A stretch of DNA of 64,000 nucleotides. Source: Actinopolyspora xinjiangensis. GTDB lineage: Bacteria; Actinomycetota; Actinomycetes; Mycobacteriales; Pseudonocardiaceae. The notes under the pieces were generated by a model. The model searched no databases. It was not told where the DNA came from and saw only the letters and a list, made by a program, of their open reading frames with translations. Shown here one piece after another: positions 1 to 64,000 of this stretch; within the stretch, counting starts at the first letter, position 1; each line of letters begins with the position of its first letter. The stretch is from NCBI RefSeq assembly GCF_900104475.1, contig NZ_FNJR01000007.1, positions 1-64,000 of the forward strand. The letters run 5' to 3'. A program made the translations under genes and the position numbers.

Positions 1-2
1 AG

Positions 3-149
3 CGGGTGCGGACCCGGCTGCTCAACCAGGTCGACGAGCGCCGCAACCCGCGCACGAACGCCACCGTCGAACAGCTGCTGGACCGCTACCTCGAATCGAT
101 CAGGAACGTCACTTCTCCTCCCTTCCTCACCGCTTCCTCGGTACTGTGA
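3..149 (+). pseudogene. Remnant of a tyrosine-type integrase (N-terminal part)
   Basis: The reading frame open from the window edge ends with LLNQVDERRNPRTNATVEQL and LLDRYLE before a short unrelated tail and a TGA at 147. This resembles the SAM-like DNA-binding N-terminus of phage and ICE tyrosine recombinases, where a 'T.TV..LLDRWLE' stretch precedes the core-binding helices. The rest of that domain and the whole catalytic domain (R..HxxR..Y) are missing, so this is a broken gene. It may mark an old integration site next to the conflict genes that follow. The gene start lies outside the window. Confidence 0.55.
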
Positions 150-410
150 CAACGCTCCCTGTCAGTCAGATGATCAGCGGGCGCGGTGCCGGGGCGTCGC
201 ACACTTCGACCGGACGTGGTGGCGAGTCATCGATCTTGCGGCCGGCTGGACCATCCGCGTGGTCACGGCCAGGTCCGACGAGTAGCAGACAGCTACGGGA
301 TCTTGGATCAGTCGAAACCGCATCCTGGCGCTCGAAGTTCTCAGAAAACTGACCTCTCGGCCATCGGGCGTTGCTACGCTCTCTGAATCCCGAATGGTTG
401 GAGGAGAGTT

Positions 411-785
411 ATGAGCGACCGCCCTGTCCACACGGTGGAAGTTCCGCTGAGTGACAACAACGGCCAGGCGGTTCGTGTCCAAATCCGGGAGGTGGACGAA
501 ACGCTCGTCCGGGCGGGCCGAGGAGGGCGCTCCATAGCACGGGCCGAACGGTCGTTCGGGCAGATGTTGGACACTATACGCCCCATGGCGGAGAGCTTTG
601 TGGGGCGATTCAGCGGGCTTGCGAACGCGCCGGACGAGATCACGCTGGAGTTCGGAGTTTCGTTGTCGGCCGAGGCTGACGTGGTCATTGCCAGCACCGC
701 GACGGAAGCCAATTTCTCCGTGAGTCTGACCTGGAACAGGAGTGTTTCGGGAGATGCCGACGAGAATACTGTGCAGGTGAGTTGA
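411..785 (+). CDS. CU044_2847-type protein with Trypsin-co-occurring domain 1 (Trypco1)
   Basis: A 124-residue protein with no signal peptide or membrane segment. The N-terminal half contains a short helix-rich stretch (about residues 45-70), followed by the typical C-terminal strands 'ITLEFGVSLSAEADVV' and 'ATEANFSVSLTW'. This pattern fits the small Trypco1 family, which in actinobacteria and cyanobacteria is encoded beside trypsin-like and STAND NTPase genes of NTP-dependent conflict systems. The biochemical role of the domain is not known; a partner or substrate of the neighbouring protease is an inference. The ATG at 411 follows a clear GGAGGAGAG ribosome site. The next gene starts 35 nt after the stop, so the two are probably one operon. 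Confidence 0.75.
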   Translation: MSDRPVHTVEVPLSDNNGQAVRVQIREVDETLVRAGRGGRSIARAERSFGQMLDTIRPMAESFVGRFSGLANAPDEITLEFGVSLSAEADVVIASTATEANFSVSLTWNRSVSGDADENTVQVS

Positions 786-820
786 GCCGCTCGAGGCTCG
801 CAACGGGGTAGGAGGTCTCA

Positions 821-3800
821 GTGACGGAGGCTCAGGAGCGGGATGGCGAGGAGGCGGAGCCGGTACTGGTTTCAGCGGTCGTCCGAGTCAAAGGGTCGGA
901 TGGTGCGATCGGCGGCGCAGGCTTCCTGATCGCTTCGGACCTGGTGCTGACCTGCGCCCATGTGGTCTCAGACGCGCTGGACCGGCCCCGGCAGGACACG
1001 GTTGAGGCAGGCGCCGAGGTCACGGTGGACGTGCCTCTGGCCAACAACGCCGACGGCGTGGACGGGAGCGACTACAGTGCCGAGGTCCGGCACTGGATAC
1101 CGATCAGACCGGACCAGACCGGCGACATCGCCGTGCTACGGTTGCGGAACCCGATTTCCGGCTCCCGGCCTCTCCCCATGATCGACCCGGAGTCCGGCGT
1201 GTGGGACCACAACACGCGCGCCGTGGGCTTCACCGACGACAACCCGGATGGAATCTGGCAAAGCGGCAGGTTTCTCGGTCCCACCGGTCAGGGCTGGATA
1301 CAGCTCTCGCGGACCGACAGTGAGGCCGTGGTCGTTCAGGGGGGCTTCAGTGGCAGCCCGGTCTGGGACAACGAGCTGGGTGCCGCCGTGGGCATGATGG
1401 TGGCGGCCCAGCCAGTGCGTGAGGTCCAGCAAGCGTTCGCCCTGCGAACGAGAACACTGCTGCGAGAAGTACCCGAACTCGCCCCATTCGTGAGCCCGGC
1501 AACGCCATTTCGGGGTCTGTCCGCTTTTCAGGAGGGCGACGCTGATGTCTTCTTCGGTCGGGACGACGACATCGAGCGAGTGATCACCACCTTGCGGGGC
1601 GATCATCCCACCGTGACGGTGTACGGGCCGTCGGGCTGCGGCAAGTCGTCGCTCGCGCTGGCCGGTGTGGTGCCGAGGATGAGGCAGGACGGCTACCGCA
1701 TTCTGCGGGTGGACGCCACACGCTTCGCCTCCCTGCGTGCCGCGCTCGCCACCGAACTGTTCGAGAGCGTGCGATCGGGGCAGTACGGCCCACCGCGCGT
1801 GCGGAGCGCCGACCGAGTAGACCAGTGGTTGAGCGAATTGGGACTCGCGGACGCCTTCCACCGGGTGACAGGGGAGCCCGCGGCACGGTTGCTGGTCGTA
1901 CTCGACCAGGCCGAAGCACTGCTGAACCATCCGGAACAGCGGCTCGCCGAGGCCATCGGACTCTTGTTCCCCAAACAGCAGCCAGCCGATCCGCAGGTCC
2001 TCGTCACCCTGCGCGCCGACTTCATGGACGCCGCACTGAGCGACGCGCACCTGGGACCCGCGCTGAAGCGCGGGGTGACACTTCCGCTCACACCCATGAC
2101 CCGGAACCAGCTGCACGCGGTGATCACCGAACCGATCAAGCACATTCCGACAGTCGACTACGACCCTGGGCTCGACCGGCGCATCCTGGACGACGCGCGC
2201 GGTGAACCGGGGATTCTGCCGCTGCTGAGCTTCGTCCTGACGCAGCTGTGGGAAAACAAGGCCTCGGGACGGTTGCGGGCTTCGACGTACGAGGCCATCG
2301 GCGGGGTATCAGGTGCGCTGCGGCGGCATGCGGAGGAGGTGTGGAAAGAGTGCGTTCCGCCTGAGGAGGAGGCCGAGGCACGACGGCTGTTGACTGGGCT
2401 GGTGCGGGTGCTGCCAGGCAGCGAGGCTCCGCTGCGGCGCGCACTGACACGCGAAGAGGCCGGGGAACGACGCTGGCGCCTGGCGCAGGCACTGGCCGGC
2501 CAAGAAAGACGCCTGCTGGTCCTGTACGGAGGCGATGGTCGGCCGGAGACCGCGGAGCTGACCCACGAAGCGCTGATCACGGCATGGCCCGACCTGGCAG
2601 AGCTGGTCCGGGCCAACGCCGACTTCCTCGCGGTGCGGGCGGAGGTGCAGCACGACCTGGAACGGTGGCGGAAGGCGGACCGCCCGGCCGACCTGCTGCC
2701 CAGATCCCTCCAACTCGCGGCCGTGGAAGCGAGGCTGCGGGACCGCGAGGCGGACCTGACCGAGGAGCAGCGGGACTTCCTCGCGCTGGCGCGTCGGCGC
2801 CAGCGGACGCGGCGGGTCCAGGTGCGTGCGGGCTGGGTCGCGGTGACCGTGGTCGTGGCGCTGATCGCCATGCTGGGCATATCCCTCGTGCAGGAGTCAC
2901 GGGTGAGCGCACAGCGAGAGGCGGAGGGAAAATCGCGGACGCTTGCCGTGCAATCGGACGAGCTGACGAGCAGCAACCCTGGGCAGGCCGCCCTGACCGC
3001 GCTCGCCGCATACGAGATCGCGCCAACACAGGAAGCGCGAAGCGCGCTGATGCGCCGGTACCTGGAACTCAAGGACGCGGCGTGGGTGCTGTCAGGAGCG
3101 GAAGGGCCGATCCAGGCATCGGACATGAGCGCCGACGGCCGGGTGACGCTGGCAACGAGCACGGGCGGCCGCGCGACCCTGTTCGTGCGCACGGCCAAGG
3201 GCAGGATCAGACAGGAGCAACTCCGCCTCGCCCACAATGTTCTGTCTCCAGTGGTCAGCCGGGACGGACGGCGGATCGCCTATCTGCGCGAGGCGGACGG
3301 GGTGGTGGTATGGCACGACGTGGCGCCCTCGGCAAAGAAGCTGGTGGGACCAGCGCACCTACTCCGCAGTGGCCAGATCAAGCACTATACGACCGGCACG
3401 CAGTGGGGCCAGCACAAGATCATGGACTTCTCCCCGGACGCCCGCCGATTGGTCGGGGTGTCGACCGAAGGGAACTGGGCGTCGTCGCAGCACCCGGTGC
3501 GGGTGTGGAACCTGGAGACAGGCGAGCTTCGGATGCTGCCCAAGCAGATCTCGGGCCTCCGTGAGGTGTGGTTCGGAGCAGACGAGAACACGTTGGTGGC
3601 CCGGCGCAGCACCGGACCGGAGACGCTGGAGGACTCGGTGGTGACAGTCGATATCACTGAGGGGACGCTGCGCACACTGGCGAAGGAAACCAATTCGTCG
3701 GCTACCGAAGTGTCGGGGGACGGCAGTGTAGTGATCGTCTGCCGGGACGGGCCCGGGGCGGACAACGAGCGAGTGGCGCGCTACGAGGCCATAGACGTGT

Positions 3801-5116
3801 CGGACGGACAGACACTGCGCCGCTACCAGCGGGGGAGCGACATTTCCTGCTCGGAAACCACCGTCGACGAAACGGGCGAACACTTCGCGGTCCCGCGCGT
3901 GGGAGTGGGAGAATGGGACCTCGTCGATACGCGCAATGACAAGAAGCCCCAGCCCTTCTTCGGTCCCGACGTCGATGACGGCTCCCATCTGCCTCTCCTG
4001 GGTACCCCGCACGAGCCCGTCATCGTCACCATGGACGAGGACACGGGGGTGACCGGGTCGGCGCTGCTGAGGTCTCACGGTGGCACCGCCTACAGCCCTC
4101 CAAAGCTGCTCGGCGACGGAAGCAGGATGGTGGTCCGCATGGGCGAAGACGGCAGAAGCCTGCGCGTCATGGAGACGGAAGGCGAGGAGCGGATCATTGC
4201 CGAGGTCGACAGCAATGCCGAAACGCCTCCGGACGCGAATCAGGAAATCCAGGTCAACCACGCCGAGACTCTGGTGGCGGATGTGGCGGACCGGAACCGG
4301 ATCACCGTCCGTGCACTGCCCTCGCTCCACAAGGTTGCCGAGTTCACCACGGCGGAACCGCCCGTCGGCGAAGGCGGGAAACCAGAGCTGCTGCGATTCC
4401 ACTTCCTCGGCGACGACCGGCTCGTGACGCTCTCCGGCACGCGCGTCGAGCACTGGGACGCCCGCGAAGGCCGCCGCCTGTCGCAGCCGATCGACCTGCG
4501 TGACCTGCAACTCACCACGCGGGATCAGCCGACCTACTTCGTGGGCAGCCACCCCGAGCCGGGGTATGTGGGGGTCACGGTGTCCCGCGAACCGGACGTC
4601 CATGCCGTCAACCTGCGAACAGGCAAAGAGAACAAGGAACTTCGCCTCCGCCTCGGCGATGACCTCAACGTGGCCGTGTTCCTGGAGGACCCGCGCTATG
4701 TGGCCGTGAAGACCACGGGCGGCATGGTGGAGCTGTGGTCGGTACAGTCCGGGCAGCCGGCAACGAGAGCGGTGGGCCCGCTCGGACCGCTGAACCCGAA
4801 CCGATGGGCGGCAGGCACCCTCGAGGGATCCGGATTCTTCCTGGCCAACAACAGTTCCGTACGCTTCCTGAAGGCGGACGACCCCGGGGACCGGGAGACG
4901 TACGAGTTCGAGGAAAAGCAGGGCTTCGTGGCGGGGACCAGGGACGGCAAGGCGCTGCTACGCACGCCCGTGTCCGGCGGAGGCCGGCTTGAACTGGTCC
5001 GCCTCGACCCCGCCCTGTGGAAGCGGCACCTCTGTGCCGTCCTCGGCCGTGACCTCACCAAGAACGAACGCGATGGGCTTCCCGACGGCCTGCCGACCAC
5101 TATCTGCCCTTCCTGA
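821..5116 (+). CDS. Trypsin-like protease - nSTAND1 ATPase - TM - WD40-like conflict protein
   Basis: A 1431-residue multidomain protein. Residues about 15-215 form a trypsin-like serine protease with a visible triad: H47 in LTCAHVV, D102 in GDIAVLRL, S177 in GGFSGSP. Residues about 228-660 form a STAND-type ATPase of the nSTAND1 group, entered by 'PFRGLSAFQEGDADVFFGR', with Walker A GPSGCGKSS (K275) and Walker B RLLVVLDQAEAL (D362). One membrane helix lies near 668-690 (VAVTVVVALIAMLGISLV). After a helical linker ('SNPGQAALTALAAYEIAPT') the last ~650 residues form a divergent beta-propeller, with WD-like units such as VRVWNLETGEL, VEHWDAREGR and VELWSVQSG. Such proteins are proposed to sense a stress or phage signal through the propeller, oligomerise through the ATPase and release the protease effector. 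The GTG start at 821 has GGAGG six bases upstream. Function in defence is inferred from family knowledge. Confidence 0.82.
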   Translation: MTEAQERDGEEAEPVLVSAVVRVKGSDGAIGGAGFLIASDLVLTCAHVVSDALDRPRQDTVEAGAEVTVDVPLANNADGVDGSDYSAEVRHWIPIRPDQTGDIAVLRLRNPISGSRPLPMIDPESGVWDHNTRAVGFTDDNPDGIWQSGRFLGPTGQGWIQLSRTDSEAVVVQGGFSGSPVWDNELGAAVGMMVAAQPVREVQQAFALRTRTLLREVPELAPFVSPATPFRGLSAFQEGDADVFFGRDDDIERVITTLRGDHPTVTVYGPSGCGKSSLALAGVVPRMRQDGYRILRVDATRFASLRAALATELFESVRSGQYGPPRVRSADRVDQWLSELGLADAFHRVTGEPAARLLVVLDQAEALLNHPEQRLAEAIGLLFPKQQPADPQVLVTLRADFMDAALSDAHLGPALKRGVTLPLTPMTRNQLHAVITEPIKHIPTVDYDPGLDRRILDDARGEPGILPLLSFVLTQLWENKASGRLRASTYEAIGGVSGALRRHAEEVWKECVPPEEEAEARRLLTGLVRVLPGSEAPLRRALTREEAGERRWRLAQALAGQERRLLVLYGGDGRPETAELTHEALITAWPDLAELVRANADFLAVRAEVQHDLERWRKADRPADLLPRSLQLAAVEARLRDREADLTEEQRDFLALARRRQRTRRVQVRAGWVAVTVVVALIAMLGISLVQESRVSAQREAEGKSRTLAVQSDELTSSNPGQAALTALAAYEIAPTQEARSALMRRYLELKDAAWVLSGAEGPIQASDMSADGRVTLATSTGGRATLFVRTAKGRIRQEQLRLAHNVLSPVVSRDGRRIAYLREADGVVVWHDVAPSAKKLVGPAHLLRSGQIKHYTTGTQWGQHKIMDFSPDARRLVGVSTEGNWASSQHPVRVWNLETGELRMLPKQISGLREVWFGADENTLVARRSTGPETLEDSVVTVDITEGTLRTLAKETNSSATEVSGDGSVVIVCRDGPGADNERVARYEAIDVSDGQTLRRYQRGSDISCSETTVDETGEHFAVPRVGVGEWDLVDTRNDKKPQPFFGPDVDDGSHLPLLGTPHEPVIVTMDEDTGVTGSALLRSHGGTAYSPPKLLGDGSRMVVRMGEDGRSLRVMETEGEERIIAEVDSNAETPPDANQEIQVNHAETLVADVADRNRITVRALPSLHKVAEFTTAEPPVGEGGKPELLRFHFLGDDRLVTLSGTRVEHWDAREGRRLSQPIDLRDLQLTTRDQPTYFVGSHPEPGYVGVTVSREPDVHAVNLRTGKENKELRLRLGDDLNVAVFLEDPRYVAVKTTGGMVELWSVQSGQPATRAVGPLGPLNPNRWAAGTLEGSGFFLANNSSVRFLKADDPGDRETYEFEEKQGFVAGTRDGKALLRTPVSGGGRLELVRLDPALWKRHLCAVLGRDLTKNERDGLPDGLPTTICPS

Positions 5117-5988
5117 AGCCAGAGAGGCAAGTCCAGTCCAGCCGGACACTCGCGGACCGACAGCACCGGACCGTGCTTCCAAGCGGCGCGACCTGCCCGG
5201 CACACGGGCGAGAAGCCCCCTTCCCGGGTCCGGCCAGGTCCGGGTGCGGCCAGGGAACAGGCTCGTGCGACTGACAGAACCGGGGAACGAACCGGCCGAA
5301 GTGGACTCGATGCTCGATGCGGTCCCGACATCCTCGCCTGCGAACTCATCGTGTGCGACACCGACGACCAGCACCTCACCACACCCCACCACCATGCCCC
5401 CGTGAACGAGCCGGCCCCCATGAACAAGCCGGGAAAAGGCGACAACCCGAGGAAGGGGTGGCGTCCCCGTACGTACGGCTGTGCCGCGAGCGGACCCGGG
5501 AGTCGGGAGCGCGTTGAGTCTCGGCCGACTGGTCACCTCGTCCCGAACTCAGCCCTCGTGACTGAAGCAGAACAGTTCCGAGACGGTGAGCACCGGGGAT
5601 GTGCCGCTCTCGCCGTATGACCATGCGAACACTGTCCTTCGGGGCCACTCGTGACTGGTTCCGGACGCGTTCCGGCCACACCCCGCCGGACAGCGGTCAG
5701 TGGGTCTGTTACAGCTAATCCACATTCGTTATGAAAAGCCGCTTTTTGGTGTTGTGGCTTTTCATCTGTTCGTAGTAGAGCATCGTGCTGGTCATCGTGC
5801 GACGATTTTTCACGGGTTCGCGCTCGCGTCACAATGCTCAAGGCCACGCTAAGACCGTGTCCGCGCGTAATACGCGTGCTTCGTGACGCGACGCCGACCC
5901 GTGGCGCCGACGTTTCCGGACGTCCCGCATTATCCGACACTCGACGGCGTCCGGAGTTTCCACAGGCAACGATACACAGTTTGAGAAC
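5117..5988. other. Gene-poor stretch of about 870 bp
   Basis: I see no convincing gene here. The open frames have poor codon structure and no recognisable domain or ribosome site. The region from about 5700 to 5830 is clearly lower in GC than its surroundings and contains a hairpin; the part after 5830 probably carries the promoter of the secreted-protein gene. A short perfect palindrome (CGCGTA, one A, TACGCG) lies at 5864-5876. Confidence 0.5.
5733..5763. terminator. Hairpin in an AT-rich patch (terminator or operator)
   Basis: An 8-bp perfect inverted repeat, GAAAAGCC and GGCTTTTC, encloses a 15-nt T/G-rich loop. The patch is unusually AT-rich for this genome. It could terminate transcripts from either side or be a regulator site; it sits about 225 bp upstream of the next gene. 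Confidence 0.35.
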
Positions 5989-6801
5989 GTGGAGAGCCAT
6001 ATCTTAACGACGACGAAGTTTCGCAAGCCGGTGATGGCAGTCGCTCCTCTGGCCCTGGCACTCGCGGTGGGAGGGATGACGCCGACACCCACCGTGGCGG
6101 CACCGCAGGAGGCCCAGCGGCCTGCCGCCACGGCTGCTCCCGATACGAATGGAACCTGCTCACCCCAGGGCCCCTCGGCGGGTTCGACGACCGAGATGAC
6201 CCTGGTCGACGGCCATGAGACGCGTGAGTTGACGAGCGCGGCCTTCGAGGCCGTGAAAAACGGCGAGATCTCCGTCCAGACTCCGCGGAACGCGCTTTCC
6301 CGGGGCCAAGCCAAGGTTTACGCAGTGGACGCTGAGAACAGCGATTCCACTTCGGTGACGATTCCTGTCGGCGGGGAATACAGCCTGATCAGTAACCTCA
6401 CGGTTCTCTTCGACACGAGCGGCGACATCGTCCAGTACAGTGAGACGCTCGTCAGTGAGAACGAAGTCGGAAACTTCAACATTACGAGTTACACGGACGG
6501 CGTTCTCGTGAACAGCGAGGACACGGATCTGCCGTTCATGACGGACGCCGAGCTGCGGCAGCAGGCCAACAACGGCGCCGATAGTTCCGACCCCATGGCC
6601 GCGATGGGGGTCGGAAGCACGGCTGCCTGCGTCGCGGCGGTACTCGGCGTGAGCGGCGCCACCGGGTATCTCATCGTGAGTGCCTGCACGGGTGCGTGCT
6701 CGACTCCTGGAGTGGGTACGGCGGTGTGCGTCGCTTGCATCGGCGCCTACGCAACCGTCGGCAGCGCGTCGGTGACCGCCGTCGCCAGCTGCTTCGGTTA
6801 A
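5989..6801 (+). CDS. Secreted precursor with Cys-rich hydrophobic C-terminus (halocin C8-like)
   Basis: A 270-residue protein. The N-terminus has a basic start and a hydrophobic core (MAVAPLALALAVGGM) ending near 'TVAAPQEA', a likely secretion signal. The middle (about 60-200) is hydrophilic and acidic. The last ~60 residues are Gly/Ala/Val-rich and hydrophobic with six cysteines (C214, C233, C237, C247, C250, C268), e.g. 'SACTGACSTPG' and 'VCVACIGAYATVG'. This layout recalls the halocin C8-like bacteriocin domain, where a long precursor is cut to release a stable Cys-rich peptide and the precursor's N-terminal part acts as immunity protein. The match is by pattern only. The GTG at 5989 has a weak ribosome site, so the true start may differ. 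A small membrane-protein gene follows at once. Confidence 0.5.
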   Translation: MESHILTTTKFRKPVMAVAPLALALAVGGMTPTPTVAAPQEAQRPAATAAPDTNGTCSPQGPSAGSTTEMTLVDGHETRELTSAAFEAVKNGEISVQTPRNALSRGQAKVYAVDAENSDSTSVTIPVGGEYSLISNLTVLFDTSGDIVQYSETLVSENEVGNFNITSYTDGVLVNSEDTDLPFMTDAELRQQANNGADSSDPMAAMGVGSTAACVAAVLGVSGATGYLIVSACTGACSTPGVGTAVCVACIGAYATVGSASVTAVASCFG

Positions 6802-6811
6802 GGTGAGGGTG

Positions 6812-7015
6812 ATGAAGCAGACGTGGCTATTCGTGGTCAGCCTGGCCGGGATGGCCGTCTCGGCCGCCGTGCTGATGTTGTACATCCCGTCGCTGTTCCG
6901 CTCGGGTGAGCAGGACGGCTTCTGGACCCTCGGGGTGCTCGCGTGCCTCACCGTGACTTTCGCGGTGGGGACGCGATACTGGCGTCCATCGACGTCGGGT
7001 TCGGACGGCGGATAG
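6812..7015 (+). CDS. Small two-helix membrane protein, possible immunity partner
   Basis: A 67-residue protein with two predicted membrane helices (WLFVVSLAGMAVSAAVLMLY and FWTLGVLACLTVTFAVG) joined by a short polar loop, and a Ser/Gly-rich tail. I chose the ATG at 6812 because AGGTGAGG lies just upstream; an in-frame GTG at 6803 is the alternative. The gene begins about 10 nt after the stop of the Cys-rich precursor, so they are probably co-transcribed. No family is recognised. An immunity or export-helper role is an inference from the neighbour only. Confidence 0.6.
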   Translation: MKQTWLFVVSLAGMAVSAAVLMLYIPSLFRSGEQDGFWTLGVLACLTVTFAVGTRYWRPSTSGSDGG

Positions 7016-7025
7016 TCCCTGACTG

Positions 7026-7050
7026 CCCCCCCCCCCCCCCCCCCCCCCCC
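7026..7050. repeat. Homopolymer run of 25 C residues
   Basis: Twenty-five consecutive C residues lie ten bases after the stop of the small membrane-protein gene and just before a long hairpin. A tract of this length is very unusual even in a high-GC genome and would slip during replication, so its length may vary between cells. It may also partly reflect an assembly or sequencing artefact. Confidence 0.9.
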
Positions 7051-7056
7051 GCGCGC

Positions 7057-7107
7057 GAAGGTCGTGACAGCCGCCGGAGGGCCCACCTGGCGGCTGTCAC
7101 GACCTTC
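7057..7107. terminator. Strong hairpin terminator (19-bp perfect stem)
   Basis: Perfect inverted repeat GAAGGTCGTGACAGCCGCC at 7057-7075 with its complement at 7089-7107 and a 13-nt loop. The stem extends further through GCGCGC (7051-7056) and its partner at 7112-7117 with a small bulge. No U tract follows, as usual in actinomycetes. It ends the bacteriocin-like operon and may act on both strands. Confidence 0.8.
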
Positions 7108-7117
7108 TTCCGCGCGC

Positions 7118-7621
7118 AGTGACGGTGTCGCGCCCCGGAGACCGCGTCGACGATTCCCCGATCCCACCGCAGGAGGGTTCGGAGAGGACGAGGCGGGGCG
7201 GTCGCGGGACGTCGTCGCAATCGCTGCCCCACCCCGCCCCGCTCGGAAAACGCTGCCTGGCGGGGGATCTTCCCGTCCTTGTCCAGCACGGGTGGTACCG
7301 AACCGGCGCGCCTGGCTGAACGCACGTCTGGACTGACCCCGGCGTCGGCGCTGTGGGGAACCGCCGGGGTGGGTGGTTGTCCGTGCGCGGCGTCAACACC
7401 GTCGTCCGCGAGACCGCCACCGCGCCCGGATCGGTCCGCTGTGCCGGTTCGGGCGGGAAAGACGCGGGTCCGTCCGCACTTCGCGGTCTGCCTCCGTCAT
7501 CCGGCTGCCGCGCGACGGCGTCGAGGTCGTTACCGTCGCCGAGCTGACGGGCCGCGCCGAGCTCGACTCCACCCGCGTCGGCGCCCGTGTCTCGACCGTC
7601 CTGTCAGCTACGCGGCCGCGA
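7118..7621. other. About 500 bp with no supported gene
   Basis: The space between the hairpin and the tail of the leftward membrane-protein gene contains only short frames without ribosome sites or recognisable domains. I see no repeats or RNA gene in it. Confidence 0.5.
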
Positions 7622-8665
7622 TCAGTGCTCCGCCACCCCGAGTGCGGCCGAACCGCCCCCGCGAGGTGATCGGACAACGGTGAACACCAGAACGACCACG
7701 AGGACGAGCAGTGCCGCCTGCGGCAGCACCAGGAAAAGCGCGGACACACCGTCCGGCAGGCCGAATGCCACGAGCGGCGCCACGTACGCCAGCAGGGACA
7801 GCACACCGATCACGGCCAGCGCGACCGACCAGGAGTTCGTGATCAGCCTCGGACGGCGCCCTCGCACGACCAGGGTCGCCACGGCGGCACCCAGCATTCC
7901 CCAGATGAGGGGCCCGGCAACCACCACCGTCGGGTCGATTCGGCCCACCACTACGAACAGGAGACAGCCGAGAACCGCTACCGGCAGCGCGAGCGACCAC
8001 GGCCTCCGTGACGGGGCGGGGGCGTCACGATGGAACCCGAGGAGCACGCAGGTGACGGGCAGCCAAACTCCGAGCTCGATCAGTACAGCGGTGACGAACA
8101 TGGTCGTGCCCTCGGTGACCGTGGAGATCACCGAGGTTAACGAAGGCAGCGAGGCCACGACCGCGCAGCACCGACCGGAACGACGTTTCCCCAGCACGAG
8201 CAACAGGTACGCGGGCACCCACACCAGGTTCGGCAGCAGGCTCAGGGCGATGTGGCCGCCGGTCGGGCGCACCAGCACGCTCGGCCCGCCGAACGCCGCG
8301 CCGCCCCGAAGCTGAACGTAGGCCAGACCGGCCAGGGAGGCCAGTGCCAGCACAGCGCGCACGAGCAGCCCGAGCAGTGCGACGGTGCGAACGGTGTCAC
8401 CCCACGCACGAGCCGCACGCGGGGCACCGACTCCGCCGAAGCGGGTACGAACCGCGAGCCCCGCCACGGCGACGACCTCCCGCCAGTCGGGCCAGCCGTA
8501 CTCACCACGCAGATCCTCGTCGTCCTGCTCGTCGTCGCCGTACGCACTCTGCCTCGCTGCGTCGTCGAGCAGGAATACGGCCACCATCTCCTCCTCGCGG
8601 TCGGAGCGGTACCAGGCGGGCAGCAGCCGCAGCAGGTGTCGGTAGCGCTGTTCGAGCCTGGTCAT
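7622..8665 (-). CDS. Polytopic membrane protein paired with a PadR regulator
   Basis: A 347-residue protein. The first ~90 residues are cytoplasmic ('MTRLEQRYRHLLRLLPAWYR', then acidic), followed by eight or nine hydrophobic segments, for example 'TVALLGLLVRAVLALASLAG' and 'ALLVLVVVLVFTVV'. The N-terminal 'LRLLPAWYR..REEEM' motif recurs in actinobacterial membrane proteins encoded next to PadR regulators; their function is unknown. The ATG at 8665 overlaps the PadR stop as ATGA, so translation is coupled. It is probably repressed with padR from the TATATA-rich site upstream. An integral part of an exporter or an envelope-stress protein are both possible. Confidence 0.65.
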   Translation of the reverse strand: MTRLEQRYRHLLRLLPAWYRSDREEEMVAVFLLDDAARQSAYGDDEQDDEDLRGEYGWPDWREVVAVAGLAVRTRFGGVGAPRAARAWGDTVRTVALLGLLVRAVLALASLAGLAYVQLRGGAAFGGPSVLVRPTGGHIALSLLPNLVWVPAYLLLVLGKRRSGRCCAVVASLPSLTSVISTVTEGTTMFVTAVLIELGVWLPVTCVLLGFHRDAPAPSRRPWSLALPVAVLGCLLFVVVGRIDPTVVVAGPLIWGMLGAAVATLVVRGRRPRLITNSWSVALAVIGVLSLLAYVAPLVAFGLPDGVSALFLVLPQAALLVLVVVLVFTVVRSPRGGGSAALGVAEH

Positions 8666-8997
8666 GCCGTACCACCCGACCCGGGAAGCAGCCCGCGGAC
8701 CCGCAACCGGTCGGTGGCCGCCCGCACCGCCTCCGAGCGGCGAGCGGTCTCGCCGGCCAGTGTGGTCAGTCCTTCGTCCGTGATGCGGTAGTAGCGCCGC
8801 AACCGTCCGTTGTGGACCTGCTCGCTGTCGAGTTCCACGAGTCCGTCGGCGCACAACCGGTCGAGCACCCCGTACAGGGTTCCCACGCGTAACACCACCC
8901 GTTGTCGGGAGAGTTCGCCCACCGCCCGCACGATCCCGTAGCCGTGCAAGGCTCCCTCTGCCAGCACGGTCAGCACCAGGAAAGTCTGCTCGGACAT
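8662..8997 (-). CDS. PadR-family transcriptional regulator
   Basis: A 111-residue PadR-type winged-helix protein. The start 'MSEQTFLVLTVLAEGALHGY' and 'VGTLYGVLDRLCADGLVE' (recognition helix and wing) are typical, followed by 'RRYYRITDEG' and a short C-terminal dimerisation helix. PadR proteins usually repress their own operon and a membrane or transport gene, and respond to small ligands or cell stress. I chose the ATG at 8997 because the domain begins right there; an upstream extension would be read through the operator. The downstream membrane-protein gene overlaps by 4 nt. Confidence 0.85.
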   Translation of the reverse strand: MSEQTFLVLTVLAEGALHGYGIVRAVGELSRQRVVLRVGTLYGVLDRLCADGLVELDSEQVHNGRLRRYYRITDEGLTTLAGETARRSEAVRAATDRLRVRGLLPGSGGTA

Positions 8998-9020
8998 GGC
9001 TCGGCGTGACACGCGTACAG

Positions 9021-9045
9021 TATATATCGTTAACCGGTATATATG
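9021..9045. promoter_or_regulatory. TATATA-rich imperfect palindrome, probable PadR operator
   Basis: TATATATC and GGTATATAT flank a GTTAAC core, giving an imperfect dyad 24 bp upstream of the padR start. PadR regulators often bind AT-rich dyads overlapping their own promoter. The AT-rich arms may also contain the -10 box. Confidence 0.55.
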
Positions 9046-9263
9046 TCTCGTCGAGTTTTTTGAATCCACCGGACGCGTGAGAGAACATCACACGCCCACG
9101 GGAAGCGGTGCGCCGCTGACCAGGTTCTTCGCGAGTCGTCCCGTTCCGGAAGCCCGTTCACAGGCCGCTCCACCCGGACGACCACGAAACCGGGAACGCG
9201 CCCTCCCGATACGGATAGACTCGTGCTACACGCACCCGCCCGCACTGCTTCGAGGACCACGGC

Positions 9264-9764
9264 ATGAGCACGAGACACACGGTGATCGCCTCGCCGGTCG
9301 GTGACCTGACCGCCGTGGCCGAGGACGACCACTTGGTCGGGCTCTACTTCACCGGACGGGAGGACGGGAGCCTCGCCGTCACGCTCGGACCGAGGATCGA
9401 CGAGGATTTCCCGGACACGAGGCTCCAGCTGGACGAGTACTTCGCGGGCGAGCGAACCCGGTTCGACCTTCCGCTGGCCCCGCACGGCGACGAGTTCGAG
9501 CAGCGGGTCTGGGAGCTGATCGCCGAGATCGACTACGGCGAGACGCGCAGCTACGGCGAACTCGCCCGTCGGCTGGGCGGCCCCGGGCTGTCCAGGGCCG
9601 TGGGCACCGCGACCGGCCGCAACCCGATATCGGTGATCGTGCCCTGCCACCGCGTGATCGGCGCCGACGGCAGCCTGACCGGCTTCGGCGGAGGGCTGGA
9701 CCGCAAGCGCTTCCTGCTTCGGCTGGAGGAGCCATCCGCCGAAGTGGCTGGCAGGCTGTTCTGA
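9264..9764 (+). CDS. ogt: Methylated-DNA--protein-cysteine methyltransferase
   Basis: A 166-residue suicide DNA-repair protein that takes the methyl group from O6-methylguanine (and O4-methylthymine) onto its own cysteine. The acceptor is C128 in the motif VPCHRVIG; 'YGETRSYGELARRLGGPG' and 'SRAVGTATGRNP' form the DNA-binding helix-turn-helix and the asparagine hinge, and 'GFGGGLDRKRFLLRLE' closes the active site. The length fits the Ogt type without an AdaA domain. The gene stands alone on the plus strand; a TAGACT at 9216-9221 may be its -10 box. The ATG at 9264 is the first before the conserved N-terminal domain 'SPVGDLTAVAEDD'. Confidence 0.92.
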   Translation: MSTRHTVIASPVGDLTAVAEDDHLVGLYFTGREDGSLAVTLGPRIDEDFPDTRLQLDEYFAGERTRFDLPLAPHGDEFEQRVWELIAEIDYGETRSYGELARRLGGPGLSRAVGTATGRNPISVIVPCHRVIGADGSLTGFGGGLDRKRFLLRLEEPSAEVAGRLF

Positions 9765-9783
9765 GCGAAGCACTCCGCTGGCC

Positions 9784-10275
9784 TCATCCCTCGGAGGCCG
9801 CGGGTTCCGAAAACGTCCGCCGCACGTGCCGGACCGGGTTCAGCGCCAGTGCCGCCTCCGGGCCGAACCAGCCGTACCGATCGTGCTCCTCGGGGACAGC
9901 ACCACCGGCGCGTCCGGGTCAGTCTCCACCGCGTGGAACGTCACGGTGTGGAACCGGATGCGGCGCCTCTCGGTGTCCTCGTTCGTGTGGCACGACGACC
10001 GCGCCGATCTCGACGCGCAACCCGGTCTCCTCCCGTACCTCCCGACGTGCCGCCACCGCCGGGATCTCCCCCGCTTCCACGATTCCGCCGCGGATGTCCC
10101 ACCGCCCGCCGAGACAACGCCCCGGCCGCCGTAGCAGCGGCCAACCATCTTCCCGCAGCAGCGCGTGGGCGATCCACCGCTGTTCCCACGCCCCCTCCGG
10201 CCCGTGACCGGCCCCGCCCGTCGCCGAGCCCGGCGTGTTCGGGCGTGGGGAACGAGCGCTCCCACCACTGCTCAT
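9784..10275 (-). pseudogene. NUDIX hydrolase broken by two compensating frameshifts
   Basis: Three pieces add up to one NUDIX protein. The first frame gives 'WEQRWIAHALLRED' and the NUDIX box 'GGIVEAGEIPAVAARREVRE' followed by ETGL. Near 9990 the reading jumps one frame to 'TNEDTERRRIRFHTVTFHAV', and near 9893 it returns to the first frame for 'EEHDRYGWFGPEAALAL' and a TGA at 9784. The two indels are opposite in sign and about 100 bp apart; the unshifted frame meets a stop at 9919. This indicates recent decay or two sequencing errors. The intact protein would have been about 165 residues and would hydrolyse a nucleoside diphosphate derivative. The start at 10275 is uncertain. Confidence 0.75.
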
Positions 10276-10288
10276 CCAGTGAGCTTGC

Positions 10289-11035
10289 TCATCCGGTGAG
10301 CCGTACCGAACTGACATCGGCGACCTCGCGGTAGCCGAGCCGCTCGTAGAGCCCGATCGCCCGCGCGTTGTCCACGGTCACTCCGAGCGCGACCTCGCCG
10401 AACTCCGCCAGCAGCGCGCGGGTCATCGCGGCTGTCAGGGCACTTCCCAGACCACGACCGCCGTATGCGGGATCGACGGTGATCTTGACCAGGAAACCGA
10501 CGCCGTTGACGCTGCGGTCGGCTCCGCACGCGACGAGCCGCTCTCCCTCGCGGATGCCGAACCACCGGCGGATTCCCGTGGCGCGGGGTTCGGCCGAGGT
10601 GGCCGGGTGCCCGTCCCGCAGCAACCGCTCGATCCGCTCGCTCTCCCCGCTCGGTAGCACCTCCACATCGGACTCACCGCGCCGCTTTCGGGGAGCTCGC
10701 TCGGTGGCGAGGAAGTACCAGTCCTCCTCCCGGTGCACCGGCAGCCGCTCGAGCTCGGCGTCGGGCAGCAGCGGGAGCCGCACCGGGGCCCCGGGACCGA
10801 GCGGTTCCTCCGCCCGGAGCCACTCGAGCAGGTCGATGGCCGCGTGCGCCCGACCGCGCAGCGAGACCGAACCGGGCTGCCACGGAACACCCGTGAACCA
10901 GGCGACGGCCTCGTCCGTCGCGTAACCGACCACGTCTTCGGTGACGGTCATGCGGGTGTAGGCGTCCGCGCCCGCGGCCGTGAACAGCTCGGGGACTCCG
11001 ACGAGGCGGCGCGGGCTCAGGCAGGACACTGTCAT
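10289..11035 (-). CDS. GNAT-family N-acetyltransferase
   Basis: A 248-residue protein with a poorly conserved N-terminal half and a C-terminal GNAT fold. The acetyl-CoA motif A is visible in 'VKITVDPAYGGRGLGSALTA', followed by 'GVTVDNARAIGLYERLGYRE', the usual end of the fold. Substrate unknown. The ATG at 11035 was chosen over the longer frame because the upstream part belongs to the response-regulator gene read in another frame. It follows the response regulator by 61 nt on the same strand but has no obvious link to it. Confidence 0.8.
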   Translation of the reverse strand: MTVSCLSPRRLVGVPELFTAAGADAYTRMTVTEDVVGYATDEAVAWFTGVPWQPGSVSLRGRAHAAIDLLEWLRAEEPLGPGAPVRLPLLPDAELERLPVHREEDWYFLATERAPRKRRGESDVEVLPSGESERIERLLRDGHPATSAEPRATGIRRWFGIREGERLVACGADRSVNGVGFLVKITVDPAYGGRGLGSALTAAMTRALLAEFGEVALGVTVDNARAIGLYERLGYREVADVSSVRLTG

Positions 11036-11096
11036 GACGACGATCCTGGCAGAGCGGATCGGTTCCCGCGTGACCACGTCCGGAAACGCCCGCTGA

Positions 11097-11795
11097 TCAC
11101 GAGAAGCCGCGCCCGCCCGCCCACCGGTAGCGGTGTTCGGGTCGGCCCGCCGAACCGTACCGCAGGTGCAGCGTGATTCCGCCGGTGTTGGCGAAGTGGT
11201 CGAGGTAGCGGCGGGCGCTGACCCGGGACAGCCCCGCGCTGTTGGCGACCTCGGAGGCGGAGAGGTCGGTCCCCGCAGAGCGCAGCGTGTCGAGCACCAG
11301 CCGGGCGGTGACCGTCGAGAGCCCCTTGGGGAGCTCTTCGGGCACGGTGTGGGGTTCGGCTGGACGCAGCATGCCGTAGACCCTGTCCACATCGGCCTGC
11401 TCCGCCTCGTCGACCGCGTCCAGCTCGCTCTTGGCCTCGGCATAGCCGTTCAACCGCTGCCGCAGTTCGCGGAACGGAAAGGGTTTGAGCAGGTAGTGCA
11501 CCGCGCCACCCTGCATGGCCGCCCTGACCGTCTCCACGTCCCGCACCGCTGTGATCACCAGCACGTCGAGTGGCCGGGCGTTGCCCCGCAACCGCTGCAG
11601 CACCCGCACCCCGGACTCGTCCGGCAGGTACAGGTCCAGCAGCACCAGATCCGGGAGCAGCCGTTCGCTCAGCGCCAGCGCTTCCCGCGCGGTGTGGGCC
11701 ACCCCGACGGCCTCGAAACCGTCCATGCTCCCGACGAGCTTGCGGTGGTTGTCCGCCACCCGCACGTCGTCGTCGACCACGAGCACTCGGATCAT
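11097..11795 (-). CDS. CitB/DcuR-type response regulator
   Basis: A 232-residue regulator. The N-terminal receiver domain begins 'MIRVLVVDDDVRVADNH', with the phosphoacceptor aspartate in 'PDLVLLDLYLPDESG' (D54), the T in 'VLVITA' and K in 'LLKPFPF'. The C-terminal half has a helix-turn-helix ('LSASEVANSAGLSRVSARRY') as in CitB/DpiA/DctR regulators of carboxylate uptake. The ATG at 11795 overlaps the kinase stop as ATGA and has GTGGAG upstream, so it is preferred over the GTG at 11807. Together with the kinase it very likely controls the divergent tctCBA genes. Confidence 0.9.
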   Translation of the reverse strand: MIRVLVVDDDVRVADNHRKLVGSMDGFEAVGVAHTAREALALSERLLPDLVLLDLYLPDESGVRVLQRLRGNARPLDVLVITAVRDVETVRAAMQGGAVHYLLKPFPFRELRQRLNGYAEAKSELDAVDEAEQADVDRVYGMLRPAEPHTVPEELPKGLSTVTARLVLDTLRSAGTDLSASEVANSAGLSRVSARRYLDHFANTGGITLHLRYGSAGRPEHRYRWAGGRGFS

Positions 11796-13492
11796 CGGCG
11801 ACTCCACGAGCTGGGCTGTCGATCGGGGCCGGGCAACCCGGCCGGTTCCGCTTCCTCGATGGGCTCTGCCACCGTCGGCAGCAGCGCGGTGAACACCGCA
11901 CCTCCGTCATTGTCGGCACGGACCCAGCCGCCCCGGTTCCGGCAGGTCTGCCGTACCAGCGCCAGCCCCAGGCCGCAGGGACCTCCCTGCTGGGCCACCT
12001 TGGTCGTGAAACCGGCCCGGAACACCTCGTCGACCAGCTCGGGCGCTATCCCGACTCCGGAGTCGCCGACCTCGACACGTGTGGCGGCGGTTCCGTTCTC
12101 GGTGACCGAGCACAGCGAGACCCGCACCCTGCCGGTGCCCGCTTCCAGCGACTCCAGCGCGTTGTCGATGAGATTGCCGACCACCAGGATCAGATCGTCC
12201 CTGGCGGTGGTGGACGGCAGCGCGTCGAGGTCGGTGTCGGTGCCGAGCACGAACTCGGCACCCCGCTCGGTGGCCGCGGCGGACTTGGCCAGCAGCAGGG
12301 CGGCGACGGCGGCGTCGCGCACCCGCGTGGTGAGGTCCTCGGTGAACCGCCCGTGCGAGGCGCTGAGCTCGTCGACGAAGGTGCGTGCCTGCTCGTACTC
12401 ACCGAGTTCCAGCAGACCGGCGATGGTGTGTATCCGGTTGGAGAACTCGTGCGCCTGGGCGCGCAGGGCGTCGGTGGTGGTACGCGCGCCGTCGAGTTCC
12501 TGGGCCAGCTGGTCGAGCTGGGTGCGGTCGCGCAGGGTCACCACCGAACCTCCCCCGATGCCGTCCGGTCGGATCGGCATCCGGTTCAGGGCCAGCACGC
12601 GCCCCCGCCGCAGCACGATCTGGTCGGTGCCGTCGGCCTGCCCCGCCAGCACCTCGTGCAGCCGTTCCGGCAGTTCGAGCTCGTCGAGGCGTCTCCCCTC
12701 CGCGTCCGGGGGCAGGCCGAGCAACCGGTGGGCCTCGTCGTTGACCAGGGTGATCCTTTCCGACGGGTCGAAGGCCACAACTCCCTCCTTGAGCGCGTGC
12801 AGCATGGCCACCCGGTGCTCGACCAACCTGCCGATCTCGTCGGCGGCCATGCCGAAGGTCTGCCTGCGCATCCGCCGGAAGACGAGGTAGGTGCCGAGCG
12901 AACCCAGCACCACCAGGGTCAGCACGGTTCCCAGCAGTTCGGGAAGGCTCTGGGCCACTTCCTGGCTGACCGTGGAGACGGGCACCCCGACGGAGACCAC
13001 GCCGATAACCTTCCCCGCCTCGTCGAGCACGGGCACCTTGGCGCGCATGGATCGCCCGGTGGTTCCGGTCTGGACGCCGGTCCAGACGTCGCCCGCCAGC
13101 GCCGGGGCGGCGTCGGTGGACAGTCGGTGACCGATTCGCTCGGGGTCGGGGTGTGAGTAGCGGATCTGCCGCCGGTTCGCGACGACGATGAACGAGGCAC
13201 CGGTGGCGCGGCGTATCCGCTCGGCCAGCGGCGCGATGGTGTTCTCCGGGTGCGGGTCGTCGAAGGCCTCGCGCACCGTGCGCAGCGTGGCCACCGACTC
13301 TGCGATCGCCAGCACGCGCTGCGCGTACTGCTCGTCGAGCTCGGCACGGGTGTTCCGCCACCAGAACAGTCCACTGGCGACGAGCGCGAGCACGACGAGC
13401 ACCAGCTGCAGCGCGAAGAACTGCCCCGCCAGCGGCCAACGGCGCGCCGGGCCTCGGCTCCGCGTGGTGTTGCCCTCGGCGATGACGTCCAT
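11792..13492 (-). CDS. CitA/DcuS-type sensor histidine kinase
   Basis: A 566-residue membrane kinase. Membrane helices at about 21-44 and 185-205 enclose a periplasmic PAS-like sensor (about 50-180) with 'GASFIVVANRRQIRYSHPDP', typical of citrate/C4-dicarboxylate sensors. A cytoplasmic PAS domain (about 225-325) contains 'EGVVAFDPSERITLVNDEAH'. The phosphorylated histidine is H348 in 'RAQAHEFSNRIHTIAGLLEL'. The ATPase domain has 'GNLIDNALESLE', 'VGDSGVGIAPE' and 'GPCGLGLALV'. The start ATG at 13492 has a GGGAGGG site. The partner regulator overlaps at the 3' end, and a tricarboxylate transporter is divergent, so the ligand is probably a tricarboxylate or related acid. Confidence 0.92.
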   Translation of the reverse strand: MDVIAEGNTTRSRGPARRWPLAGQFFALQLVLVVLALVASGLFWWRNTRAELDEQYAQRVLAIAESVATLRTVREAFDDPHPENTIAPLAERIRRATGASFIVVANRRQIRYSHPDPERIGHRLSTDAAPALAGDVWTGVQTGTTGRSMRAKVPVLDEAGKVIGVVSVGVPVSTVSQEVAQSLPELLGTVLTLVVLGSLGTYLVFRRMRRQTFGMAADEIGRLVEHRVAMLHALKEGVVAFDPSERITLVNDEAHRLLGLPPDAEGRRLDELELPERLHEVLAGQADGTDQIVLRRGRVLALNRMPIRPDGIGGGSVVTLRDRTQLDQLAQELDGARTTTDALRAQAHEFSNRIHTIAGLLELGEYEQARTFVDELSASHGRFTEDLTTRVRDAAVAALLLAKSAAATERGAEFVLGTDTDLDALPSTTARDDLILVVGNLIDNALESLEAGTGRVRVSLCSVTENGTAATRVEVGDSGVGIAPELVDEVFRAGFTTKVAQQGGPCGLGLALVRQTCRNRGGWVRADNDGGAVFTALLPTVAEPIEEAEPAGLPGPDRQPSSWSRR

Positions 13493-13790
13493 CCCTCCCA
13501 CGGTCGATGACCGTCCGACCGTAACGGCAGCGCAACGTCCCCGGAAACCACAGTGCCGATGTGCGCTGCGACGACCCCGCGACCGCCGTGACCACAACGA
13601 CCAGTACCGCGTTTATGAACACCACATTCCCCACGGACGGGGGAGGCACACACCCTGTGATCCACGACTCGCGACGTGCTGTTCACCTCACGGCGTCACG
13701 GCGAACACCTCAACCGGTTCCGCCGCCCGAACCGGGGAGCAGTGGGTTGGGAATCGTGTCGAAGAATCCGGACTCTCGCAGGGAAGGACC
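13493..13790. promoter_or_regulatory. Divergent control region between the kinase and tctC
   Basis: About 300 bp without a gene separates two divergent operons that belong to one uptake system. It must carry both promoters and is the likely binding region of the response regulator. I cannot name a specific operator. Confidence 0.4.
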
Positions 13791-14780
13791 ATGACAGGAC
13801 GACTGATCCTCCGCCTGACCGCCGCGGTCCTGGGCGTGGTCGTCGTGGGGGCCGGGCTGGCCGACGCCCACACGAAGGCCTCCGGTGGAACCGACCCCCG
13901 GGACAAACTGCGGTTGATCGCACCCGCCGATCCCGGCGGTGGCTGGGACACCGTGGCCAGGGAGCTCCAGAGCGCGGTGGACGCGCACGACCTCTCACGG
14001 ACGACCGAGGTGCTCAACGTGCCGGGGGCGGGCGGCACCATCGGGCTGTCCCGGCTGGCGAACCAGGCCGGCAGCGGCAACAAGCTGATGATGAGCGGGG
14101 CCGTGATGACCGGCGCCATCCAGACCACCGACTCCCGCACCACGCTGGACGGCGTCACCCCGATCGCGCGGTTGGCGGACGACTACGAGGTCGTGGTGGT
14201 GCCGAAGGACTCGCGGTTCCGGACGGTGCGGGACCTCATGTCCGCCTGGCGGCGGGCGCCGCGTTCGATCGCGGTCGGCGGTGGTTCCGCGGGCGGTACC
14301 GACCACCTGTTCGCCGGGATGCTCTCGCGTGCCGCCGGAGTGCCGACCTCCGAGCTCAACTACATCGCCTACTCGGGCGGCGGCGAGGTGGTCACCGGTC
14401 TGCTCGACGGCGGCCTCGACGCCGGAGTCTCCAGCTACGCGGAGTTCGCCGGGCAGATAGCGGCAGGCGAACTCCGCGCGCTCGGCGTCTCCGCCGAGCA
14501 ACCGCTCGACGGGATCGACGTCCCGACCTTCGTCGAGCAGGGCGTGGACGCCACGCTGGCGAACTGGCGCGGGGTGGTGGCCCCGCCCGGACTGTCCGCC
14601 GAGCAGCGCGCGGAGCTGGAAAAGATCGTCACGCGGGTGCACGACACCGAGCAGTGGCGCGGTGCCGTGGAACGCAACGGCTGGGAGGACACCTTCCAGA
14701 CCGGAGCCGAGTTCCGGAGCTTCCTCGAGTCCGAGACCGCACGCATCAAGAGAATCAGCGAGGAGCTGGGCCTGTCATGA
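13791..14780 (+). CDS. tctC: Tripartite tricarboxylate transporter substrate-binding protein TctC
   Basis: A 329-residue extracytoplasmic binding protein. A hydrophobic signal segment (residues 4-26) ends near 'GLADAHTKA'. The mature part begins with 'LRLIAPADPGGGWDTVAREL', the Bug/TctC ligand loop, and continues with 'VLNVPGAGGTIGL', 'VGGGSAGGTDHLFAGML' and 'ALGVSAEQPLDGIDVPTFVE', all usual for the family. It captures a tricarboxylate or similar acid for the TctAB membrane unit. The ATG at 13791 follows GGGAAGGACC. The stop overlaps tctB as ATGA. Confidence 0.93.
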   Translation: MTGRLILRLTAAVLGVVVVGAGLADAHTKASGGTDPRDKLRLIAPADPGGGWDTVARELQSAVDAHDLSRTTEVLNVPGAGGTIGLSRLANQAGSGNKLMMSGAVMTGAIQTTDSRTTLDGVTPIARLADDYEVVVVPKDSRFRTVRDLMSAWRRAPRSIAVGGGSAGGTDHLFAGMLSRAAGVPTSELNYIAYSGGGEVVTGLLDGGLDAGVSSYAEFAGQIAAGELRALGVSAEQPLDGIDVPTFVEQGVDATLANWRGVVAPPGLSAEQRAELEKIVTRVHDTEQWRGAVERNGWEDTFQTGAEFRSFLESETARIKRISEELGLS

Positions 14781-15337
14781 CCACATTCGTGCGAGGAAAC
14801 GCCTCGCGGCAGCGAGGCGAAGAGGGCGAATCCACCTCGTTCTGGACCGGGCGCGGTGAACTGCTGGTGGGGATGCTGGTCGGTTCCATCGGCGGTTTCC
14901 TGCTGGTCCGGACCGCGAGCATGGACGTGCCGTCCTCGGTGAGCTTCCTGGGTCCCCGCTTCTTCCCCGCCGTGGTGGGAGCGCTGCTGGTGGTGCTGGG
15001 GATCTCGCTGGCCGTGCGGGTGGCGCTCGCCGGGCACCGCACCGGGACGGCCGACGCGGCGACCGAGGAACCCGCCGGCGCCACCGGCTCGGGCAGCGAA
15101 TGGAAACCGTTGCTGCTGACCGCGGCGACCCTGGTGGCTCACCTGGCACTGCTGCGCACCGCCGGGTGGATCGTGGCGGGAGCGCTGCTGTTCTGGGGCG
15201 TCTCCTGCGCGCTGGGCAGCGAGCACAGACTGCGTGACCTGGGGATATCGGTGATCGTGTCCTCGGCCGTGCAGCTGGCGTTCTCGGCCGGGCTGGGACT
15301 GTCGCTGCCCTCCGGACTGCTGCTGGAGGTGCTGTGA
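14777..15337 (+). CDS. tctB: Tripartite tricarboxylate transporter small subunit TctB
   Basis: A 186-residue membrane protein with four likely helices: 'GELLVGMLVGSIGGFLLV', 'FFPAVVGALLVVLGISLAV', 'LLLTAATLVAHLALLRTAGW' with 'IVAGALLFWGVSCALG', and 'LGISVIVSSAVQLAFSAGLG'. The pattern 'GPRFFP..VG.LLV.LG' is typical of TctB. It forms the permease with TctA. The start overlaps tctC by 4 nt and the stop overlaps the tctA start, so the three genes are translationally coupled. Confidence 0.9.
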   Translation: MTTFVRGNASRQRGEEGESTSFWTGRGELLVGMLVGSIGGFLLVRTASMDVPSSVSFLGPRFFPAVVGALLVVLGISLAVRVALAGHRTGTADAATEEPAGATGSGSEWKPLLLTAATLVAHLALLRTAGWIVAGALLFWGVSCALGSEHRLRDLGISVIVSSAVQLAFSAGLGLSLPSGLLLEVL

Positions 15338-16839
15338 TGGAAACACTGTCGTTGCTGCTGGACGGCTTCGGCGCCGCCCTCACCCCGGTCAACCTGCTGC
15401 TGTGCCTGGCCGGTGTGGTGCTGGGAACGGTCGTGGGCGTGCTGCCCGGGCTCGGCACCGCCATGGCGATCGCGCTGCTGGTGCCGGTCACCTTCCGCCT
15501 GGACCCCGCCGGGGCCTTCATCATGTTCGCCGGGGTCTACTTCGGAGGCCAGTTCGGCGGTGCCACCACCGCCATCCTGTTGAACACGCCGGGGCAGAGC
15601 TCCTCGATGGCCACGGCGTTCGAGGGGTTCCTGATGGCCAGGAACCGCAGGGCACCGCAGGCACTGGCCACCGCCGTGCTCGGTTCCTTCCTGTCCAGCG
15701 TCGTGGCCGTCACGCTCGTGGTGTTCTTCTCGCCGCTGATGGTCGAGCTCGCCGTCGGGTTCGGCCCGCCGGAGTACTTCGCGTTGACCGTGCTGGCCTT
15801 CCTGGCGACCTCGGCCGTGGTGGCCGGTGACGTGCTGCGCGGCCTGAGTGGCCTGGGAGTCGGCCTGGCCCTGGCGATGGTGGGCATCGACGAGCAGAGC
15901 GGGGCGGTGCGCTTCACGTTGGGAACCCCCCAGCTGCTGGACGGGATCAGCATCGTCGTGGTGACGGTGGGGCTGCTGGCGATCGGCGAGGTGCTGTACG
16001 TGGCCTCGCGGGCGCGGCGCAGCCCCGCCACCGAGACGGTGGCCTCCGGCAGGCCGTGGCTGAACAGGCGTGACCTGGGACGTTCCTGGCGGCCGTGGCT
16101 GCGCGGCACCGCGCTGGGCGTGCCGTTCGGCGTGATCCCCGCCGGCGGCGCTGAGATCCCGACGTTCCTGTCCTACGGGGCGGAGAAGGCCCTGGCCGGA
16201 CGTCGTGGGGACGACGAGTTCGGACGGGGCGCCATCGAGGGCGTGGCGGGCCCGGAGGCGGCCAACAACGCGACCACGGCCACCTCGCTGGTGCCGCTGC
16301 TGGGGTTGGGACTTCCCACCTCGGCCACCGCCGCGATCATGCTCGGCGCCTTCCAGCAGTACGGGATGCGTCCGGGGCCCCTGCTGTTCACCCAGGAGTC
16401 CGACCTGGTCTGGGCACTGCTGGCGAGCCTGTTCATCGGCAGCGTCATGCTGCTGGTGCTGAACCTGCCGTTCGCTCCGGTGTGGGCGAAGCTGCTGCGG
16501 ATACCGCGCAACTACCTCTACGCCGGGATCGTCGTGTTCGCCACCGTCGGGGTCTACACCGCGAGGTCCGCGCTGTTCGACGTGCTGCTGCTCTACGTGG
16601 TGGGAGCGCTCGGCTTCCTGCTGCGCCGCTACGGTTTCCCGGTCGCGCCGGTGCTGATCGGCGTGATCCTGGGGCCGCTCGCGGAGACCTCGCTGCGCCG
16701 GGCCATGGCGATGAGCCAGGGGGATGTGGGCGTGCTGTTCGCCGGTCCCTTCGCGGTGGGCATCTACTCGGTCCTGATCGTGGCTGTGGTCCTCTCGGCG
16801 GTGCTGCGACCGCGGCGCGGCCGGGCTGGAACGGGCTGA
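15337..16839 (+). CDS. tctA: Tripartite tricarboxylate transporter large permease TctA
   Basis: A 500-residue permease with 11 or 12 hydrophobic segments. It carries the two family signatures: '[19 protein letters not shown]' near residue 30 and the pseudo-repeat '[20 protein letters not shown]' near residue 310, with '[20 protein letters not shown]' between. It imports the acid captured by TctC using the ion gradient. The ATG at 15337 shares its first base with the tctB stop and has GGAGG seven bases upstream; a GTG three bases earlier is also possible. A hairpin follows the stop. Confidence 0.94.
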
Positions 16840-16847
16840 GGCGAGCT

Positions 16848-16876
16848 GCCGGAGGATGCGGCCGGTGTCCTCCGGC
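16848..16876 (+). terminator. Hairpin after the tct operon
   Basis: Inverted repeat GCCGGAGGA (16848-16856) and TCCTCCGGC (16868-16876), 11-nt loop, nine bases after the tctA stop. Likely rho-independent-like terminator without a U tract. Confidence 0.65.
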
Positions 16877-17196
16877 GGCTTCGTGGCCGCGCCGAGTGCC
16901 GGAGGGATGAGGGGGTCGCACTGGTTCAGCGGCTTCGCAGCGCGGCCCCGGACCGGGGACGGCGGATGCCCGAGGAGTCCGGCGGGCGCTGTCTCGCCGA
17001 CGCGGTGGCGCGAGCGGCGCGCGGGGGCGAGAACGCGTCCGCCGAAGGGTTTTCCGATGTCCGGAGACCCGGCCGTCGGGTTAACCGCGGAAGGCCCCTC
17101 GAAATCATCGGCTCTTCACCGCGATCTCGACCGGTGTTGTCCCTCGCTTGTCACGCTGCGGAGGTCGTCTCACCCCAGCACGTGAGGAGAACGGCC
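16877..17196. other. About 320 bp upstream of the secreted nuclease
   Basis: No gene supported. The region probably contains the promoter of the nuclease gene; I do not see a convincing -35/-10 pair. Confidence 0.4.
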
Positions 17197-17826
17197 GTGC
17201 GACGTCTCGCGATCGCTTTGACCACCACGTCATCCGCCGTGGCACTGGTTCTCGCCTCGGTGGGAACCGCCGCCGCCTACCCACCCGACCCGCCCGGCGC
17301 GGCGACAGCACGACAGCAACTGTCCGAGCTCGCGGTGCGCGCCGAGGGCTCCATGAGTGGCTACGACCGGGACAGGTTCCCCCACTGGTCGAACCGGACG
17401 GGTACCTGCGACACCCGGGAGACCGTGCTGAAACGCGACGGCAGTGGGGTCTCCGTCGGACCGGACTGCTATCCGGACTCCGGAAGCTGGTACAGTGTCT
17501 ACGACCAGCGGTGGGTGAGCGACCCCGGCGAGGTGCACATCGATCACGTGGTCCCGCTCGCCGAGTCCTGGCGCTCCGGCACCGCCGGATGGAGCGACGC
17601 GAAACGCGAGGACTTCGCCAACGATCTGAGCACCCAGCAGCTGATCGCGGTCTCCGGCACCTCCAACATGGCCAAGAGCGACGACGACCCGGCCGCCTGG
17701 CGACCCTCGAACACCGGATACCACTGCGTATACGCGCGTAGCTGGATCAACGTGAAACACGTTTGGGGACTCAGCGTCGACTCTGCCGAGAAGAACGCCC
17801 TGTCGAGTATGCTCGACGACTGCTGA
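17197..17826 (+). CDS. Secreted HNH-type nuclease (DUF1524/GmrSD-like)
   Basis: A 209-residue exported protein. The signal peptide is 'MRRLAIALTTTSSAVALVLA' followed by SVGTAAAY, with cleavage probably after AAA. The catalytic core has 'VHIDHVVPLAESWRSG' (H and D of the HNH/beta-beta-alpha-metal site) and later 'LSTQQLIAVSGTSNMAKSDD' with 'W.PSN' and 'NVKHVWGL', the usual pattern of small actinobacterial HNH proteins. Four to six cysteines (CDTRE, DCYPDS, YHCVYA, DDC) suggest disulfides outside the cell. It may degrade DNA for nutrition or competition. The GTG at 17197 has GAGGAG upstream. Confidence 0.85.
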   Translation: MRRLAIALTTTSSAVALVLASVGTAAAYPPDPPGAATARQQLSELAVRAEGSMSGYDRDRFPHWSNRTGTCDTRETVLKRDGSGVSVGPDCYPDSGSWYSVYDQRWVSDPGEVHIDHVVPLAESWRSGTAGWSDAKREDFANDLSTQQLIAVSGTSNMAKSDDDPAAWRPSNTGYHCVYARSWINVKHVWGLSVDSAEKNALSSMLDDC

Positions 17827-17837
17827 GCGCGAACCGC

Positions 17838-17874
17838 CTCGGACCGCCGGTACCCATCAGCCCGGCGGTCCGAG
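17838..17874. terminator. Bidirectional hairpin between nuclease and nrdB
   Basis: Perfect 13-bp repeat CTCGGACCGCCGG and its complement with an 11-nt loop, centred between two convergent genes. It probably ends both transcripts. Confidence 0.8.
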
Positions 17875-17902
17875 CCTCGCGGGGCTCACGGGGCCGTTCC
17901 GC

Positions 17903-18994
17903 TCAGTCCCACTCCAGCGCCGCCCCGGACCGGTACTCGGTCACCCGGGTCTCGAAGAAGTTCTTCTCCTTCTTCAGGTCCATCGCCTCCGACATCCAGG
18001 GGAACGGGTTCTCCGTCTCGGCGAACACCGGTTCGAGGCCGAGCTGGGCGCAGCGGCGGTTGGTGATGAAGTGCATGTACTCGGCGCACAGTTCCGCGTT
18101 GAGGCCGAGCATCCCCCGGGGCATGGTCTCGCGACCGTAGGCCACCTCGAGCTCGCAGGCCTCGGTCAGCATCGTCCGCACCTCCTCCTGGAACTCCGTC
18201 GTCCACAGCCAGGGATTCTCGAGCTTGATCTGGTTGATGCAGTCGATTCCGAAGTTGAGGTGGATCGACTCGTCCCGCAGGATGTACTGGTACTGCTCGG
18301 CGATGCCGACCATCTTGTTCCGGCGTCCCAGCGAGAGGATCTGCGCGAAGCCGGTGTAGAACCACATCCCCTCGAAGATCACGTAGAACGCCACGAGATC
18401 GCGCAGGAAAGCCTGGTCGGCCTCGGGTGTTCCGGTGGCGAAGTCGGGGTTCTCCAGGTTCCTGGTGTAGCCCAGCGCCCACGAGTCCTTGTCCGATATG
18501 GACGGTATCTCGCGGTACATGTTGAACAGCTCGCCCTCGTCGAGTCCCAGGCTCTCGCAGATGTACTGGAAGGTGTGGGTGTGCACCGCCTCCTCGAAGG
18601 CTTGGCGGAGCAGGTACTGCCTGCACTCCGGATTGGTGATGTGCCGGTACACCGCCAGCACCACGTTGTTGGCCACCAGGGACTCGGCCGTGGCGAAGAA
18701 ACCGAGGTTGCGCTTGAGCATCAACCTCTCGTCGTCGGTGAGCCCGTCCGGGGATTTCCAGAGCGCGATGTCGGCCTGCATGGACACCTCGGTGGGCATC
18801 CAGTGGTTGTCGCACCCGGCCAGGTACTTGTCCCAGGCCCAGCCGTACTTCAGCGGCAGCAGCTGGTTGACGTCGGCACGCGAGTTGATCATCGCTTTGT
18901 CCGCGGCGTCGACGCGTGCGCCGGAACGGTCGATCTCACCGAGTCCGCTGGTGTCGGGGTTGACGGCGGCATCCGGCACGTTCAACGAGGTCAT
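17903..18994 (-). CDS. nrdB: Ribonucleotide reductase beta subunit, class Ic (Mn/Fe) type
   Basis: A 363-residue R2 protein that makes the radical for NrdA. The metal site can be traced: E104 in '[12 protein letters not shown]', E135 and H138 in '[12 protein letters not shown]', then E in '[14 protein letters not shown]' and E/H in '[12 protein letters not shown]'. In standard class Ia proteins the first ligand is Asp and the residue four after H138 is the radical Tyr. Here they are Glu (E104) and Phe (F142), the combination known from Chlamydia R2c, which uses a Mn(IV)/Fe(III) cofactor instead of a tyrosyl radical. The start ATG at 18994 has AGGAGG-like sequence upstream. nrdA lies 129 bp upstream on the same strand, and both are behind a cobalamin riboswitch. 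Confidence 0.92.
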
Positions 18995-19123
18995 ACTGGT
19001 TTCCGGTCCTCCTGTGAGTGATTTTCGCGAACCGCTCCGGTTCGCGGCGGTGCGTGACGCTTCCACCGAGCCACCTTCCGGAGCCTCCCCCGGAGACGAG
19101 CTCTTCCGGGGCCGCCCGGCCGG

Positions 19124-21598
<2,475 letters not shown>

Positions 21599-21732
21599 TG
21601 TGCACTCTCCTCGCGAGTTCGAACCGTTGCCCGGACCGGGCGGGAACACACGAGGTCCACGGGACACGGCGTCGGACTCCGACACGCGCGTCCGGCCGGG
21701 TTCGCGCGGACCCTCCCTCGAGGTCGCGGACG

Positions 21733-21752
21733 GCGCGCACGGTCGTGCGCGC
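21733..21752 (-). terminator. GC hairpin just after the riboswitch aptamer
   Basis: Eight-bp stem GCGCGCAC/GTGCGCGC with a GGTC/GACC tetraloop directly downstream (on the minus strand) of the cobalamin aptamer. It may be part of the expression platform that stops transcription when B12 is bound. Confidence 0.45.
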
Positions 21753-21758
21753 GTCGAC

Positions 21759-21940
21759 GGCAGGTCTTCGGACTCACGGGCTTCCGGCGGCTCGGCCACC
21801 GGTCCTGATAACCGTCGCTTCCCGGACACCTCGGCGTCCAGTGCTTGCACCACCCGAGTGGGTGGCACGGCGTTCGTTCCCGTTCACCGCTGCGGGGCAG
21901 TCCCGGACTCCCACCGGGTTCCCTGTTGGCACACCGGCTG
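21759..21940 (-). promoter_or_regulatory. Cobalamin (B12) riboswitch upstream of nrdA
   Basis: Read on the minus strand, the leader has the conserved B12 aptamer parts in order: GTGCCAACAGGGAACCCGGTG, the B12-box-like 'GGGACTGCCCCGCAGCGGTG', a variable arm, and the closing 'AGTCCGAAGACCTGCC'. These match the Rfam cobalamin consensus core (GGGAAnCCGGTGnnAnnCCGG...CTGCCCCGCAACTGT...GTC..GAAGACCTGCC). By analogy with the Streptomyces class Ia nrdABS operon, B12 would shut off these genes when a B12-dependent class II reductase can serve. Confidence 0.9.
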
Positions 21941-21991
21941 TCGGGAACCGGTGAACCGTCGACGACGACACACTACATGTTGATCTAATGG

Positions 21992-22022
21992 ATCTATAAG
22001 ACCCCCACATGAGCAAATTCAA
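21992..22022 (-). promoter_or_regulatory. Promoter of the nrdAB leader, with a possible NrdR box
   Basis: On the minus strand TTGAAT (22022-22017) and TATAGAT (21998-21992) are separated by 18 bp, a good sigma-70-like promoter. Just downstream, at 21985-21970, ACACTACATGTTG on the plus strand partly fits the NrdR box consensus (acaCwAtATaTwGtgt), about 11 of 16 positions. Both placements fit control of nrdAB. Confidence 0.6.
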
Positions 22023-22486
22023 TATGTCGTCACCGGCACATCGACACGAACAGGCCACGAAGCCCCCTCGACGTGACCGGGCGCGGCGAAACCGCCCCCG
22101 AACATTCCGTCGCGCGAAACACCGGCTCGCCCTGGCCCACGGCGGTTCCTGGCTTGTGGAAGAAGCATCGACCGGCGGACCCCCGCAGGAACGGCGTTGT
22201 TCTCTCAGAACCGACCGGAAAACTCACCCGCTCCGGGAACGGATCGTTCGAGCGCTGCCGACGAATCGCCCGGCGAGGCCCCTTCACGACGAACTCGCGG
22301 CGGGACACCTCGTCCGAGGGCACGGCGCGCCGCCGGAAGGATTACCGCACCGTCACGCAGCACGCTCCGGGGCGCCCGTGGTCATCCACTTCGCGAAACG
22401 CACCGGTGTGTTCGGAAAACGCGGAGGAGTAACGTTGCTCGTAGTCCCGGTTCGGCCGAACGTGCCAGCGCTCGGAGGAAACGCGA
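22023..22486. other. About 460 bp between nrd promoter and methyltransferase
   Basis: I see no supported gene, repeat or RNA. The right end must hold the promoter of the methyltransferase gene, which has a GGAGGAAACG ribosome site at its start. Confidence 0.45.
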
Positions 22487-23332
22487 ATGGACCAGCACGA
22501 CCCCCCTCACGAACAGGCTCCGCTCGGCTCCTTCGGCCCACCCGCGGGGGAGGCACGGATCGACCGGCCGAACGCCGCCCGCATGTACGACTACTACCTG
22601 GGCGGCTCCACCAACTTCGCCGTGGACCGCGAAGCGGCCGAGGCCGGGTCCGCCGCGATGCCCCACGCCCGCGAGTACGCGCGCGCGAACCGGGCCTTCC
22701 TCGGGCGGGCGGTCGCCTATCTGTCCGAGCGGGGAATCGACCAGTTCCTGGATCTGGGCTCGGGCATTCCCACCGTCGGCAACGTGCACGAAGTGGCCCA
22801 CGGGCTCGACCCGAACGCACGGGTGGCCTACGTGGACCACGAGCCGGTGGCGGTGGCACACGCGCAGCGGCTGCTCGCCGAGCACTCGAACGTGACGATC
22901 ACGCTGGCCGACGTTCGCGACCCGCAGGCGGTGCTCACCGCTCCCGGCGTGTCCGGGCTGCTGGACTTCGCCCGCCCCGTGGGTGTCCTGGCCGTGGCGG
23001 TGCTGCCGTTCGTACCGGACCAGCGGACGGCGCTGGACGTACTCGCCGCCTACCGTGAAGCCTGCGTGACGGGCAGCTACCTGGTGGTCTCGCACATCTC
23101 CGCGATCTCGGCGACCGAGCAGCAGGTCGCCGGTGCCGAGGAGGTCATGGCTCGCACCCCCACTCCGGTGAGGTGGCGTCCCCCGAACGAGATCGCGGAA
23201 CTGCTGGAAGGCTACGAGTTGGTGGAGCCCGGACTGGTTCCACTGCCGGAGTGGCACGCGCGGGACGCGGTTTCGCGGTCCCAGGTCGAGACCTCGAACG
23301 CTTACGGGGCGGTGGGTTATCTGGCGCGTTGA
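22487..23332 (+). CDS. SAM-dependent methyltransferase, DUF574 family
   Basis: A 281-residue cytoplasmic protein of the actinobacterial DUF574 (Methyltransf_19) family. Typical marks are 'IDRPNAARMYDYYLGG' and 'NFAVDREAAE' near the N-terminus, the SAM-binding motif 'FLDLGSGIPTVGNVHE' (about residues 87-102), 'VAYVDHEPVAVAHA' and 'TLADVRDPQAVL'. The family is abundant in actinomycetes and substrates are mostly unknown. Some members act in secondary metabolism. The ATG at 22487 follows GGAGGAAACGCGA. Confidence 0.88.
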   Translation: MDQHDPPHEQAPLGSFGPPAGEARIDRPNAARMYDYYLGGSTNFAVDREAAEAGSAAMPHAREYARANRAFLGRAVAYLSERGIDQFLDLGSGIPTVGNVHEVAHGLDPNARVAYVDHEPVAVAHAQRLLAEHSNVTITLADVRDPQAVLTAPGVSGLLDFARPVGVLAVAVLPFVPDQRTALDVLAAYREACVTGSYLVVSHISAISATEQQVAGAEEVMARTPTPVRWRPPNEIAELLEGYELVEPGLVPLPEWHARDAVSRSQVETSNAYGAVGYLAR

Positions 23333-23375
23333 ACCGCTCGGCCCGGCTCGGTGGAACGAAACACCGCACTCGGGG

Positions 23376-24374
23376 TCAGACGCGGCGCTGCCCCGGCACC
23401 GGGACCGGATAGCCGAACCGAAGCAGCACGTGCGGGAACCCGGGTAGTCCGAGGCGCTCGCGCAGTCCCGCACGCACCTCGGTGAGGTGGAGGGGTTGGG
23501 TGATCACCGAGGCCGCCAGGCCGAGGCTGGTAGCGGTCAGCCAGGTGAACTGCATTGCCTCACCGGCACGCAGATGCCAGGCGGGGTCGTCGTCGGCGGT
23601 CGCCAGTACCATGATCGACTCGTTCGCGATCCACTCGGCGAGGCGCTGCTCGTCCGGGAGTCTGCTCTGGGAACCGGTCAGCCCGACCGCCGCGACTCCC
23701 TCGGTGCCCAGGTCCTCGGAGGCGATCCCGCCACCGGGGTCCACGCCGCCCTGTCCGTCCACCAGCCACATGGACAGTTCCCGCTGGTAGTGGCGGTCCT
23801 TTCGGTGCACTCGCGCGGCGTAGCCGAGCATCTCGGCCACGGAGCTCGCCTCGTCGAAGCCGGTTATCCACCGCGCGTGGACGTCCGCGGCCCCACCCGC
23901 CGCCAGCAGGGCCTCCCGGGCCACGTGGGCGAGCGGCTGTTCGTGGAACGGCCTGCGGTAACTGCTGCGCCGCGTGATCGCCCGGTAGCGCTGCCCCTCC
24001 GCGACCGAGGGTTGCTGCCGTTGGGTGGCGGTGACGGTGGCGACGAGCTCCGGCTCGTCGCCGCTCTCCTCCGGGCCGCGGCGCAGCCGGGCGGCCCACC
24101 CGAGGGCGCGAACGGCCAGGAACAGGTTGGTCACGGCGGCGCCGCAGGAGAGCCGGCGGTCCCTGCCTTCCGGGTCGTGCTGCCGCAGGGCCACGGCCGA
24201 GCGCTCGCGCAGCACAGCCGTCCGGTCACTCGTCGCCAGTTCCCAGGGCTGGGTGTTGTGGACCGAGGGTGCTCGCTCCACGGCCTTCTCCAGCGTCTGG
24301 ACGTCCTCGGACGACCAGCCCTGTTCGGTCGTGGAGGTACCGGTTCGTCGCCGGTGTGGTCTGAGCCAACTCAT
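23376..24374 (-). CDS. Acg-type nitroreductase-fold flavoprotein
   Basis: A 332-residue protein with two nitroreductase-like halves. 'LEKAVERAPSVHNTQPWELA' at the start and 'ITRRSSYRRPF' resemble Acg/Rv2032-Rv3131 proteins of mycobacteria, dormancy-induced flavin-binding homologues. 'AMQFTWLTATSLGLAASVIT' and 'LRFGYPVPVPGQRR' form the second half. Some members lack measurable enzyme activity and may store flavin; activity here is not known. The ATG at 24374 is preceded by GGGGGCG. It is convergent with the methyltransferase gene. Confidence 0.82.
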   Translation of the reverse strand: MSWLRPHRRRTGTSTTEQGWSSEDVQTLEKAVERAPSVHNTQPWELATSDRTAVLRERSAVALRQHDPEGRDRRLSCGAAVTNLFLAVRALGWAARLRRGPEESGDEPELVATVTATQRQQPSVAEGQRYRAITRRSSYRRPFHEQPLAHVAREALLAAGGAADVHARWITGFDEASSVAEMLGYAARVHRKDRHYQRELSMWLVDGQGGVDPGGGIASEDLGTEGVAAVGLTGSQSRLPDEQRLAEWIANESIMVLATADDDPAWHLRAGEAMQFTWLTATSLGLAASVITQPLHLTEVRAGLRERLGLPGFPHVLLRFGYPVPVPGQRRV

Positions 24375-24655
24375 GGTCGCCCCCCTGCGGCACGGAGTGC
24401 GCGCGGTGGCTGCGGTTTCGCGGTGGACGGGCGCTCGTGACGCGGAAGCGCCGGGAGAGCACCGAGCACGAACAGCTCGGCTGCGGGAGTTCCCCAGGTC
24501 ACTATGGCGCCGCGCCCGCGGCGACGCACTCCGACGGCTCGGGACGGGACGGTGTTCGGCGGATATATGCCCCACCGCACTCGGGCGAACCACCGCGGCG
24601 GACACCCGAGCGGAGTTCCCGCCGGCCGTTCCGGGCGGGCGCGCGAACGGGGGGC

Positions 24656-25591
24656 TCAGCCGAGCACGGGCAGTCCGACCGCCGCGTCGACGGCCAGTGC
24701 CAGGAACAGGGCGCTGAGATAGCTGTTCGACAGGTGGAACAGCCGCATCGGGTTGACGGCGCGTCCGCGCCGCACCCCCCGGTGCAGCTGCTGCGCCACC
24801 ACCAGGAACACCGCGCCGATCCCCAGGGCACAGCAGACGTAGATCCAGCTGGTGACCGGAATCAGCAGCAGCGTGCTCATCACGGTGGCCCAGGAGTAGA
24901 CGAGGATGCGCACCGAGACCTGGCGGGGAGTAGCCACGACGGGAAGCATCGGGACCCCGGCACGCTCGTAGTCCGCGCGGTACTTCATGGCCAGCGACCA
25001 GAAGTGCGGCGGGGTCCAGAGGAACACCACGACGAACATCACCAGCGCGGGCCACCCCACTGTTCCGGTGACGGCGGCCCAGCCCACGAGCACCGGCATG
25101 CAGCCTGCCGCCCCGCCCCACACGATGTTCTGCGAGGTCCGACGCTTGAGCACCAGGGTGTAGATGAAAACGTAGAACAACGTCGCCGCCGAGGCGAGCA
25201 CCGCCGCGAGCAGGTTCGCCCCCGTCCACAGCACGGCGAACGAGAGCACGCTCAGCGCGATGCCGAACACCAGCGCGTGCCCGCGCGGGACCCGGTAGCT
25301 GACCAGGGGGCGGGACTTGGTGCGGTCCATGACGGCGTCGATGTCCGAGTCGGCGACGCAGTTCAACGCGTTGGCGCTGCCCGCGGCCATCGCTCCGCCG
25401 ACCAGGGTGACCAGCACCAGGCCGAGCGGCGGGATACCCCGCTCCGCCAGGAACATGGCCGGGATGGTGGTGATCAGCAGAAGTTCTATGACGCGCGGCT
25501 TGGTCAGGGCCAGGTAGGCGCCGAGCACTCCGCCTACGCCCGCGCGGCCGGTGGCCCCCTGCTCTCCGGTGGAAGACGTGGTGGTCGTCAT
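24656..25591 (-). CDS. ctaB: Protoheme IX farnesyltransferase (heme O synthase)
   Basis: A 311-residue UbiA-type prenyltransferase with about nine membrane helices. It attaches farnesyl to heme B to make heme O for cytochrome oxidase. Signatures are '[20 protein letters not shown]', '[20 protein letters not shown]' (the first aspartate-rich motif N...D..ID..MDRT.SRPL), and '[20 protein letters not shown]' (second motif). The ATG at 25591 overlaps the upstream DUF3817 gene by 4 nt. The usual ctaA or oxidase genes are not next to it. Confidence 0.95.
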
Positions 25592-25971
25592 GTCTGCGCC
25601 GACCCCGTCTGCTGCGTCGTCCCGGTCGAGGGACCGTACTTTGCTGTGCTCCACACGCGGAACCACTGAACCACCTTGTGCTCGGCGAAGAAGGCACCGA
25701 AGGGAATCGTTCCCGCCAGCAGGACCAGGATCATCGGGCCGATCGGGACCCGCAGCAGCCGAGTGATCAACAGTGCCAACACCAAATAGACCATGTACAG
25801 CCAACCGTGGGCGATGCCGACCACGGTCGTAGTGGTGGCACCGAAGCTGTGGAGATCGGTACCACTCGGCCAGCCGAGTTCGGCCGCCCAGGCGAGGCAC
25901 AGCACGATCAACAGTACGGCGGTCACATACGCCATGACCCGGTAACCGGTCAGCAGAACACTCGGCTTCAC
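25588..25971 (-). CDS. DUF3817 membrane protein
   Basis: A 127-residue protein with three hydrophobic helices: '[19 protein letters not shown]', '[20 protein letters not shown]' and '[20 protein letters not shown]'. 'G..HG.LYMVYL' and '[11 protein letters not shown]' match the DUF3817 family of small membrane proteins; function unknown. I chose the GTG at 25971, preceded by GAGGGAG, over an ATG 36 nt upstream. It is coupled to ctaB by an ATGA overlap, so a link to heme or respiration is possible but not shown. Confidence 0.8.
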
Positions 25972-26364
25972 GACAACTCCCTCAATCCCGCCTCGTGCCT
26001 CCACCACGACCGCGGCGACGACGTCCGTCCCGTTCGGGGCCGATGGAGCGGCTGCCTACCGCGGCCTCGCGGCTGAGGCGGGCCACCGTGGCTACCCATC
26101 GTTGAAGACCGTACGCCACGGCTCACGGTGGCTTGCGACTACCTGACGCGGACAGTGGACTCGCTCACTTCGAGGCAGAACAGCGTTCCCCGAACCGCCC
26201 GGATCACACGGGGGCGAGACGGCGCTGCTCCGGAATCGGTCTCGACGGTTCGCCGCGGCTGTGAGTTCGAACACATCCGTCCCGGTTCACGCCGATCAGC
26301 CGGGCCCCGGCGGAGCACTACTCGCCACTTCCGACCGAGAGAGAATCCGTGCCGACCGGTAGCC
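25972..26364. other. About 390 bp without a supported gene
   Basis: This stretch lies between two leftward genes. It likely holds the promoter of the DUF3817-ctaB pair and the 3' end of the LLM gene transcript. No repeats or RNA seen. Confidence 0.45.
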
Positions 26365-27468
26365 TCAACCGTCACCGAGGCGGTAGGCCTCGGCGACGAG
26401 CTCGTAGGAGCGCAGCTTGGCCTCGCGGTCGGCGATGTTGGCGGTGATCATCAACTCGTCGGCCCCGGTACGCTCCCGGAGTTCGTCGAGCTCGGCCCGC
26501 ACGGTTTCCCGGGTTCCGTGGACCGCGTCGGACAACCAGTTGTCGATGAAGGCCTGTTCCTGTTCGCCGAACTCGTACTCGGCGGCCTGCTCCGGGGTGG
26601 GCAGCCTTCCCGGGTTGCCGGAGCGCAGCCGCAGCATGCTCACCGCGATCGGGCGGGCGAGGCGCAGCGCTTCCTCCTCGGTGTCGGCGGCGATCACCTG
26701 AACACCGATCATGGCGTAGGGCCGTTCCAACACACCCGACGGCTGGAACGAGTCGCGGTAGAGCTCCAGGGCGGGGACCGTGTTGGCGGACGAGAAGTGG
26801 TGCGCGAAGGAGAACGGCAGTCCTAGCGCGGCGGCGAGCTGGGCGCTGAAACCGCTGGAGCCGAGCAGCCAGACGACCGGCGGTTCGCCGCGGGGGACGG
26901 CGTGCACATCCACGTACGGGTGATCGACGGGGAAGTCGTCCCGGAGGAAGGCGAGCAGTTCACCGAGCTGCTGGGGGAAGTCATCGGCGGAGGGCAACCC
27001 CGTGGTTCGGCGCAGCGCCCGAGCGGTTCCCCGATCCGTCCCGGGAGCCCTTCCCAGGCCGAGGTCGATCCTGCCGGGGTGCAGCGCTTCGAGCATGCCG
27101 AACTGCTCGGCGACGACCAGCGGGGCGTGGTTGGGCAGCATCACGCCTCCGGAGCCGAGTCGGAGGCTGCTCGTCGCGGCCGCCAGGTGTGCGAGCAGCA
27201 CGGCCGGCGAGGAGCTGGCGATGCCGGGCATTCCGTGGTGTTCGGCGACCCAGTAGCGGTGGAAGCCCCAGCGTTCGGCGGCCCTCGCCAGTTCTGTGGA
27301 GGTCTCGAGGGCCTCGGGCGGAGTGGTGTTCTCGGCCACGGGGGCGAGGTCGAGCACCGACAGCGGAACCGGTGACTCGCCGCGCGGCACTCCCGTGATC
27401 GAGGAGGCCCCGCCGGCCCCGACGGGTGTCCCGACCGTGACGCGGTTGGAGTTGGCGACGGAATCCAT
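26365..27468 (-). CDS. LLM-class flavin-dependent oxidoreductase
   Basis: A 367-residue bacterial luciferase-like (TIM-barrel) protein using FMN or F420. Marks are '[20 protein letters not shown]', '[20 protein letters not shown]', '[20 protein letters not shown]', '[16 protein letters not shown]' and '[20 protein letters not shown]', usual for the MsnO8/YhbW-like group. Substrate unknown. The ATG at 27468 follows GGAGGGTG-like sequence; the ~25 residues before the domain are of low complexity, so a later start is possible. Confidence 0.88.
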
Positions 27469-27805
27469 CCCTGCATACAACCCGGGGAGGGTGATGGTTG
27501 TTCCCGTTCGACCCCCTGGGGCCGTGCCCCCCCGTTCGACACGTCCGGATCCGCTCGCACGGGCGGACACCGGCACCGACACGGGAAAGCACCGACTATT
27601 TCGCGAAACTTTTTCTTTTTCGCTTCCGTTTCCCCGGAAACCCGAGAACACTTTCGAATCCCCAAAAATGAAATTATTTCATTCAGCACTCAATCTCCCT
27701 CATTCGAGTGAGAACGCGAACGTGCGCACCGAGCCTGCACCGCGAGGAGAACGACTCCGCTTAGGATTCTCACCAGCACAGTGTCGAGCGGAAATGCGGT
27801 GGACT
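27469..27805. promoter_or_regulatory. AT-rich divergent control region
   Basis: About 340 bp between the LLM gene and the coiled-coil operon. From about 27595 to 27715 the DNA is much richer in A/T than its surroundings. It holds a perfect palindrome, AATGAAAT-T-ATTTCATT, at 27667-27683, and a CACTC/GAGTG repeat just after. It probably contains the promoter and an operator of the envelope operon. Confidence 0.5.
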
Positions 27806-28882
27806 ATGGAAGACGAGGCCATCGTTCCCCTTAGGCCGGGGTTCGATAACGAGTTCCGCGGATTCAACCGCAAACAGGTTCTGGAACACATCGAACTGCT
27901 CGAGGACCAGATCCGGATCCTGGTCACCGACCGGGACGAAGCGATCCGGCTCAACGAGGACCAACGGCGTATCACCGACGAGACGCGCAGGCAGATGGAG
28001 GAAACCGCCGGTGAGCTGAAACGGGTCCAGAACGCCGACACGGGGCAGCCCTACATCACCGCGCGGATGCAGCACATGCTGAACATGGCGGAGGAGGAAG
28101 CCAACGCCATCCGCGAACACGCCAACCGGGAGGCCGAGACGATTCGCGGGGTCGCCGAGACCGACGCCGAGCGGATCCGCTCCGAGGCCGAGAACCGCGC
28201 GGCCGAACTCCGCCAGGAATGCGCGGAGCTCGTCGATGATCTGGAGGAACGCAGGAAACGTCTCGACGAGGAGCACGCATCCCGGTCCGCCCAGGTCGAG
28301 GCGAGGGCGGAACAGCTGAAACAGTCCTACCGCAGCACCTACGAGGAGGCGCTGAGCGCCGCGCGCAGGGACGCCGACGAGCTGCTCCAGAACACCCGCC
28401 AACGCTGCGGCGAGCTGGAGGAGGACGCCCGACGCCGACACTCCGAACTCATGGGCGACCTGCGTGCCCGCGCCGAACAGCTGGAAGAGCTGCGCAACAG
28501 GCTGGTGCAGAACGTGGACGCGGTCGCCACCTTCGTCGGACAACAGCGCGACGTGCTCAACGAGCAGCCCCGTCCGCTCCGGATCGTCGAACAGTCACCC
28601 CGGGAACCGGAGCCGTCCGGGACGACGGACGGCACCGAAGGAGCGACGGCCTCGCACGGCGAGCTCAGCCGGGCCACTTCGCGGTCCCACACCGAGGCGG
28701 CCGAGGAACGCCCCCTCGACCGGGCGGAACGGGAACCGGTGGAACCGACCGGCCGCCCGGTACCGGTGGACCCGGTCACCGAGGACGACCCGGTGCACGA
28801 CGAGGTCCCCGTGCTGAACCGGGCGGGAACGCTGGGCACCGACGGCGAGAACCAACCCTACTCTGTCGACTACGGACACTGA
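27806..28882 (+). CDS. DivIVA-like coiled-coil protein (copy 1)
   Basis: A 358-residue protein. The N-terminus 'PLRPGFDNEFRGFNRKQVLE' resembles the membrane-binding/crossed-hook head of DivIVA (FRGY...QV..FL). Residues about 30-240 are almost entirely charged coiled coil, with heptads such as 'AEEEANAIREHANREAETIR'. The last ~100 residues are Pro/Glu-rich and disordered. DivIVA-like proteins mark cell poles and septa in actinomycetes and guide wall growth. The same head and first coil recur in the gene at 29658. The ATG at 27806 was chosen because the paralogue begins with the same 'MEDxA'; the ribosome site is weak (GGTGGA). Confidence 0.8.
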   Translation: MEDEAIVPLRPGFDNEFRGFNRKQVLEHIELLEDQIRILVTDRDEAIRLNEDQRRITDETRRQMEETAGELKRVQNADTGQPYITARMQHMLNMAEEEANAIREHANREAETIRGVAETDAERIRSEAENRAAELRQECAELVDDLEERRKRLDEEHASRSAQVEARAEQLKQSYRSTYEEALSAARRDADELLQNTRQRCGELEEDARRRHSELMGDLRARAEQLEELRNRLVQNVDAVATFVGQQRDVLNEQPRPLRIVEQSPREPEPSGTTDGTEGATASHGELSRATSRSHTEAAEERPLDRAEREPVEPTGRPVPVDPVTEDDPVHDEVPVLNRAGTLGTDGENQPYSVDYGH

Positions 28883-28886
28883 TTCG

Positions 28887-29489
28887 ATGACTGCTGAGTT
28901 GATCGCGTGGGCCCCGGCCGGATGGCACCTGGTCCGGCTGGGGCTCGCGGTGCTTTGTGGGGTCCTCCTTACGGCCGTTCCGGCAACGATCCTGCTGGTC
29001 CGGGCGAGACGTCGGCAGCAGCGGCTGCGCAGGCAGCTGGCCAGGCTCAGCACCTCGACGGCGCTGTTGGCCGGTTCGGCCCGCAACGGGCAACCGCGTC
29101 GGGTCGGCACCGCCGCGGACCAGGACGAGGACGTGCGACGGCGCGACTCCCCGGATGCCGGTCCGGAGCCGGAACCGGAACGGAAGAAGGACCCCCAAAG
29201 CCCCGACGAACGTCCCACCGGTGTGGACGAACCCACCGAACCGGACGCGCTGGCGGCGACCGCCGAACCGGATAGGTCCACCGGCGCGGAACGCTCCGAG
29301 TACCGCGGGGGTTCCGACGGGGAGTCGTACTTCGGCAGCGAGGAGAGCGCGGAACGCTTCCGTCGGGAGTACCTGCAGCCGATGGACGACAGCAAACAAC
29401 GGCTGGAGGAGCTGCGCATGCGACTCACCGGCGAGCTGCGCATGGAGGAGAACGAGCACTCCGGAAACGGGAGACAGCCGGGGGCCTGA
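28887..29489 (+). CDS. Small membrane-anchored protein following coiled-coil copy 1
   Basis: A 200-residue protein with one N-terminal helix ('LVRLGLAVLCGVLLTAVPAT' with ILLV), a basic stretch (RARRRQQRLRRQ), a long acidic disordered linker and a short C-terminal helical region ('SKQRLEELRMRLTGELRMEE'). No family recognised. It starts four bases after the coiled-coil gene, so it is translationally coupled and probably works with it. A protein of the same layout follows coiled-coil copy 2. Confidence 0.75.
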   Translation: MTAELIAWAPAGWHLVRLGLAVLCGVLLTAVPATILLVRARRRQQRLRRQLARLSTSTALLAGSARNGQPRRVGTAADQDEDVRRRDSPDAGPEPEPERKKDPQSPDERPTGVDEPTEPDALAATAEPDRSTGAERSEYRGGSDGESYFGSEESAERFRREYLQPMDDSKQRLEELRMRLTGELRMEENEHSGNGRQPGA

Positions 29490-29657
29490 GCGGAGTTCCC
29501 CGCGAGCACCGCGAAATCCGCTCGGCACCTCACGACGGAAAGCACCGCCGCTCACACCTTGAGGGCACCGGTGCCTCGTGTCGATCCGACGGGGCAACTC
29601 CGCTCTCGACCATCATCGAGCCGACCCGCAGGGCAGTCGCGGACAGGAGGATTCGAC

Positions 29658-30767
29658 ATGGAAGACGCCGCCGATGCCGTGGTGCCGCTCCGGCCCGGGT
29701 TCGACGTCCAGTTCCGCGGATTCCAACGCGAGCAGGTACTGGAGCATCTAGAGGTGCTGGAGAACCAGCTCGAACTGGTGACCATAGACCGCAACGAGTC
29801 GGCCCGGCTGAACGCGGACCTGCGCGAACTCTACGACCGAACCCGGCAGGAGCTGACCGAGACCCAACGGCGACTGCGGCATGTGGAGTCCTCTGAAACC
29901 GGCCTGCCCGCCGCCTCCCGGCGAGTGCAGGAGATGCTGGCGCTGGCCGAGGAGGAACTGCTGTCGATCCGCGAACAGGCCCGCCACGAGGCCGAGGTGA
30001 TCCGCAGCTCGGCCGAGAGCGAAGCCAACCGGCTGATAGAGCAGGCCGAGAACACCGCAGGTGAACTGCACGGGCAGTGCGAACGGCTGCTCGCCGAGCT
30101 CGAACGGCGTCACGAACGGTTGCACCGGGACCGCGCGCGGCAGCTCAACGAACTGCGGACTCGGGAACAGCGGATGCGCCGCGCCGTGCGGGACGCCTAC
30201 AAATCGCTGATGAGCGCGGCACGGCGGGACGCCGAGGAACTCGTGGAACGGACCAGGCAGGAGTGCGGCAGGCGGGAGGCGGAAGCGGAACGCCACCGTC
30301 GGGAGACCCTCGAGGAGATCACGCGGCACCGCGCGGAGCTGGAGAGACTGCGCGACCACGTGCTGAACACTCTCGACACCGCCAGCGACACCATCGGCGC
30401 CTCGGCCGTGTCGCTGCGCAACCCCCCGGAACATCCGGAGGACGGGCCAGCGGGCGAGGCGGAGAGGTCCGGGCCGAGTCCCGAGGAGGTGCACGAAGCT
30501 CCTCCCGGGCCGCGTTTCACCGCCGCCCCCTCCTCGGTTCCGACCCGGACGGAGTCCGTCGACAGCCGGACCGACGAAGCGGAGCCGACCTCCCCGACCG
30601 AGGTACCCGCCGTCACGAGTACCTCCGCTCCGGAACCCCGGGCCGGTGACCTCGAACAGCCCGGGGAGCAGCAGGTCGCCGCCGACAGCCCCGGTGACGG
30701 GGTCACGACCGTTTCCGGCTCGGCTCCGGTCCGCACGGACGGGCACGATCCCGCCGGTCGCAACTGA
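29658..30767 (+). CDS. DivIVA-like coiled-coil protein (copy 2)
   Basis: A 369-residue paralogue of the 27806 gene. 'VVPLRPGFDVQFRGFQREQV' and 'LEHLEVLENQLELVTIDRNE' align with copy 1, and the coil with 'AEEELLSIREQARHEAEVIR' and 'SLMSAARRDAEELVERTRQE' continues the match. The C-terminal 120 residues are Pro/Thr/Ser/Glu-rich and differ from copy 1. The ATG at 29658 follows ACAGGAGGATTCGAC, a strong site. The 168-bp gap before it could hold a promoter, but the order suggests one operon. Confidence 0.8.
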   Translation: MEDAADAVVPLRPGFDVQFRGFQREQVLEHLEVLENQLELVTIDRNESARLNADLRELYDRTRQELTETQRRLRHVESSETGLPAASRRVQEMLALAEEELLSIREQARHEAEVIRSSAESEANRLIEQAENTAGELHGQCERLLAELERRHERLHRDRARQLNELRTREQRMRRAVRDAYKSLMSAARRDAEELVERTRQECGRREAEAERHRRETLEEITRHRAELERLRDHVLNTLDTASDTIGASAVSLRNPPEHPEDGPAGEAERSGPSPEEVHEAPPGPRFTAAPSSVPTRTESVDSRTDEAEPTSPTEVPAVTSTSAPEPRAGDLEQPGEQQVAADSPGDGVTTVSGSAPVRTDGHDPAGRN

Positions 30768-30866
30768 GCCGCGACGAGCGCGACCGAAACGCCGGAGGGA
30801 CCCGTCCCCTTACCGGTGGCAGTGTGCTCGCGCTCCCGGAGACAGCAGAAAGGAAGGCCCGCGACG

Positions 30867-31343
30867 ATGCCGCAGGCACAACTCACCTTCCCGGCGATCG
30901 ATCTGCTCGCACTCGCCTTCTTGGCCGGTTTCGGGGTGGCCACCCTGGTGTTCGTGCCGCTGCTGCGACGAGAGCACCGGCGCGGTGGCCGGGCCGCGGT
31001 CCGCTCCCGGCGACGGGGACGACCGGAGGGCGCCACTATCTCCACCAGGACGAGCGCACCGGCCCCGTCTCCCCCGACTCCTCAGGCGGAGCCGCCCTCA
31101 CCGTCCCGGTCACGAGTCGCCGTGGCGGAGTCCGACACGGAGTCGACCCTGCCGGACGGCGAGGCGGGGGCCGGGAAGGACGACGACACCCGCGCGGGCA
31201 CGCTCGCCGAACACGGCACCGTCGGATCGGCTTCCTCCCGCTGGCACGAACGGGTTGAGCTGTGCGCGGCCAAGCACCGAGTACGATTCGGTCAGGCGCA
31301 GGCTCGACTGCTGAGCATCAGCGAGGAACTCGAGCTCGATTGA
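30867..31343 (+). CDS. Small membrane-anchored protein following coiled-coil copy 2
   Basis: A 158-residue protein with an N-terminal membrane helix ('IDLLALAFLAGFGVATLVFV'), a basic patch (RREHRRGGR), a Pro/Ser/Asp-rich linker and a C-terminal helix ('GQAQARLLSISEELELD'). The layout copies that of the 28887 product although the sequences differ. AAGGAAGG precedes the ATG at 30867. Function unknown; a membrane partner of the coiled-coil protein is an inference. Confidence 0.75.
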   Translation: MPQAQLTFPAIDLLALAFLAGFGVATLVFVPLLRREHRRGGRAAVRSRRRGRPEGATISTRTSAPAPSPPTPQAEPPSPSRSRVAVAESDTESTLPDGEAGAGKDDDTRAGTLAEHGTVGSASSRWHERVELCAAKHRVRFGQAQARLLSISEELELD

Positions 31344-31418
31344 CCGACGGCACGATGGACCTGCTCCGGGGCCGTTCGGGAGCCTTCCCCCCAACGTGGA
31401 CCGGCTCAGGAGTACGTC

Positions 31419-32561
31419 TTGACCACCCCGCCCCCGAACCGGAGGACCATCTACCTCGTCGGCACCACCGGCCACCCCAACTACGGCGACGAGCACATAG
31501 CCGCCTGCTGGCTGCGTCACCTGGCGGAGCGGGAGCCCGACGCGGAGGTCTGGCTGGACTGCCCCAACCCGGGCCCGAGCGAGGTGCTGCTGGGCGACCT
31601 GCACCCGAGGGTGCGGTTCACGGACACGCTGTGGCGGCTCTGCTGGCACGCGGGCTCGCAGGAACCCTGGCAAGTGGCTTCGTTCACCCGCGAAGCGATC
31701 CGCGATCCCGGCAGAGCCCCCCGTTGGGTGGCCGGCATAGTCGTGGCCGCCCGGGCCGATGTGGTGCACGTCGTCGGCGGGGGATACATCAACGGGATCT
31801 GGCCGCACCACATCGGGCTGCTCGCCGCGGCCGTGGCGATCCGGGAGCACTCCGGCGCACGACTGGCGATGACCGGGCAGGGGCTGATCCCGTTGCCGAC
31901 CGAGGCACGACCGCTGCTGCGGACGCTGTCGACACGGTTCGACGTGGTGGACGTGCGGGACACCCCCTCGCAGGACATGCTGGCCAACGTGCCGGGGATC
32001 ACCGCCACCGGCGACGACCTGTTCTTCGGGATCGCCCCGCACCTGTACCGGCAGGACGAATCCCTCGACCTCCCCGAGGTCATGGTCTGCGTCCAGTCGG
32101 ACCTGCTGAGCATGAGCGTTCCCTCACTGGCCGGTTTCGTACTGGAAACGTTGCGACGCTGGAAAGTCCCCTCCGAGCGGATCGGGTTCGTGGAGGGTAT
32201 GCCGCTGGTGGACCGCGAGGTCTTCGCGCTGCTGGAGCACGAGCTGCCCGGGGCCCGCTTCTACCCCTTCTCCGACATCATGGAAGCCGGGATGCCCGTG
32301 GACTCCGGACAGCGGTGGCTGTCCACCCGGTTCCACACGCATCTGGTCGCGGCGGCAGCGGGGGCCGCCGGAACCGCGCTGGCCGTCGACGCCGACTACT
32401 ACACCAACAAGCACGGTTCGCTGCTCGAGAGCGGCTCGGGGTGGTCGTTGAACACTAATCTGAGCGTTTCCTCGGCCGCGGAGCCCGCGGGCGGGTTCGA
32501 CCCCGCCACGCTGGACTCCCTGCGCTCGGCCAAAGCCGAGCTCGCGGCCAGGATCTACTGA
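31419..32561 (+). CDS. Polysaccharide pyruvyl transferase family protein
   Basis: A 380-residue GT-B-fold protein. 'IYLVGTTGHPNYGDEHIAAC' is the typical N-terminal loop (G..G..N.GDE), followed by 'ADVVHVVGGGYINGIWPHH', 'LAMTGQGLIPLP', 'VDVRDTPSQDML' and near the end 'LSTRFHTHLVAAAAGAAGTAL', where the conserved R-H lie. Family members add ketal pyruvate to cell-wall or exopolysaccharide sugars, or play related roles. The start is a TTG at 31419 with AGGAG six bases upstream. It lies 76 bp after the second membrane-anchored gene, so a role in the same envelope process is likely. Its last 7 bases overlap tenA tail to tail. Confidence 0.85.
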   Translation: MTTPPPNRRTIYLVGTTGHPNYGDEHIAACWLRHLAEREPDAEVWLDCPNPGPSEVLLGDLHPRVRFTDTLWRLCWHAGSQEPWQVASFTREAIRDPGRAPRWVAGIVVAARADVVHVVGGGYINGIWPHHIGLLAAAVAIREHSGARLAMTGQGLIPLPTEARPLLRTLSTRFDVVDVRDTPSQDMLANVPGITATGDDLFFGIAPHLYRQDESLDLPEVMVCVQSDLLSMSVPSLAGFVLETLRRWKVPSERIGFVEGMPLVDREVFALLEHELPGARFYPFSDIMEAGMPVDSGQRWLSTRFHTHLVAAAAGAAGTALAVDADYYTNKHGSLLESGSGWSLNTNLSVSSAAEPAGGFDPATLDSLRSAKAELAARIY

Positions 32562-33319
32562 TTCCCGCCACTCGTGCCGGTCGGGCCACCGACCGGGTCG
32601 TGGGCGTCGGGCAACCACGCGGCCGTGGGCCACTGTTCCCGCTCCCAAGCGCTGTTCCAGAACAGCCATTCGTACTCGCTACACCGCACGAAGGCGGTGA
32701 GCATGCGCCGACGGGTCTCCTCGTCGGTCCGCGCGGCCAGCCTGTCGGTGAGTTCCCTGGCACCGAGCACCGTGTCGGCGAACTCCTCGTCCGCGTAGGT
32801 CGCGATCCAACGACCGTAGGGGTGGTCCGCCGTCGTGCCGGTGGACTCCAGGATCGTGCTTCCCACGTGCTGGTACACCCAGAAGCACGGCAACAGCGCC
32901 GCTACCAGCACGGGGTAGGGCTCGCTCAACGCGGTGGCCCGCAGGTAGGACGTGTAGGCCAGGCAGGTCGGCGAGGTGGCCACGCCCGCCATCTCCGACT
33001 CGGTGAGTCCGAACTGTTCGATGTAACCGGCGTGCAGCTTGCGCTCCTCTGCCAGGGCTCCGTGCGCGCTGCCCGCCAGGAAGGCGGCATCGGCGGGAAC
33101 GTCGGCACGGGCGGCCGCACCGGCCAGTGCCTGGGCGAATCCGAACAGATAGCGCGAGTCCTGCACGATGTAGAACACGAACCGCTCGCGTGACAGGCTT
33201 CCGTCCGCGAGAGCCGTGTTGAAGGGGTGGTGCACGATCGCCCGCTGCAGTTCGGCGGTGTAGGCCCACGCCTCGGCGCAGAAACCGCCGGGGGTGGGGT
33301 CGGGGAGACGGTAGTTCAT
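32555..33319 (-). CDS. tenA: Aminopyrimidine aminohydrolase / thiaminase II
   Basis: A 254-residue all-helical TenA protein that salvages the pyrimidine part of thiamine by hydrolysing aminopyrimidines. Key residues can be seen: D54 in 'FYIVQDSRYLFGFA', the nucleophile C145 in 'ALLPCFWVYQHVG', 'YGRWIATYADEEF' and the glutamate in 'FVRCSEYEWLFWNSAW'. The length is slightly above the usual ~225. The ATG at 33319 has GAGGAAAAG upstream. It lies 219 bp after thiD in the same direction, and the thiD leader has a TPP riboswitch, so both probably respond to thiamine diphosphate. Confidence 0.92.
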   Translation of the reverse strand: MNYRLPDPTPGGFCAEAWAYTAELQRAIVHHPFNTALADGSLSRERFVFYIVQDSRYLFGFAQALAGAAARADVPADAAFLAGSAHGALAEERKLHAGYIEQFGLTESEMAGVATSPTCLAYTSYLRATALSEPYPVLVAALLPCFWVYQHVGSTILESTGTTADHPYGRWIATYADEEFADTVLGARELTDRLAARTDEETRRRMLTAFVRCSEYEWLFWNSAWEREQWPTAAWLPDAHDPVGGPTGTSGGNQ

Positions 33320-33538
33320 GTCTTTTCCTCCACTGGGGCACGGCTTGCTCGGGTGACCCGGGAGCCGGTGGGCGGCTCCGGGTCTCGGCCCGGCGGGGCC
33401 GATGGGGCGCGACCGGTGAACGGCCGCACACGTCTCCGGCGTTCCGGGAGCGACGCGGACACCTCGGGTGTTCCCGCCGCGTACGTGGCAGGGCGGCGCC
33501 ACCGCGCCGACCGGACTCGTCGGGAGGTCGCGGGACCG

Positions 33539-34360
33539 TCAGGGAAGTGGCGCGCCATCGACCGGCCACCAGCGGTGGAAGTGGTGCACCGGGCCGTGCC
33601 CCCGTCCGACGTCGAGCAGCTCGGCCGCACGCATCGCACCGGTGAGGTACTCCTTGGCCGCACGCACGGCGGAGGGCCAGTCGTGGCCCTGGGCACGCAG
33701 TGCCGCCGTCGCGGCCGAGAGGGTGCATCCCGTTCCGTGGTCGTTGCTGGTGATCACGCGTTCGTGCGAGAGGGTTTCGGAACCGTTCTCGGTGTGCAGC
33801 ACGTCCACGCTGGAAGCACCGAGCAGGTGCCCACCCTTGAGCAGCACCCGTTTGACTCCCAGCGCGGCCAGACGCTCGGCCTGCGGGGCCATGCCAGCCG
33901 TGTCGGTGCTCTCGCTCTCCCCCAACAGGTCCGCCGCCTCGGGCAGGTTGGGGGTGATCAGGTCCACGTGGGGCAGCAGCTCCTCGCGCAGCGCGCGTAC
34001 GGCATCGGCGGCGAGCAAGCGGTCTCCGCTCTTGGCGACCATGACCGGGTCCAGCACGATCTCGCGCGCCGAGTACTCGGACAGCACCGCGGCCACGGTG
34101 CGGATGATCTCCGCGTCCGACAGCATCCCGATCTTGACCGCGTCGACGCGCACGTCGTCGAGCAGGGTGCGCAACTGGTCGGCCACGAAACTCGCGGGTA
34201 TCCCCAGCACCGAGGAGACCCCCGTGGTGGTCTGGGCCACGAGCGCCGTGGTCACCGCCATGCCGTAGGTCCCGTGGGCGGAGAAGGTCTTCAGATCGGC
34301 CTGGATACCGGCTCCCCCGCTGGGGTCGGTACCGGCGATCGTGAGCACGTTCGGAATCAC
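33539..34360 (-). CDS. thiD: Hydroxymethylpyrimidine/phosphomethylpyrimidine kinase
   Basis: A 273-residue ribokinase-fold enzyme that phosphorylates HMP and HMP-P in thiamine synthesis. 'VLTIAGTDPSGGAGIQADLK' forms the substrate site, followed by 'DAVKIGMLSDAEII', 'VLDPVMVAKSGDRLL', 'LITPNLPEAADLLG' and the ATP/anion hole 'DHGTGCTLSAATAA'. The GTG at 34360 was chosen because the conserved domain starts at once. A TPP riboswitch lies 160-240 bp upstream. tenA follows downstream. Confidence 0.95.
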   Translation of the reverse strand: MIPNVLTIAGTDPSGGAGIQADLKTFSAHGTYGMAVTTALVAQTTTGVSSVLGIPASFVADQLRTLLDDVRVDAVKIGMLSDAEIIRTVAAVLSEYSAREIVLDPVMVAKSGDRLLAADAVRALREELLPHVDLITPNLPEAADLLGESESTDTAGMAPQAERLAALGVKRVLLKGGHLLGASSVDVLHTENGSETLSHERVITSNDHGTGCTLSAATAALRAQGHDWPSAVRAAKEYLTGAMRAAELLDVGRGHGPVHHFHRWWPVDGAPLP

Positions 34361-34523
34361 TGCTGCCCCTCTCGCGGCTGGACGCGCACGGGGGCGTGCT
34401 GACGGCGCACGTGGCTCCTCCACGGTCGCCGCGCGGCACGGCGCGAACCGGTCCCCGCAGCGTGGAAACCACCCGTCGAACGGGCGTGACGACAGCACGG
34501 ACGAGCCCACGACACCGCGACGT

Positions 34524-34600
34524 CCCTCCGCTAGTGCGAACTAGTTCAGGTTCTACGGGTCTCTCTCAGCCCGGCTCACGAGCCGGGCACCCCGCGTCAC
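34524..34600 (-). promoter_or_regulatory. TPP riboswitch upstream of thiD
   Basis: On the minus strand the leader reads GGGGTGCCCGGC, a hairpin, then GGGCTGAGAGAGACCCG, TAGAACCTGAACTAGTTCG and CACTAGCGGAGG. CTGAGA, ACCC and GAACCTGA are the THI-box core of TPP aptamers. It would lower thiD (and tenA) expression when thiamine diphosphate is plentiful. Confidence 0.93.
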
Positions 34601-34699
34601 TGACCGGAACGGCGGGCTCGGTCGCCGCCCCGCTCCGGCGGAACTCAACATAGCAGCGGAAGTCAACGACCACGGGAGCGACGCCGCTTCCCAGGCTGG

Positions 34700-34942
34700 C
34701 TACTCGATCAGGCCGACCGGAAAGCCGGGCAACAGGAACTCGCCCTGCCGCACCTGTTGGCGCAGGGTTCCGGTGGCGAGGGAGTGCACGTGGTCGCGCC
34801 TGCCCTCGGCTCGCACCTCGGCCAGCGGCTGCCCGGCCCGTACACGGCTGCCGTCCGCCGCCAACCACCGGACGAGCACCCCGTGGGCCGTCTCCGGGAT
34901 GCGGCCGTTCGGCTGTTCGGCGCAGTACAGCAACTCGGTCAT
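34700..34942 (-). CDS. Small biotinyl/lipoyl-like domain protein without the lysine
   Basis: An 80-residue protein that looks like a stand-alone biotinyl/lipoyl barrel: 'ETAHGVLVRWLAADGSRVRA' with 'GQPLAEVRAEG' and 'SLATGTLRQQVRQGEFLLPG'. In true carrier domains a lysine sits in the turn (E.DK...EV.AP..G); here the turn reads EGRRDHVHS, with no lysine in the whole protein. So it probably cannot be biotinylated or lipoylated. The ATG at 34942 has CCGGAGG six bases upstream. Function unknown. Confidence 0.65.
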   Translation of the reverse strand: MTELLYCAEQPNGRIPETAHGVLVRWLAADGSRVRAGQPLAEVRAEGRRDHVHSLATGTLRQQVRQGEFLLPGFPVGLIE

Positions 34943-35241
34943 CCATCGCCTCCGGATACCCAACGTGCGGCGCGTCGGTCGGTCGCTGACCTCTCCGACC
35001 GACGGGTACCTTCGAGAGGAGCAGCCTCCAGAACGCACTGGTCCGGACGCAACACCCGCGGAACCGGCGTGGCGGAGGCGAGCGCACCATCGAAGGACCA
35101 CGTCGTACGAGACGGTTCCGCCATTTCCGGACACCGGTGAGACCCGCGCCGACGACAGTGGGTGGGCGAGTTTCGTCACACCGACCCCTCACCGGGCCGA
35201 ACGGCCGTTCCGGGACGATGAGCCGACGGAAGGTGGCGGAC
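34943..35241. other. About 300 bp divergent intergenic region
   Basis: No gene supported. A 9-bp hairpin, GTCGGTCGG (34974-34982) and CCGACCGAC (34995-35003), lies close to the leftward gene and might be a regulatory site. Confidence 0.4.
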
Positions 35242-35247
35242 TAGAGT
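35242..35247 (+). promoter_or_regulatory. -10 box TAGAGT of a leaderless transcript
   Basis: TAGAGT ends seven bases before the ATG at 35255, the spacing expected if transcription begins at the start codon. No good ribosome site is present, which supports a leaderless mRNA. Confidence 0.5.
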
Positions 35248-35254
35248 TGGGGCA

Positions 35255-35989
35255 ATGAACAGCACTACCGAGGTACTCAGCACCCGCTCCGGGCGGACAT
35301 CCGGTCAGGACCCGGCCGAGGTGTGGGCGCCGCTGGCGGAACTCGCCGAAGCGGCCGCCGCGAGGACTAGCGGCTCCACGGTCGCGATCAACCGTGGTTT
35401 CGACCGCAAGGCGCGGGAACGCGCCCGAGCGCTACGGCAACTGCTCGAGGAGCGCGGCGTGCACGCCACCGAGATCACCCCGGCACCGGACAGCGAGGAG
35501 CTGCTCGCCGACAGCAGCGTCGACTCGGTGATCAACCTGGTGGGTACGGGCTCCTGGCAGCCCTACCGGCTGGCAGCCAAGGAAGGCGCCGAACTGCTGG
35601 CACCGCGCCCCGAGGAGGGGGAAGCCGGCGAGAGCCTGCGACGCGACGTCATCGCCATGAGCCGCCAGGACTCGAGCAGGGACGCCGCGCTGAGCAGGGT
35701 CGTCGTCCTACCGGAGAACGCGACCGAGGGCAGCATCACGCTCAACCGCGGTGGTGAGCCGCTGTCCATCCCGGGCGGCCAGGTGACCATCACGCTGCAC
35801 GAGGGGCAGCTGGACGTCCGGATCGAGGGCCCCTCCTACTCCGAGCAGCACTTCACCGCCGACCGGTTGAGCGTGGAGACGCACGGTGGCCCGCACCGAC
35901 TGATCCGCGACGAGATGCCGATCGCGGAGTTCGAGGGCTCACTGGATTTCATCTGCGAGCGGGACGGGCTGGTCGTCCGGTCGGTCTGA
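35255..35989 (+). CDS. Conserved-looking protein of unknown function
   Basis: A 244-residue soluble protein. The N-terminal half has an alpha/beta pattern ('STVAINRGFDRKARERARAL', then 'SVDSVINLVGTGSWQPYRLA'), which recalls the small nucleotide-binding domain of lipid or NAD kinases but lacks a clear GGDGT motif. The C-terminal half is strand-rich ('SITLNRGGEPLSIPGG', 'VTITLHEGQLDVRIEG', 'EFEGSLDFICERDGLVVRSV'). I do not recognise the family. The ATG at 35255 lies seven bases after a TAGAGT -10 box. Confidence 0.7.
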   Translation: MNSTTEVLSTRSGRTSGQDPAEVWAPLAELAEAAAARTSGSTVAINRGFDRKARERARALRQLLEERGVHATEITPAPDSEELLADSSVDSVINLVGTGSWQPYRLAAKEGAELLAPRPEEGEAGESLRRDVIAMSRQDSSRDAALSRVVVLPENATEGSITLNRGGEPLSIPGGQVTITLHEGQLDVRIEGPSYSEQHFTADRLSVETHGGPHRLIRDEMPIAEFEGSLDFICERDGLVVRSV

Positions 35990-36148
35990 TCTTCTCCCAC
36001 TCCGTGGCCGGCGGGTCGAGGCAGCGCGGGGGTCCGGCGAACTTTCCGCCGTCCCGCTGCCTCCCCGCTCCACCGGGCGGCGTGGTCCTGAGCAGGACGA
36101 GGAGCCGCCACTACCGAGATTCTTCGCCTTCGTGCGGGCAGGGCCCGA

Positions 36149-36553
36149 TCAGCGGGTCCGCCGCCCGAGGACGCGGCTGCCCGCCGTGGCGATCCCGGCG
36201 ACGGCGAGCGCGGGCACCGCCAGCGCCAGTGGCGCCGACGTTCCGGGCGCCACGATGTTGAACAGGCTCCAGAGCGCTACGCACACCGCCGCGCACGCCC
36301 CCAGCAACGCGGTGATCGTCAACAGCCGACGACGCCGCGGCAGCTCCGGCAGTCTCGCGCGGGCGTGGGCGGGCAGTCGAACCACGGTCACCGCGACGGG
36401 AAGTACCGCCGCGGCCAGGATCAGCAACCCCAGCAACGAGTCAGCCCGTCGTGACGAGCCGCCGACCGCGATCAGCAGTGCCACCGTGCCGACGGCGAGG
36501 ACCAGCAGGGCCCGGTCGAGAACCCGCCACAGCCGCGCGTCGTAACCACTCAC
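36149..36553 (-). CDS. Small polytopic membrane protein
   Basis: A 134-residue protein with four hydrophobic helices: 'VLDRALLVLAVGTVALLIAV', 'LLGLLILAAAVLPVAVTVV', 'LLTITALLGACAAVCVALW' and 'LALAVPALAVAGIATAG'. Short basic loops and a basic tail (SRVLGRRTR). No family recognised. The GTG at 36553 begins the folded part; an upstream extension would run into the operator region. It is divergent from the acyl-CoA synthetase, with a palindrome between them. Confidence 0.6.
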   Translation of the reverse strand: MSGYDARLWRVLDRALLVLAVGTVALLIAVGGSSRRADSLLGLLILAAAVLPVAVTVVRLPAHARARLPELPRRRRLLTITALLGACAAVCVALWSLFNIVAPGTSAPLALAVPALAVAGIATAGSRVLGRRTR

Positions 36554-36634
36554 TCCACTGAGTGTGCCACTCGATCGCGCGTTCGGGAGATTCGTGACGC
36601 GACTCCCCTTCCTTCGAGACATCACACCAGGCAT

Positions 36635-36654
36635 TATCTACTCACCAGTAGATA
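36635..36654. promoter_or_regulatory. Perfect palindromic operator (TetR-like)
   Basis: TATCTACT and AGTAGATA are exact inverted repeats with a CACC spacer. The site lies 18 bp upstream of the acyl-CoA synthetase start, between two divergent genes. The size and position fit a TetR-family repressor such as those controlling fatty-acid degradation genes. No regulator gene is adjacent. Confidence 0.7.
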
Positions 36655-36671
36655 GATTTGCGAGGTGCCGT

Positions 36672-38387
36672 GTGACGAGCGAGCGGACCCCCGAGAGCCC
36701 GCCCCGGACCCCGTTCTCCGGGACAGCCGCCAGACGTCGACGCCAGCGAGCCGGTGACGGCGCGCTCGCGCGCTGGGCCGAGCGCCGAGCTCCGCTGCTG
36801 CTCGATGTGCTGACCCTGATCCGACAGGGTGTCGTCCGCCCGATGCGTCCCGACAAGCTGCTGCGGATCGCGCTGGCCTACCGCCGCTGGGGAATCGCGA
36901 TCCCCCTGGGATACGCGGTCGGGGCGATACGCCACCCCGACCGGCCCGCCGTGATCGACGAACGCGGCGCGCTGAGCTTCGCGGAGGTGGAACAACGCAC
37001 CACCCGGCTGGCGAACGGGTTGCGCGGATACGGCGTGGAGTCCGGCTCCAGGGTGGCGATCCTGTGCCGGAACCACCACGGTTTCGTCGAGGCGCTGCTC
37101 GCGACGAGCAAGCTGGGCGCCGACGCCGTGCTGCTCAACACCGGCATGAGCGCCGAACAGCTCTCGGCGGTACTGGCCGAACAGCGCGTGGTCTCGGTGA
37201 TCTCCGACGCCGAGTTCGCCGAGGAACTCACCCTGCCCGAAGGTGTGGAACCGCTGGTGAGCTGGACCGAGGGCACAACCAGCCGTCCAACGCTGGAGCA
37301 ACTCATCGGACGCTCCCCGGCCACCCCCCTACCCCGGCGCCCCAGGCACGGCCGCATGATCGTACTGACCTCCGGGACCACCGGCACCCCCAAGGGGGCG
37401 AGGCGCCCCGACCCGCCGAGCCTGAGCCCCGCGACGACGATCATCTCCCGGGTCCCGCTGCGCAGCGGTGAACGGATGCTGGTCTGCGCACCGATGTTCC
37501 ACACCTGGGGTCTCGCCGCGTTTCAGCTGGGCACGGTCCTCGGTGCCACTCTGGTGCTGCGTCGGGGATTCGACCCGCAGCAGACTCTCGCCGCGCTGCA
37601 GCGGCACAGGTGCGGCGCGATGTTCGCGGTACCGGTGATGCTGCAGCGAATCCTGGAACTGCCCGAGGAACAACGCCACAACTACGACCACCGCGCGCTG
37701 CGGATCGTGGCCTGCAGCGGTTCGGCGTTGTCCGGCACCCTCGCCGCCGAGTTCCAAGAGGCCTTCGGTCCGGTGCTGTACAACTTCTACGGGTCGACCG
37801 AGGCATCCTGGGTCAGCATCGCCGATCCACGGGACCTGCGCGATGCCCCCGGTACGGCGGGCAGACCACCACGCGGGACCATCCTCCGGATTCTGGACGA
37901 GGACGGTTCCCCGGTGCCGACCGGCGAGACCGGAGGCGTGCACGTCGGCAACGACATGCTGTTCGAGGGCTACACCAACGGCAAGGAGGTCAGGCGCCGC
38001 GACGGGTTGATGCCCACCGGTGATCTCGGCCGCCTCGACGAACGAGGACGGCTGTTCATCGTCGGCCGGGCCGACGACATGATCGTCTCCGGCGGGGAGA
38101 ACGTCTACCCCAAGGAGACCGAAGACGTGATCGCCGCGTTCGAGGAAGTGCGCGAAGTGGCCGTCACCGGCGTCGAGGACGCGAAGCACGGACAGCGGTT
38201 GGCCGCCTTCGTCGTCCCGCACGAGGGGTACGAGCTGGACGAGGACACCGTGCGGGACCGGGTGCGGGAGAAGCTCTCCGCGTTCGCCCGCCCCCGCGAC
38301 GTGGTCTTTCTGGACGAACTCCCCAGGAACGCCACCGGAAAGGTCGTCCCGAACCGGCTGCCGCAACGCCCCCCGTCATCGAGCTGA
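36672..38387 (+). CDS. Acyl-CoA synthetase (AMP-binding)
   Basis: A 571-residue adenylate-forming enzyme that activates a carboxylic acid, probably a fatty acid, with ATP and CoA. The P-loop motif A3 is 'MIVLTSGTTGTPKGAR'; others are 'MFHTWGLAAFQLG', 'LYNFYGSTEASWVS' (A5), 'PTGDLGRLDERGRLFIVGR' (A7/A8) and 'ELPRNATGKVVPN' (A10 catalytic lysine). An N-terminal basic region (residues 1-70) precedes the domain. The GTG at 36672 lies in frame after GAGG. A perfect palindrome upstream suggests repression by a TetR-type regulator. Confidence 0.92.
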   Translation: MTSERTPESPPRTPFSGTAARRRRQRAGDGALARWAERRAPLLLDVLTLIRQGVVRPMRPDKLLRIALAYRRWGIAIPLGYAVGAIRHPDRPAVIDERGALSFAEVEQRTTRLANGLRGYGVESGSRVAILCRNHHGFVEALLATSKLGADAVLLNTGMSAEQLSAVLAEQRVVSVISDAEFAEELTLPEGVEPLVSWTEGTTSRPTLEQLIGRSPATPLPRRPRHGRMIVLTSGTTGTPKGARRPDPPSLSPATTIISRVPLRSGERMLVCAPMFHTWGLAAFQLGTVLGATLVLRRGFDPQQTLAALQRHRCGAMFAVPVMLQRILELPEEQRHNYDHRALRIVACSGSALSGTLAAEFQEAFGPVLYNFYGSTEASWVSIADPRDLRDAPGTAGRPPRGTILRILDEDGSPVPTGETGGVHVGNDMLFEGYTNGKEVRRRDGLMPTGDLGRLDERGRLFIVGRADDMIVSGGENVYPKETEDVIAAFEEVREVAVTGVEDAKHGQRLAAFVVPHEGYELDEDTVRDRVREKLSAFARPRDVVFLDELPRNATGKVVPNRLPQRPPSSS

Positions 38388-38500
38388 GTTCCGGGCCCGC
38401 CGGACGCGGGATATCCGAGTTCGGCGGGTGGCGAGCGCACGGCACGATCGGGGGAAGTGGCGACACACCAGCGGCTTAGCGTGCACCCACCGTGGCGCGT

Positions 38501-38506
38501 TAGGCT
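38501..38506 (+). promoter_or_regulatory. -10 box TAGGCT of orn
   Basis: TAGGCT ends seven bases before the GTG at 38514, the same spacing as at 35242 (TAGAGT) and similar to 48857 (TAGCCT). It suggests leaderless transcription and helps to decide the start codon. Confidence 0.5.
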
Positions 38507-38513
38507 AATGACG

Positions 38514-39161
38514 GTGAACGATCGTCTAGTGTGGATCGACTGCGAGATGACCGGGCTGGAGCTCGGCAAGGACGCGTTGATCGAGATCGCCGCCCTGGTC
38601 ACCGATGCCGACCTGAACATCCTCGGCGAGGGCGTGGACGTCGTGATCCACGCCGACGAGGATACCCTGCGCGGGATGCCGGAGGTCGTGCGCGAGATGC
38701 ACGACCGGTCGGGACTGACCGAGGAGGTACGCCGTTCCACGGTCACGCTCGCCCAGGCCGAGCAGCGCGTGCTGGAGTACCTGCGGGAACACGTGCCCAA
38801 CGGGCGCTCCGCGCCACTGGCGGGGAACTCGATCGCGACCGACCGCGGTTTCATCGCCAGGGACATGCCGGAACTCGACCAGTACCTGCACTACCGCATG
38901 GTGGACGTCTCCTCCATCAAGGAGCTGTGCCGCAGGTGGTACCCGCGCATCTACTACGCGCAGCCCGAGAAGGGACTGGCCCACCGGGCCCTGGCCGACG
39001 TACGGGAGTCCATCCGGGAACTCGCCTACTACCGGCGGACCGCCTTCGTCCCGCAGCCGGGGCCCTCCAGCGAACAGGCGCAGGAGATCGCCTCCGAACT
39101 GCTGTCCGAGGAGCGGGTCGGCGGTACCGAACAGGCGAAACGACGGCTCGAGGAGGACTGA
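38514..39161 (+). CDS. orn: Oligoribonuclease
   Basis: A 215-residue DEDDh 3'-5' exoribonuclease that degrades RNA of two to five nucleotides and the c-di-GMP product pGpG. The catalytic residues appear in '[16 protein letters not shown]' (D and E), '[20 protein letters not shown]' (D) and '[12 protein letters not shown]' (H and D). '[20 protein letters not shown]' is typical. I chose the GTG at 38514 ('[14 protein letters not shown]') because actinobacterial Orn proteins begin right there and a -10 box lies seven bases before; an ATG at 38508 is the alternative. tRNA-His follows 130 bp downstream. Confidence 0.95.
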
Positions 39162-39291
39162 AACACCTCACCAACGGGGTTGCGCAGCGGAATCTCGATC
39201 ACGGTCGCCGAAAGGGGAACCCGCTGCGAGTCCGAGAATCGGCCACGCTAGGATGGGATTCGTTGCCCGGCGATGAGCCCGGGCGAGCACG

Positions 39292-39367
39292 GTGGGTGTA
39301 GCTCAGGCGGTAGAGCACTGGGTTGTGGTCCCAGGAGTCGCGGGTTCGAATCCCGTCACTCACCCCA
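39292..39367 (+). tRNA. tRNA-His (anticodon GTG)
   Basis: Full cloverleaf: acceptor GTGGGTG/CACTCAC, D-arm with AGCTCAGGCGGTAGAGC, anticodon stem CTGGG/CCCAG around TTGTGGT, T-arm GCGGGTTCGAATCCCGT. The CCA end is encoded. A G at 39291 and C at the discriminator position fit the extra G-1 of tRNA-His. A TAGGAT at 39249-39254 may be its -10 box. Confidence 0.97.
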
Positions 39368-39369
39368 GG

Positions 39370-39413
39370 AACGGCGGTTCCGTTACCGGATTCCCGGTAA
39401 CGGAGCCGCCGTT
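39370..39413 (+). terminator. Hairpin terminator after tRNA-His
   Basis: Twenty-bp stem (39370-39389 with 39394-39413) with a single T-G wobble and a four-base loop, starting three bases after the tRNA. The left arm begins AACGGCGG and the right ends CCGCCGTT, followed by TCAG. Confidence 0.9.
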
Positions 39414-39593
39414 TCAGTCTTTCGGGCCGTTTCGCGTACCTCTCGGAATCCGTCCCGGGACGGGTACCCGACCGGCCCGGGACGCACCGGTCCGATCCCC
39501 GCCCCCGTCCCTGACGCGGCCCGGAAGCCACCCACGCGGTTCCGGGGCGGGAGGCGTGGTGCGGAATCTCCGGGGCCGCTGTGGGGCCGCCGC

Positions 39594-40640
39594 TCAGTCC
39601 TCCGGGAACCGTTCAGGGAGCATCTCGCCGAGCTCGCGGGACAGCTCCAGCGCACGGCGCGCCCAACGCGGTGAGGCGCCCGCCAGCCCGCAGGTGGGGG
39701 TGGCGACCACCTGTTCGGCCAGCACCCGTTCGGAGAAACCGAGCTTCGTCACGAACGCGCGCACGGGCTCCACGAGTTCGCGCGGGCCCGGTTCCCGACC
39801 CGGTTCGATCGCGGGAACCATGCCCACCAGCAACGGCAGCCCCGCGTCACAGGCCTCGCCGACCTCCTCCGCGAACTCCCCGGAGACGGACTCCAGGACG
39901 CGGGCGTCCAGGCTCAGCGCACCGGCCCCGGCTCGCCGCAACAGCCGCACCGGCGGCCGCGCGGCGCAGCAGTGCACGATCACCGGACGCGCCACGGTCT
40001 CGCCCAACCGATCGATGGTGTGCTGGAGCAGTTGCCTCGCCTCCGGCTCGGCAACGGCGGGGACGGTGCCGTAACCGGAGGGAGTGGGCAGGTCGCCGGA
40101 GAGCACGGCAGGCAGCGTCGGTTCGTCCAGTTGCACCAGGGGCCGACCACCGGTCCTGGCCGCGACCTGCGCGGCGTGCTGGGTGACTCCCTCGATCAGC
40201 GCCTCGGTGAAGTCGCGCAACGCGCCGTGGTCCGTCAGCACGCGGTGACCGTTGCGCAACTCGATCCCCGCCGCCAGGCTCCAAGGGCCTGCGGCCTGGA
40301 GTTTGACCAGCCTGGGAGCGGTGTCGGCCGCGGTCACCTCTTCCAGCGCGTCGAGGTCCCATCGCAGCAGGTCCACCGCGCGTCGCTGGTCACGCCCAGC
40401 CGTACGGGCGACCCGATATCCGGACGGCACGACCTCCACCGCCAGGTCGGGCAGCATCCCGGCGGTGCGTCCCAGCATGTCGCCACCCACACCACGTGCG
40501 GGCAGCTCCGGTATCGGGGTCAGCCCGGGCAGTTCTCCCGCGACGATCCGCGCGGTCTCCAGCGGGTCGGTACCTGGCATGGAACCAACGGCGGTCGCGG
40601 TACCGGGTTTCCAAGGCTGTTGCTGCGTCACGAGGACCAT
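39594..40640 (-). CDS. MetE-like (methionine synthase II C-terminal domain) protein
   Basis: A 348-residue protein related to the C-terminal barrel of cobalamin-independent methionine synthase. 'GTATAVGSMPGTDPLETARI' is the usual start of such short archaeal/actinobacterial proteins, followed by 'RPLVQLDEPTLPAVLSG', 'RPVIVHCCAARPPVRLL' and 'EQVVATPTCGLAGASPRWAR'. The histidine/cysteines in 'VHCCA' and 'TPTCG' are at the places of the zinc ligands. It may transfer a methyl group to a thiol, but the substrate is unknown. The ATG at 40640 is preceded by a weak site. It is the last gene of a leftward series. Confidence 0.82.
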   Translation of the reverse strand: MVLVTQQQPWKPGTATAVGSMPGTDPLETARIVAGELPGLTPIPELPARGVGGDMLGRTAGMLPDLAVEVVPSGYRVARTAGRDQRRAVDLLRWDLDALEEVTAADTAPRLVKLQAAGPWSLAAGIELRNGHRVLTDHGALRDFTEALIEGVTQHAAQVAARTGGRPLVQLDEPTLPAVLSGDLPTPSGYGTVPAVAEPEARQLLQHTIDRLGETVARPVIVHCCAARPPVRLLRRAGAGALSLDARVLESVSGEFAEEVGEACDAGLPLLVGMVPAIEPGREPGPRELVEPVRAFVTKLGFSERVLAEQVVATPTCGLAGASPRWARRALELSRELGEMLPERFPED

Positions 40641-40869
40641 TCTCGCAACGGAGTTCGCGCCATTCGCCAAACGGGAATCAAGCGTTTCTCACTGGAGGCG
40701 GGGTCACACCGAAAGCCGCCAGACATCGCTGCCCCGAACATCTCACCATGATCGCTTCAGCTCGGTGGGTGCCGAACCCCTACCATCACGCCGTCGGCGC
40801 CGCCGCGGGTTCTCGCGTGCGGCTCTCGCGAGGTTCCGCCACAGCACCAGCCAGGAAAACCGAGCCGCA

Positions 40870-41958
40870 TCACCGGGTGCTGGAGATCTTGGCACTGCCG
40901 AGCACGAGATCCCCCTCCTCCTCGGGCCGGTAGAGCACCACGGACTGGCCGGGGGCCACGCCGCGCATCGGCTCGTGCAGCCGCACGCGAACGCCCTCCT
41001 CGGTCGTCTCGGCCACGGCCCGGCCGGTCTCACCGTGCGCGCGGATCTGGGCCACGCACTCGGTCGGCCCCTCCAGGGGGCGTTCCGAAGGCCAGATCGG
41101 CCGATCCGCGTCTATCTCGGTAACGCCCAGCCGGTCCGCGGAGCCGACCTTGACCGTGCCGGAGACCGGCTCCAACGAGAGGACGTAGCGCGGGCGCCCG
41201 TCGGGGGCGGGCTTGTCGATGCCGAGCCCCTTGCGCTGGCCCACCGTGAAACCGTGCACTCCGGAGTGCTCGGCCAGCACCTCGCCGGACTCGGCGTCGA
41301 CCATCTCGCCCGGCCGCTCACCGAGCTTGGAGTCCAGGAACTTCTTGGTGTCACCGTCCGGGATGAAGCAGATGTCGTGGCTGTCGGGCTTGCGCGCCAC
41401 GGCGAGATCCCGCCGGGCCGCCTCCTCGCGCACCTCCGACTTCAGCGAGTCGCCCAGCGGGAACATCGCGTGCCGCAGCTGCTGCGGCGTCAACGAGGCG
41501 AGCACGTAGGACTGGTCCTTGCCCTCGTCCCTGCTCCGGCGCAGCTCCGGCACACCCGACTCGTGGGAGAGCCTGGCGTAGTGGCCGGTAGAGACGGCGT
41601 CGAAGCCCAACGCCACGGCCTTCTCCAGCAGGGCCTCGAACTTGATCTTCTCGTTGCAGGTCATGCACGGATTGGGGGTGCGCCCCGCCGCGTACTCCCC
41701 CACGAAAGTCTCGATGACCTCCTCGCTGAACCGCTCGGCGAAGTCCCAGACGTAGAACGGGATTCCCAGGATGTCGGCGGCGCGCCGCGCGTCGCGGGAG
41801 TCCTCCACCGTGCAGCAGCCCCGTGCTCCCGTTCGCAGTGTGCCCGGCTTGGCGGACAGCGCCAAGTGCACACCCGTGACGTCGTGCCCGGCGTCGACCG
41901 CCCGCGCGGCAGCCACAGCCGAATCCACACCGCCGCTCATCGCCGCGAGTACTCGCAC
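40870..41958 (-). CDS. mnmA: tRNA-specific 2-thiouridylase MnmA
   Basis: A 362-residue ATP-pyrophosphatase that makes 2-thiouridine at position 34 of tRNA (Lys, Glu, Gln). The PP-loop is '[19 protein letters not shown]'; the two catalytic cysteines lie in '[18 protein letters not shown]' and '[11 protein letters not shown]'. '[11 protein letters not shown]' belongs to the C-terminal barrel. The GTG at 41958 has GGAGG seven bases upstream and begins two bases after the cysteine desulfurase stop. The desulfurase next door can supply the sulfur. Confidence 0.95.
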
Positions 41959-41960
41959 CC

Positions 41961-43184
41961 TCACACCTCCGTAGGCGCGGTGGCCGATTCCACCGAAGTC
42001 TTGCTCAGCCCCGAGAGCCCGGCGCCGCGGGCCCGTCGTACGGCCGGTTCTATCGCTTCCAGAAAGGCCCGCACGTCCTCGCTGGTCGAGTCGTGTCCGA
42101 GCGAGAGCCGCAACGACCCCCGGGCGACCCGCACGTCCGCGCCCATCGCCAGCAGCACGTGGCTGGGCTCGGCGACCCCGGCGGTGCACGCGGACCCGGT
42201 GGAGCACTCGACACCGCTGGCGTCGAGCAGCATCAGCAGGCTGTCACCCTCGCAGCCCGGGAAGGTGAAGTGCGCGTTACCGGGCAACCGACCACCTTCG
42301 ACGGTACCCGGGTCACCGTTGAGAACCGCGTCCGGCACCACCGAGCGGACTCCCTCGATCAGCTCGTCCCGCAGCGCGGTGAGTTCCCGGGCGTGGTGCT
42401 CCCGGCGGTCAACCGCCTCGCGCAGCGCACCGGCCAGGGCCAGGATCGCGGGGGTGTCCAGCGTGCCGGAACGGATCTCGCGCTCTTGGCCTCCGCCGTG
42501 CAGCAGCGGCGTGCAAGGGACGTCCCTGCCCAGCACCAGTACTCCCACACCGTAGGGGCCGCCGATCTTGTGTCCGGTCATGGTCAGCGCCGACACCCCG
42601 GAGAACTCGAAGTCCACGGGCAGCGTCTCCACGGCCTGGACCGCGTCGGTGTGCAGCGGTATGTCGTAGCGTCCAGCCACCTCGGCCAGCTCCGGGACAG
42701 GGTTGACCGTACCCACCTCGTTGTTGGCCCACATCACGGTGGCCAGCGCGATCTCCTCCGGGGCGCCGCGGACCGCCTCCTCGAAGACCTCGGGTGTCAC
42801 CCTTCCGTAGGAATCGACCTCCAGCCAGGTGACCTCGGCACCCTCGTGCTCGGCCAACCACTCCACGGTGTCGAGCACGGCGTGGTGCTCCGCCGCGGCG
42901 GCGAGCACTCGACGACGTCGCGGATCGGCGTCCCTGCGGGCCCAGAAGATCCCCTTGACCGCGAGGTTGTCGCTCTCGGTCCCCCCAGCGGTGAACAGCA
43001 CCTCGGAGGGGCGGGCTCCGAGGGCGGCGGCGATGTCCTCGCGGGACTCCTCCACCGCACGACGGGCTCGCCTGCCGGAGGTGTGCAGGGACGAGGCGTT
43101 GCCCAACGTGGCGAGCGCCTCGGTCATGACCTCGATGGCGCCCGCCCGCATGGGGGTGGTCGCCGCATGGTCCAGGTACGTCAT
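41961..43184 (-). CDS. Cysteine desulfurase (NifS/IscS family)
   Basis: A 407-residue PLP enzyme that takes sulfur from cysteine. '[20 protein letters not shown]' is the usual N-terminus; the PLP lysine lies in '[20 protein letters not shown]', PLP contacts in '[15 protein letters not shown]' and '[15 protein letters not shown]', and the persulfide cysteine in '[14 protein letters not shown]'. It corresponds to Rv3025c (IscS) next to mnmA in Mycobacterium. The ATG at 43184 overlaps the MFS gene stop as ATGA. It probably supplies sulfur to MnmA and perhaps to Fe-S clusters. Confidence 0.95.
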
Positions 43185-44584
43185 CGCCCGTCCAGGATAA
43201 TCCTTCGGGAACGCGCCACCAGGCTCGCACCCAGCGAACCCGTCACGATCAGCCCCACGGCGAGCACGAGCACCCCCGCGGTCGGTTCCCGCGTGCTCGC
43301 CAGCGCGTTCACCACGGCACCGCCGAAGCCGACCAGCAGCGCCTGCCCGAGCATGTCGGAGATCTGCAGCGCCGCCGAGTTGAAACCGCGTTCGGCGGGG
43401 TCCGAAAGGCCCAGCACGCGCACCGCGGTGCTGGATATCGCCAGTCCCATCCCCGCGCCGCCGATCGACCAGAACACGAAGACGGCCCGATCCGCGCCCC
43501 ACTCCGGGGCCGCCAGAGCCACCCCGAACACTCCGACCACCACCAGCAGGAATCCGGCCGCCACCAGGTGTTCCCTGTTGAAACGGTGCTGCCTGGCCTG
43601 CCAGAACGATCCCGCCGTCCACCCCAGCGAGGCCACGGTCAGCGGTATCCCGGCCAGCGCGGCGGAGTAACCGTGCACGACGGTCAGCACCAGCGGGATG
43701 AACGCCTCCGCCGTGAAGAAGATCCCCGCGAGCAGACCGCGCGCCAGCACCATGACCGGGATGCCGGGACGTGCGGCGAGCGTCCCGCTGGGCAGCAGCA
43801 CTCGCAGGGACCCCCACAGCGAGCCCACGGCCAGCGCCCCGAGCACACCCGAGAGCGCGGAGGGGTGATCGGCACTCCAGTTCAGCGCCACGGTGGCGAC
43901 CCCGGCACCGAGCCCGGCCAGGACCAGCCCCCGCCGCGCCGCCGGTTCTCCCTCGGGACCGCTGCCCGCCCGGAGCACGGTGGAGCCGAGCAGGACCGCG
44001 CCGAGCAGCACGAGAGGTGCCAGCCCGAGGAAGACCCACCGCCAGTGCAGCTGTTCGGTGACCACTCCGGACACGGCGGGGCCGAGCAGCGACGGCAGCA
44101 CCCAGGCGGCCGACATGATCCCGAACGCCCTCGGCCGGTACCGCTGCGGGTACACCCTGGCGATCATCACGTAGAGCGGGACGGCCACGCTTCCGCCGCC
44201 CAGCCCCTGCAGGGCTCGGGCCCCCAGCAGCACGGGCATGTTCGGTGCCGATCCCGCGACCACGAGTCCCGTGGCGAACAGCGGCAGCGCCAGCAACAGC
44301 GGCAGGGCGGGCCCGTGGCGGTCGGAAAGCCGCCCGGCGAACACGGTCCCCACGGCGCTGGAGGCCATGAACAGCGTGAACGCCCAGGAGTACCACCGCT
44401 GCCCGTCCAGTTCGGAGGCTATGGTGGGCAGTGCCGTGGCCACTCCCATCGCCTCGAAGGCGACCAGCGTGACCACCAGGACCAGCCCGACGGTGAAGTT
44501 ACGGTACGGCGGTGCCCACAGCGACCTGCCGGGTACCGGTTCGGTCGCGGCACTCGTCCCTTCGGGTTCGCTCTGATCGCTCAC
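43181..44584 (-). CDS. MFS drug/solute exporter
   Basis: A 467-residue transporter with 14 or so membrane helices, of the DHA2-like type. '[20 protein letters not shown]' enters helix 1, '[15 protein letters not shown]' is the loop 2-3 motif A (G..SDR.G), '[20 protein letters not shown]' motif B/C region, and '[20 protein letters not shown]' motif C. Substrate unknown. The GTG at 44584 is likely; the acyltransferase gene upstream runs 86 bp into it in another frame. It is inserted between the desulfurase and the acyltransferases, a position empty in mycobacteria. Confidence 0.88.
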
Positions 44585-45554
44585 CGCACGATGCTGCGAC
44601 TTCCACCGCGGTACAAGTCCAGTGGTTTTCCGGGGGACGTGTCTCACAGACCTCGGCGGTGGCCCGGGCGCACCGGGCGGCGAGCCGCCGCCGCGCGGTC
44701 GACGCCGGAGTCCGGGGACCTCCCCTCGGTTCCGGCGGTCCCGTCGAACCGCCCCGACAGTTCGCGGGGAGTCCGGGACGACCGGTGTCGGGCACCGATT
44801 CCGGACGAGGCGACGGCAGCGAAACCAGTTCGACGACGAGGCCGCGTACACCGAGCACCTCGCGCAACGAGCCGAGCAGGGTGTCCTCACCCACGAAGGC
44901 GGCCGCGGTGGTCGGGGAACCGTCCGCCAGCCGGTAGCGCAGGGCCACAGGGTGTATCGGCGCCCCCGTGTCCAGCGCCGCCTGGAAGAGGGCGGAGCGG
45001 TACCGTCCGACCCTCCGACCGCACCGGGTCGTGCCCTCCGGGAACACGCCGACCACGTGCCCCCGGCGCAGTGCGTCGGCCACGGCGCCGACCACGAGGG
45101 GCAGGCGGCTGGGCCGGTCGCGGTCGATGAACAGGGTGCCCGCCCGCACCGCGAGCACGCCTATCAGGGGCCAACCGCGCACCTCCGACTTGGCCAACAT
45201 CCGCATCGGACACACCGCCTGCAACGCGAGCACGTCCAACCAGGAGACGTGATTGGACACGACCAGAGTGCCCACGTTCTCCTCGATGCCCCGGGGCGGG
45301 GCTCCCCGCACCCGCAACCGCACCCCGAACGCCGCGAGGAGACCGCTGAACCACACCCGGCCCGCTCCGCCCCGAACCCCGCGGGGCAGCACCGGCACGG
45401 CGGGGACGAGCAGCAGTCCGCACGCGACCAGCACTCCCACCGCCAGAACGCGGCGCAACCTACGGCCGAGCGTGGCGCGGGGCAAGGTGTGCCGGGCGGG
45501 CAGGCAGCGCGTGTCGCACGGCGAGGTGGGGGTCCAGGCGTCCGTGCCGCTCAC
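44499..45554 (-). CDS. 1-acyl-glycerol-3-phosphate-type acyltransferase (OlsA/PlsC-like)
   Basis: A 351-residue protein with a membrane helix near residues 30-55 ('LAVGVLVACGLLLVPAVPVL') and a PlsC domain. The catalytic motif NHVSWLD (H..xD) is followed by 'GTLFIDRDRPSRLPLVVGAV' and 'VGVFPEGTTRCGRRVGRYRS'. The last ~100 residues are low-complexity and probably without function; they overlap the MFS gene by 86 bp. The GTG at 45554 overlaps the GNAT gene stop as GTGA. With that OlsB-like gene it may make ornithine-type lipids, or acylate another lysolipid, as suggested for Rv3026c. Confidence 0.85.
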   Translation of the reverse strand: MSGTDAWTPTSPCDTRCLPARHTLPRATLGRRLRRVLAVGVLVACGLLLVPAVPVLPRGVRGGAGRVWFSGLLAAFGVRLRVRGAPPRGIEENVGTLVVSNHVSWLDVLALQAVCPMRMLAKSEVRGWPLIGVLAVRAGTLFIDRDRPSRLPLVVGAVADALRRGHVVGVFPEGTTRCGRRVGRYRSALFQAALDTGAPIHPVALRYRLADGSPTTAAAFVGEDTLLGSLREVLGVRGLVVELVSLPSPRPESVPDTGRPGLPANCRGGSTGPPEPRGGPRTPASTARRRLAARCARATAEVCETRPPENHWTCTAVEVAASCGERSERTRRDECRDRTGTRQVAVGTAVP

Positions 45555-46336
45555 GACTCCCCCAGGAAACGGGTGAGGTAGCGCTGGTCGATCTCGTGCG
45601 AGTCCAGCAGCACGAAGAAGTCGGCGACGCCGAACTCCGGGTCGTGGGCGGGTGGGCCGCACACCCGCGCGCCCAGCCGCAGGTAGCCCCGCAGCAGCGG
45701 TGGCAGGCGCACCCGCGCGGGGGCGGGCACCGCTCGGGTGGGCCAGGGTTCGTACGGCCACACCCGCTGAGCGCGGGAAGCGTAGTGGTGCCTGCGGACC
45801 GCCTGCCACACCCCGGCGGCGGTGGTTCCGCCGTCCCCCAGGGGCACCGAGGCGCACCCGGCGAGCCAGCGATGGCCGTACAGCAGCAGGTAGCGGGCGA
45901 TGCCGGCCCAGATCAGGCCGATCACCGCCCCGTTCCGGTGGTCCGGGTGCACGCAGGAGCGCCCGGTCTCGACCAGATCGGGGCGCAACGGGGCCAGCGC
46001 GGTGAGATCGAATTCGTCGTCGGAGTAGAGCCGTCCCGCGGCGAGGGCGTGCCGGGGCGGCAACATCCGGTACGTGCCGACGATCTCGTCCGAACGTCGC
46101 GAGTGCACCACGAGGTGGTCGCAGAACTCGTCGAAGCGGTCGGTCTCCAGTCCTGTCGGGCTCCCGCGCACGACAGCGCCCATCTCGGTCGCGAACACCC
46201 GGTGGCGCAGCCGCTGGGCGGCGCGGATCTCGGCTGGTTCCCTGGTCAGATGCAGCGAGTAGCGGTCTGCCCCGTTCCGGTCCCACCCGTCCGTGGCGGC
46301 CAGCAACGTCGAGTCGGAATGCGCTGTATCGGCCAT
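45551..46336 (-). CDS. GNAT-type N-acyltransferase (OlsB-like hemolysin family)
   Basis: A 261-residue protein. 'REPAEIRAAQRLRHRVFATE' with MGA, 'DEFCDHLVVHSRRSDEIVGT' with YRML, 'DLVETGRSCVHPDHRNGAVI' and 'CASVPLGDGGTTAAGVWQAV' are those of L-ornithine N-alpha-acyltransferases/autoinducer-synthase-like GNAT proteins. It would attach a 3-hydroxyacyl chain from ACP to an amino acid. It corresponds to Rv3027c beside fixA/fixB in Mycobacterium. The ATG at 46336 starts shortly before the domain. The PlsC-like gene downstream overlaps by 4 nt. Confidence 0.82.
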   Translation of the reverse strand: MADTAHSDSTLLAATDGWDRNGADRYSLHLTREPAEIRAAQRLRHRVFATEMGAVVRGSPTGLETDRFDEFCDHLVVHSRRSDEIVGTYRMLPPRHALAAGRLYSDDEFDLTALAPLRPDLVETGRSCVHPDHRNGAVIGLIWAGIARYLLLYGHRWLAGCASVPLGDGGTTAAGVWQAVRRHHYASRAQRVWPYEPWPTRAVPAPARVRLPPLLRGYLRLGARVCGPPAHDPEFGVADFFVLLDSHEIDQRYLTRFLGES

Positions 46337-46608
46337 GTCCGCAGATGTAGCCGGATTCGTGCGACCACCGGTAGTGGCGCCGGGCGGACGCGGCGGGAAC
46401 TTCGGGTGAATGCCGGGTGGTTGAGCGGGCCCGCGTGCGGAGCCCGGTCGTGGCCCGCTGCGGCGGGACCCGTTGGCAGGTCCCGCTGTCACGGCCCGTC
46501 GGCAGGACTCATCGGCGGGAACCGCCGCCGGGACGCCGTTCGCGAGGAAGCAGCCCAGCGGCGAACCGTCCGGCCACTGTGGGCGGGCGACCGCTCCCGA
46601 ACAGCGCT
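46337..46608. other. Intergenic space upstream of the GNAT gene
   Basis: Together with the adjoining hairpin this makes a 330-bp gap between etfA and the OlsB-like gene. It likely contains a promoter for the leftward acyltransferase operon; no gene is supported. Confidence 0.4.
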
Positions 46609-46640
46609 CGGGGGCGGGACCCGATCGGTTCCCGCCCCCG
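46609..46640 (-). terminator. Hairpin after etfA
   Basis: Stem CGGGGGCGGGA (46609-46619) with TCCCGCCCCCG (46630-46640), 10-nt loop, 26 bp after the etfA stop. Probably ends the etfBA transcript. Confidence 0.75.
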
Positions 46641-46666
46641 GACGGACGCGTCAGGCGAACTCGACG

Positions 46667-47626
46667 TCAGCCCTTGCGCTTGCCGACCTCCTCGGTCAGC
46701 TGCGGAGCCACCTTGAACAGGTCACCGACGACGCCGAAGTCGGCGATCTCGAAGATCGGCGCCTCGGCGTCCTTGTTGACGGCCACGATGGTCTTGGAGG
46801 TCTGCATACCGGCGCGGTGCTGGATCGCACCGGAGATTCCCAGCGCGATGTAGAGCTGCGGGGAGACCGTCTTGCCGGTCTGACCGACCTGGAACTGGGC
46901 CGGGTAGTAGCCGGAGTCGACGGCGGCGCGGGAGGCACCGACGGCGGCACCGAGGGAGTCGGCGAGCTTCTCGACGACCTCGAAGCTCTCCGCGCTGCCG
47001 ACGCCACGTCCTCCCGAGACCACCACGTTGGCCTCGGTCAGCTCGGGACGGTCGCCCGACTCGGCGGGCTGCCTGCCGGTGACGGCGCCGGCCTTGCCGG
47101 AGTCGGCGGCGGGGACCTCGACGGACTCGCGCGCGCCGTCCCCGTTCAACGTCTCGGGATCGACGCTGCCCGGCAGCATCGAGATTACCGGCACACCGGA
47201 AGCCACCCTGGCCCTGGCCTGGTAGGAACCGCCGAACAGGGAGTAGTCCGCCACTCCCTCGGCATCGATGTCGGCGACCTCGGACAGCAGTCCGCTGCCG
47301 GTGCGCACCGCCAGCCTGCCCGCGATCTCCTTGCCGTCCACGCTGGCCGACGTCAGCACCGCCGCGGGCGAGACGCGCTCGACGAGGCTCGCCAGCACAT
47401 CGACCTGCGGCGTTACCAGGTAGTTGTCGACGTCGGCCGACTCCGCCGTGTAAACCTTGGCCGCCCCGGCCGAGGCCAGCGCGTCAGCGATCTTGTCCGT
47501 GGCTCCGGGGCCACCGGTGACCACCGCGGCGGGCTCACCCAGCCGGCGCGCGGCCGTGAGCATCTCGTACGTAACCTTCTTGACCTCGCCACCCGCGTGG
47601 TCGACGAGGACCAACACCTCAGACAT
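46667..47626 (-). CDS. etfA: Electron transfer flavoprotein alpha subunit
   Basis: A 319-residue FAD-binding subunit. The N-terminal domain starts '[20 protein letters not shown]'; the C-terminal FAD domain has '[20 protein letters not shown]', '[20 protein letters not shown]', '[20 protein letters not shown]' with IQH, and '[20 protein letters not shown]'. With EtfB it passes electrons from acyl-CoA dehydrogenases to the membrane quinone pool. The ATG at 47626 follows GAAGGGCG. It lies 167 bp after etfB. Confidence 0.96.
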
Positions 47627-47793
47627 GGATAACGCCCTTCTCAAACGCGACCGAAGCCGAAACACACCACGACCCGCGACTTTCCGGGTCCCCCGCGATC
47701 ACCCTCGTGGGCGGACACCGGTCGTCCCAGCGCCGGAACCGGTCGCCTCGCCCGAACCGGCGCTCGAGTCCGACCCCCTCCGGTGAGGGTCCT

Positions 47794-48576
47794 TCAGACG
47801 AGGTTCTTGCCCGACAGGAACTCGACGATGCGGGTTCCACCGTCACCCTCGTCGGTGACCTGCTGACCCGCTTCCTTCGGGGGCGCGGGCGCGGACGAGA
47901 CCATCTGCGTCAACGCGCCGGACAGTCCGACCTCACCGGCGTCGATGCCCGCGTCGGCCAGCGTCAGCGTGGAAACCGGCTTCTTCTTCGCGGCCATGAT
48001 GCCCTTGAAGGAGGGGTACCGCGGCTCGTTGATCTTCTCCGTGACGCTGACCACGGCGGGGAGCTCGGCGCGCACGCTGGTCACCCCGGCGTCGGTCTCC
48101 CGCTCGATCGTCACCGTCGAACCGTCCAGCGACAGCGAGCGCGCGTAGGTGAGCTGCGGCCACCCCAGCAGCTCGGCCAGCATCGCCGGGACCGCACCGC
48201 TGCGCCCGTCGGTGGATTCGTTGCCCGCGATGATCATGTCCACGGACTCCAGCGTGCCGACCACCTTGGCCAGCGCCTTGGCCGTACCGACCGCGTCCGT
48301 GCCGTGCAGCGCCTCGTCCGAGAGGTGCACTGCCTTGTCGGCGCCCATCGACAGCGCCTTGCGGATCGCCTCGGTCGCGCGCTCGGGACCCATGCACAGC
48401 GCGGTCACCTCACCGCCGTGGGCCTCCTTCGCCAGCAACGCCTCCTCAACGGCCCGCTCGTTGATCTCATCCAGCACCGCATCGGCGGATGCCCGGTCCA
48501 ACGTGTGATCCGAGTCGGACAACTTGCGCTCGGACCACGTGTCCGGCACCTGCTTCACCAGGACGACAATATTCAT
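47794..48576 (-). CDS. etfB: Electron transfer flavoprotein beta subunit
   Basis: A 260-residue subunit that binds AMP and pairs with EtfA. 'MNIVVLVKQVPDTWSERKLS' is the usual start; 'EINERAVEEALLAKE', 'TALCMGPERATEAIRKALSM', 'IIAGNESTDGRSGAVPAMLA' (the recognition-loop region) and 'SVTEKINEPRYPSFKGIMAA' with KKKP follow. It corresponds to fixA/Rv3029c. The ATG at 48576 has GGAGAGG upstream. Confidence 0.96.
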   Translation of the reverse strand: MNIVVLVKQVPDTWSERKLSDSDHTLDRASADAVLDEINERAVEEALLAKEAHGGEVTALCMGPERATEAIRKALSMGADKAVHLSDEALHGTDAVGTAKALAKVVGTLESVDMIIAGNESTDGRSGAVPAMLAELLGWPQLTYARSLSLDGSTVTIERETDAGVTSVRAELPAVVSVTEKINEPRYPSFKGIMAAKKKPVSTLTLADAGIDAGEVGLSGALTQMVSSAPAPPKEAGQQVTDEGDGGTRIVEFLSGKNLV

Positions 48577-48856
48577 GGGTCCTCTCCGACCTCCTGCGGA
48601 CTGTTGACGGCTTCCTGGCTGAGTAGTCCCGGCGCGGCATGTCCCCGGGAAGGTTGACCTTGCCACGTGGCCCCGTGAAAAGCACAGTGACGCCAACCAC
48701 CCCGGATGTTACCGGCCGGTAGCCCCAGCGTAACCCAGGTACGAGGGTGACGGTACTCACTCCGCGACGGCTCCCTCCCGCGGGGCACCCGAATTCCCCC
48801 TCGTCACCGAACACCTCTTCCCTCACGGGGAACTCATACGAAAAGGTGATCAAGTC

Positions 48857-48862
48857 TAGCCT
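48857..48862 (+). promoter_or_regulatory. -10 box TAGCCT of degV
   Basis: TAGCCT ends six bases before the ATG at 48869, with no ribosome site between. This fits a leaderless transcript. Confidence 0.5.
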
Positions 48863-48868
48863 GAAAGA

Positions 48869-49708
48869 ATGAACCAACGCGTCGCCATCGTTACAGACTC
48901 CACCGCTTCCATCCCGTACCGACTGGCAGAGCAGCTCGGAATCACGGTGGTGCAGCTGGACCTGACCATCGACGGAGAGAGTGACGACGAGCGACGCGTG
49001 CCGCACTCCAGACTCGCCGAGGCGATGCGCGGTGGGCTCCCGGTCGAGACCTCCGCCCCACCGGCCCCGGCGTTCTTCTGGAACTACTCGGACGCGGTCA
49101 GCGCCGGGGCCGAGGCCATCGTCTCGGTGCACCTCTCATCCCGGCTCTCCGCGACCTGCGAGGCCGCGCGCACGGCAGCGGCCGAGGTCAGCGTGCCCGT
49201 GCACGTGGTCGACTCCGGCCTGTGCGGCCTCGGGTTCGGCTATCCCGTGATCGCCGCCGCCGAGGCGGCCGCCGAGGGCGCGGACGAGCACACCGTGCTC
49301 GACCTGCTGCACCAGCGGCTGAACGGCACCACCGAAATGGTCTACGTGGACACCCTGGAGTACCTGCGACGCAGCGGACGGGTCGGCGGCGGGCAGGCGA
49401 GCCTGGCCAAGGCGCTTTCCATCAAACCCCTGCTGGTGATGCGCGAGGGAGAGCTGCACCAGCTGAGCAGGGGAATCGGCCCGGAACGAGCACTGCGCAA
49501 GGCCGTGGACCAGGCCACGAACACCAGTCCCGGCAGGGTCAGCGTCGCGGCGGAGCACTTCCAGGCCCCCCAACGCGCGAAGTGGGTGCTGGACAGGCTG
49601 AGCGGCAGGCTGTCACCGGCGCGGGAACCCCTGCTGGAGGAGACCAGCGCGATCATCGGCGCGCACGCCGGCCCCGGAGCGGTGGGAATCACGGTCACGC
49701 CCGCGTGA
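48869..49708 (+). CDS. DegV-family fatty-acid-binding protein
   Basis: A 279-residue protein. 'RVAIVTDSTASIPYRLAEQL' is the N-terminal loop with the conserved D-S-T; 'VETSAPPAPAFFWNY', 'AIVSVHLSSRLSATCEAA', 'VDSGLCGLGFG' and 'MVYVDTLEYLRRSGRVGGGQ' with ASL follow the family. FakB-like members bind a fatty acid and present it to a kinase; a FakA gene is not in this window. The next gene is convergent, with a hairpin between. Confidence 0.9.
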   Translation: MNQRVAIVTDSTASIPYRLAEQLGITVVQLDLTIDGESDDERRVPHSRLAEAMRGGLPVETSAPPAPAFFWNYSDAVSAGAEAIVSVHLSSRLSATCEAARTAAAEVSVPVHVVDSGLCGLGFGYPVIAAAEAAAEGADEHTVLDLLHQRLNGTTEMVYVDTLEYLRRSGRVGGGQASLAKALSIKPLLVMREGELHQLSRGIGPERALRKAVDQATNTSPGRVSVAAEHFQAPQRAKWVLDRLSGRLSPAREPLLEETSAIIGAHAGPGAVGITVTPA

Positions 49709-49748
49709 GATCCGAGTTCGACCTCTCGGTCCGCCTGGTTGGTTCCGT

Positions 49749-49799
49749 GGCGGAACCTCCGGGGGCACCCGCGGCGAGAGCCGCACGAGAGGTTCCGCC
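49749..49799. terminator. Hairpin between degV and hrpA
   Basis: Stem GGCGGAACCTC (49749-49759) and GAGGTTCCGCC (49789-49799) with a 29-nt loop that itself holds a GCGGC/GCCGC stem. Suited to end both convergent transcripts. Confidence 0.7.
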
Positions 49800-49836
49800 G
49801 CCCGGCCAGCTACGACGACGGGGCGGCCACAGTGCA

Positions 49837-52800
49837 TCAGGATCGGAGCTTGTCCATGGCCCGGTGTATCCGCTTCTCCGAGATCGAGCGCGGCGTCCCG
49901 AGCTCCTGCGCGAAGTAGCTCACCCGCAGTTCCTCGATCATCCAACCGATCGACCAGAGCTGTTCCCCGACCGGTTCGCCCTCACCGAGGGAGTCGAGCA
50001 TCTCCTGGTAGCGGCGTTCCACAGCCCGAACCCGGTCCATGAGATCGCGGTCCCGGGCCGGGTGGTGGGCGACCTTCTGCAACCGGTAGGAGACCGCGCT
50101 GAGGTAACGCCGCAGATCGGCCAACCGCCACCAGCCCGCGTCCGTGACGAAACCGGGGTAGACCAGGTTGGACAGCTGCGTTCGGATGTCCTCGGCCGCG
50201 TCCGCCGAGAGTGAGCGCGTTCCCTCCACCTCGGACTCGACACGCTGCTGCGTGGTGAGAATTCGCTCCACGGCGGAGACGACGTGGGCCGAGGTCTCGT
50301 TCAGCCCGGCACGCACCCGCTGGACCACCCGGTCGAAGGCTTCCTGGTCGGAGGGGACCCCACCGGCCTGCTCGATGAGCACGTCAGCCGCGCACGCGAT
50401 GCAGTCCTCGAACAGGCGCTCCTGGTCCCCGTGCGGACTGCGCCCGAACACCAGCTTCGCCGAGTTCGTCAACTGGCGCCGCAGGAACTTCGCCGGTGAG
50501 GGCAGGTTCAACAGCACCAGTCGGCGCGCACCACGACGCTGCTGCTCCCGCTGCTCGGCGGCCGTGTCGAAGGCGCGGATGCCGACGCTGTCGCCCTCGT
50601 CGACCAACGCCGGGTACGCCTTGACCACCTGGCCGTTGCGCTGGCGCTCGAAGGTGCCGGGAAGCTTGCCGAAGTCCCACTCCCGCAGGCCGTGCCGCTC
50701 GATGGTCTCGGCGGCCGCCGATATCTCGGCCCGCAACCGGGGGCGCAACCGCTCGGCTAGCTCCTCGAGGTCCTTGCCCTCCGCCAGGACGCGCTCCTCG
50801 CCGCCGTCTCCGTCGCCGTCCACCACCCGGAAGGTCATCCGCAGGTGGTCGGGTACCCGTTGCGGATCCCATGCCTCCGGCGGAACGGTGACCCCGGTCA
50901 TGCGGCGCAACTCGTTGGAAAGCGCTTCCAGCAGCGGCTCCTCGTGCGGTCGCAGCCGCGCCAGCACCGCCTTGGCGTGATCGGGAACCGGCACGAACTC
51001 GCGCCGCCACTGTTTCGGCAACGTCTTGAGCAGGGAGGTGACCAGCTCCTCCCGGAGGCCGGGGATCTGCCAGTCGAAACCACCGGGACCGAGCTGGTTG
51101 AGCACCGCGAGCGGCACGTGCACGGTGACCCCGTCGGCGTCGCTGCCCGGTTCGAACTGGTAGCTCAACCGCAGGCGGTGCCTGCCCTGCTGCCAGAAGT
51201 CGGGGTAGTCGGTGTCGCTCACATCGGCGGAGGTCTCGTTGAACAGCAGCGACCTCGGGAAGGTGAGCAGATCGGGCCGCTCCCCGCGGACCTTCTTCCA
51301 CCAGGTGTCGAAGTGCCGGGCGGAGACGACCTCGGCGCCGACCCGCTGGTCGTAGAAGTCGTAGAGGGTGTCGTCGTCGACGACGATGTCGCGGCGGCGA
51401 GCCCGCTGTTCGAGCTCCTCGACCTCGGCCAGCAGTCGGCGATTGGTGTGGAAGAACTCGTGGCGGGTGTCCCAGTCCCCCTCGACCAGGGCGTGCCGGA
51501 TGAACAGTTCCCGGCAGAGCTCGGGCTCGATACGACCGTAGTTGACCTTGCGACCGGCCACCAGCGGAACGCCGTAGAGCGTCACCCGCTCGTAGGCCAT
51601 CACCGCGCCCTTGTCCTTCTCCCAGTGCGGCTCGCTGTAGTGGCGCTTGACCAGATGCCCGGCCAGCCGCTCGATCCAGGCGGGCTCGACCTTCGCCACG
51701 GTGCGCGCCCACAGCTTCGAGGTCTCCACCAGCTCGGCGGCCATCACCCACTGCGGCTGCTTCTTGAACAGCGCCGAACCGGGGAAGATCGCGAACTTGG
51801 CCCCGCGCGCCCCGAGGTACTCGCTCGCGGAACGCCGGTTGGACCCCGACTTGCGCTCGGTGTCCTTCAACCCGATGTGCGAGAGCAGCCCCGCCAGCAG
51901 CGACTGGTGTATCCGGTCCTCGTCGGCGGGCTGGTCGTTGATCGAGATGTCGAGGGAGTTGACCATCTGCCGCAGCTGCCCGTAGAGGTCCTGCCACTCC
52001 CGCACCCGCAGGTAGTTGAGGTACTCCTCGCGGCACATCCGCCGGAATCGGCTGCCGGACAGCTCCCCGCGCTGCTCGCGCAGGTACTGCCAGAGATTGA
52101 GGTAGGCCAGGAAGTCGGACTGTTTGTTGGCGAACCGGGCGTGCCGCTGGTCGGCCGCCTGCTGGTGCTCCGCGGGACGTTCCCTGGGGTCCTGGATGGA
52201 CAGGCCCGCGGCTATGACCATCGTCTCGTGCACGCAGCCGTTCGTCTCGGCCTCGACGATCATCCGCGCCAACCTGGGGTCGATCGGCAGCTGCGCCAGC
52301 TTGGAGCCGATCCTGGTCAGTCGCTGGTTGTCCTGCTTGCCCCGTTTCGTGGGCTGTTCCAGGGCACCGAGTTCGTGCAGCAGGTTCACCCCGTCGGTGA
52401 TCTGCCGCCGGTCCGGCGGTTCCACGAAGGGGAAGGAAGCCACGTCCCCCAGTCCCAGGGAGGTCATGCGCAGGATCACCGAGGCGAGGTTGGTGCGCAG
52501 GATCTCCGGATCGGTGAACTCCTGCCGGTCCAGGAAGTCCCGCTCGGAGTACAGCCGGATGCAGATCCCCTCGGACTCCCGCCCGCAGCGGCCCTTGCGC
52601 TGGTTGGCGGAAGCCTGCGAGATCGGCTCGATGGGCAGCCGCTGCACCCTCGTCCGATAGCTGTAGCGGGATATCCGGGCGGTTCCCGGATCGATGACGT
52701 ACTTGATCCCCGGCACGGTCAACGAGGTCTCGGCGACGTTGGTGGCCAGCACGATGCGCCGGGTGGAGTGCCGTTGGAACACCCGCCGCTGTTCGGCCGA

Positions 52801-53796
52801 GGACAGCCGCGCGTACAGCGGCAGCACCTCGGTGCTGGCGGGTTTTCGTTGTTCCAGGGCCTCGGCGGTGTCGCGGATCTCCCGCTCGCCGCTGAGGAAG
52901 ACCAGGATGTCCCCTGGCCCCTCGGCGCACAGCTCGTCCACCGCGTCCCCGATGGCGGTGATCTGGTCGCGCTCGACGTCCTCCAGCTCGTCGGAGTCGT
53001 CCACCAACGGCCGGTAGCGCACCTCGACCGGATAAGTACGGCCGGACACCTCCACGATCGGGGCGTCGTCGAAGTGCCGGGAGAACCGTTCCGGATCGAT
53101 GGTCGCCGAGGTGATGATCACCTTGAGGTCGGGGCGTTTGGGAAGGATCTGCTTGACGTAGCCGAGGATGAAGTCGATGTTGAGGCTGCGCTCGTGCGCC
53201 TCGTCGATGATCAGCGTGTCGTAGCGCCGCAGCAGCCGGTCCCGCTGGATCTCGGCCAGCAGGATGCCGTCGGTCATCTGCTTGACCAGCGTGTCCTCAC
53301 CGGCACGCTCGGTGAATCGGACCTGGTAACCGACCGCGCCGCCCACCTCGGTGTCCAGCTCGGCCGCGACGCGCTCGGCGACGGTGCGCGCGGCGAGCCT
53401 GCGCGGCTGGGTGTGGCCGATCGAGCCGAGGATTCCCCGACCGAGCTCCAGGCACATCTTCGGCAGCTGCGTGGTCTTGCCTGAGCCGGTCTCCCCCGCG
53501 ACGATGACCACCTGGTTGTCCCTGATGGCGGTCATCAAATCCTCCCGTCGCGCCGTGACGGGCAGCTCCTCGGGATAGGTGATCTCGGGAAGCCGCTCCC
53601 TGCGACGCGTGACGCGCTCGTGGGCGGCGGTGATGTCGGCCGAGATCTCCGCCACGACGCCGCGCAGCGCCTCCTGGTCGCGGATCTTGTGCGCACCTTC
53701 GATGCGCCGCCGCAGCCGCCGATGGTCCTGCGGCATGAGGTCGGTCAGGCGGTCGCGCAGTTCGGACAGCGAGGGCGAAACGGGTGCAGTGGCCAT
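49837..53796 (-). CDS. hrpA: ATP-dependent RNA helicase HrpA
   Basis: A 1319-residue DEAH-box helicase. After a ~90-residue helical N-terminus come Walker A 'VVIVAGETGSGKTTQLPKM', motif II 'YDTLIIDEAHERSLNIDFIL', motif III 'IITSATIDPERFSRHF', 'VLATNVAETSLTVPGIKYVI' and motif VI 'QRKGRCGRESEG', then the HA2 and OB-fold regions and the long C-terminal domain (DUF3418) found in HrpA but not in other DEAH proteins. E. coli HrpA rescues stalled ribosomes and processes mRNA. The ATG at 53796 follows GGGGAGAG. The size agrees with the family (~1300). Confidence 0.95.
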   Translation of the reverse strand: MATAPVSPSLSELRDRLTDLMPQDHRRLRRRIEGAHKIRDQEALRGVVAEISADITAAHERVTRRRERLPEITYPEELPVTARREDLMTAIRDNQVVIVAGETGSGKTTQLPKMCLELGRGILGSIGHTQPRRLAARTVAERVAAELDTEVGGAVGYQVRFTERAGEDTLVKQMTDGILLAEIQRDRLLRRYDTLIIDEAHERSLNIDFILGYVKQILPKRPDLKVIITSATIDPERFSRHFDDAPIVEVSGRTYPVEVRYRPLVDDSDELEDVERDQITAIGDAVDELCAEGPGDILVFLSGEREIRDTAEALEQRKPASTEVLPLYARLSSAEQRRVFQRHSTRRIVLATNVAETSLTVPGIKYVIDPGTARISRYSYRTRVQRLPIEPISQASANQRKGRCGRESEGICIRLYSERDFLDRQEFTDPEILRTNLASVILRMTSLGLGDVASFPFVEPPDRRQITDGVNLLHELGALEQPTKRGKQDNQRLTRIGSKLAQLPIDPRLARMIVEAETNGCVHETMVIAAGLSIQDPRERPAEHQQAADQRHARFANKQSDFLAYLNLWQYLREQRGELSGSRFRRMCREEYLNYLRVREWQDLYGQLRQMVNSLDISINDQPADEDRIHQSLLAGLLSHIGLKDTERKSGSNRRSASEYLGARGAKFAIFPGSALFKKQPQWVMAAELVETSKLWARTVAKVEPAWIERLAGHLVKRHYSEPHWEKDKGAVMAYERVTLYGVPLVAGRKVNYGRIEPELCRELFIRHALVEGDWDTRHEFFHTNRRLLAEVEELEQRARRRDIVVDDDTLYDFYDQRVGAEVVSARHFDTWWKKVRGERPDLLTFPRSLLFNETSADVSDTDYPDFWQQGRHRLRLSYQFEPGSDADGVTVHVPLAVLNQLGPGGFDWQIPGLREELVTSLLKTLPKQWRREFVPVPDHAKAVLARLRPHEEPLLEALSNELRRMTGVTVPPEAWDPQRVPDHLRMTFRVVDGDGDGGEERVLAEGKDLEELAERLRPRLRAEISAAAETIERHGLREWDFGKLPGTFERQRNGQVVKAYPALVDEGDSVGIRAFDTAAEQREQQRRGARRLVLLNLPSPAKFLRRQLTNSAKLVFGRSPHGDQERLFEDCIACAADVLIEQAGGVPSDQEAFDRVVQRVRAGLNETSAHVVSAVERILTTQQRVESEVEGTRSLSADAAEDIRTQLSNLVYPGFVTDAGWWRLADLRRYLSAVSYRLQKVAHHPARDRDLMDRVRAVERRYQEMLDSLGEGEPVGEQLWSIGWMIEELRVSYFAQELGTPRSISEKRIHRAMDKLRS

Positions 53797-53972
53797 AACT
53801 CTCCCCAGGATAGAGATCCGGGCGGGCGCCGCGCCGCCGTATTTCACGCGTCACACGTCACTACGGCTACGAACACCGTGCCGAACGGTGCACGCGGCGG
53901 CTGAACCGCTCGGCACACGCGCTGGTCGACAACCCGGTCGTACGGACGGCGGTCAACGGCGATCGCCGCCTG

Positions 53973-55154
53973 TCACGTCGTCTCGGCACGACACAGTATC
54001 GCGGTGGGGGTTCTGCCCACCCTGGTGAGCACCACGGTGGCGCCCGCCTGCCCGGAGAGCTTGAGCCTCCCGCGCAACGCGTCCGGGTCCACGTCCAGAC
54101 CTCGGACCAGGATCTCCAGCCGACCGACACCGTGACGACGCAGCAGGGCACGCAGAGTCTTCTCGTTGTACTTGCCGTGTTCGAGCACCCGGAACGCGCG
54201 CACTCCGGGGGGCGGCTCCTCCCCGGTCAGGTAGGCGATGCGGTGGTCGAGCTGGCCCAGTCCGTAGCGGGCCGCGTACTGGCGCACCAACCCGGCGCGC
54301 ACGACGGCGCCGTCGGGGTCGACCAACCATTCGCCGATCTCCCGCTCCGGGCACTCGTCCGGTTCGGCGTCGGTGACCCGCAACCTCACCGCGCCCCCCT
54401 CGTCCAGCAGGGTGGCACCGCGCCCGACCCCCGGATCAGCGATCCCGCCGAACCACAGGGACGCTTCACGCACCTGCCCGGCCAGCGAGACCAGTTCGAT
54501 CTCGGCTTCGTCCGGCACGGCCTCGAAGTCCAGCCCGGGAGCGCACTTGATCACCAGGTCACGACCGCGGTAGGTCTCGATCAGCTCCCGCAACGGCGGC
54601 TCCAGATCCTCCGGACTCCAGCGCCTGCGCCCTCCGCCGTCGCGCCTGCCCGGATCGGCGACCACGGCGGTTCCCGTGGTCACCGGCCGCAACGCGTCCG
54701 CCCGCACCAGGGTGGGGGCCAGGCCGCGCACGGCGAGGTTCCCCCGCGCCATGCGCAGCCGCACCTCGTCACGGTCGGAGCCGACGCAGCGCCGGGCCAC
54801 CGGTGCGACCTCGACGAGGTCGGCTCCGATGGAACAGGTCACGTCGTGCACGTCCCTGCCAGCCAGCCGGGAGGCCCGGTGGGCGGCGACCGAACCGGTG
54901 GTGGCCTGCTGCAACGCCGTGTCGGTGAACAACCAGTCAGCGGGGTCGCGCAGCTTGGCGGTCGCCCTGCGGCGCAGGGCGACCGTTTCGAGCACGGCCG
55001 GGGCGTACCGCCTGCCCGCCACCTCCCTCGCGGTTGCCGTGTCGGCCAGCCGGGAGGTCTCGCTCAGCGGCAACCGCGCGACCCGCTCCAGGGCACGCCG
55101 CCCCTCGGGAGAGCGCAGGAAGGCGACGTCGGAAGCGTCGAACTCGTACGCCAC
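53973..55154 (-). CDS. SAM-dependent methyltransferase with THUMP-like domain
   Basis: A 393-residue protein. An N-terminal helical part (residues 1-90) with 'LRDPADWLFTDTALQQATTG' leads into a Rossmann methyltransferase: 'VHDVTCSIGADLVEVAPVAR', 'CVGSDRDEVRLRMARGNLAV' and 'AVVADPGRRDGGGRRRWSPE' (motif IV DP). The C-terminal ~100 residues ('YLTGEEPPPGVRAFRVLEHG', 'LLRRHGVGRLEILVRGLDVD') match the THUMP-like domain of such actinobacterial proteins. It may modify RNA. The start is the GTG at 55154, 10 bp after the enoyl-CoA hydratase stop. Confidence 0.85.
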   Translation of the reverse strand: MAYEFDASDVAFLRSPEGRRALERVARLPLSETSRLADTATAREVAGRRYAPAVLETVALRRRATAKLRDPADWLFTDTALQQATTGSVAAHRASRLAGRDVHDVTCSIGADLVEVAPVARRCVGSDRDEVRLRMARGNLAVRGLAPTLVRADALRPVTTGTAVVADPGRRDGGGRRRWSPEDLEPPLRELIETYRGRDLVIKCAPGLDFEAVPDEAEIELVSLAGQVREASLWFGGIADPGVGRGATLLDEGGAVRLRVTDAEPDECPEREIGEWLVDPDGAVVRAGLVRQYAARYGLGQLDHRIAYLTGEEPPPGVRAFRVLEHGKYNEKTLRALLRRHGVGRLEILVRGLDVDPDALRGRLKLSGQAGATVVLTRVGRTPTAILCRAETT

Positions 55155-55164
55155 GGCCGTCGGC

Positions 55165-55947
55165 TCATTTCCCGCCGAACTCGGCCTTGCCCGGGCCGTT
55201 CTCGATGAACGAGCGCATCCCGGTCTTCTGGTCCTCGGTGGCGAACAACGAGGTGAACAGGTGTGTCTCGATGCGCAGCCCGGTGTTCAGGTCGACCTCG
55301 AGCCCCTCGTCGATGGCCCGCTTGGCCGCGGCGAGCGCGTGCGCCGGGCCGTTGACGAACTGTTCCGCCCAGCGTCGGGCGGCGGCGTAGACGTCGTCGG
55401 CCGCGACGATCTCGTCCACCATGCCCAACGACAACGCCTCCTGGGCCTCGACGAACCTGCCGCTGAAGACGATGTCCTTGGCCTTGCTGGGACCGACCAG
55501 CCGTGCCAGCCGCTGGGTTCCGCCCGCCCCGGGGATGACCCCGAGCAGGATCTCGGGTTGGCCGACCTTGAGTCCCTCGGCGGCGATGCGGCGATCACAG
55601 GTGAGGGCAAGTTCGAAGCCGCCTCCGAGCGCGTAGCCGGTCAGGGCGGCCACGGTGGGCTTGGGGATCTCGGCCACCGCGGTCAGCGCGGCCGACAGCC
55701 CCCGGCGCTCCTTGGCGGCCATCTCCGGTGCGGACTTCTCGGACATCTCCTTGATGTCGGCACCGGCGGCGAACACCTTCTCGCCGCCGTAGACGATCAC
55801 CGCACGCACCTCGTCCCGTTCGGCCGCCTCGGTGGCCACCTCCAGGATCTCGCGTTCGACCTGACTGTTGAGCGCGTTCATCTTGGGACGATCCAACCTG
55901 ATCGTCCCGATACCGCCGTCCACTTCGAGCCTGACGAACTCACCCAC
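55165..55947 (-). CDS. Enoyl-CoA hydratase
   Basis: A 260-residue crotonase-fold enzyme that hydrates trans-2-enoyl-CoA in beta-oxidation. The oxyanion hole residues lie in 'FAAGADIKEMSEKS' and 'ALTGYALGGGFELALTCDRR', and the catalytic glutamates are expected in 'LGGGFELAL' (E next to GF) and 'GQPEILLGVIPGAGGTQRLA'. 'SGRFVEAQEALSLGMVDEI' is usual. The GTG at 55947 follows CAGGAGGTCGCGGC. Substrate chain length cannot be judged. Confidence 0.93.
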   Translation of the reverse strand: MGEFVRLEVDGGIGTIRLDRPKMNALNSQVEREILEVATEAAERDEVRAVIVYGGEKVFAAGADIKEMSEKSAPEMAAKERRGLSAALTAVAEIPKPTVAALTGYALGGGFELALTCDRRIAAEGLKVGQPEILLGVIPGAGGTQRLARLVGPSKAKDIVFSGRFVEAQEALSLGMVDEIVAADDVYAAARRWAEQFVNGPAHALAAAKRAIDEGLEVDLNTGLRIETHLFTSLFATEDQKTGMRSFIENGPGKAEFGGK

Positions 55948-56112
55948 GCCGCGACCTCCTGAGAATCAGTAGCAGAACCAACGCGACCGGCCGAGGGCCG
56001 GCCGGTCACGCGAGTCGAGCAGCAACCATGCCGAAGTTCTCCGTTCAGGCTATCCGGACGATCGGGGAACGGAACCTCCCCACCGCCTCGGCTCCCTACA
56101 CGGGAACACCGG

Positions 56113-56901
56113 TCAGGTGCGCCGCGCCGCGAAGTAGCGATCCCCGCTGCGCCGCAGCCGCAGGTCCTGGTCGAAGGTCTTGGAGAGGTTCTCCTCGGTC
56201 AGCACGTCGTCGAGCAGCCCCTGGGCGACCACACCCCCCTCCCGGAGCAGCAACGCGTGCGTGAAACCGGGCGGGATCTCCTCGACGTGGTGGGTGACCA
56301 GCGTCATGGCGGGCGCGTCCGGATCCAGCGCCAACGCGGACAACCTCGCGACCAGGTCCTCACGTCCACCGAGGTCCAGCCCCGCCGCGGGCTCGTCCAG
56401 CAGCAGCATCTCGGGATCGGTCATCAGCGCCCGCGCGATCAGCGCGCGTTTGCGTTCCCCTTCCGAAAGGGTGCCGAAGGCCCGGTCGCCCAGCTCTGCG
56501 ATGCCCATGTTCCCGAGCAGCTGCTCGGCGCGCTCGGTGTCGACCGACTCGTACTCCTCGTTCCACCGGCCGACCACCGCATACCCCGCGCTGACCACGA
56601 CGTCGCGCACGAGCTCGTCGCCGGGCATCCGCGCCGCCGTGGCGGCCGAGCACAGCCCGATGCGGGGGCGCAGCTCGAAAACATTGGTGCTGCCGAGGCG
56701 TTCGCCGAGCACATCGACAGTGCCCGTGGTCGGATACATCTCGGCGCCGGCGAGCCTGAGCACGGTCGTCTTGCCCGCGCCGTTGGGGCCGAGCACGACC
56801 CAGCGCTCGTCCAGCTCGACCGACCAGTCCACATCGGCCACCAGTGTGTTCGCCGCCCGCCGGACACTGACGCCATCCATCCGGATGACCAGGTCGTCCA
56901 C
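56113..56901 (-). CDS. ABC transporter ATP-binding protein (stand-alone)
   Basis: A 262-residue ATPase. Walker A 'VVLGPNGAGKTTVLRLAGAE', the Q-loop region 'LRPRIGLCSAATAARMPGDE', signature 'LSEGERKRALIARALMTDPE', Walker B 'MLLLDEPAAGLDLGGRED' and switch H in 'MTLVTHHVEEIPPGFTHALL' are all intact. No permease gene is adjacent, so its membrane partner lies elsewhere or it works alone. I chose the GTG at 56901, preceded by GGGAGG, over an ATG at 57000 that adds 33 mostly basic residues. Confidence 0.88.
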   Translation of the reverse strand: MDDLVIRMDGVSVRRAANTLVADVDWSVELDERWVVLGPNGAGKTTVLRLAGAEMYPTTGTVDVLGERLGSTNVFELRPRIGLCSAATAARMPGDELVRDVVVSAGYAVVGRWNEEYESVDTERAEQLLGNMGIAELGDRAFGTLSEGERKRALIARALMTDPEMLLLDEPAAGLDLGGREDLVARLSALALDPDAPAMTLVTHHVEEIPPGFTHALLLREGGVVAQGLLDDVLTEENLSKTFDQDLRLRRSGDRYFAARRT

Positions 56902-57000
56902 GTCTACCTCCCAGCCGTGACCGGCCGTCGTGCGCGCTGCTCGGCGCGCGGTTCGCCTCCGCCGCGGAGCGGCGGTGCCCGCCACGTCCGCGACTGCCAT

Positions 57001-57444
57001 TGTCCCGTTCACCACGTGGGAGTCCTCGACCGGGAACCCCCACCGCGGACACGATATGCCAGTTCCCGCCACAGGATCGACGGTCGAAGGGACGAGACAC
57101 TCGTAACACCCACCGCTCGCGCCCAACCGGTCGAGGCCGCCCGGCGATCGGCGCCCCTCACGACGCCGGGCCGTGGGAGGACCGGGGACGACACCGGACA
57201 GCTGGTCCTCCGAGCGGAGGAACACCGTGCTGGGCCCGTACGGTGCCGTCGGTGAGGAACCGGCTTCGCCGGAAGACCCTTGCCGGGCTCCGGAACCGGA
57301 CACCGCGCTCAGCTGCGGGCGCCGTGCGCGAGGACGAACTCGAAGTGACCTTCCGCACAGCCCACGGCACGACCGGCACCGGTTCGCGCCACACCGGCCC
57401 GGGGAGACGAACGACTCGCCGAACCGCCGGGCGGACCTCCCCGG
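57001..57444. other. About 440 bp without a supported gene
   Basis: Lies between the ABC ATPase and the end of the phosphorylase gene, both leftward. It probably holds the ABC gene promoter. If the ABC gene starts at 57000 the gap is the same; otherwise it extends to 56902. No repeats or RNA recognised. Confidence 0.4.
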
Positions 57445-60006
57445 TCAGGACCTCTCGCCCGCCAGCACCACCTTCCCGAGCTCGGCGGGACTGGAGAGCA
57501 ACCGGTGTTTGGGCAGCACCCGAACCGTGTAACCGGCGGGCCCGGTGTGCGGCAGCGTCACGGTGGCCTGATAACCGCCGTCCGCGACACAGCGCATCGA
57601 GGTCGTCACGAAGTCGCGCAGCTCGTCGGAATCGTCCACCCTGCCGACGACGACCTGCACCGTCACGTCGGAGTCGTCCAACCCGGCCAGTTCCACCAGC
57701 GCCCGCACGGTGATCTTGCCGCCGAGCAGCGGTGAGGAACCGTCCTCGACCGACATGTAGGTGTCGGTGACCCGAACAGCGCTCCAGGCCTCGTCCAGCC
57801 GTTCCCGGTAGCTCGCTATCTCCTTGGCGCCCCGGTAGTCGTTCGCGGTGGCGGCCTGCACCGAACGAACCGCGGGTGAGTAGAAGTTGTCGACGTACTC
57901 GCGCACCATCCGGGAGGAGTGCACCTTCGGCCCCAGCGTCGCCAGGGTGTGCCGCACCATCGACATCCAGCGTCCCGGCAGCCCGTCGCTGTTGCGCTCG
58001 TAGAACATCGGGGCGACGTGCTCGGTGATCAACTCGTAGAGCGCGTTGGCCTCCAGGTCGTCCCGCCGTTCCGGGTCGCTGACCCCGTCGGCGTTGGGAA
58101 TCGCCCAACCGTTGTGGCCGTCGTACATCTCGTCCCACCAGCCGTCACGGACCGAGAGGTTCAGGCCGCCGTTGAGGGCGGACTTCATGCCGGAGGTACC
58201 GCAGGCCTCCAGTGGGCGCACCGGGTTGTTCAGCCACACGTCGCAGCCGGCGTAGAGGTACCTGGCCAACGACATGTCGTAGTCCGGCAGGAAGACGATG
58301 CGGTGGCGCACCTCGGGGTCGTCGGCGAACCGCACGATCCGCTGGATCATGGCCTTGCCGCCCTCGTCGGCGGGATGCGACTTGCCCGCCACCACCACCT
58401 GCACCGGGCGTTCCGGGTCCAGCAACAGCGCGCGCAGCCGTTCGGGGTCCCGCAGCATGAGGGTCAGTCGTTTGTAGGTGGGCACCCTCCTGGCGAAGCC
58501 GATGGTCAGCACGTCGGGGTCGAAGACCGAGTCGCACCAACCGAGTTCCAGTTCGGAGGCACCGCGCCGCAGCCAGGCGTGCCGGAGCCTGCGCCGCACC
58601 TCCTCGACCAGCCTGCTGCGCAGCGAACTGCGCAACTCCCACAGCAGGGAGTCGCTGACCGGCTCGATACCGCGCAGCCCCGCTCCCTGGTCCATCTCCG
58701 ACTCGCCGATCAGCTTGCCGAGTTCACGCGCCGACCAGGTGGGACCGTGCACGCCGTTGGTGACCGAGGAGATCGGGATCTCCTCGGTGTCGAATCCGGG
58801 CCACAGGCCGCTGAACATCCTGCGGCTGACACCACCGTGCAGTTCGGAGACACCGTTGGCGCGCTGCGCCAGCCGAAGCCCCATGTTGGCCATGTTGAAG
58901 GTCCCCGGTTTCTCCTCGACGCCGAGTTCCAGGACCTTGTCGGTGGGAACACCGGGCAGCAGGGACTGTGCGGAGCCGTCGCCGAAGTAGTGACGGACCA
59001 GGTGCGCGGGGAACCGGTCGATACCGGCCGGAACGGGGGTGTGGGTGGTGAACACGGTACCGGCGCGCACCGCGGCCACCGCCTCGTCGAAGCCGAGACC
59101 GGGATCGGCGAGCAGTTCCCTGATGCGCTCCAGCCCGAGGAAACCGGCGTGGCCCTCGTTGGTGTGAAACACCTCCGGGGCGGGCATCCCGGTCAGCTCG
59201 CAGTAGGCGCGAACCGCACGCACTCCCCCGATACCGGCGAGGATCTCCTGCCTGATCCGGTGACTGGCGTCGCCTCCGTAAAGGCGGTCGGTCACTCCCC
59301 GCAGGTCTTCCTCGTTGTCATCGACGTCGCTGTCCAGCAGCAACAGCGGAACACGCCCCACCTGGGCCTTCCAGATCCGGGCGCGCAGCAGCCTGCCCTC
59401 GGGAACGGCGACGTGCACCATCACCGGTTCTCCCGACGGACGGGTCAGCAGCTCCAGCGGCAGCCCCCTGGGGTCCAGCACCGGATACTGCTCCACCTGC
59501 CACCCCTCGGGGGAGAGCGACTGCCGGAAGTATCCGGAGCGGTAGAGCAAGCCCACTCCCACCAGCGGGAGCCCCAGATCGGAAGCGGACTTGAGGTGGT
59601 CCCCGGCCAGGACACCGAGCCCGCCGGAGTAGTTCGGCAACGCCTCGGTGAGGCCGAACTCCATGGAGAAGTAAGCGATCGAGGCCGGCAGCGGAGTTCC
59701 CTCGTCACGGCGCTGCTGGTACCAGCGCGGCACGGTGAGGTAGCGACGCAGGTCGTCGTCGACCGCACGGCACCGGGCCAGGAAGTTCTCGTCCGAGGCC
59801 AACCGGTCCAACCGCTCCGCGGGGACCTCTGCCAACAACCGCAGCGGATCGCCACCCACCTCCGCCCATACCTCGGGTTCGACGGAAGCGAACAGATCCT
59901 GGGTCGGTGGGTGCCAACTCCAGCGCAGGTTGATGGCCAACCGGCCGAGGGCCTGCAGCGAGTCGGGCAGGTGCGCGCTGACGGTGAAGCGACGAACGGC
60001 TCTCAC
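57445..60006 (-). CDS. glgP: Alpha-glucan (glycogen) phosphorylase
   Basis: An 853-residue phosphorylase that releases glucose-1-phosphate from glycogen or maltodextrin. The N-terminal DUF3417 region (residues 1-110, 'LAINLRWSWHPPTQDLFASV') marks the TIGR02094 subfamily found in actinobacteria. 'SIAYFSMEFGLTEALPNYSG' with GLGVLAGDH, 'FHTNEGHAGFLGLERIREL', 'VFTTHTPVPAGIDRFP' and 'EACGTSGMKSALNGGLNLSV' with RDGWWDE follow; the PLP lysine region is in GTSGMK. The ATG at 60006 starts the domain. The next gene is divergent. Confidence 0.94.
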   Translation of the reverse strand: MRAVRRFTVSAHLPDSLQALGRLAINLRWSWHPPTQDLFASVEPEVWAEVGGDPLRLLAEVPAERLDRLASDENFLARCRAVDDDLRRYLTVPRWYQQRRDEGTPLPASIAYFSMEFGLTEALPNYSGGLGVLAGDHLKSASDLGLPLVGVGLLYRSGYFRQSLSPEGWQVEQYPVLDPRGLPLELLTRPSGEPVMVHVAVPEGRLLRARIWKAQVGRVPLLLLDSDVDDNEEDLRGVTDRLYGGDASHRIRQEILAGIGGVRAVRAYCELTGMPAPEVFHTNEGHAGFLGLERIRELLADPGLGFDEAVAAVRAGTVFTTHTPVPAGIDRFPAHLVRHYFGDGSAQSLLPGVPTDKVLELGVEEKPGTFNMANMGLRLAQRANGVSELHGGVSRRMFSGLWPGFDTEEIPISSVTNGVHGPTWSARELGKLIGESEMDQGAGLRGIEPVSDSLLWELRSSLRSRLVEEVRRRLRHAWLRRGASELELGWCDSVFDPDVLTIGFARRVPTYKRLTLMLRDPERLRALLLDPERPVQVVVAGKSHPADEGGKAMIQRIVRFADDPEVRHRIVFLPDYDMSLARYLYAGCDVWLNNPVRPLEACGTSGMKSALNGGLNLSVRDGWWDEMYDGHNGWAIPNADGVSDPERRDDLEANALYELITEHVAPMFYERNSDGLPGRWMSMVRHTLATLGPKVHSSRMVREYVDNFYSPAVRSVQAATANDYRGAKEIASYRERLDEAWSAVRVTDTYMSVEDGSSPLLGGKITVRALVELAGLDDSDVTVQVVVGRVDDSDELRDFVTTSMRCVADGGYQATVTLPHTGPAGYTVRVLPKHRLLSSPAELGKVVLAGERS

Positions 60007-60077
60007 GGACGCGCAGGGTATCGCGCGGTGGAACGTCTCCCGAGCGGCCCACGCGCGAAACGTGACATGCGAACCTG

Positions 60078-61484
60078 ATGGACGTGCCCACGGGAGTCCC
60101 GCCCCACCGCGTTATCGGCGCCGGAAACACCGGGCCACCCCCGGACCGACCGTCGTCCCCGCGAGCGCGCGCGGCGGCGGTGCGACGCCGCGACCGACGG
60201 AGGTGTCGGCTCCGGCTGCTGGTGGCGCTGCTGCTCGTCCCGCTCGGTGGTTGCGGCCCGATCCGGGAGGGACCGACCACCGAAGGGGGCGTCGTCCGCC
60301 AGGGAGTCCCTTCCTCCTTCGTGTTCGGCACCGACTCCTCCGAGGTGGACGGGTTGGCGGCTACCGTGGTCACCGACGCCCAGGACTACTGGCGAGGCCA
60401 ATTCCGGCGGTCGTTCGGGCGGAGTTGGCACGACCTGGACGGTGGCTTCCACTCGGTGGACACCACCGACGAGGACGCGCAGCCACCTCCGTGCGCCTCC
60501 GACATCACCGAACTGACGGGCAACGCCTACTACTGCGCGACGGTGGACGCGATCGCCTGGGACCGAGCCGCGCTGTTGCCGGTGCTGCGGGCCCACTACG
60601 GGGAGTCGGCGGTGGTGCTGGTGCTGGCCCACGAGATCGGACACGCGGTGGCGCACCGGCTCGGCTCCGACGACGCGGGGAGCCCGCCCCTGATGGTGGA
60701 GACCACGGCGGACTGCTACGCGGGCAGCTACGTCCGGTGGGTCGTCGACGGCGGCTCGGAACGGCTGCGCATGGACTCGGCCGGGCTGGACTCCGCACTG
60801 CGGGCGCTGATCAGCTTCGCTGATCCGGTCGAGCGGGAGGCCGACGCGCACGGCAGCGCCTACGACCGGGCGAGCGCGTTCCAGGACGGTTACACGAACG
60901 GTCCCCGGGTGTGCACCGAGGCGCGGGAGTTCAGTGGCGAGTGGGCGACCGGCGGCGGGCCGCGCGGAAACCGCGACGTGCCCACGCTGCTGGGCGAACG
61001 GGTGCCCGCCATACGCGGGTACTTCGGTGAACTGGTGCGGCAGCGCGGTGCCCGGTGGAATCCCCCGCGGGTGGTCGCCTCGGACACGGCGGGCTGCGAC
61101 GGAGCGGGGATCATCACCCGCTGCGGCGGAAACGTGATCGCGGTGGACCGCGAGCGCCTGCGCCGTTCGACGTACGAGCTCGGTGACCAGGCCGCCGAGA
61201 CACCGCTGATCGGCGCGTTCGCCACCACCGCGCTGGAGAGCATCGATCCCTCGACGCGGCGAGCACGGAGGTTCAGCGTCCCGTGCCTGACCGGCGCCTA
61301 CACCGGTCATTTGGTGCGCGACACCGAGCGGGCCTCCGGTTCGGACCTGAACGAGGCAGTCCGGGCCGTACTGTCCGGCGACACCACCTCTCGGGAGCTG
61401 TTCGGCACGGACTCGGCGAGCGGGTTCGAGGAGTTCCGCGCGTTCCGGTCCGGAGTGGCCGGAACGGCCGAATCCTGCCTCTGA
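60078..61484 (+). CDS. HExxH zinc-metallopeptidase-like lipoprotein (copy 1)
   Basis: A protein of up to 468 residues. After a basic N-terminus a lipoprotein signal is visible, 'LLVALLLVPLGGCG', with the lipid cysteine near residue 60. The domain has 'AYYCATVDAIAWDRAALLPV' and the zinc motif 'LAHEIGHAVAHR' (H185, E186, H189), with 'ETTADCYAGSYVRWV' as the possible third-ligand region, as in neutral zinc metallopeptidases of the YpfJ/DUF2342 kind. Cysteines suggest disulfides. The ATG at 60078 is the first in frame; a GTG at 60180 would give a normal-length lipoprotein signal and may be the true start. A paralogue follows. Confidence 0.8.
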   Translation: MDVPTGVPPHRVIGAGNTGPPPDRPSSPRARAAAVRRRDRRRCRLRLLVALLLVPLGGCGPIREGPTTEGGVVRQGVPSSFVFGTDSSEVDGLAATVVTDAQDYWRGQFRRSFGRSWHDLDGGFHSVDTTDEDAQPPPCASDITELTGNAYYCATVDAIAWDRAALLPVLRAHYGESAVVLVLAHEIGHAVAHRLGSDDAGSPPLMVETTADCYAGSYVRWVVDGGSERLRMDSAGLDSALRALISFADPVEREADAHGSAYDRASAFQDGYTNGPRVCTEAREFSGEWATGGGPRGNRDVPTLLGERVPAIRGYFGELVRQRGARWNPPRVVASDTAGCDGAGIITRCGGNVIAVDRERLRRSTYELGDQAAETPLIGAFATTALESIDPSTRRARRFSVPCLTGAYTGHLVRDTERASGSDLNEAVRAVLSGDTTSRELFGTDSASGFEEFRAFRSGVAGTAESCL

Positions 61485-61730
61485 AACCGGTTCTCCCGTT
61501 CCCGCTCCCGCGCGGAGCCCGGTCGAGCCTGCCCACCCCGTGGGGCAGCCGTACGGATTCCCCGTGGAACCGGGGTGGGTTCGCCGGAGCCGGGCACGGT
61601 GCGGGGGCCGCGACAGCACACACCGGACGGGCGATCAACATCCGACCCCGATTCGTTACGCTGCGCGTGGCGCTCTGCCGAGCCGAGGTGGAGGAACCGG
61701 ACCGAGCGACTTCGAGGATGGGGCACGTCA

Positions 61731-63191
61731 GTGGGACGAAGCTCGACGATGCGGCGCCTGCTGGCAGGCTCGGCCGCCGCCATGGCACTGTGCTTGGGGG
61801 TGACGGGGTGTTCTCGTCCGATCGACGGAATCCCCACGGCCAACGGCGCTCCGGAAGCCGACACGGTGGCCGGGCTTCCCGCCAGTGACGGTCCCAGCGG
61901 GCGCAAACCCGGTGCTCCGGAAACGGACCTGCGGGTGGTCGGTGGCACCGGCGGTGAGATCGACACCCTGGCCGCCGACACGGTCGCCGACGTGCGCGAG
62001 TACTGGAGCACGGCCTACCCGGAGACCTTCGACGGTTCCGCGTTCCGCCCGATCGGGCGGCTGGTCTCCTACGACTCCCGCGGCACCGCCAGGGAGGTCT
62101 GTGGACAGCGGCTGACCGGGATGGCGAACGCCTTCTACTGCCCGCGAAGCGACACGATCGCGTGGGACCGGGGCGAGCTGCTACCGAAGCTGCGGAACAC
62201 CTTCGGTCTGATCGCGCCGGTCACGGTGCTGGCCCACGAGATCGGGCACGCGGTGCAGCACCGGGCGGGCCTCGTCGACACCGACACCTCGACGCTGGTC
62301 GCGGAACAGCAGGCGGACTGCTTCGCTGGCGCGTTCTTCCGGCACGCCGCCGAGGGATCGGCGCCGCACATCCGCGTGTCCACGGGCAACGGGCTCAACA
62401 CGGTCCTGGGAGTGCTCAGCTACATCCGCGACACCCCCGGCCGAACCGGATTCAGCGATCCGCGGGCGCACGGCACCGCCTTCGACCGGGTCTCGGCGTT
62501 CCAGTACGGGTTCAGTGACGGTCCCGGGCGGTGTGCCGAGATGACCGAGGAGTCGGTGACACGACGCACCACCCAGTTCCACTTCTGGAAGAAAAAGCAG
62601 GAGTCCGATCTGCCGGTGGCGGCGGACAACATCCTCCTCGTCTCGCGGAGCCTCCGGGAGGTCTTCGCCGACACGGGGGTGGCACCACCGACCATCAGTA
62701 TCGACTCACGTTCCTGCCCCGGCGCGGAGGGCACCGAGCCCGTCTCCTACTGCGCGGAGACCAACACCGTCTCGGTCGACATGGCCGGGCTGCGGAAACT
62801 GGCCGAACCGCCCACGCGCGGGGAGAACCCCTCGGGATACGGGGACTTCGCCGCCTACGCGCAGCTTGCCTCCCGTTATGTGCTGGCCGTGCAGCGGGCG
62901 GCCGGGTTGTCACTTCGCGGTGACGCGGCGGGCCTGCGTACGGCTTGCCTGGTGGGCGCGTGGAGCGGCCTGCTCGTGGAGGACCCGATCGGGCGGCGCA
63001 ATCCGGTCGGCAAGCTGCGGATCGCCCCGGGCGACGTGGACGAAGGGGTGGCGGCCCTGCTCGGGGACGACAGCCTGATAGCCGCGGACGTGACGGGTGA
63101 CCAGGTACCAGCGGGCTTCGCCCGGATCGAAGCGTTCCGCATCGGATTCCAGCAGGGCATGAGCCCGTGTGCGTCCGAGTACGGTGACTGA
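61731..63191 (+). CDS. HExxH zinc-metallopeptidase-like lipoprotein (copy 2)
   Basis: A 486-residue paralogue of the preceding gene. The signal is 'MRRLLAGSAAAMALCLGVTG' followed by the lipid cysteine. 'AFYCPRSDTIAWDRGELLPK' and 'LAHEIGHAVQHRAGLVD' (H169, E170, H173) and 'EQQADCFAGAFFRHAAEG' match copy 1. The glutamate and histidines needed for zinc hydrolysis are present in both. They may trim or fold cell-surface proteins; substrates unknown. The GTG at 61731 has GAGGA about 12 bases upstream; an ATG at 61749 is an alternative. A 48-bp palindrome follows. Confidence 0.8.
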   Translation: MGRSSTMRRLLAGSAAAMALCLGVTGCSRPIDGIPTANGAPEADTVAGLPASDGPSGRKPGAPETDLRVVGGTGGEIDTLAADTVADVREYWSTAYPETFDGSAFRPIGRLVSYDSRGTAREVCGQRLTGMANAFYCPRSDTIAWDRGELLPKLRNTFGLIAPVTVLAHEIGHAVQHRAGLVDTDTSTLVAEQQADCFAGAFFRHAAEGSAPHIRVSTGNGLNTVLGVLSYIRDTPGRTGFSDPRAHGTAFDRVSAFQYGFSDGPGRCAEMTEESVTRRTTQFHFWKKKQESDLPVAADNILLVSRSLREVFADTGVAPPTISIDSRSCPGAEGTEPVSYCAETNTVSVDMAGLRKLAEPPTRGENPSGYGDFAAYAQLASRYVLAVQRAAGLSLRGDAAGLRTACLVGAWSGLLVEDPIGRRNPVGKLRIAPGDVDEGVAALLGDDSLIAADVTGDQVPAGFARIEAFRIGFQQGMSPCASEYGD

Positions 63192-63218
63192 TCGCACCCG
63201 CGAGCTCCCCCGCCCGCG

Positions 63219-63266
63219 CGTACCGGTCATCCGGTGGGGCGGCCGCCCCACCGGATGACCGGTACG
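63219..63266. terminator. 48-bp perfect palindrome between convergent genes
   Basis: Twenty-four-base arms (63219-63242 and 63243-63266) pair exactly with no loop; the arms begin CGTACCGGTCATCCGG. It lies 28 bp after one gene and 29 bp before the end of the next, so it probably ends both transcripts. Confidence 0.85.
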
Positions 63267-63294
63267 AAGCGTCCGGTGCGGTGGTGCGGCCGGC

Positions 63295-64000
63295 TCAGAA
63301 CAGTGCGCTGGCCAGTGCGCGCCGCGCCTTGGCGACCCGCTGGTCGCCTTCCGGGAACAGGCCGAACATCTCCAGCAGCTCCTCGCGGACGCGGTCGCGG
63401 TCCTGGCCCGAGGTGCGCCGGACCGTACCGATCAGCCGGTTGAAGGCGTCCTCCACGCGCTGCTGCGCCAGTTCGGCGTCGGCGGCGGCGAGCTGTGTGT
63501 CCACATCGTCGGGTGCCGACTCGGCCCGTTCGATCGCGCCGGGGTCCGCGTTCTCGGCCCGCGCGGTGAACCGGACCTGAGCCAACGCGGCCTTGGCCTG
63601 CTCATTGTCCGGTTCCTCATCGAGGATCCGCTGGTAGGCCTGTTCGGCCGCGGCGTACTCCCCGCGTTCCAGCGCCTGCTCGGCGGCGGTGAACCTGGGA
63701 TCCTCCTGCTCACCTTCCGTCGCAGCCGCCCCCTGCTCGGCGGCGCGGATGCCGGGAAGCTGGTCGCGCTGGGAATCCAGGATCGAGTTGATCCACTGCC
63801 GGATCTGTTCCTCTGGCTGGGCGCCCTGGAACGCCTCGACCGGTTGTCCTCCCGCGATCGCGATCACGGTCGGAATCGACTGGACACCGAACAACTGCGC
63901 GATCCGCTGGTTCGAGTCCACGTCGATGGTGGCCAGTACCCAGGAGCCGCCGCCCTCGCGGGCCAACTTCTCCAGGACCGGGGAGAGCTGTTTGCACGGC
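63295..64000 (-). CDS. Thioredoxin-like TPR protein (YbbN-like), C-terminal part
   Basis: The window holds the last ~235 residues; the start lies beyond position 64000. At the edge '[16 protein letters not shown]' is the end of a thioredoxin active site with the second cysteine and K following, then '[20 protein letters not shown]' and '[20 protein letters not shown]', as in thioredoxins (cis-Pro in SIPT). The C-terminal half has two TPR-like repeats ('[20 protein letters not shown]', '[20 protein letters not shown]'), the layout of YbbN/CnoX co-chaperones. Such proteins protect unfolded proteins under oxidative stress. No start can be given. Confidence 0.88.

Follow-up and report, generated by a model that had tools for sequence, protein, structure and literature searches.

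A mobile actinobacterial gene pair proposed to encode an outside-in receptor protease

Here we present a two-gene module from Actinopolyspora xinjiangensis, found in a stretch of 64,000 nucleotides that we call the window, in which a small Trypco1 gene precedes a large gene fusing a trypsin-like protease, an nSTAND1 NTPase, a single transmembrane helix and a propeller. The reading we prefer, and hold with somewhat more confidence than doubt, is that this mobile module codes for a receptor protease of the outside-in type, resembling Apaf-1. The large protein (protein 2) would cross the membrane once, with the protease and the STAND NTPase in the cytosol and a disulfide-stabilised propeller outside. 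An external ligand, for which a phage part, a rival's protein, a mating partner or envelope damage are candidates, would bind the propeller and free the STAND domain for ATP binding and oligomerisation in the plane of the membrane; this oligomerisation would gather the protease domains, which would then cleave cytosolic targets and lead to cell death, arrest or signalling. The Trypco1 protein, small, soluble and cytosolic, would be the dedicated partner of this engine, whether as brake, cofactor or substrate. What is new here is the build of the protein, with a propeller that its sequence places probably outside the cell; an earlier sequence-only reading of this DNA had mentioned the membrane helix, not its implication of an external propeller. 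The features of the locus, in window coordinates, are these:

401..406, + strand: putative Shine-Dalgarno-like stretch of the Trypco1 gene, read in the sequence
411..785, + strand: Trypco1 gene, 124 aa, without a transmembrane helix (PF19493, NCBIfam CU044_2847); Trypco1 domain at 456-740
810..815, + strand: putative Shine-Dalgarno-like stretch (aggagg) of the receptor-protease gene, read in the sequence
821..5116, + strand: trypsin-nSTAND1-TM-propeller gene, 1431 aa, GTG start
914..1396, + strand: trypsin-like protease domain, residues 32-192 (PF13365; H47, D102, S177)
1505..2689, + strand: nSTAND1 NTPase, residues 229-623 (PF20703; K275, D362)
2834..2890, + strand: single transmembrane helix, about residues 672-690 (hydropathy 2.64; 7 K/R before, 4 after)
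2891..3070, + strand: three juxtamembrane helices, about residues 691-750 (AlphaFold2 model)
3071..5113, + strand: propeller ectodomain, probably extracytoplasmic, with a short helix and a Cys-bearing tail at its end (model, Foldseek)
3740..3742, + strand: Cys974, near-invariant conserved column, Cys in 69/76 rows
3848..3850, + strand: Cys1010, conserved column, Cys in 69/76 rows
5033..5035, + strand: Cys1405, first member of the C-terminal pair, conserved column, Cys in 76/76 rows
5105..5107, + strand: Cys1429, second member of the C-terminal pair, conserved column, Cys in 75/76 rows

The cytosolic engine of protein 2 is recognised by profiles. Residues 32-192 match Trypsin_2 (PF13365; E 1.4e-16, 62 bits against a cut-off of 27.6) and contain a His-Asp-Ser triad, which together predict a trypsin-like peptidase, while residues 229-623 belong to nSTAND1 by profile match (PF20703; E 6.7e-84, 283.1 bits, cut-off 27.1), P-loop and Walker B. 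The earlier statement that all catalytic residues are kept is borne out: H47, D102, S177, K275 and D362 are present in protein 2 and do not vary across an alignment of 25 rows made up of divergent homologues and the window protein, and among closer relatives (76 rows, that is, 75 and the window) D102, S177, K275 and D362 are each found in 76/76 and H47 in 75/76. The sole row lacking H47, L253, is poorly aligned at its N-terminus. A true trypsin is expected to have Asp six residues before the catalytic Ser; the window protein has Val there and the position varies among relatives, so an Arg specificity was dropped and we claim no cleavage rule. A PDB sequence search with protein 2 returned nothing at 0.01.

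The two genes are a real two-gene cassette. Both ORFs are found where the earlier reading placed them, on one strand and 35 nt apart, each with a Shine-Dalgarno-like stretch in front, in agreement with the earlier placement of the Trypco1 gene ahead of the large gene in one operon; the contig starts at window base 1, and the sequence further upstream is cut off. The sequence-only reading had let its case stand or fall with the identity of the small protein, which is indeed Trypco1 by profile search (PF19493, E 1.3e-26, 93.5 bits, cut-off 24.6; NCBIfam CU044_2847, E 1.4e-22). It had also proposed to check whether the genes stay together elsewhere, and this check, too, turned out in its favour. 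In other actinomycetes the pairing holds, with Trypco1 directly upstream in 12/12 plasmid relatives whose coverage of protein 2 is 80% or more and in 67/79 two-domain ORFs from named genomes (11/79 are without an adjacent Trypco1), the loci concerned (L177-L256) being the best 80 of 164 relatives and, since the query combined the window with five plasmid relatives, favouring close relatives that share this layout. It is not universal: in a family-level sample Trypco1 adjoins 11/30 trypsin-nSTAND1 ORFs (5 upstream, 6 downstream) and is absent beside 19/30, a homologue count that is a lower bound because two candidates were scored per genome. Seen from the other side, at 42/73 Trypco1 places the trypsin gene follows directly, in the same orientation. 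For fetched DNA each ORF was read from its earliest possible start, and third-position GC, without a gene caller, served to filter neighbours; four of the 79 ORFs, cut or broken (L223, L230, L235, L247), were left out, and the other 75 make up the 76 rows together with the window. Clustering of 601 neighbouring ORFs revealed no third recurring neighbour in loci L177-L256, the largest cluster being scattered over 7 loci. The neighbouring gene at 5989-6801 was rejected as a component, having no family match and no visible pairing, and a promoter and terminator scan of 1-6000 came out near chance (promoter-like 1 against 0.3 expected; terminator-like 4 against 2.8) and was not used.

The orientation of protein 2 was judged from hydropathy, charge and cysteine statistics. 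The one membrane helix claimed before is confirmed as a strong hydrophobic segment at about residues 672-690, and lying as it does between the NTPase and the propeller, it would put the two on opposite sides of the membrane. All 76 rows have the helix; K/R residues are more numerous before it than after it in 74/76 and equal in number in 2 (window included). The number of cysteines beyond the helix is even in 71/76 rows and odd in 5/76, versus even in 29/76 on the cytosolic side, and four alignment columns hold 289 of the 309 cysteines beyond the helix in these rows. These proteins are kin, and to lessen that effect we counted representatives below 50% ectodomain identity (even in 23/24, versus 7/24 on the cytosolic side) and below 40% (12/13). 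By these statistics the protein would have the marks of a membrane receptor, with a single helix, an N-in/C-out orientation and an oxidised ectodomain; the propeller probably faces the outside of the cell, and the conserved cysteines would form disulfides there.

Avs sensing of phage proteins takes place inside the cell, and protein 2 might be read likewise as a cytosolic defence protein, its helix not crossing the membrane and its propeller detecting, from within, a phage protein synthesised during infection. Such a reading could draw on the sensing of phage proteins by Avs STAND proteins through their C-terminal part (PMC10907252) and on AVAST type 1, in which protease plus STAND is already known to act against phages (PMC12799240); we regard it as very improbable, since the transmembrane helix would split the NTPase and the propeller between two sides and the charge bias and the cysteine pattern agree with that split.

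The propeller itself was described as divergent, and the description is apt: profiles see it only faintly (Beta-prop_THOC3 at 1.9e-5, far below its cut-off, and PD40 at 0.086), while the AlphaFold2 model of the ectodomain is a confident propeller (pLDDT 93.6 overall, pTM 0.92) that matches WD40 propellers in Foldseek, with Apaf-1 chains among the PDB matches (3sfz, E 1.2e-17). The ectodomain is also the fastest-diverging part of the module, with a median dN/dS in close pairs of 0.50, versus 0.29 for the cytosolic part and 0.16 for Trypco1. Between L186/L207 and L192/L193 the cytosolic dS is 0.18-0.29 and the ectodomain dS 0.98-1.13, the rise falling just past the transmembrane helix. Ectodomain and engine trees disagree for L203, L209 and L182/L215, while the trypsin and NTPase trees keep the engine groups. 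To judge from these sequence comparisons, ectodomains have been swapped among proteins that otherwise keep their protease and NTPase together; for the exchange involving four proteins, the tree test taken by itself leaves one clade unrejected (p 0.12), and the groups in the tree tests were named only once the trees had been seen. The sensor is delimited to residues 691-1431, with natural exchanges on a nearly constant engine (L186/L207 versus L192/L193), and with the catalytic and P-loop residues also defined, the question of outside sensing becomes testable.

The same anatomy would serve a membrane receptor outside immunity, in which an external signal such as cell-wall state, a nutrient, development or a mating cue is relayed by regulated proteolysis. 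Among actinobacterial receptor kinases there are some whose propellers are external, the nine annotated plasmid regions hold no named phage-defence neighbour and PADLOC has no convincing match for the pair, all of which count in favour of such a receptor. We nevertheless think it unlikely. The pair is patchy, mobile and sometimes broken, the exchange of sensors and the raised dN/dS suit conflict better than a housekeeping signal, and Trypco1 and nSTAND1 are known from predicted conflict systems (PMC7159879, PMC8195603).

The distribution of the pair is patchy and plasmid-borne. At 1e-20, protein 2 (P0002) finds matches in 130 plasmid records, and 12 of these cover at least 80% of it, four plasmids (H5-H8) being near-copies. 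In 9 other genomes of Actinopolyspora there is no match. Besides one RelE/Phd toxin-antitoxin pair nearby, the neighbours in the 9 annotated plasmid regions are hypothetical, regulatory, metabolic, transfer or transposase genes. Copies are sometimes broken (L230, L235, L243, L244). Carriage by phages was rejected, protein 2 having only three partial matches in a phage collection, in the NTPase region at about 30%, and Trypco1 none at 0.01; a tRNA as integration site was likewise set aside, the sole one in the window lying far off, at 39292.

Such mobility invites the thought that the module protects its own element by surface exclusion or addiction, the propeller detecting a mating pair or a rival element, or Trypco1 acting as antidote to the protease. 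The plasmid records just given, the tandem duplication of the pair on NZ_CP109179.1 and the small conserved partner gene upstream would all fit; the window copy, on the other hand, seems by reading only to be flanked by ordinary chromosomal genes, and we consider self-protection distinctly unlikely. For its strict antidote form there is a further obstacle: 5 of the 25 searched genomes whose trypsin-nSTAND1 ORF is without an adjacent Trypco1 have no Trypco1 anywhere, with the triad residues present, and Trypco1 is therefore not an obligate antidote.

Trypco1 could instead be a substrate, from which the protease frees an active fragment as the Avs1b and HamA proteases do with their partner pro-nuclease. 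Its place directly upstream of a protease fusion, as in published nuclease-protease pairs (PMC12799240), speaks for this, as does a conserved Arg/Gly-rich stretch at residues 28-47 or so that is mostly unstructured in a low-confidence model. Against it, Trypco1 is the most conserved part of the module (mean identity 0.754, versus 0.583 for trypsin), and Pfam finds Trypco1 as the sole match in 67 members, with no other effector or nuclease family, so that we think a substrate role not very likely. The fold model from these 67 sequences is poor (pLDDT 50.9); a strand-strand-helix-strand-strand order of secondary structure can be proposed from it. No hydrophobic segment was found in the protein, and its PDB sequence search gave matches at chance level only. 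Coevolution of Trypco1 with trypsin was tried and dropped: in a distance-matrix test the partial r was 0.00 with trypsin and 0.45 with the NTPase, and given this null we do not claim direct Trypco1-trypsin binding. Trypco2 as a substitute partner was also rejected, being present in 9/121 genomes, with a profile from those 9 flagging no ORF in L140-L166.

Apaf-1 itself is a cytosolic protein to which its protease is recruited. The outside-in receptor protease that we favour shares with it a STAND switch and a C-terminal propeller sensor and differs in having the protease within its own chain and the propeller probably across the membrane; by this analogy an animal-cell death switch appears recast as a surface sensor with an ATP-switched protease inside.

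The earlier link to conflict systems stands for the parts, Trypco1 being named in PMC7159879 (Kaur et al. 2020), among the Trypco1/trypsin pairs of VMAP ternary conflict systems, and nSTAND1 in PMC8195603. In the VMAP systems, too, the neighbour of a Trypco1 gene is a trypsin-like protease that is linked with an NTPase switch (PMC7159879), whereas here nSTAND1 is fused to the protease, with one transmembrane helix and a probably external propeller. MoxR, vWA and VMAP are absent from protein 2 and four scanned nearby ORFs of the window, which starts at the contig start, and are unnamed in the nine plasmid regions, and we do not assign the pair to these systems. AVAST type 1 (Avs1) and nuclease-protease systems likewise join a trypsin-like protease to a STAND or other sensor-switch with a partner directly upstream, but that partner is an MBL pro-nuclease (Tuck et al. 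2025, PMC12799240), where ours is Trypco1, which sets the pair apart from AVAST type 1; the words 'membrane' and 'WD40' are both absent from the main text of PMC12799240. The immune or suicide role for which the earlier reading named the pair the strongest candidate in the window gains no convincing PADLOC match: Avs1b reaches only E 0.047, and the best match, RT-Protease_XI at E 2e-4, covers the protease region only. The EACC1 membrane-associated system has two genes, an N-terminal protease and some STAND NTPase fusions, but its helix is in the small protein and its protease is caspase-like (PMC7159879, section 33); here the Trypco1 protein is soluble, without a transmembrane helix, and protein 2 is trypsin-like, without a caspase match, so the pair falls outside EACC1.

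More broadly, we put forward, at a little under even confidence, an actinobacterial class of transmembrane, outward-facing NLR/Apaf-1-like nSTAND1-TM-propeller receptors, in which propellers recombine while the cytosolic engine and Trypco1 stay fixed. As far as is known, NLR-like antiphage proteins of bacteria detect invaders intracellularly. If the class is real, it would mean a bacterial surface immunity with swappable sensors that detect attack before entry, and a STAND receptor with an external sensor would be a bacterial counterpart of an apoptosome-like switch that has a surface receptor fused to it. The orientation proposed for protein 2 is also backed by a more distant set of 40 proteins (window included), of which 37 have a helix by threshold, 35 of these 37 with the K/R bias (1 equal, 1 opposite), and the cysteine number beyond the helix is even in 33/34 proteins with more than 500 residues there. 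One protein without the helix, L097, has 16 cysteines in the corresponding region and is missing the C-terminal pair. Other actinobacterial nSTAND1-TM proteins, whose N-terminal domain is not trypsin-like, share the helix after the NTPase, the K/R bias and often the terminal cysteine pair. In 40 such loci, chosen by hand with most of them standing high in the list and two too short to count, the helix is found in 38/38, the K/R bias in 37/38 and an even cysteine number beyond the helix in 32/38 (odd in 6/38), versus 16/38 on the cytosolic side, so the point may extend well past this pair.

The first base of the window is the start of contig C8, in a genome of 5.04 Mb and 33 contigs, and the two genes of the pair follow with 35 nt between them:

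411-785, + strand: Trypco1 gene, 124 aa (PF19493, 1.3e-26; NCBIfam CU044_2847, 1.4e-22), the sole Trypco1 copy of the A. xinjiangensis genome
821-5116, + strand: trypsin-nSTAND1-TM-propeller gene, 1431 aa (Trypsin_2, 32-192; nSTAND1, 229-623, 6.7e-84)

Read from its sequence, the larger protein (protein 2) appears to have the anatomy of a receptor, with an external sensor, a membrane helix, a cytosolic STAND switch and a protease. The sequence-only reading had placed a Trypco1-domain gene ahead of it, as the PF19493 match and the short spacing bear out, and had listed five catalytic residues (H47, D102, S177, K275 and D362), all of which are present and invariant in 25 divergent aligned sequences, window included. 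In a closer alignment of 76 rows, made up of the window and 75 of the 79 two-domain ORFs of sample (c) below (four cut or broken ORFs being omitted), H47 is kept in 75 and each of the other four in all 76. The one membrane helix is confirmed as a single strong helix about 30-65 residues past the NTPase, and the propeller matches were weak in the profile search. PADLOC gave no convincing defence model for the pair, the top match being RT-Protease_XI (2e-4), over the protease; Avs1b matched with an E-value of 0.047.

Sample (a), order-level and anchored on Trypco1, covered 298 genomes, 58 of which have Trypco1. Counting the window, a trypsin domain lies directly downstream on the same strand at 42 of 73 Trypco1 places, and 7 of these 42 genes are trypsin-nSTAND1. 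A same-strand trypsin lies more than 1 kb away at 17 places, four of which have a trypsin-nSTAND1 gene and then Trypco1 (close by in the homologue loci L071, L074 and L075, about 550 nt on in L042); two places have a trypsin on the opposite strand, and 12, some near contig ends, have none within the locus DNA. Sample (b), family-level and anchored on protein 2 (297 genomes, 1e-60, two candidates scored per genome), gave matches in at least 25 genomes, the window's included; with the window there are 30 trypsin-nSTAND1 ORFs, and Trypco1 is upstream of 5, downstream of 6 and not nearby in 19. Sample (c) held the closest kin, namely plasmid records and 80 loci from named genomes (the best 80 of 164), most of them from Streptomyces, with identity in the best segment reaching 74%. 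Trypco1 directly precedes the gene in all 12 plasmid records whose match spans at least 80% of protein 2 (four of them, H5-H8, are near-copies; the top relative is 64% identical over the full length), and the annotation of eight of these records was examined as well. It also directly precedes 67 of the 79 two-domain ORFs (<450 nt, same strand). One ORF (L211) has Trypco1 on the opposite strand only, and 11 have none in the locus DNA, L232 having almost no upstream DNA and L229 less than 1 kb. On the counts of the three samples, the adjacency of the two genes is real and strong in the subfamily of protein 2 (12/12 and 67/79) but not universal (11/30), and gene order can flip. Trypco1 follows the trypsin-nSTAND1 gene, at its 3' end, in L071, L074, L075, L146, L148, L149, L161, L164 and L165.

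The TM helix is found in all 76 rows (lowest mean hydropathy 1.81), and lysine and arginine are more frequent in the 20 residues before it than in the 20 after it in 74 rows and equal in 2 (mean 7.9 vs 3.5), an excess that points to an N-in, C-out topology. The cysteine pattern is a signal independent of helix and charge. Past the helix the count is even in 71 of 76 rows and exactly four in 67, against an even count in 29 of 76 for the cytosolic part; four columns hold 289 of the 309 post-TM cysteines (69, 69, 76 and 75 of 76 rows), and three columns on the cytosolic side hold 174 of 303. These four, C974, C1010, C1405 and C1429, are among few near-invariant sites in a region of 29% mean column identity. 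With one representative per ectodomain group, the post-TM count is even in 23/24 for groups below 50% identity (7/24 cytosolic) and in 12/13 for groups below 40% (5/13 cytosolic). In a distant set of 40 proteins that includes the window, the helix threshold is reached by 37, with the charge bias in 35 of these, equality in 1 and the opposite in 1; the post-TM count is even in 33 of the 34 with more than 500 residues beyond the helix, and 32 of 34 trypsin-type proteins carry a terminal C-x(15-32)-C pair. Below the threshold are L165 (just under, four cysteines), L166 (short C-terminal part) and L097, whose C-terminal part has 16 cysteines and lacks the terminal pair. Among 40 nSTAND1 loci without trypsin (L257-L296), 38 proteins were long enough and showed the helix in 38, the charge bias in 37 and an even cysteine count in 32 past the helix vs 16 before it; the topology signals thus do not look special to the trypsin type, and this set is unusable as a negative control because it has no helix-free member. 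Many of its nSTAND1-TM proteins have C-termini resembling C....(I/L)T..EW..Y.P...Y.PPC, and the terminal cysteine pair of that motif seems to mark the nSTAND1-TM class. Taken together, the helix, charge and cysteine signals favour, short of proof, an oxidised and extracytoplasmic propeller.

An AlphaFold2 model of residues 691-1431, from 76 sequences (mean pLDDT 93.6, pTM 0.92), shows three membrane-proximal helices, short helices at the C-terminus and fifty strands, a number that would suit 12-14 blades, probably split between two propellers. The best 50 Foldseek rows are all propeller-bearing proteins, including 2ymu, Pwp2/Utp proteins and Apaf-1 (3sfz, E 1.2e-17). The predicted fold class is clearly a propeller, but with no close structural relative, since TM-scores are low (at most 0.45 among the matches listed).

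Among 65 proteins with Trypco1, propeller identity is below NTPase identity in 2061 of 2080 pairs, and mean identity to the window, over 46 comparisons with NTPase identity >0.45, is 0.754 for Trypco1, 0.614 for the NTPase, 0.583 for trypsin and 0.46 for the propeller. Median dN/dS in 53 close pairs (cytosolic dS <0.5) is 0.29 for the cytosolic part, 0.50 for the ectodomain and 0.16 for Trypco1, with dS about equal either side of the membrane (median ratio 1.07). Six pairs are outliers against this background, with ectodomain dS >0.7 and >1.6 times cytosolic dS; among 676 pairs examined there is no reverse outlier, with a cytosolic jump. Four of the six, L186 and L207 against L192 and L193, are one event (cytosolic dS 0.18-0.29, Trypco1 dS 0.05-0.13, ectodomain dS 0.98-1.13), in which dS rises from 60-codon windows starting about 10 to 70 residues past the helix; the rise is absent within L186-L207 and within L192-L193. 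A tree test does not reject these four as one clade (p 0.12), and the evidence for this exchange is the synonymous jump, not the tree test. The remaining outlier pairs are L203-L234 and L203-L196. In 26-protein trees, the ectodomain of L203 falls with the engine neighbours of L209 and vice versa, the engine being the cytosolic trypsin and NTPase. Constraining their engine groups to stay together on the ectodomain tree was rejected (p 1e-4 and far below), and the engine tree in turn rejects their ectodomain groups (p 1e-7 and far below). Also rejected on the ectodomain tree is the group that the window forms by engine with L177, L178, L218, L182 and L215. These p-values are descriptive, because the groups were defined once the trees were in view and the tree searches were quick. 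Separate trypsin and NTPase trees keep all four engine groups (support 2 to 100).

At 1e-20, none of the 9 other Actinopolyspora genomes matches protein 2; its family-sample homologues are at most 37% identical over full length, while Streptomyces ones reach 74%, and the pair was thus likely acquired horizontally. Its plasmid neighbours differ between most records and include IS110 and IS5 transposases, and clustering of L177-L256 gave no recurring third gene, the largest neighbour cluster lying in 7 scattered loci. The receptor-protease gene is non-intact in 4 of 80 loci (L230, L235, L243, L244), all with Trypco1 upstream. A Streptomyces plasmid (NZ_CP109179.1; L174, 5546-15162) carries two Trypco1 and trypsin-like protease pairs in tandem. 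At 5989-6801 the window encodes a protein of 270 aa whose N-terminus, by reading, is signal-like and whose C-terminus, again by reading, is rich in cysteine and small residues; a family search gave none, and partial relatives lie on one Arthrobacter and one Pseudalkalibacillus plasmid. ORFs deeper in the window, few of them searched, resemble ordinary chromosomal genes by reading.

In the mechanism proposed, the external propeller would sense, and the signal would pass by the membrane helix to the cytosolic STAND switch and on to the protease. STAND proteins are kept off and assemble upon ligand binding. The account of Apaf-1 in PMC7159879 has it held off and then assembling in this way. Trypsin-like domains fused to sensor systems are described as cleaving the product of the directly upstream gene, shown for Hachiman and AVAST (PMC12799240). 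In this pair the upstream position belongs to Trypco1, and Pfam detects no effector family in it. Its conservation, higher than that of any other part of the module, would suit a regulator or cofactor, and it may be a substrate of the protease. Distance-matrix tests gave no tie between Trypco1 and the trypsin domain (partial r 0.00) and a partial r of 0.45 with the NTPase, perhaps because the longer NTPase gives better distances or because Trypco1 acts there. As an obligate antidote Trypco1 would not serve, since five searched genomes without it (G353, G378, G263, G607, G608) keep the triad residues in 7/7 trypsin-nSTAND1 ORFs. A conflict role for the pair is favoured over housekeeping, by inference, because the ectodomain is rapid and exchangeable and plasmid carriage is patchy.

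In the open library searched, Trypco1 and nSTAND1 each occur in 2 papers. Trypco1 was named beside the trypsins of VMAP systems by Kaur et al. 2020 (PMC7159879) and nSTAND1 by Kaur et al. 2021 (PMC8195603), and the idea of a STAND sensor that faces outward has some precedent in a DGR paper (PMC10907252), which predicts that certain STAND systems have periplasmic sensors. In the open-licence PMC literature searched, we found nothing on the trypsin-nSTAND1-TM-propeller/Trypco1 pair, nor on its membrane orientation or ectodomain exchange; the parts are already known, and the combination, the orientation evidence and the sensor exchange are new.

Trypco1 lies elsewhere in the genome for 9 of the 11 sample (c) genomes without an adjacent copy, and since the gene of L232 stands at the very start of its contig, the Trypco1 of that genome may be its lost neighbour, carried by a different contig. 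It also lies elsewhere in 11 of 14 sample (b) genomes without a nearby copy, a fifteenth (G427) having an additional, paired copy; the comparison rate is 58/298 order-wide, from genomes of unlike size and relatedness, and the distant Trypco1 copies may work with other trypsins. In L151 (8524-9192) and L157 (7969-8649), from genomes without Trypco1, an ORF that reads as sigma-factor-like stands at the start of the trypsin-nSTAND1 gene. Trypco1 without a detected trypsin adjoins glycosyltransferases in L039 and L040 (about 8600-13900; L039 scanned, L040 with the same ORF layout) and directly adjoins a CHAT-SIR2-TIR protein in L100 (441-3391). Twelve loci (L079, 9813-17827; L080-L087, L089, L091, L092) have Trypco1 and a trypsin on the same strand, separated by a near-constant distance of about 7 kb; in L079, the one scanned, the intervening genes include one for a vWA protein and one for a PknG-like kinase with rubredoxin, kinase and TPR domains, which looks like a separate Trypco1-trypsin-kinase-vWA operon. 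Among 14 control genomes, Methanosarcina acetivorans gave the sole Trypco1 match and one of two Trypco2 matches, so both also occur in an archaeon.
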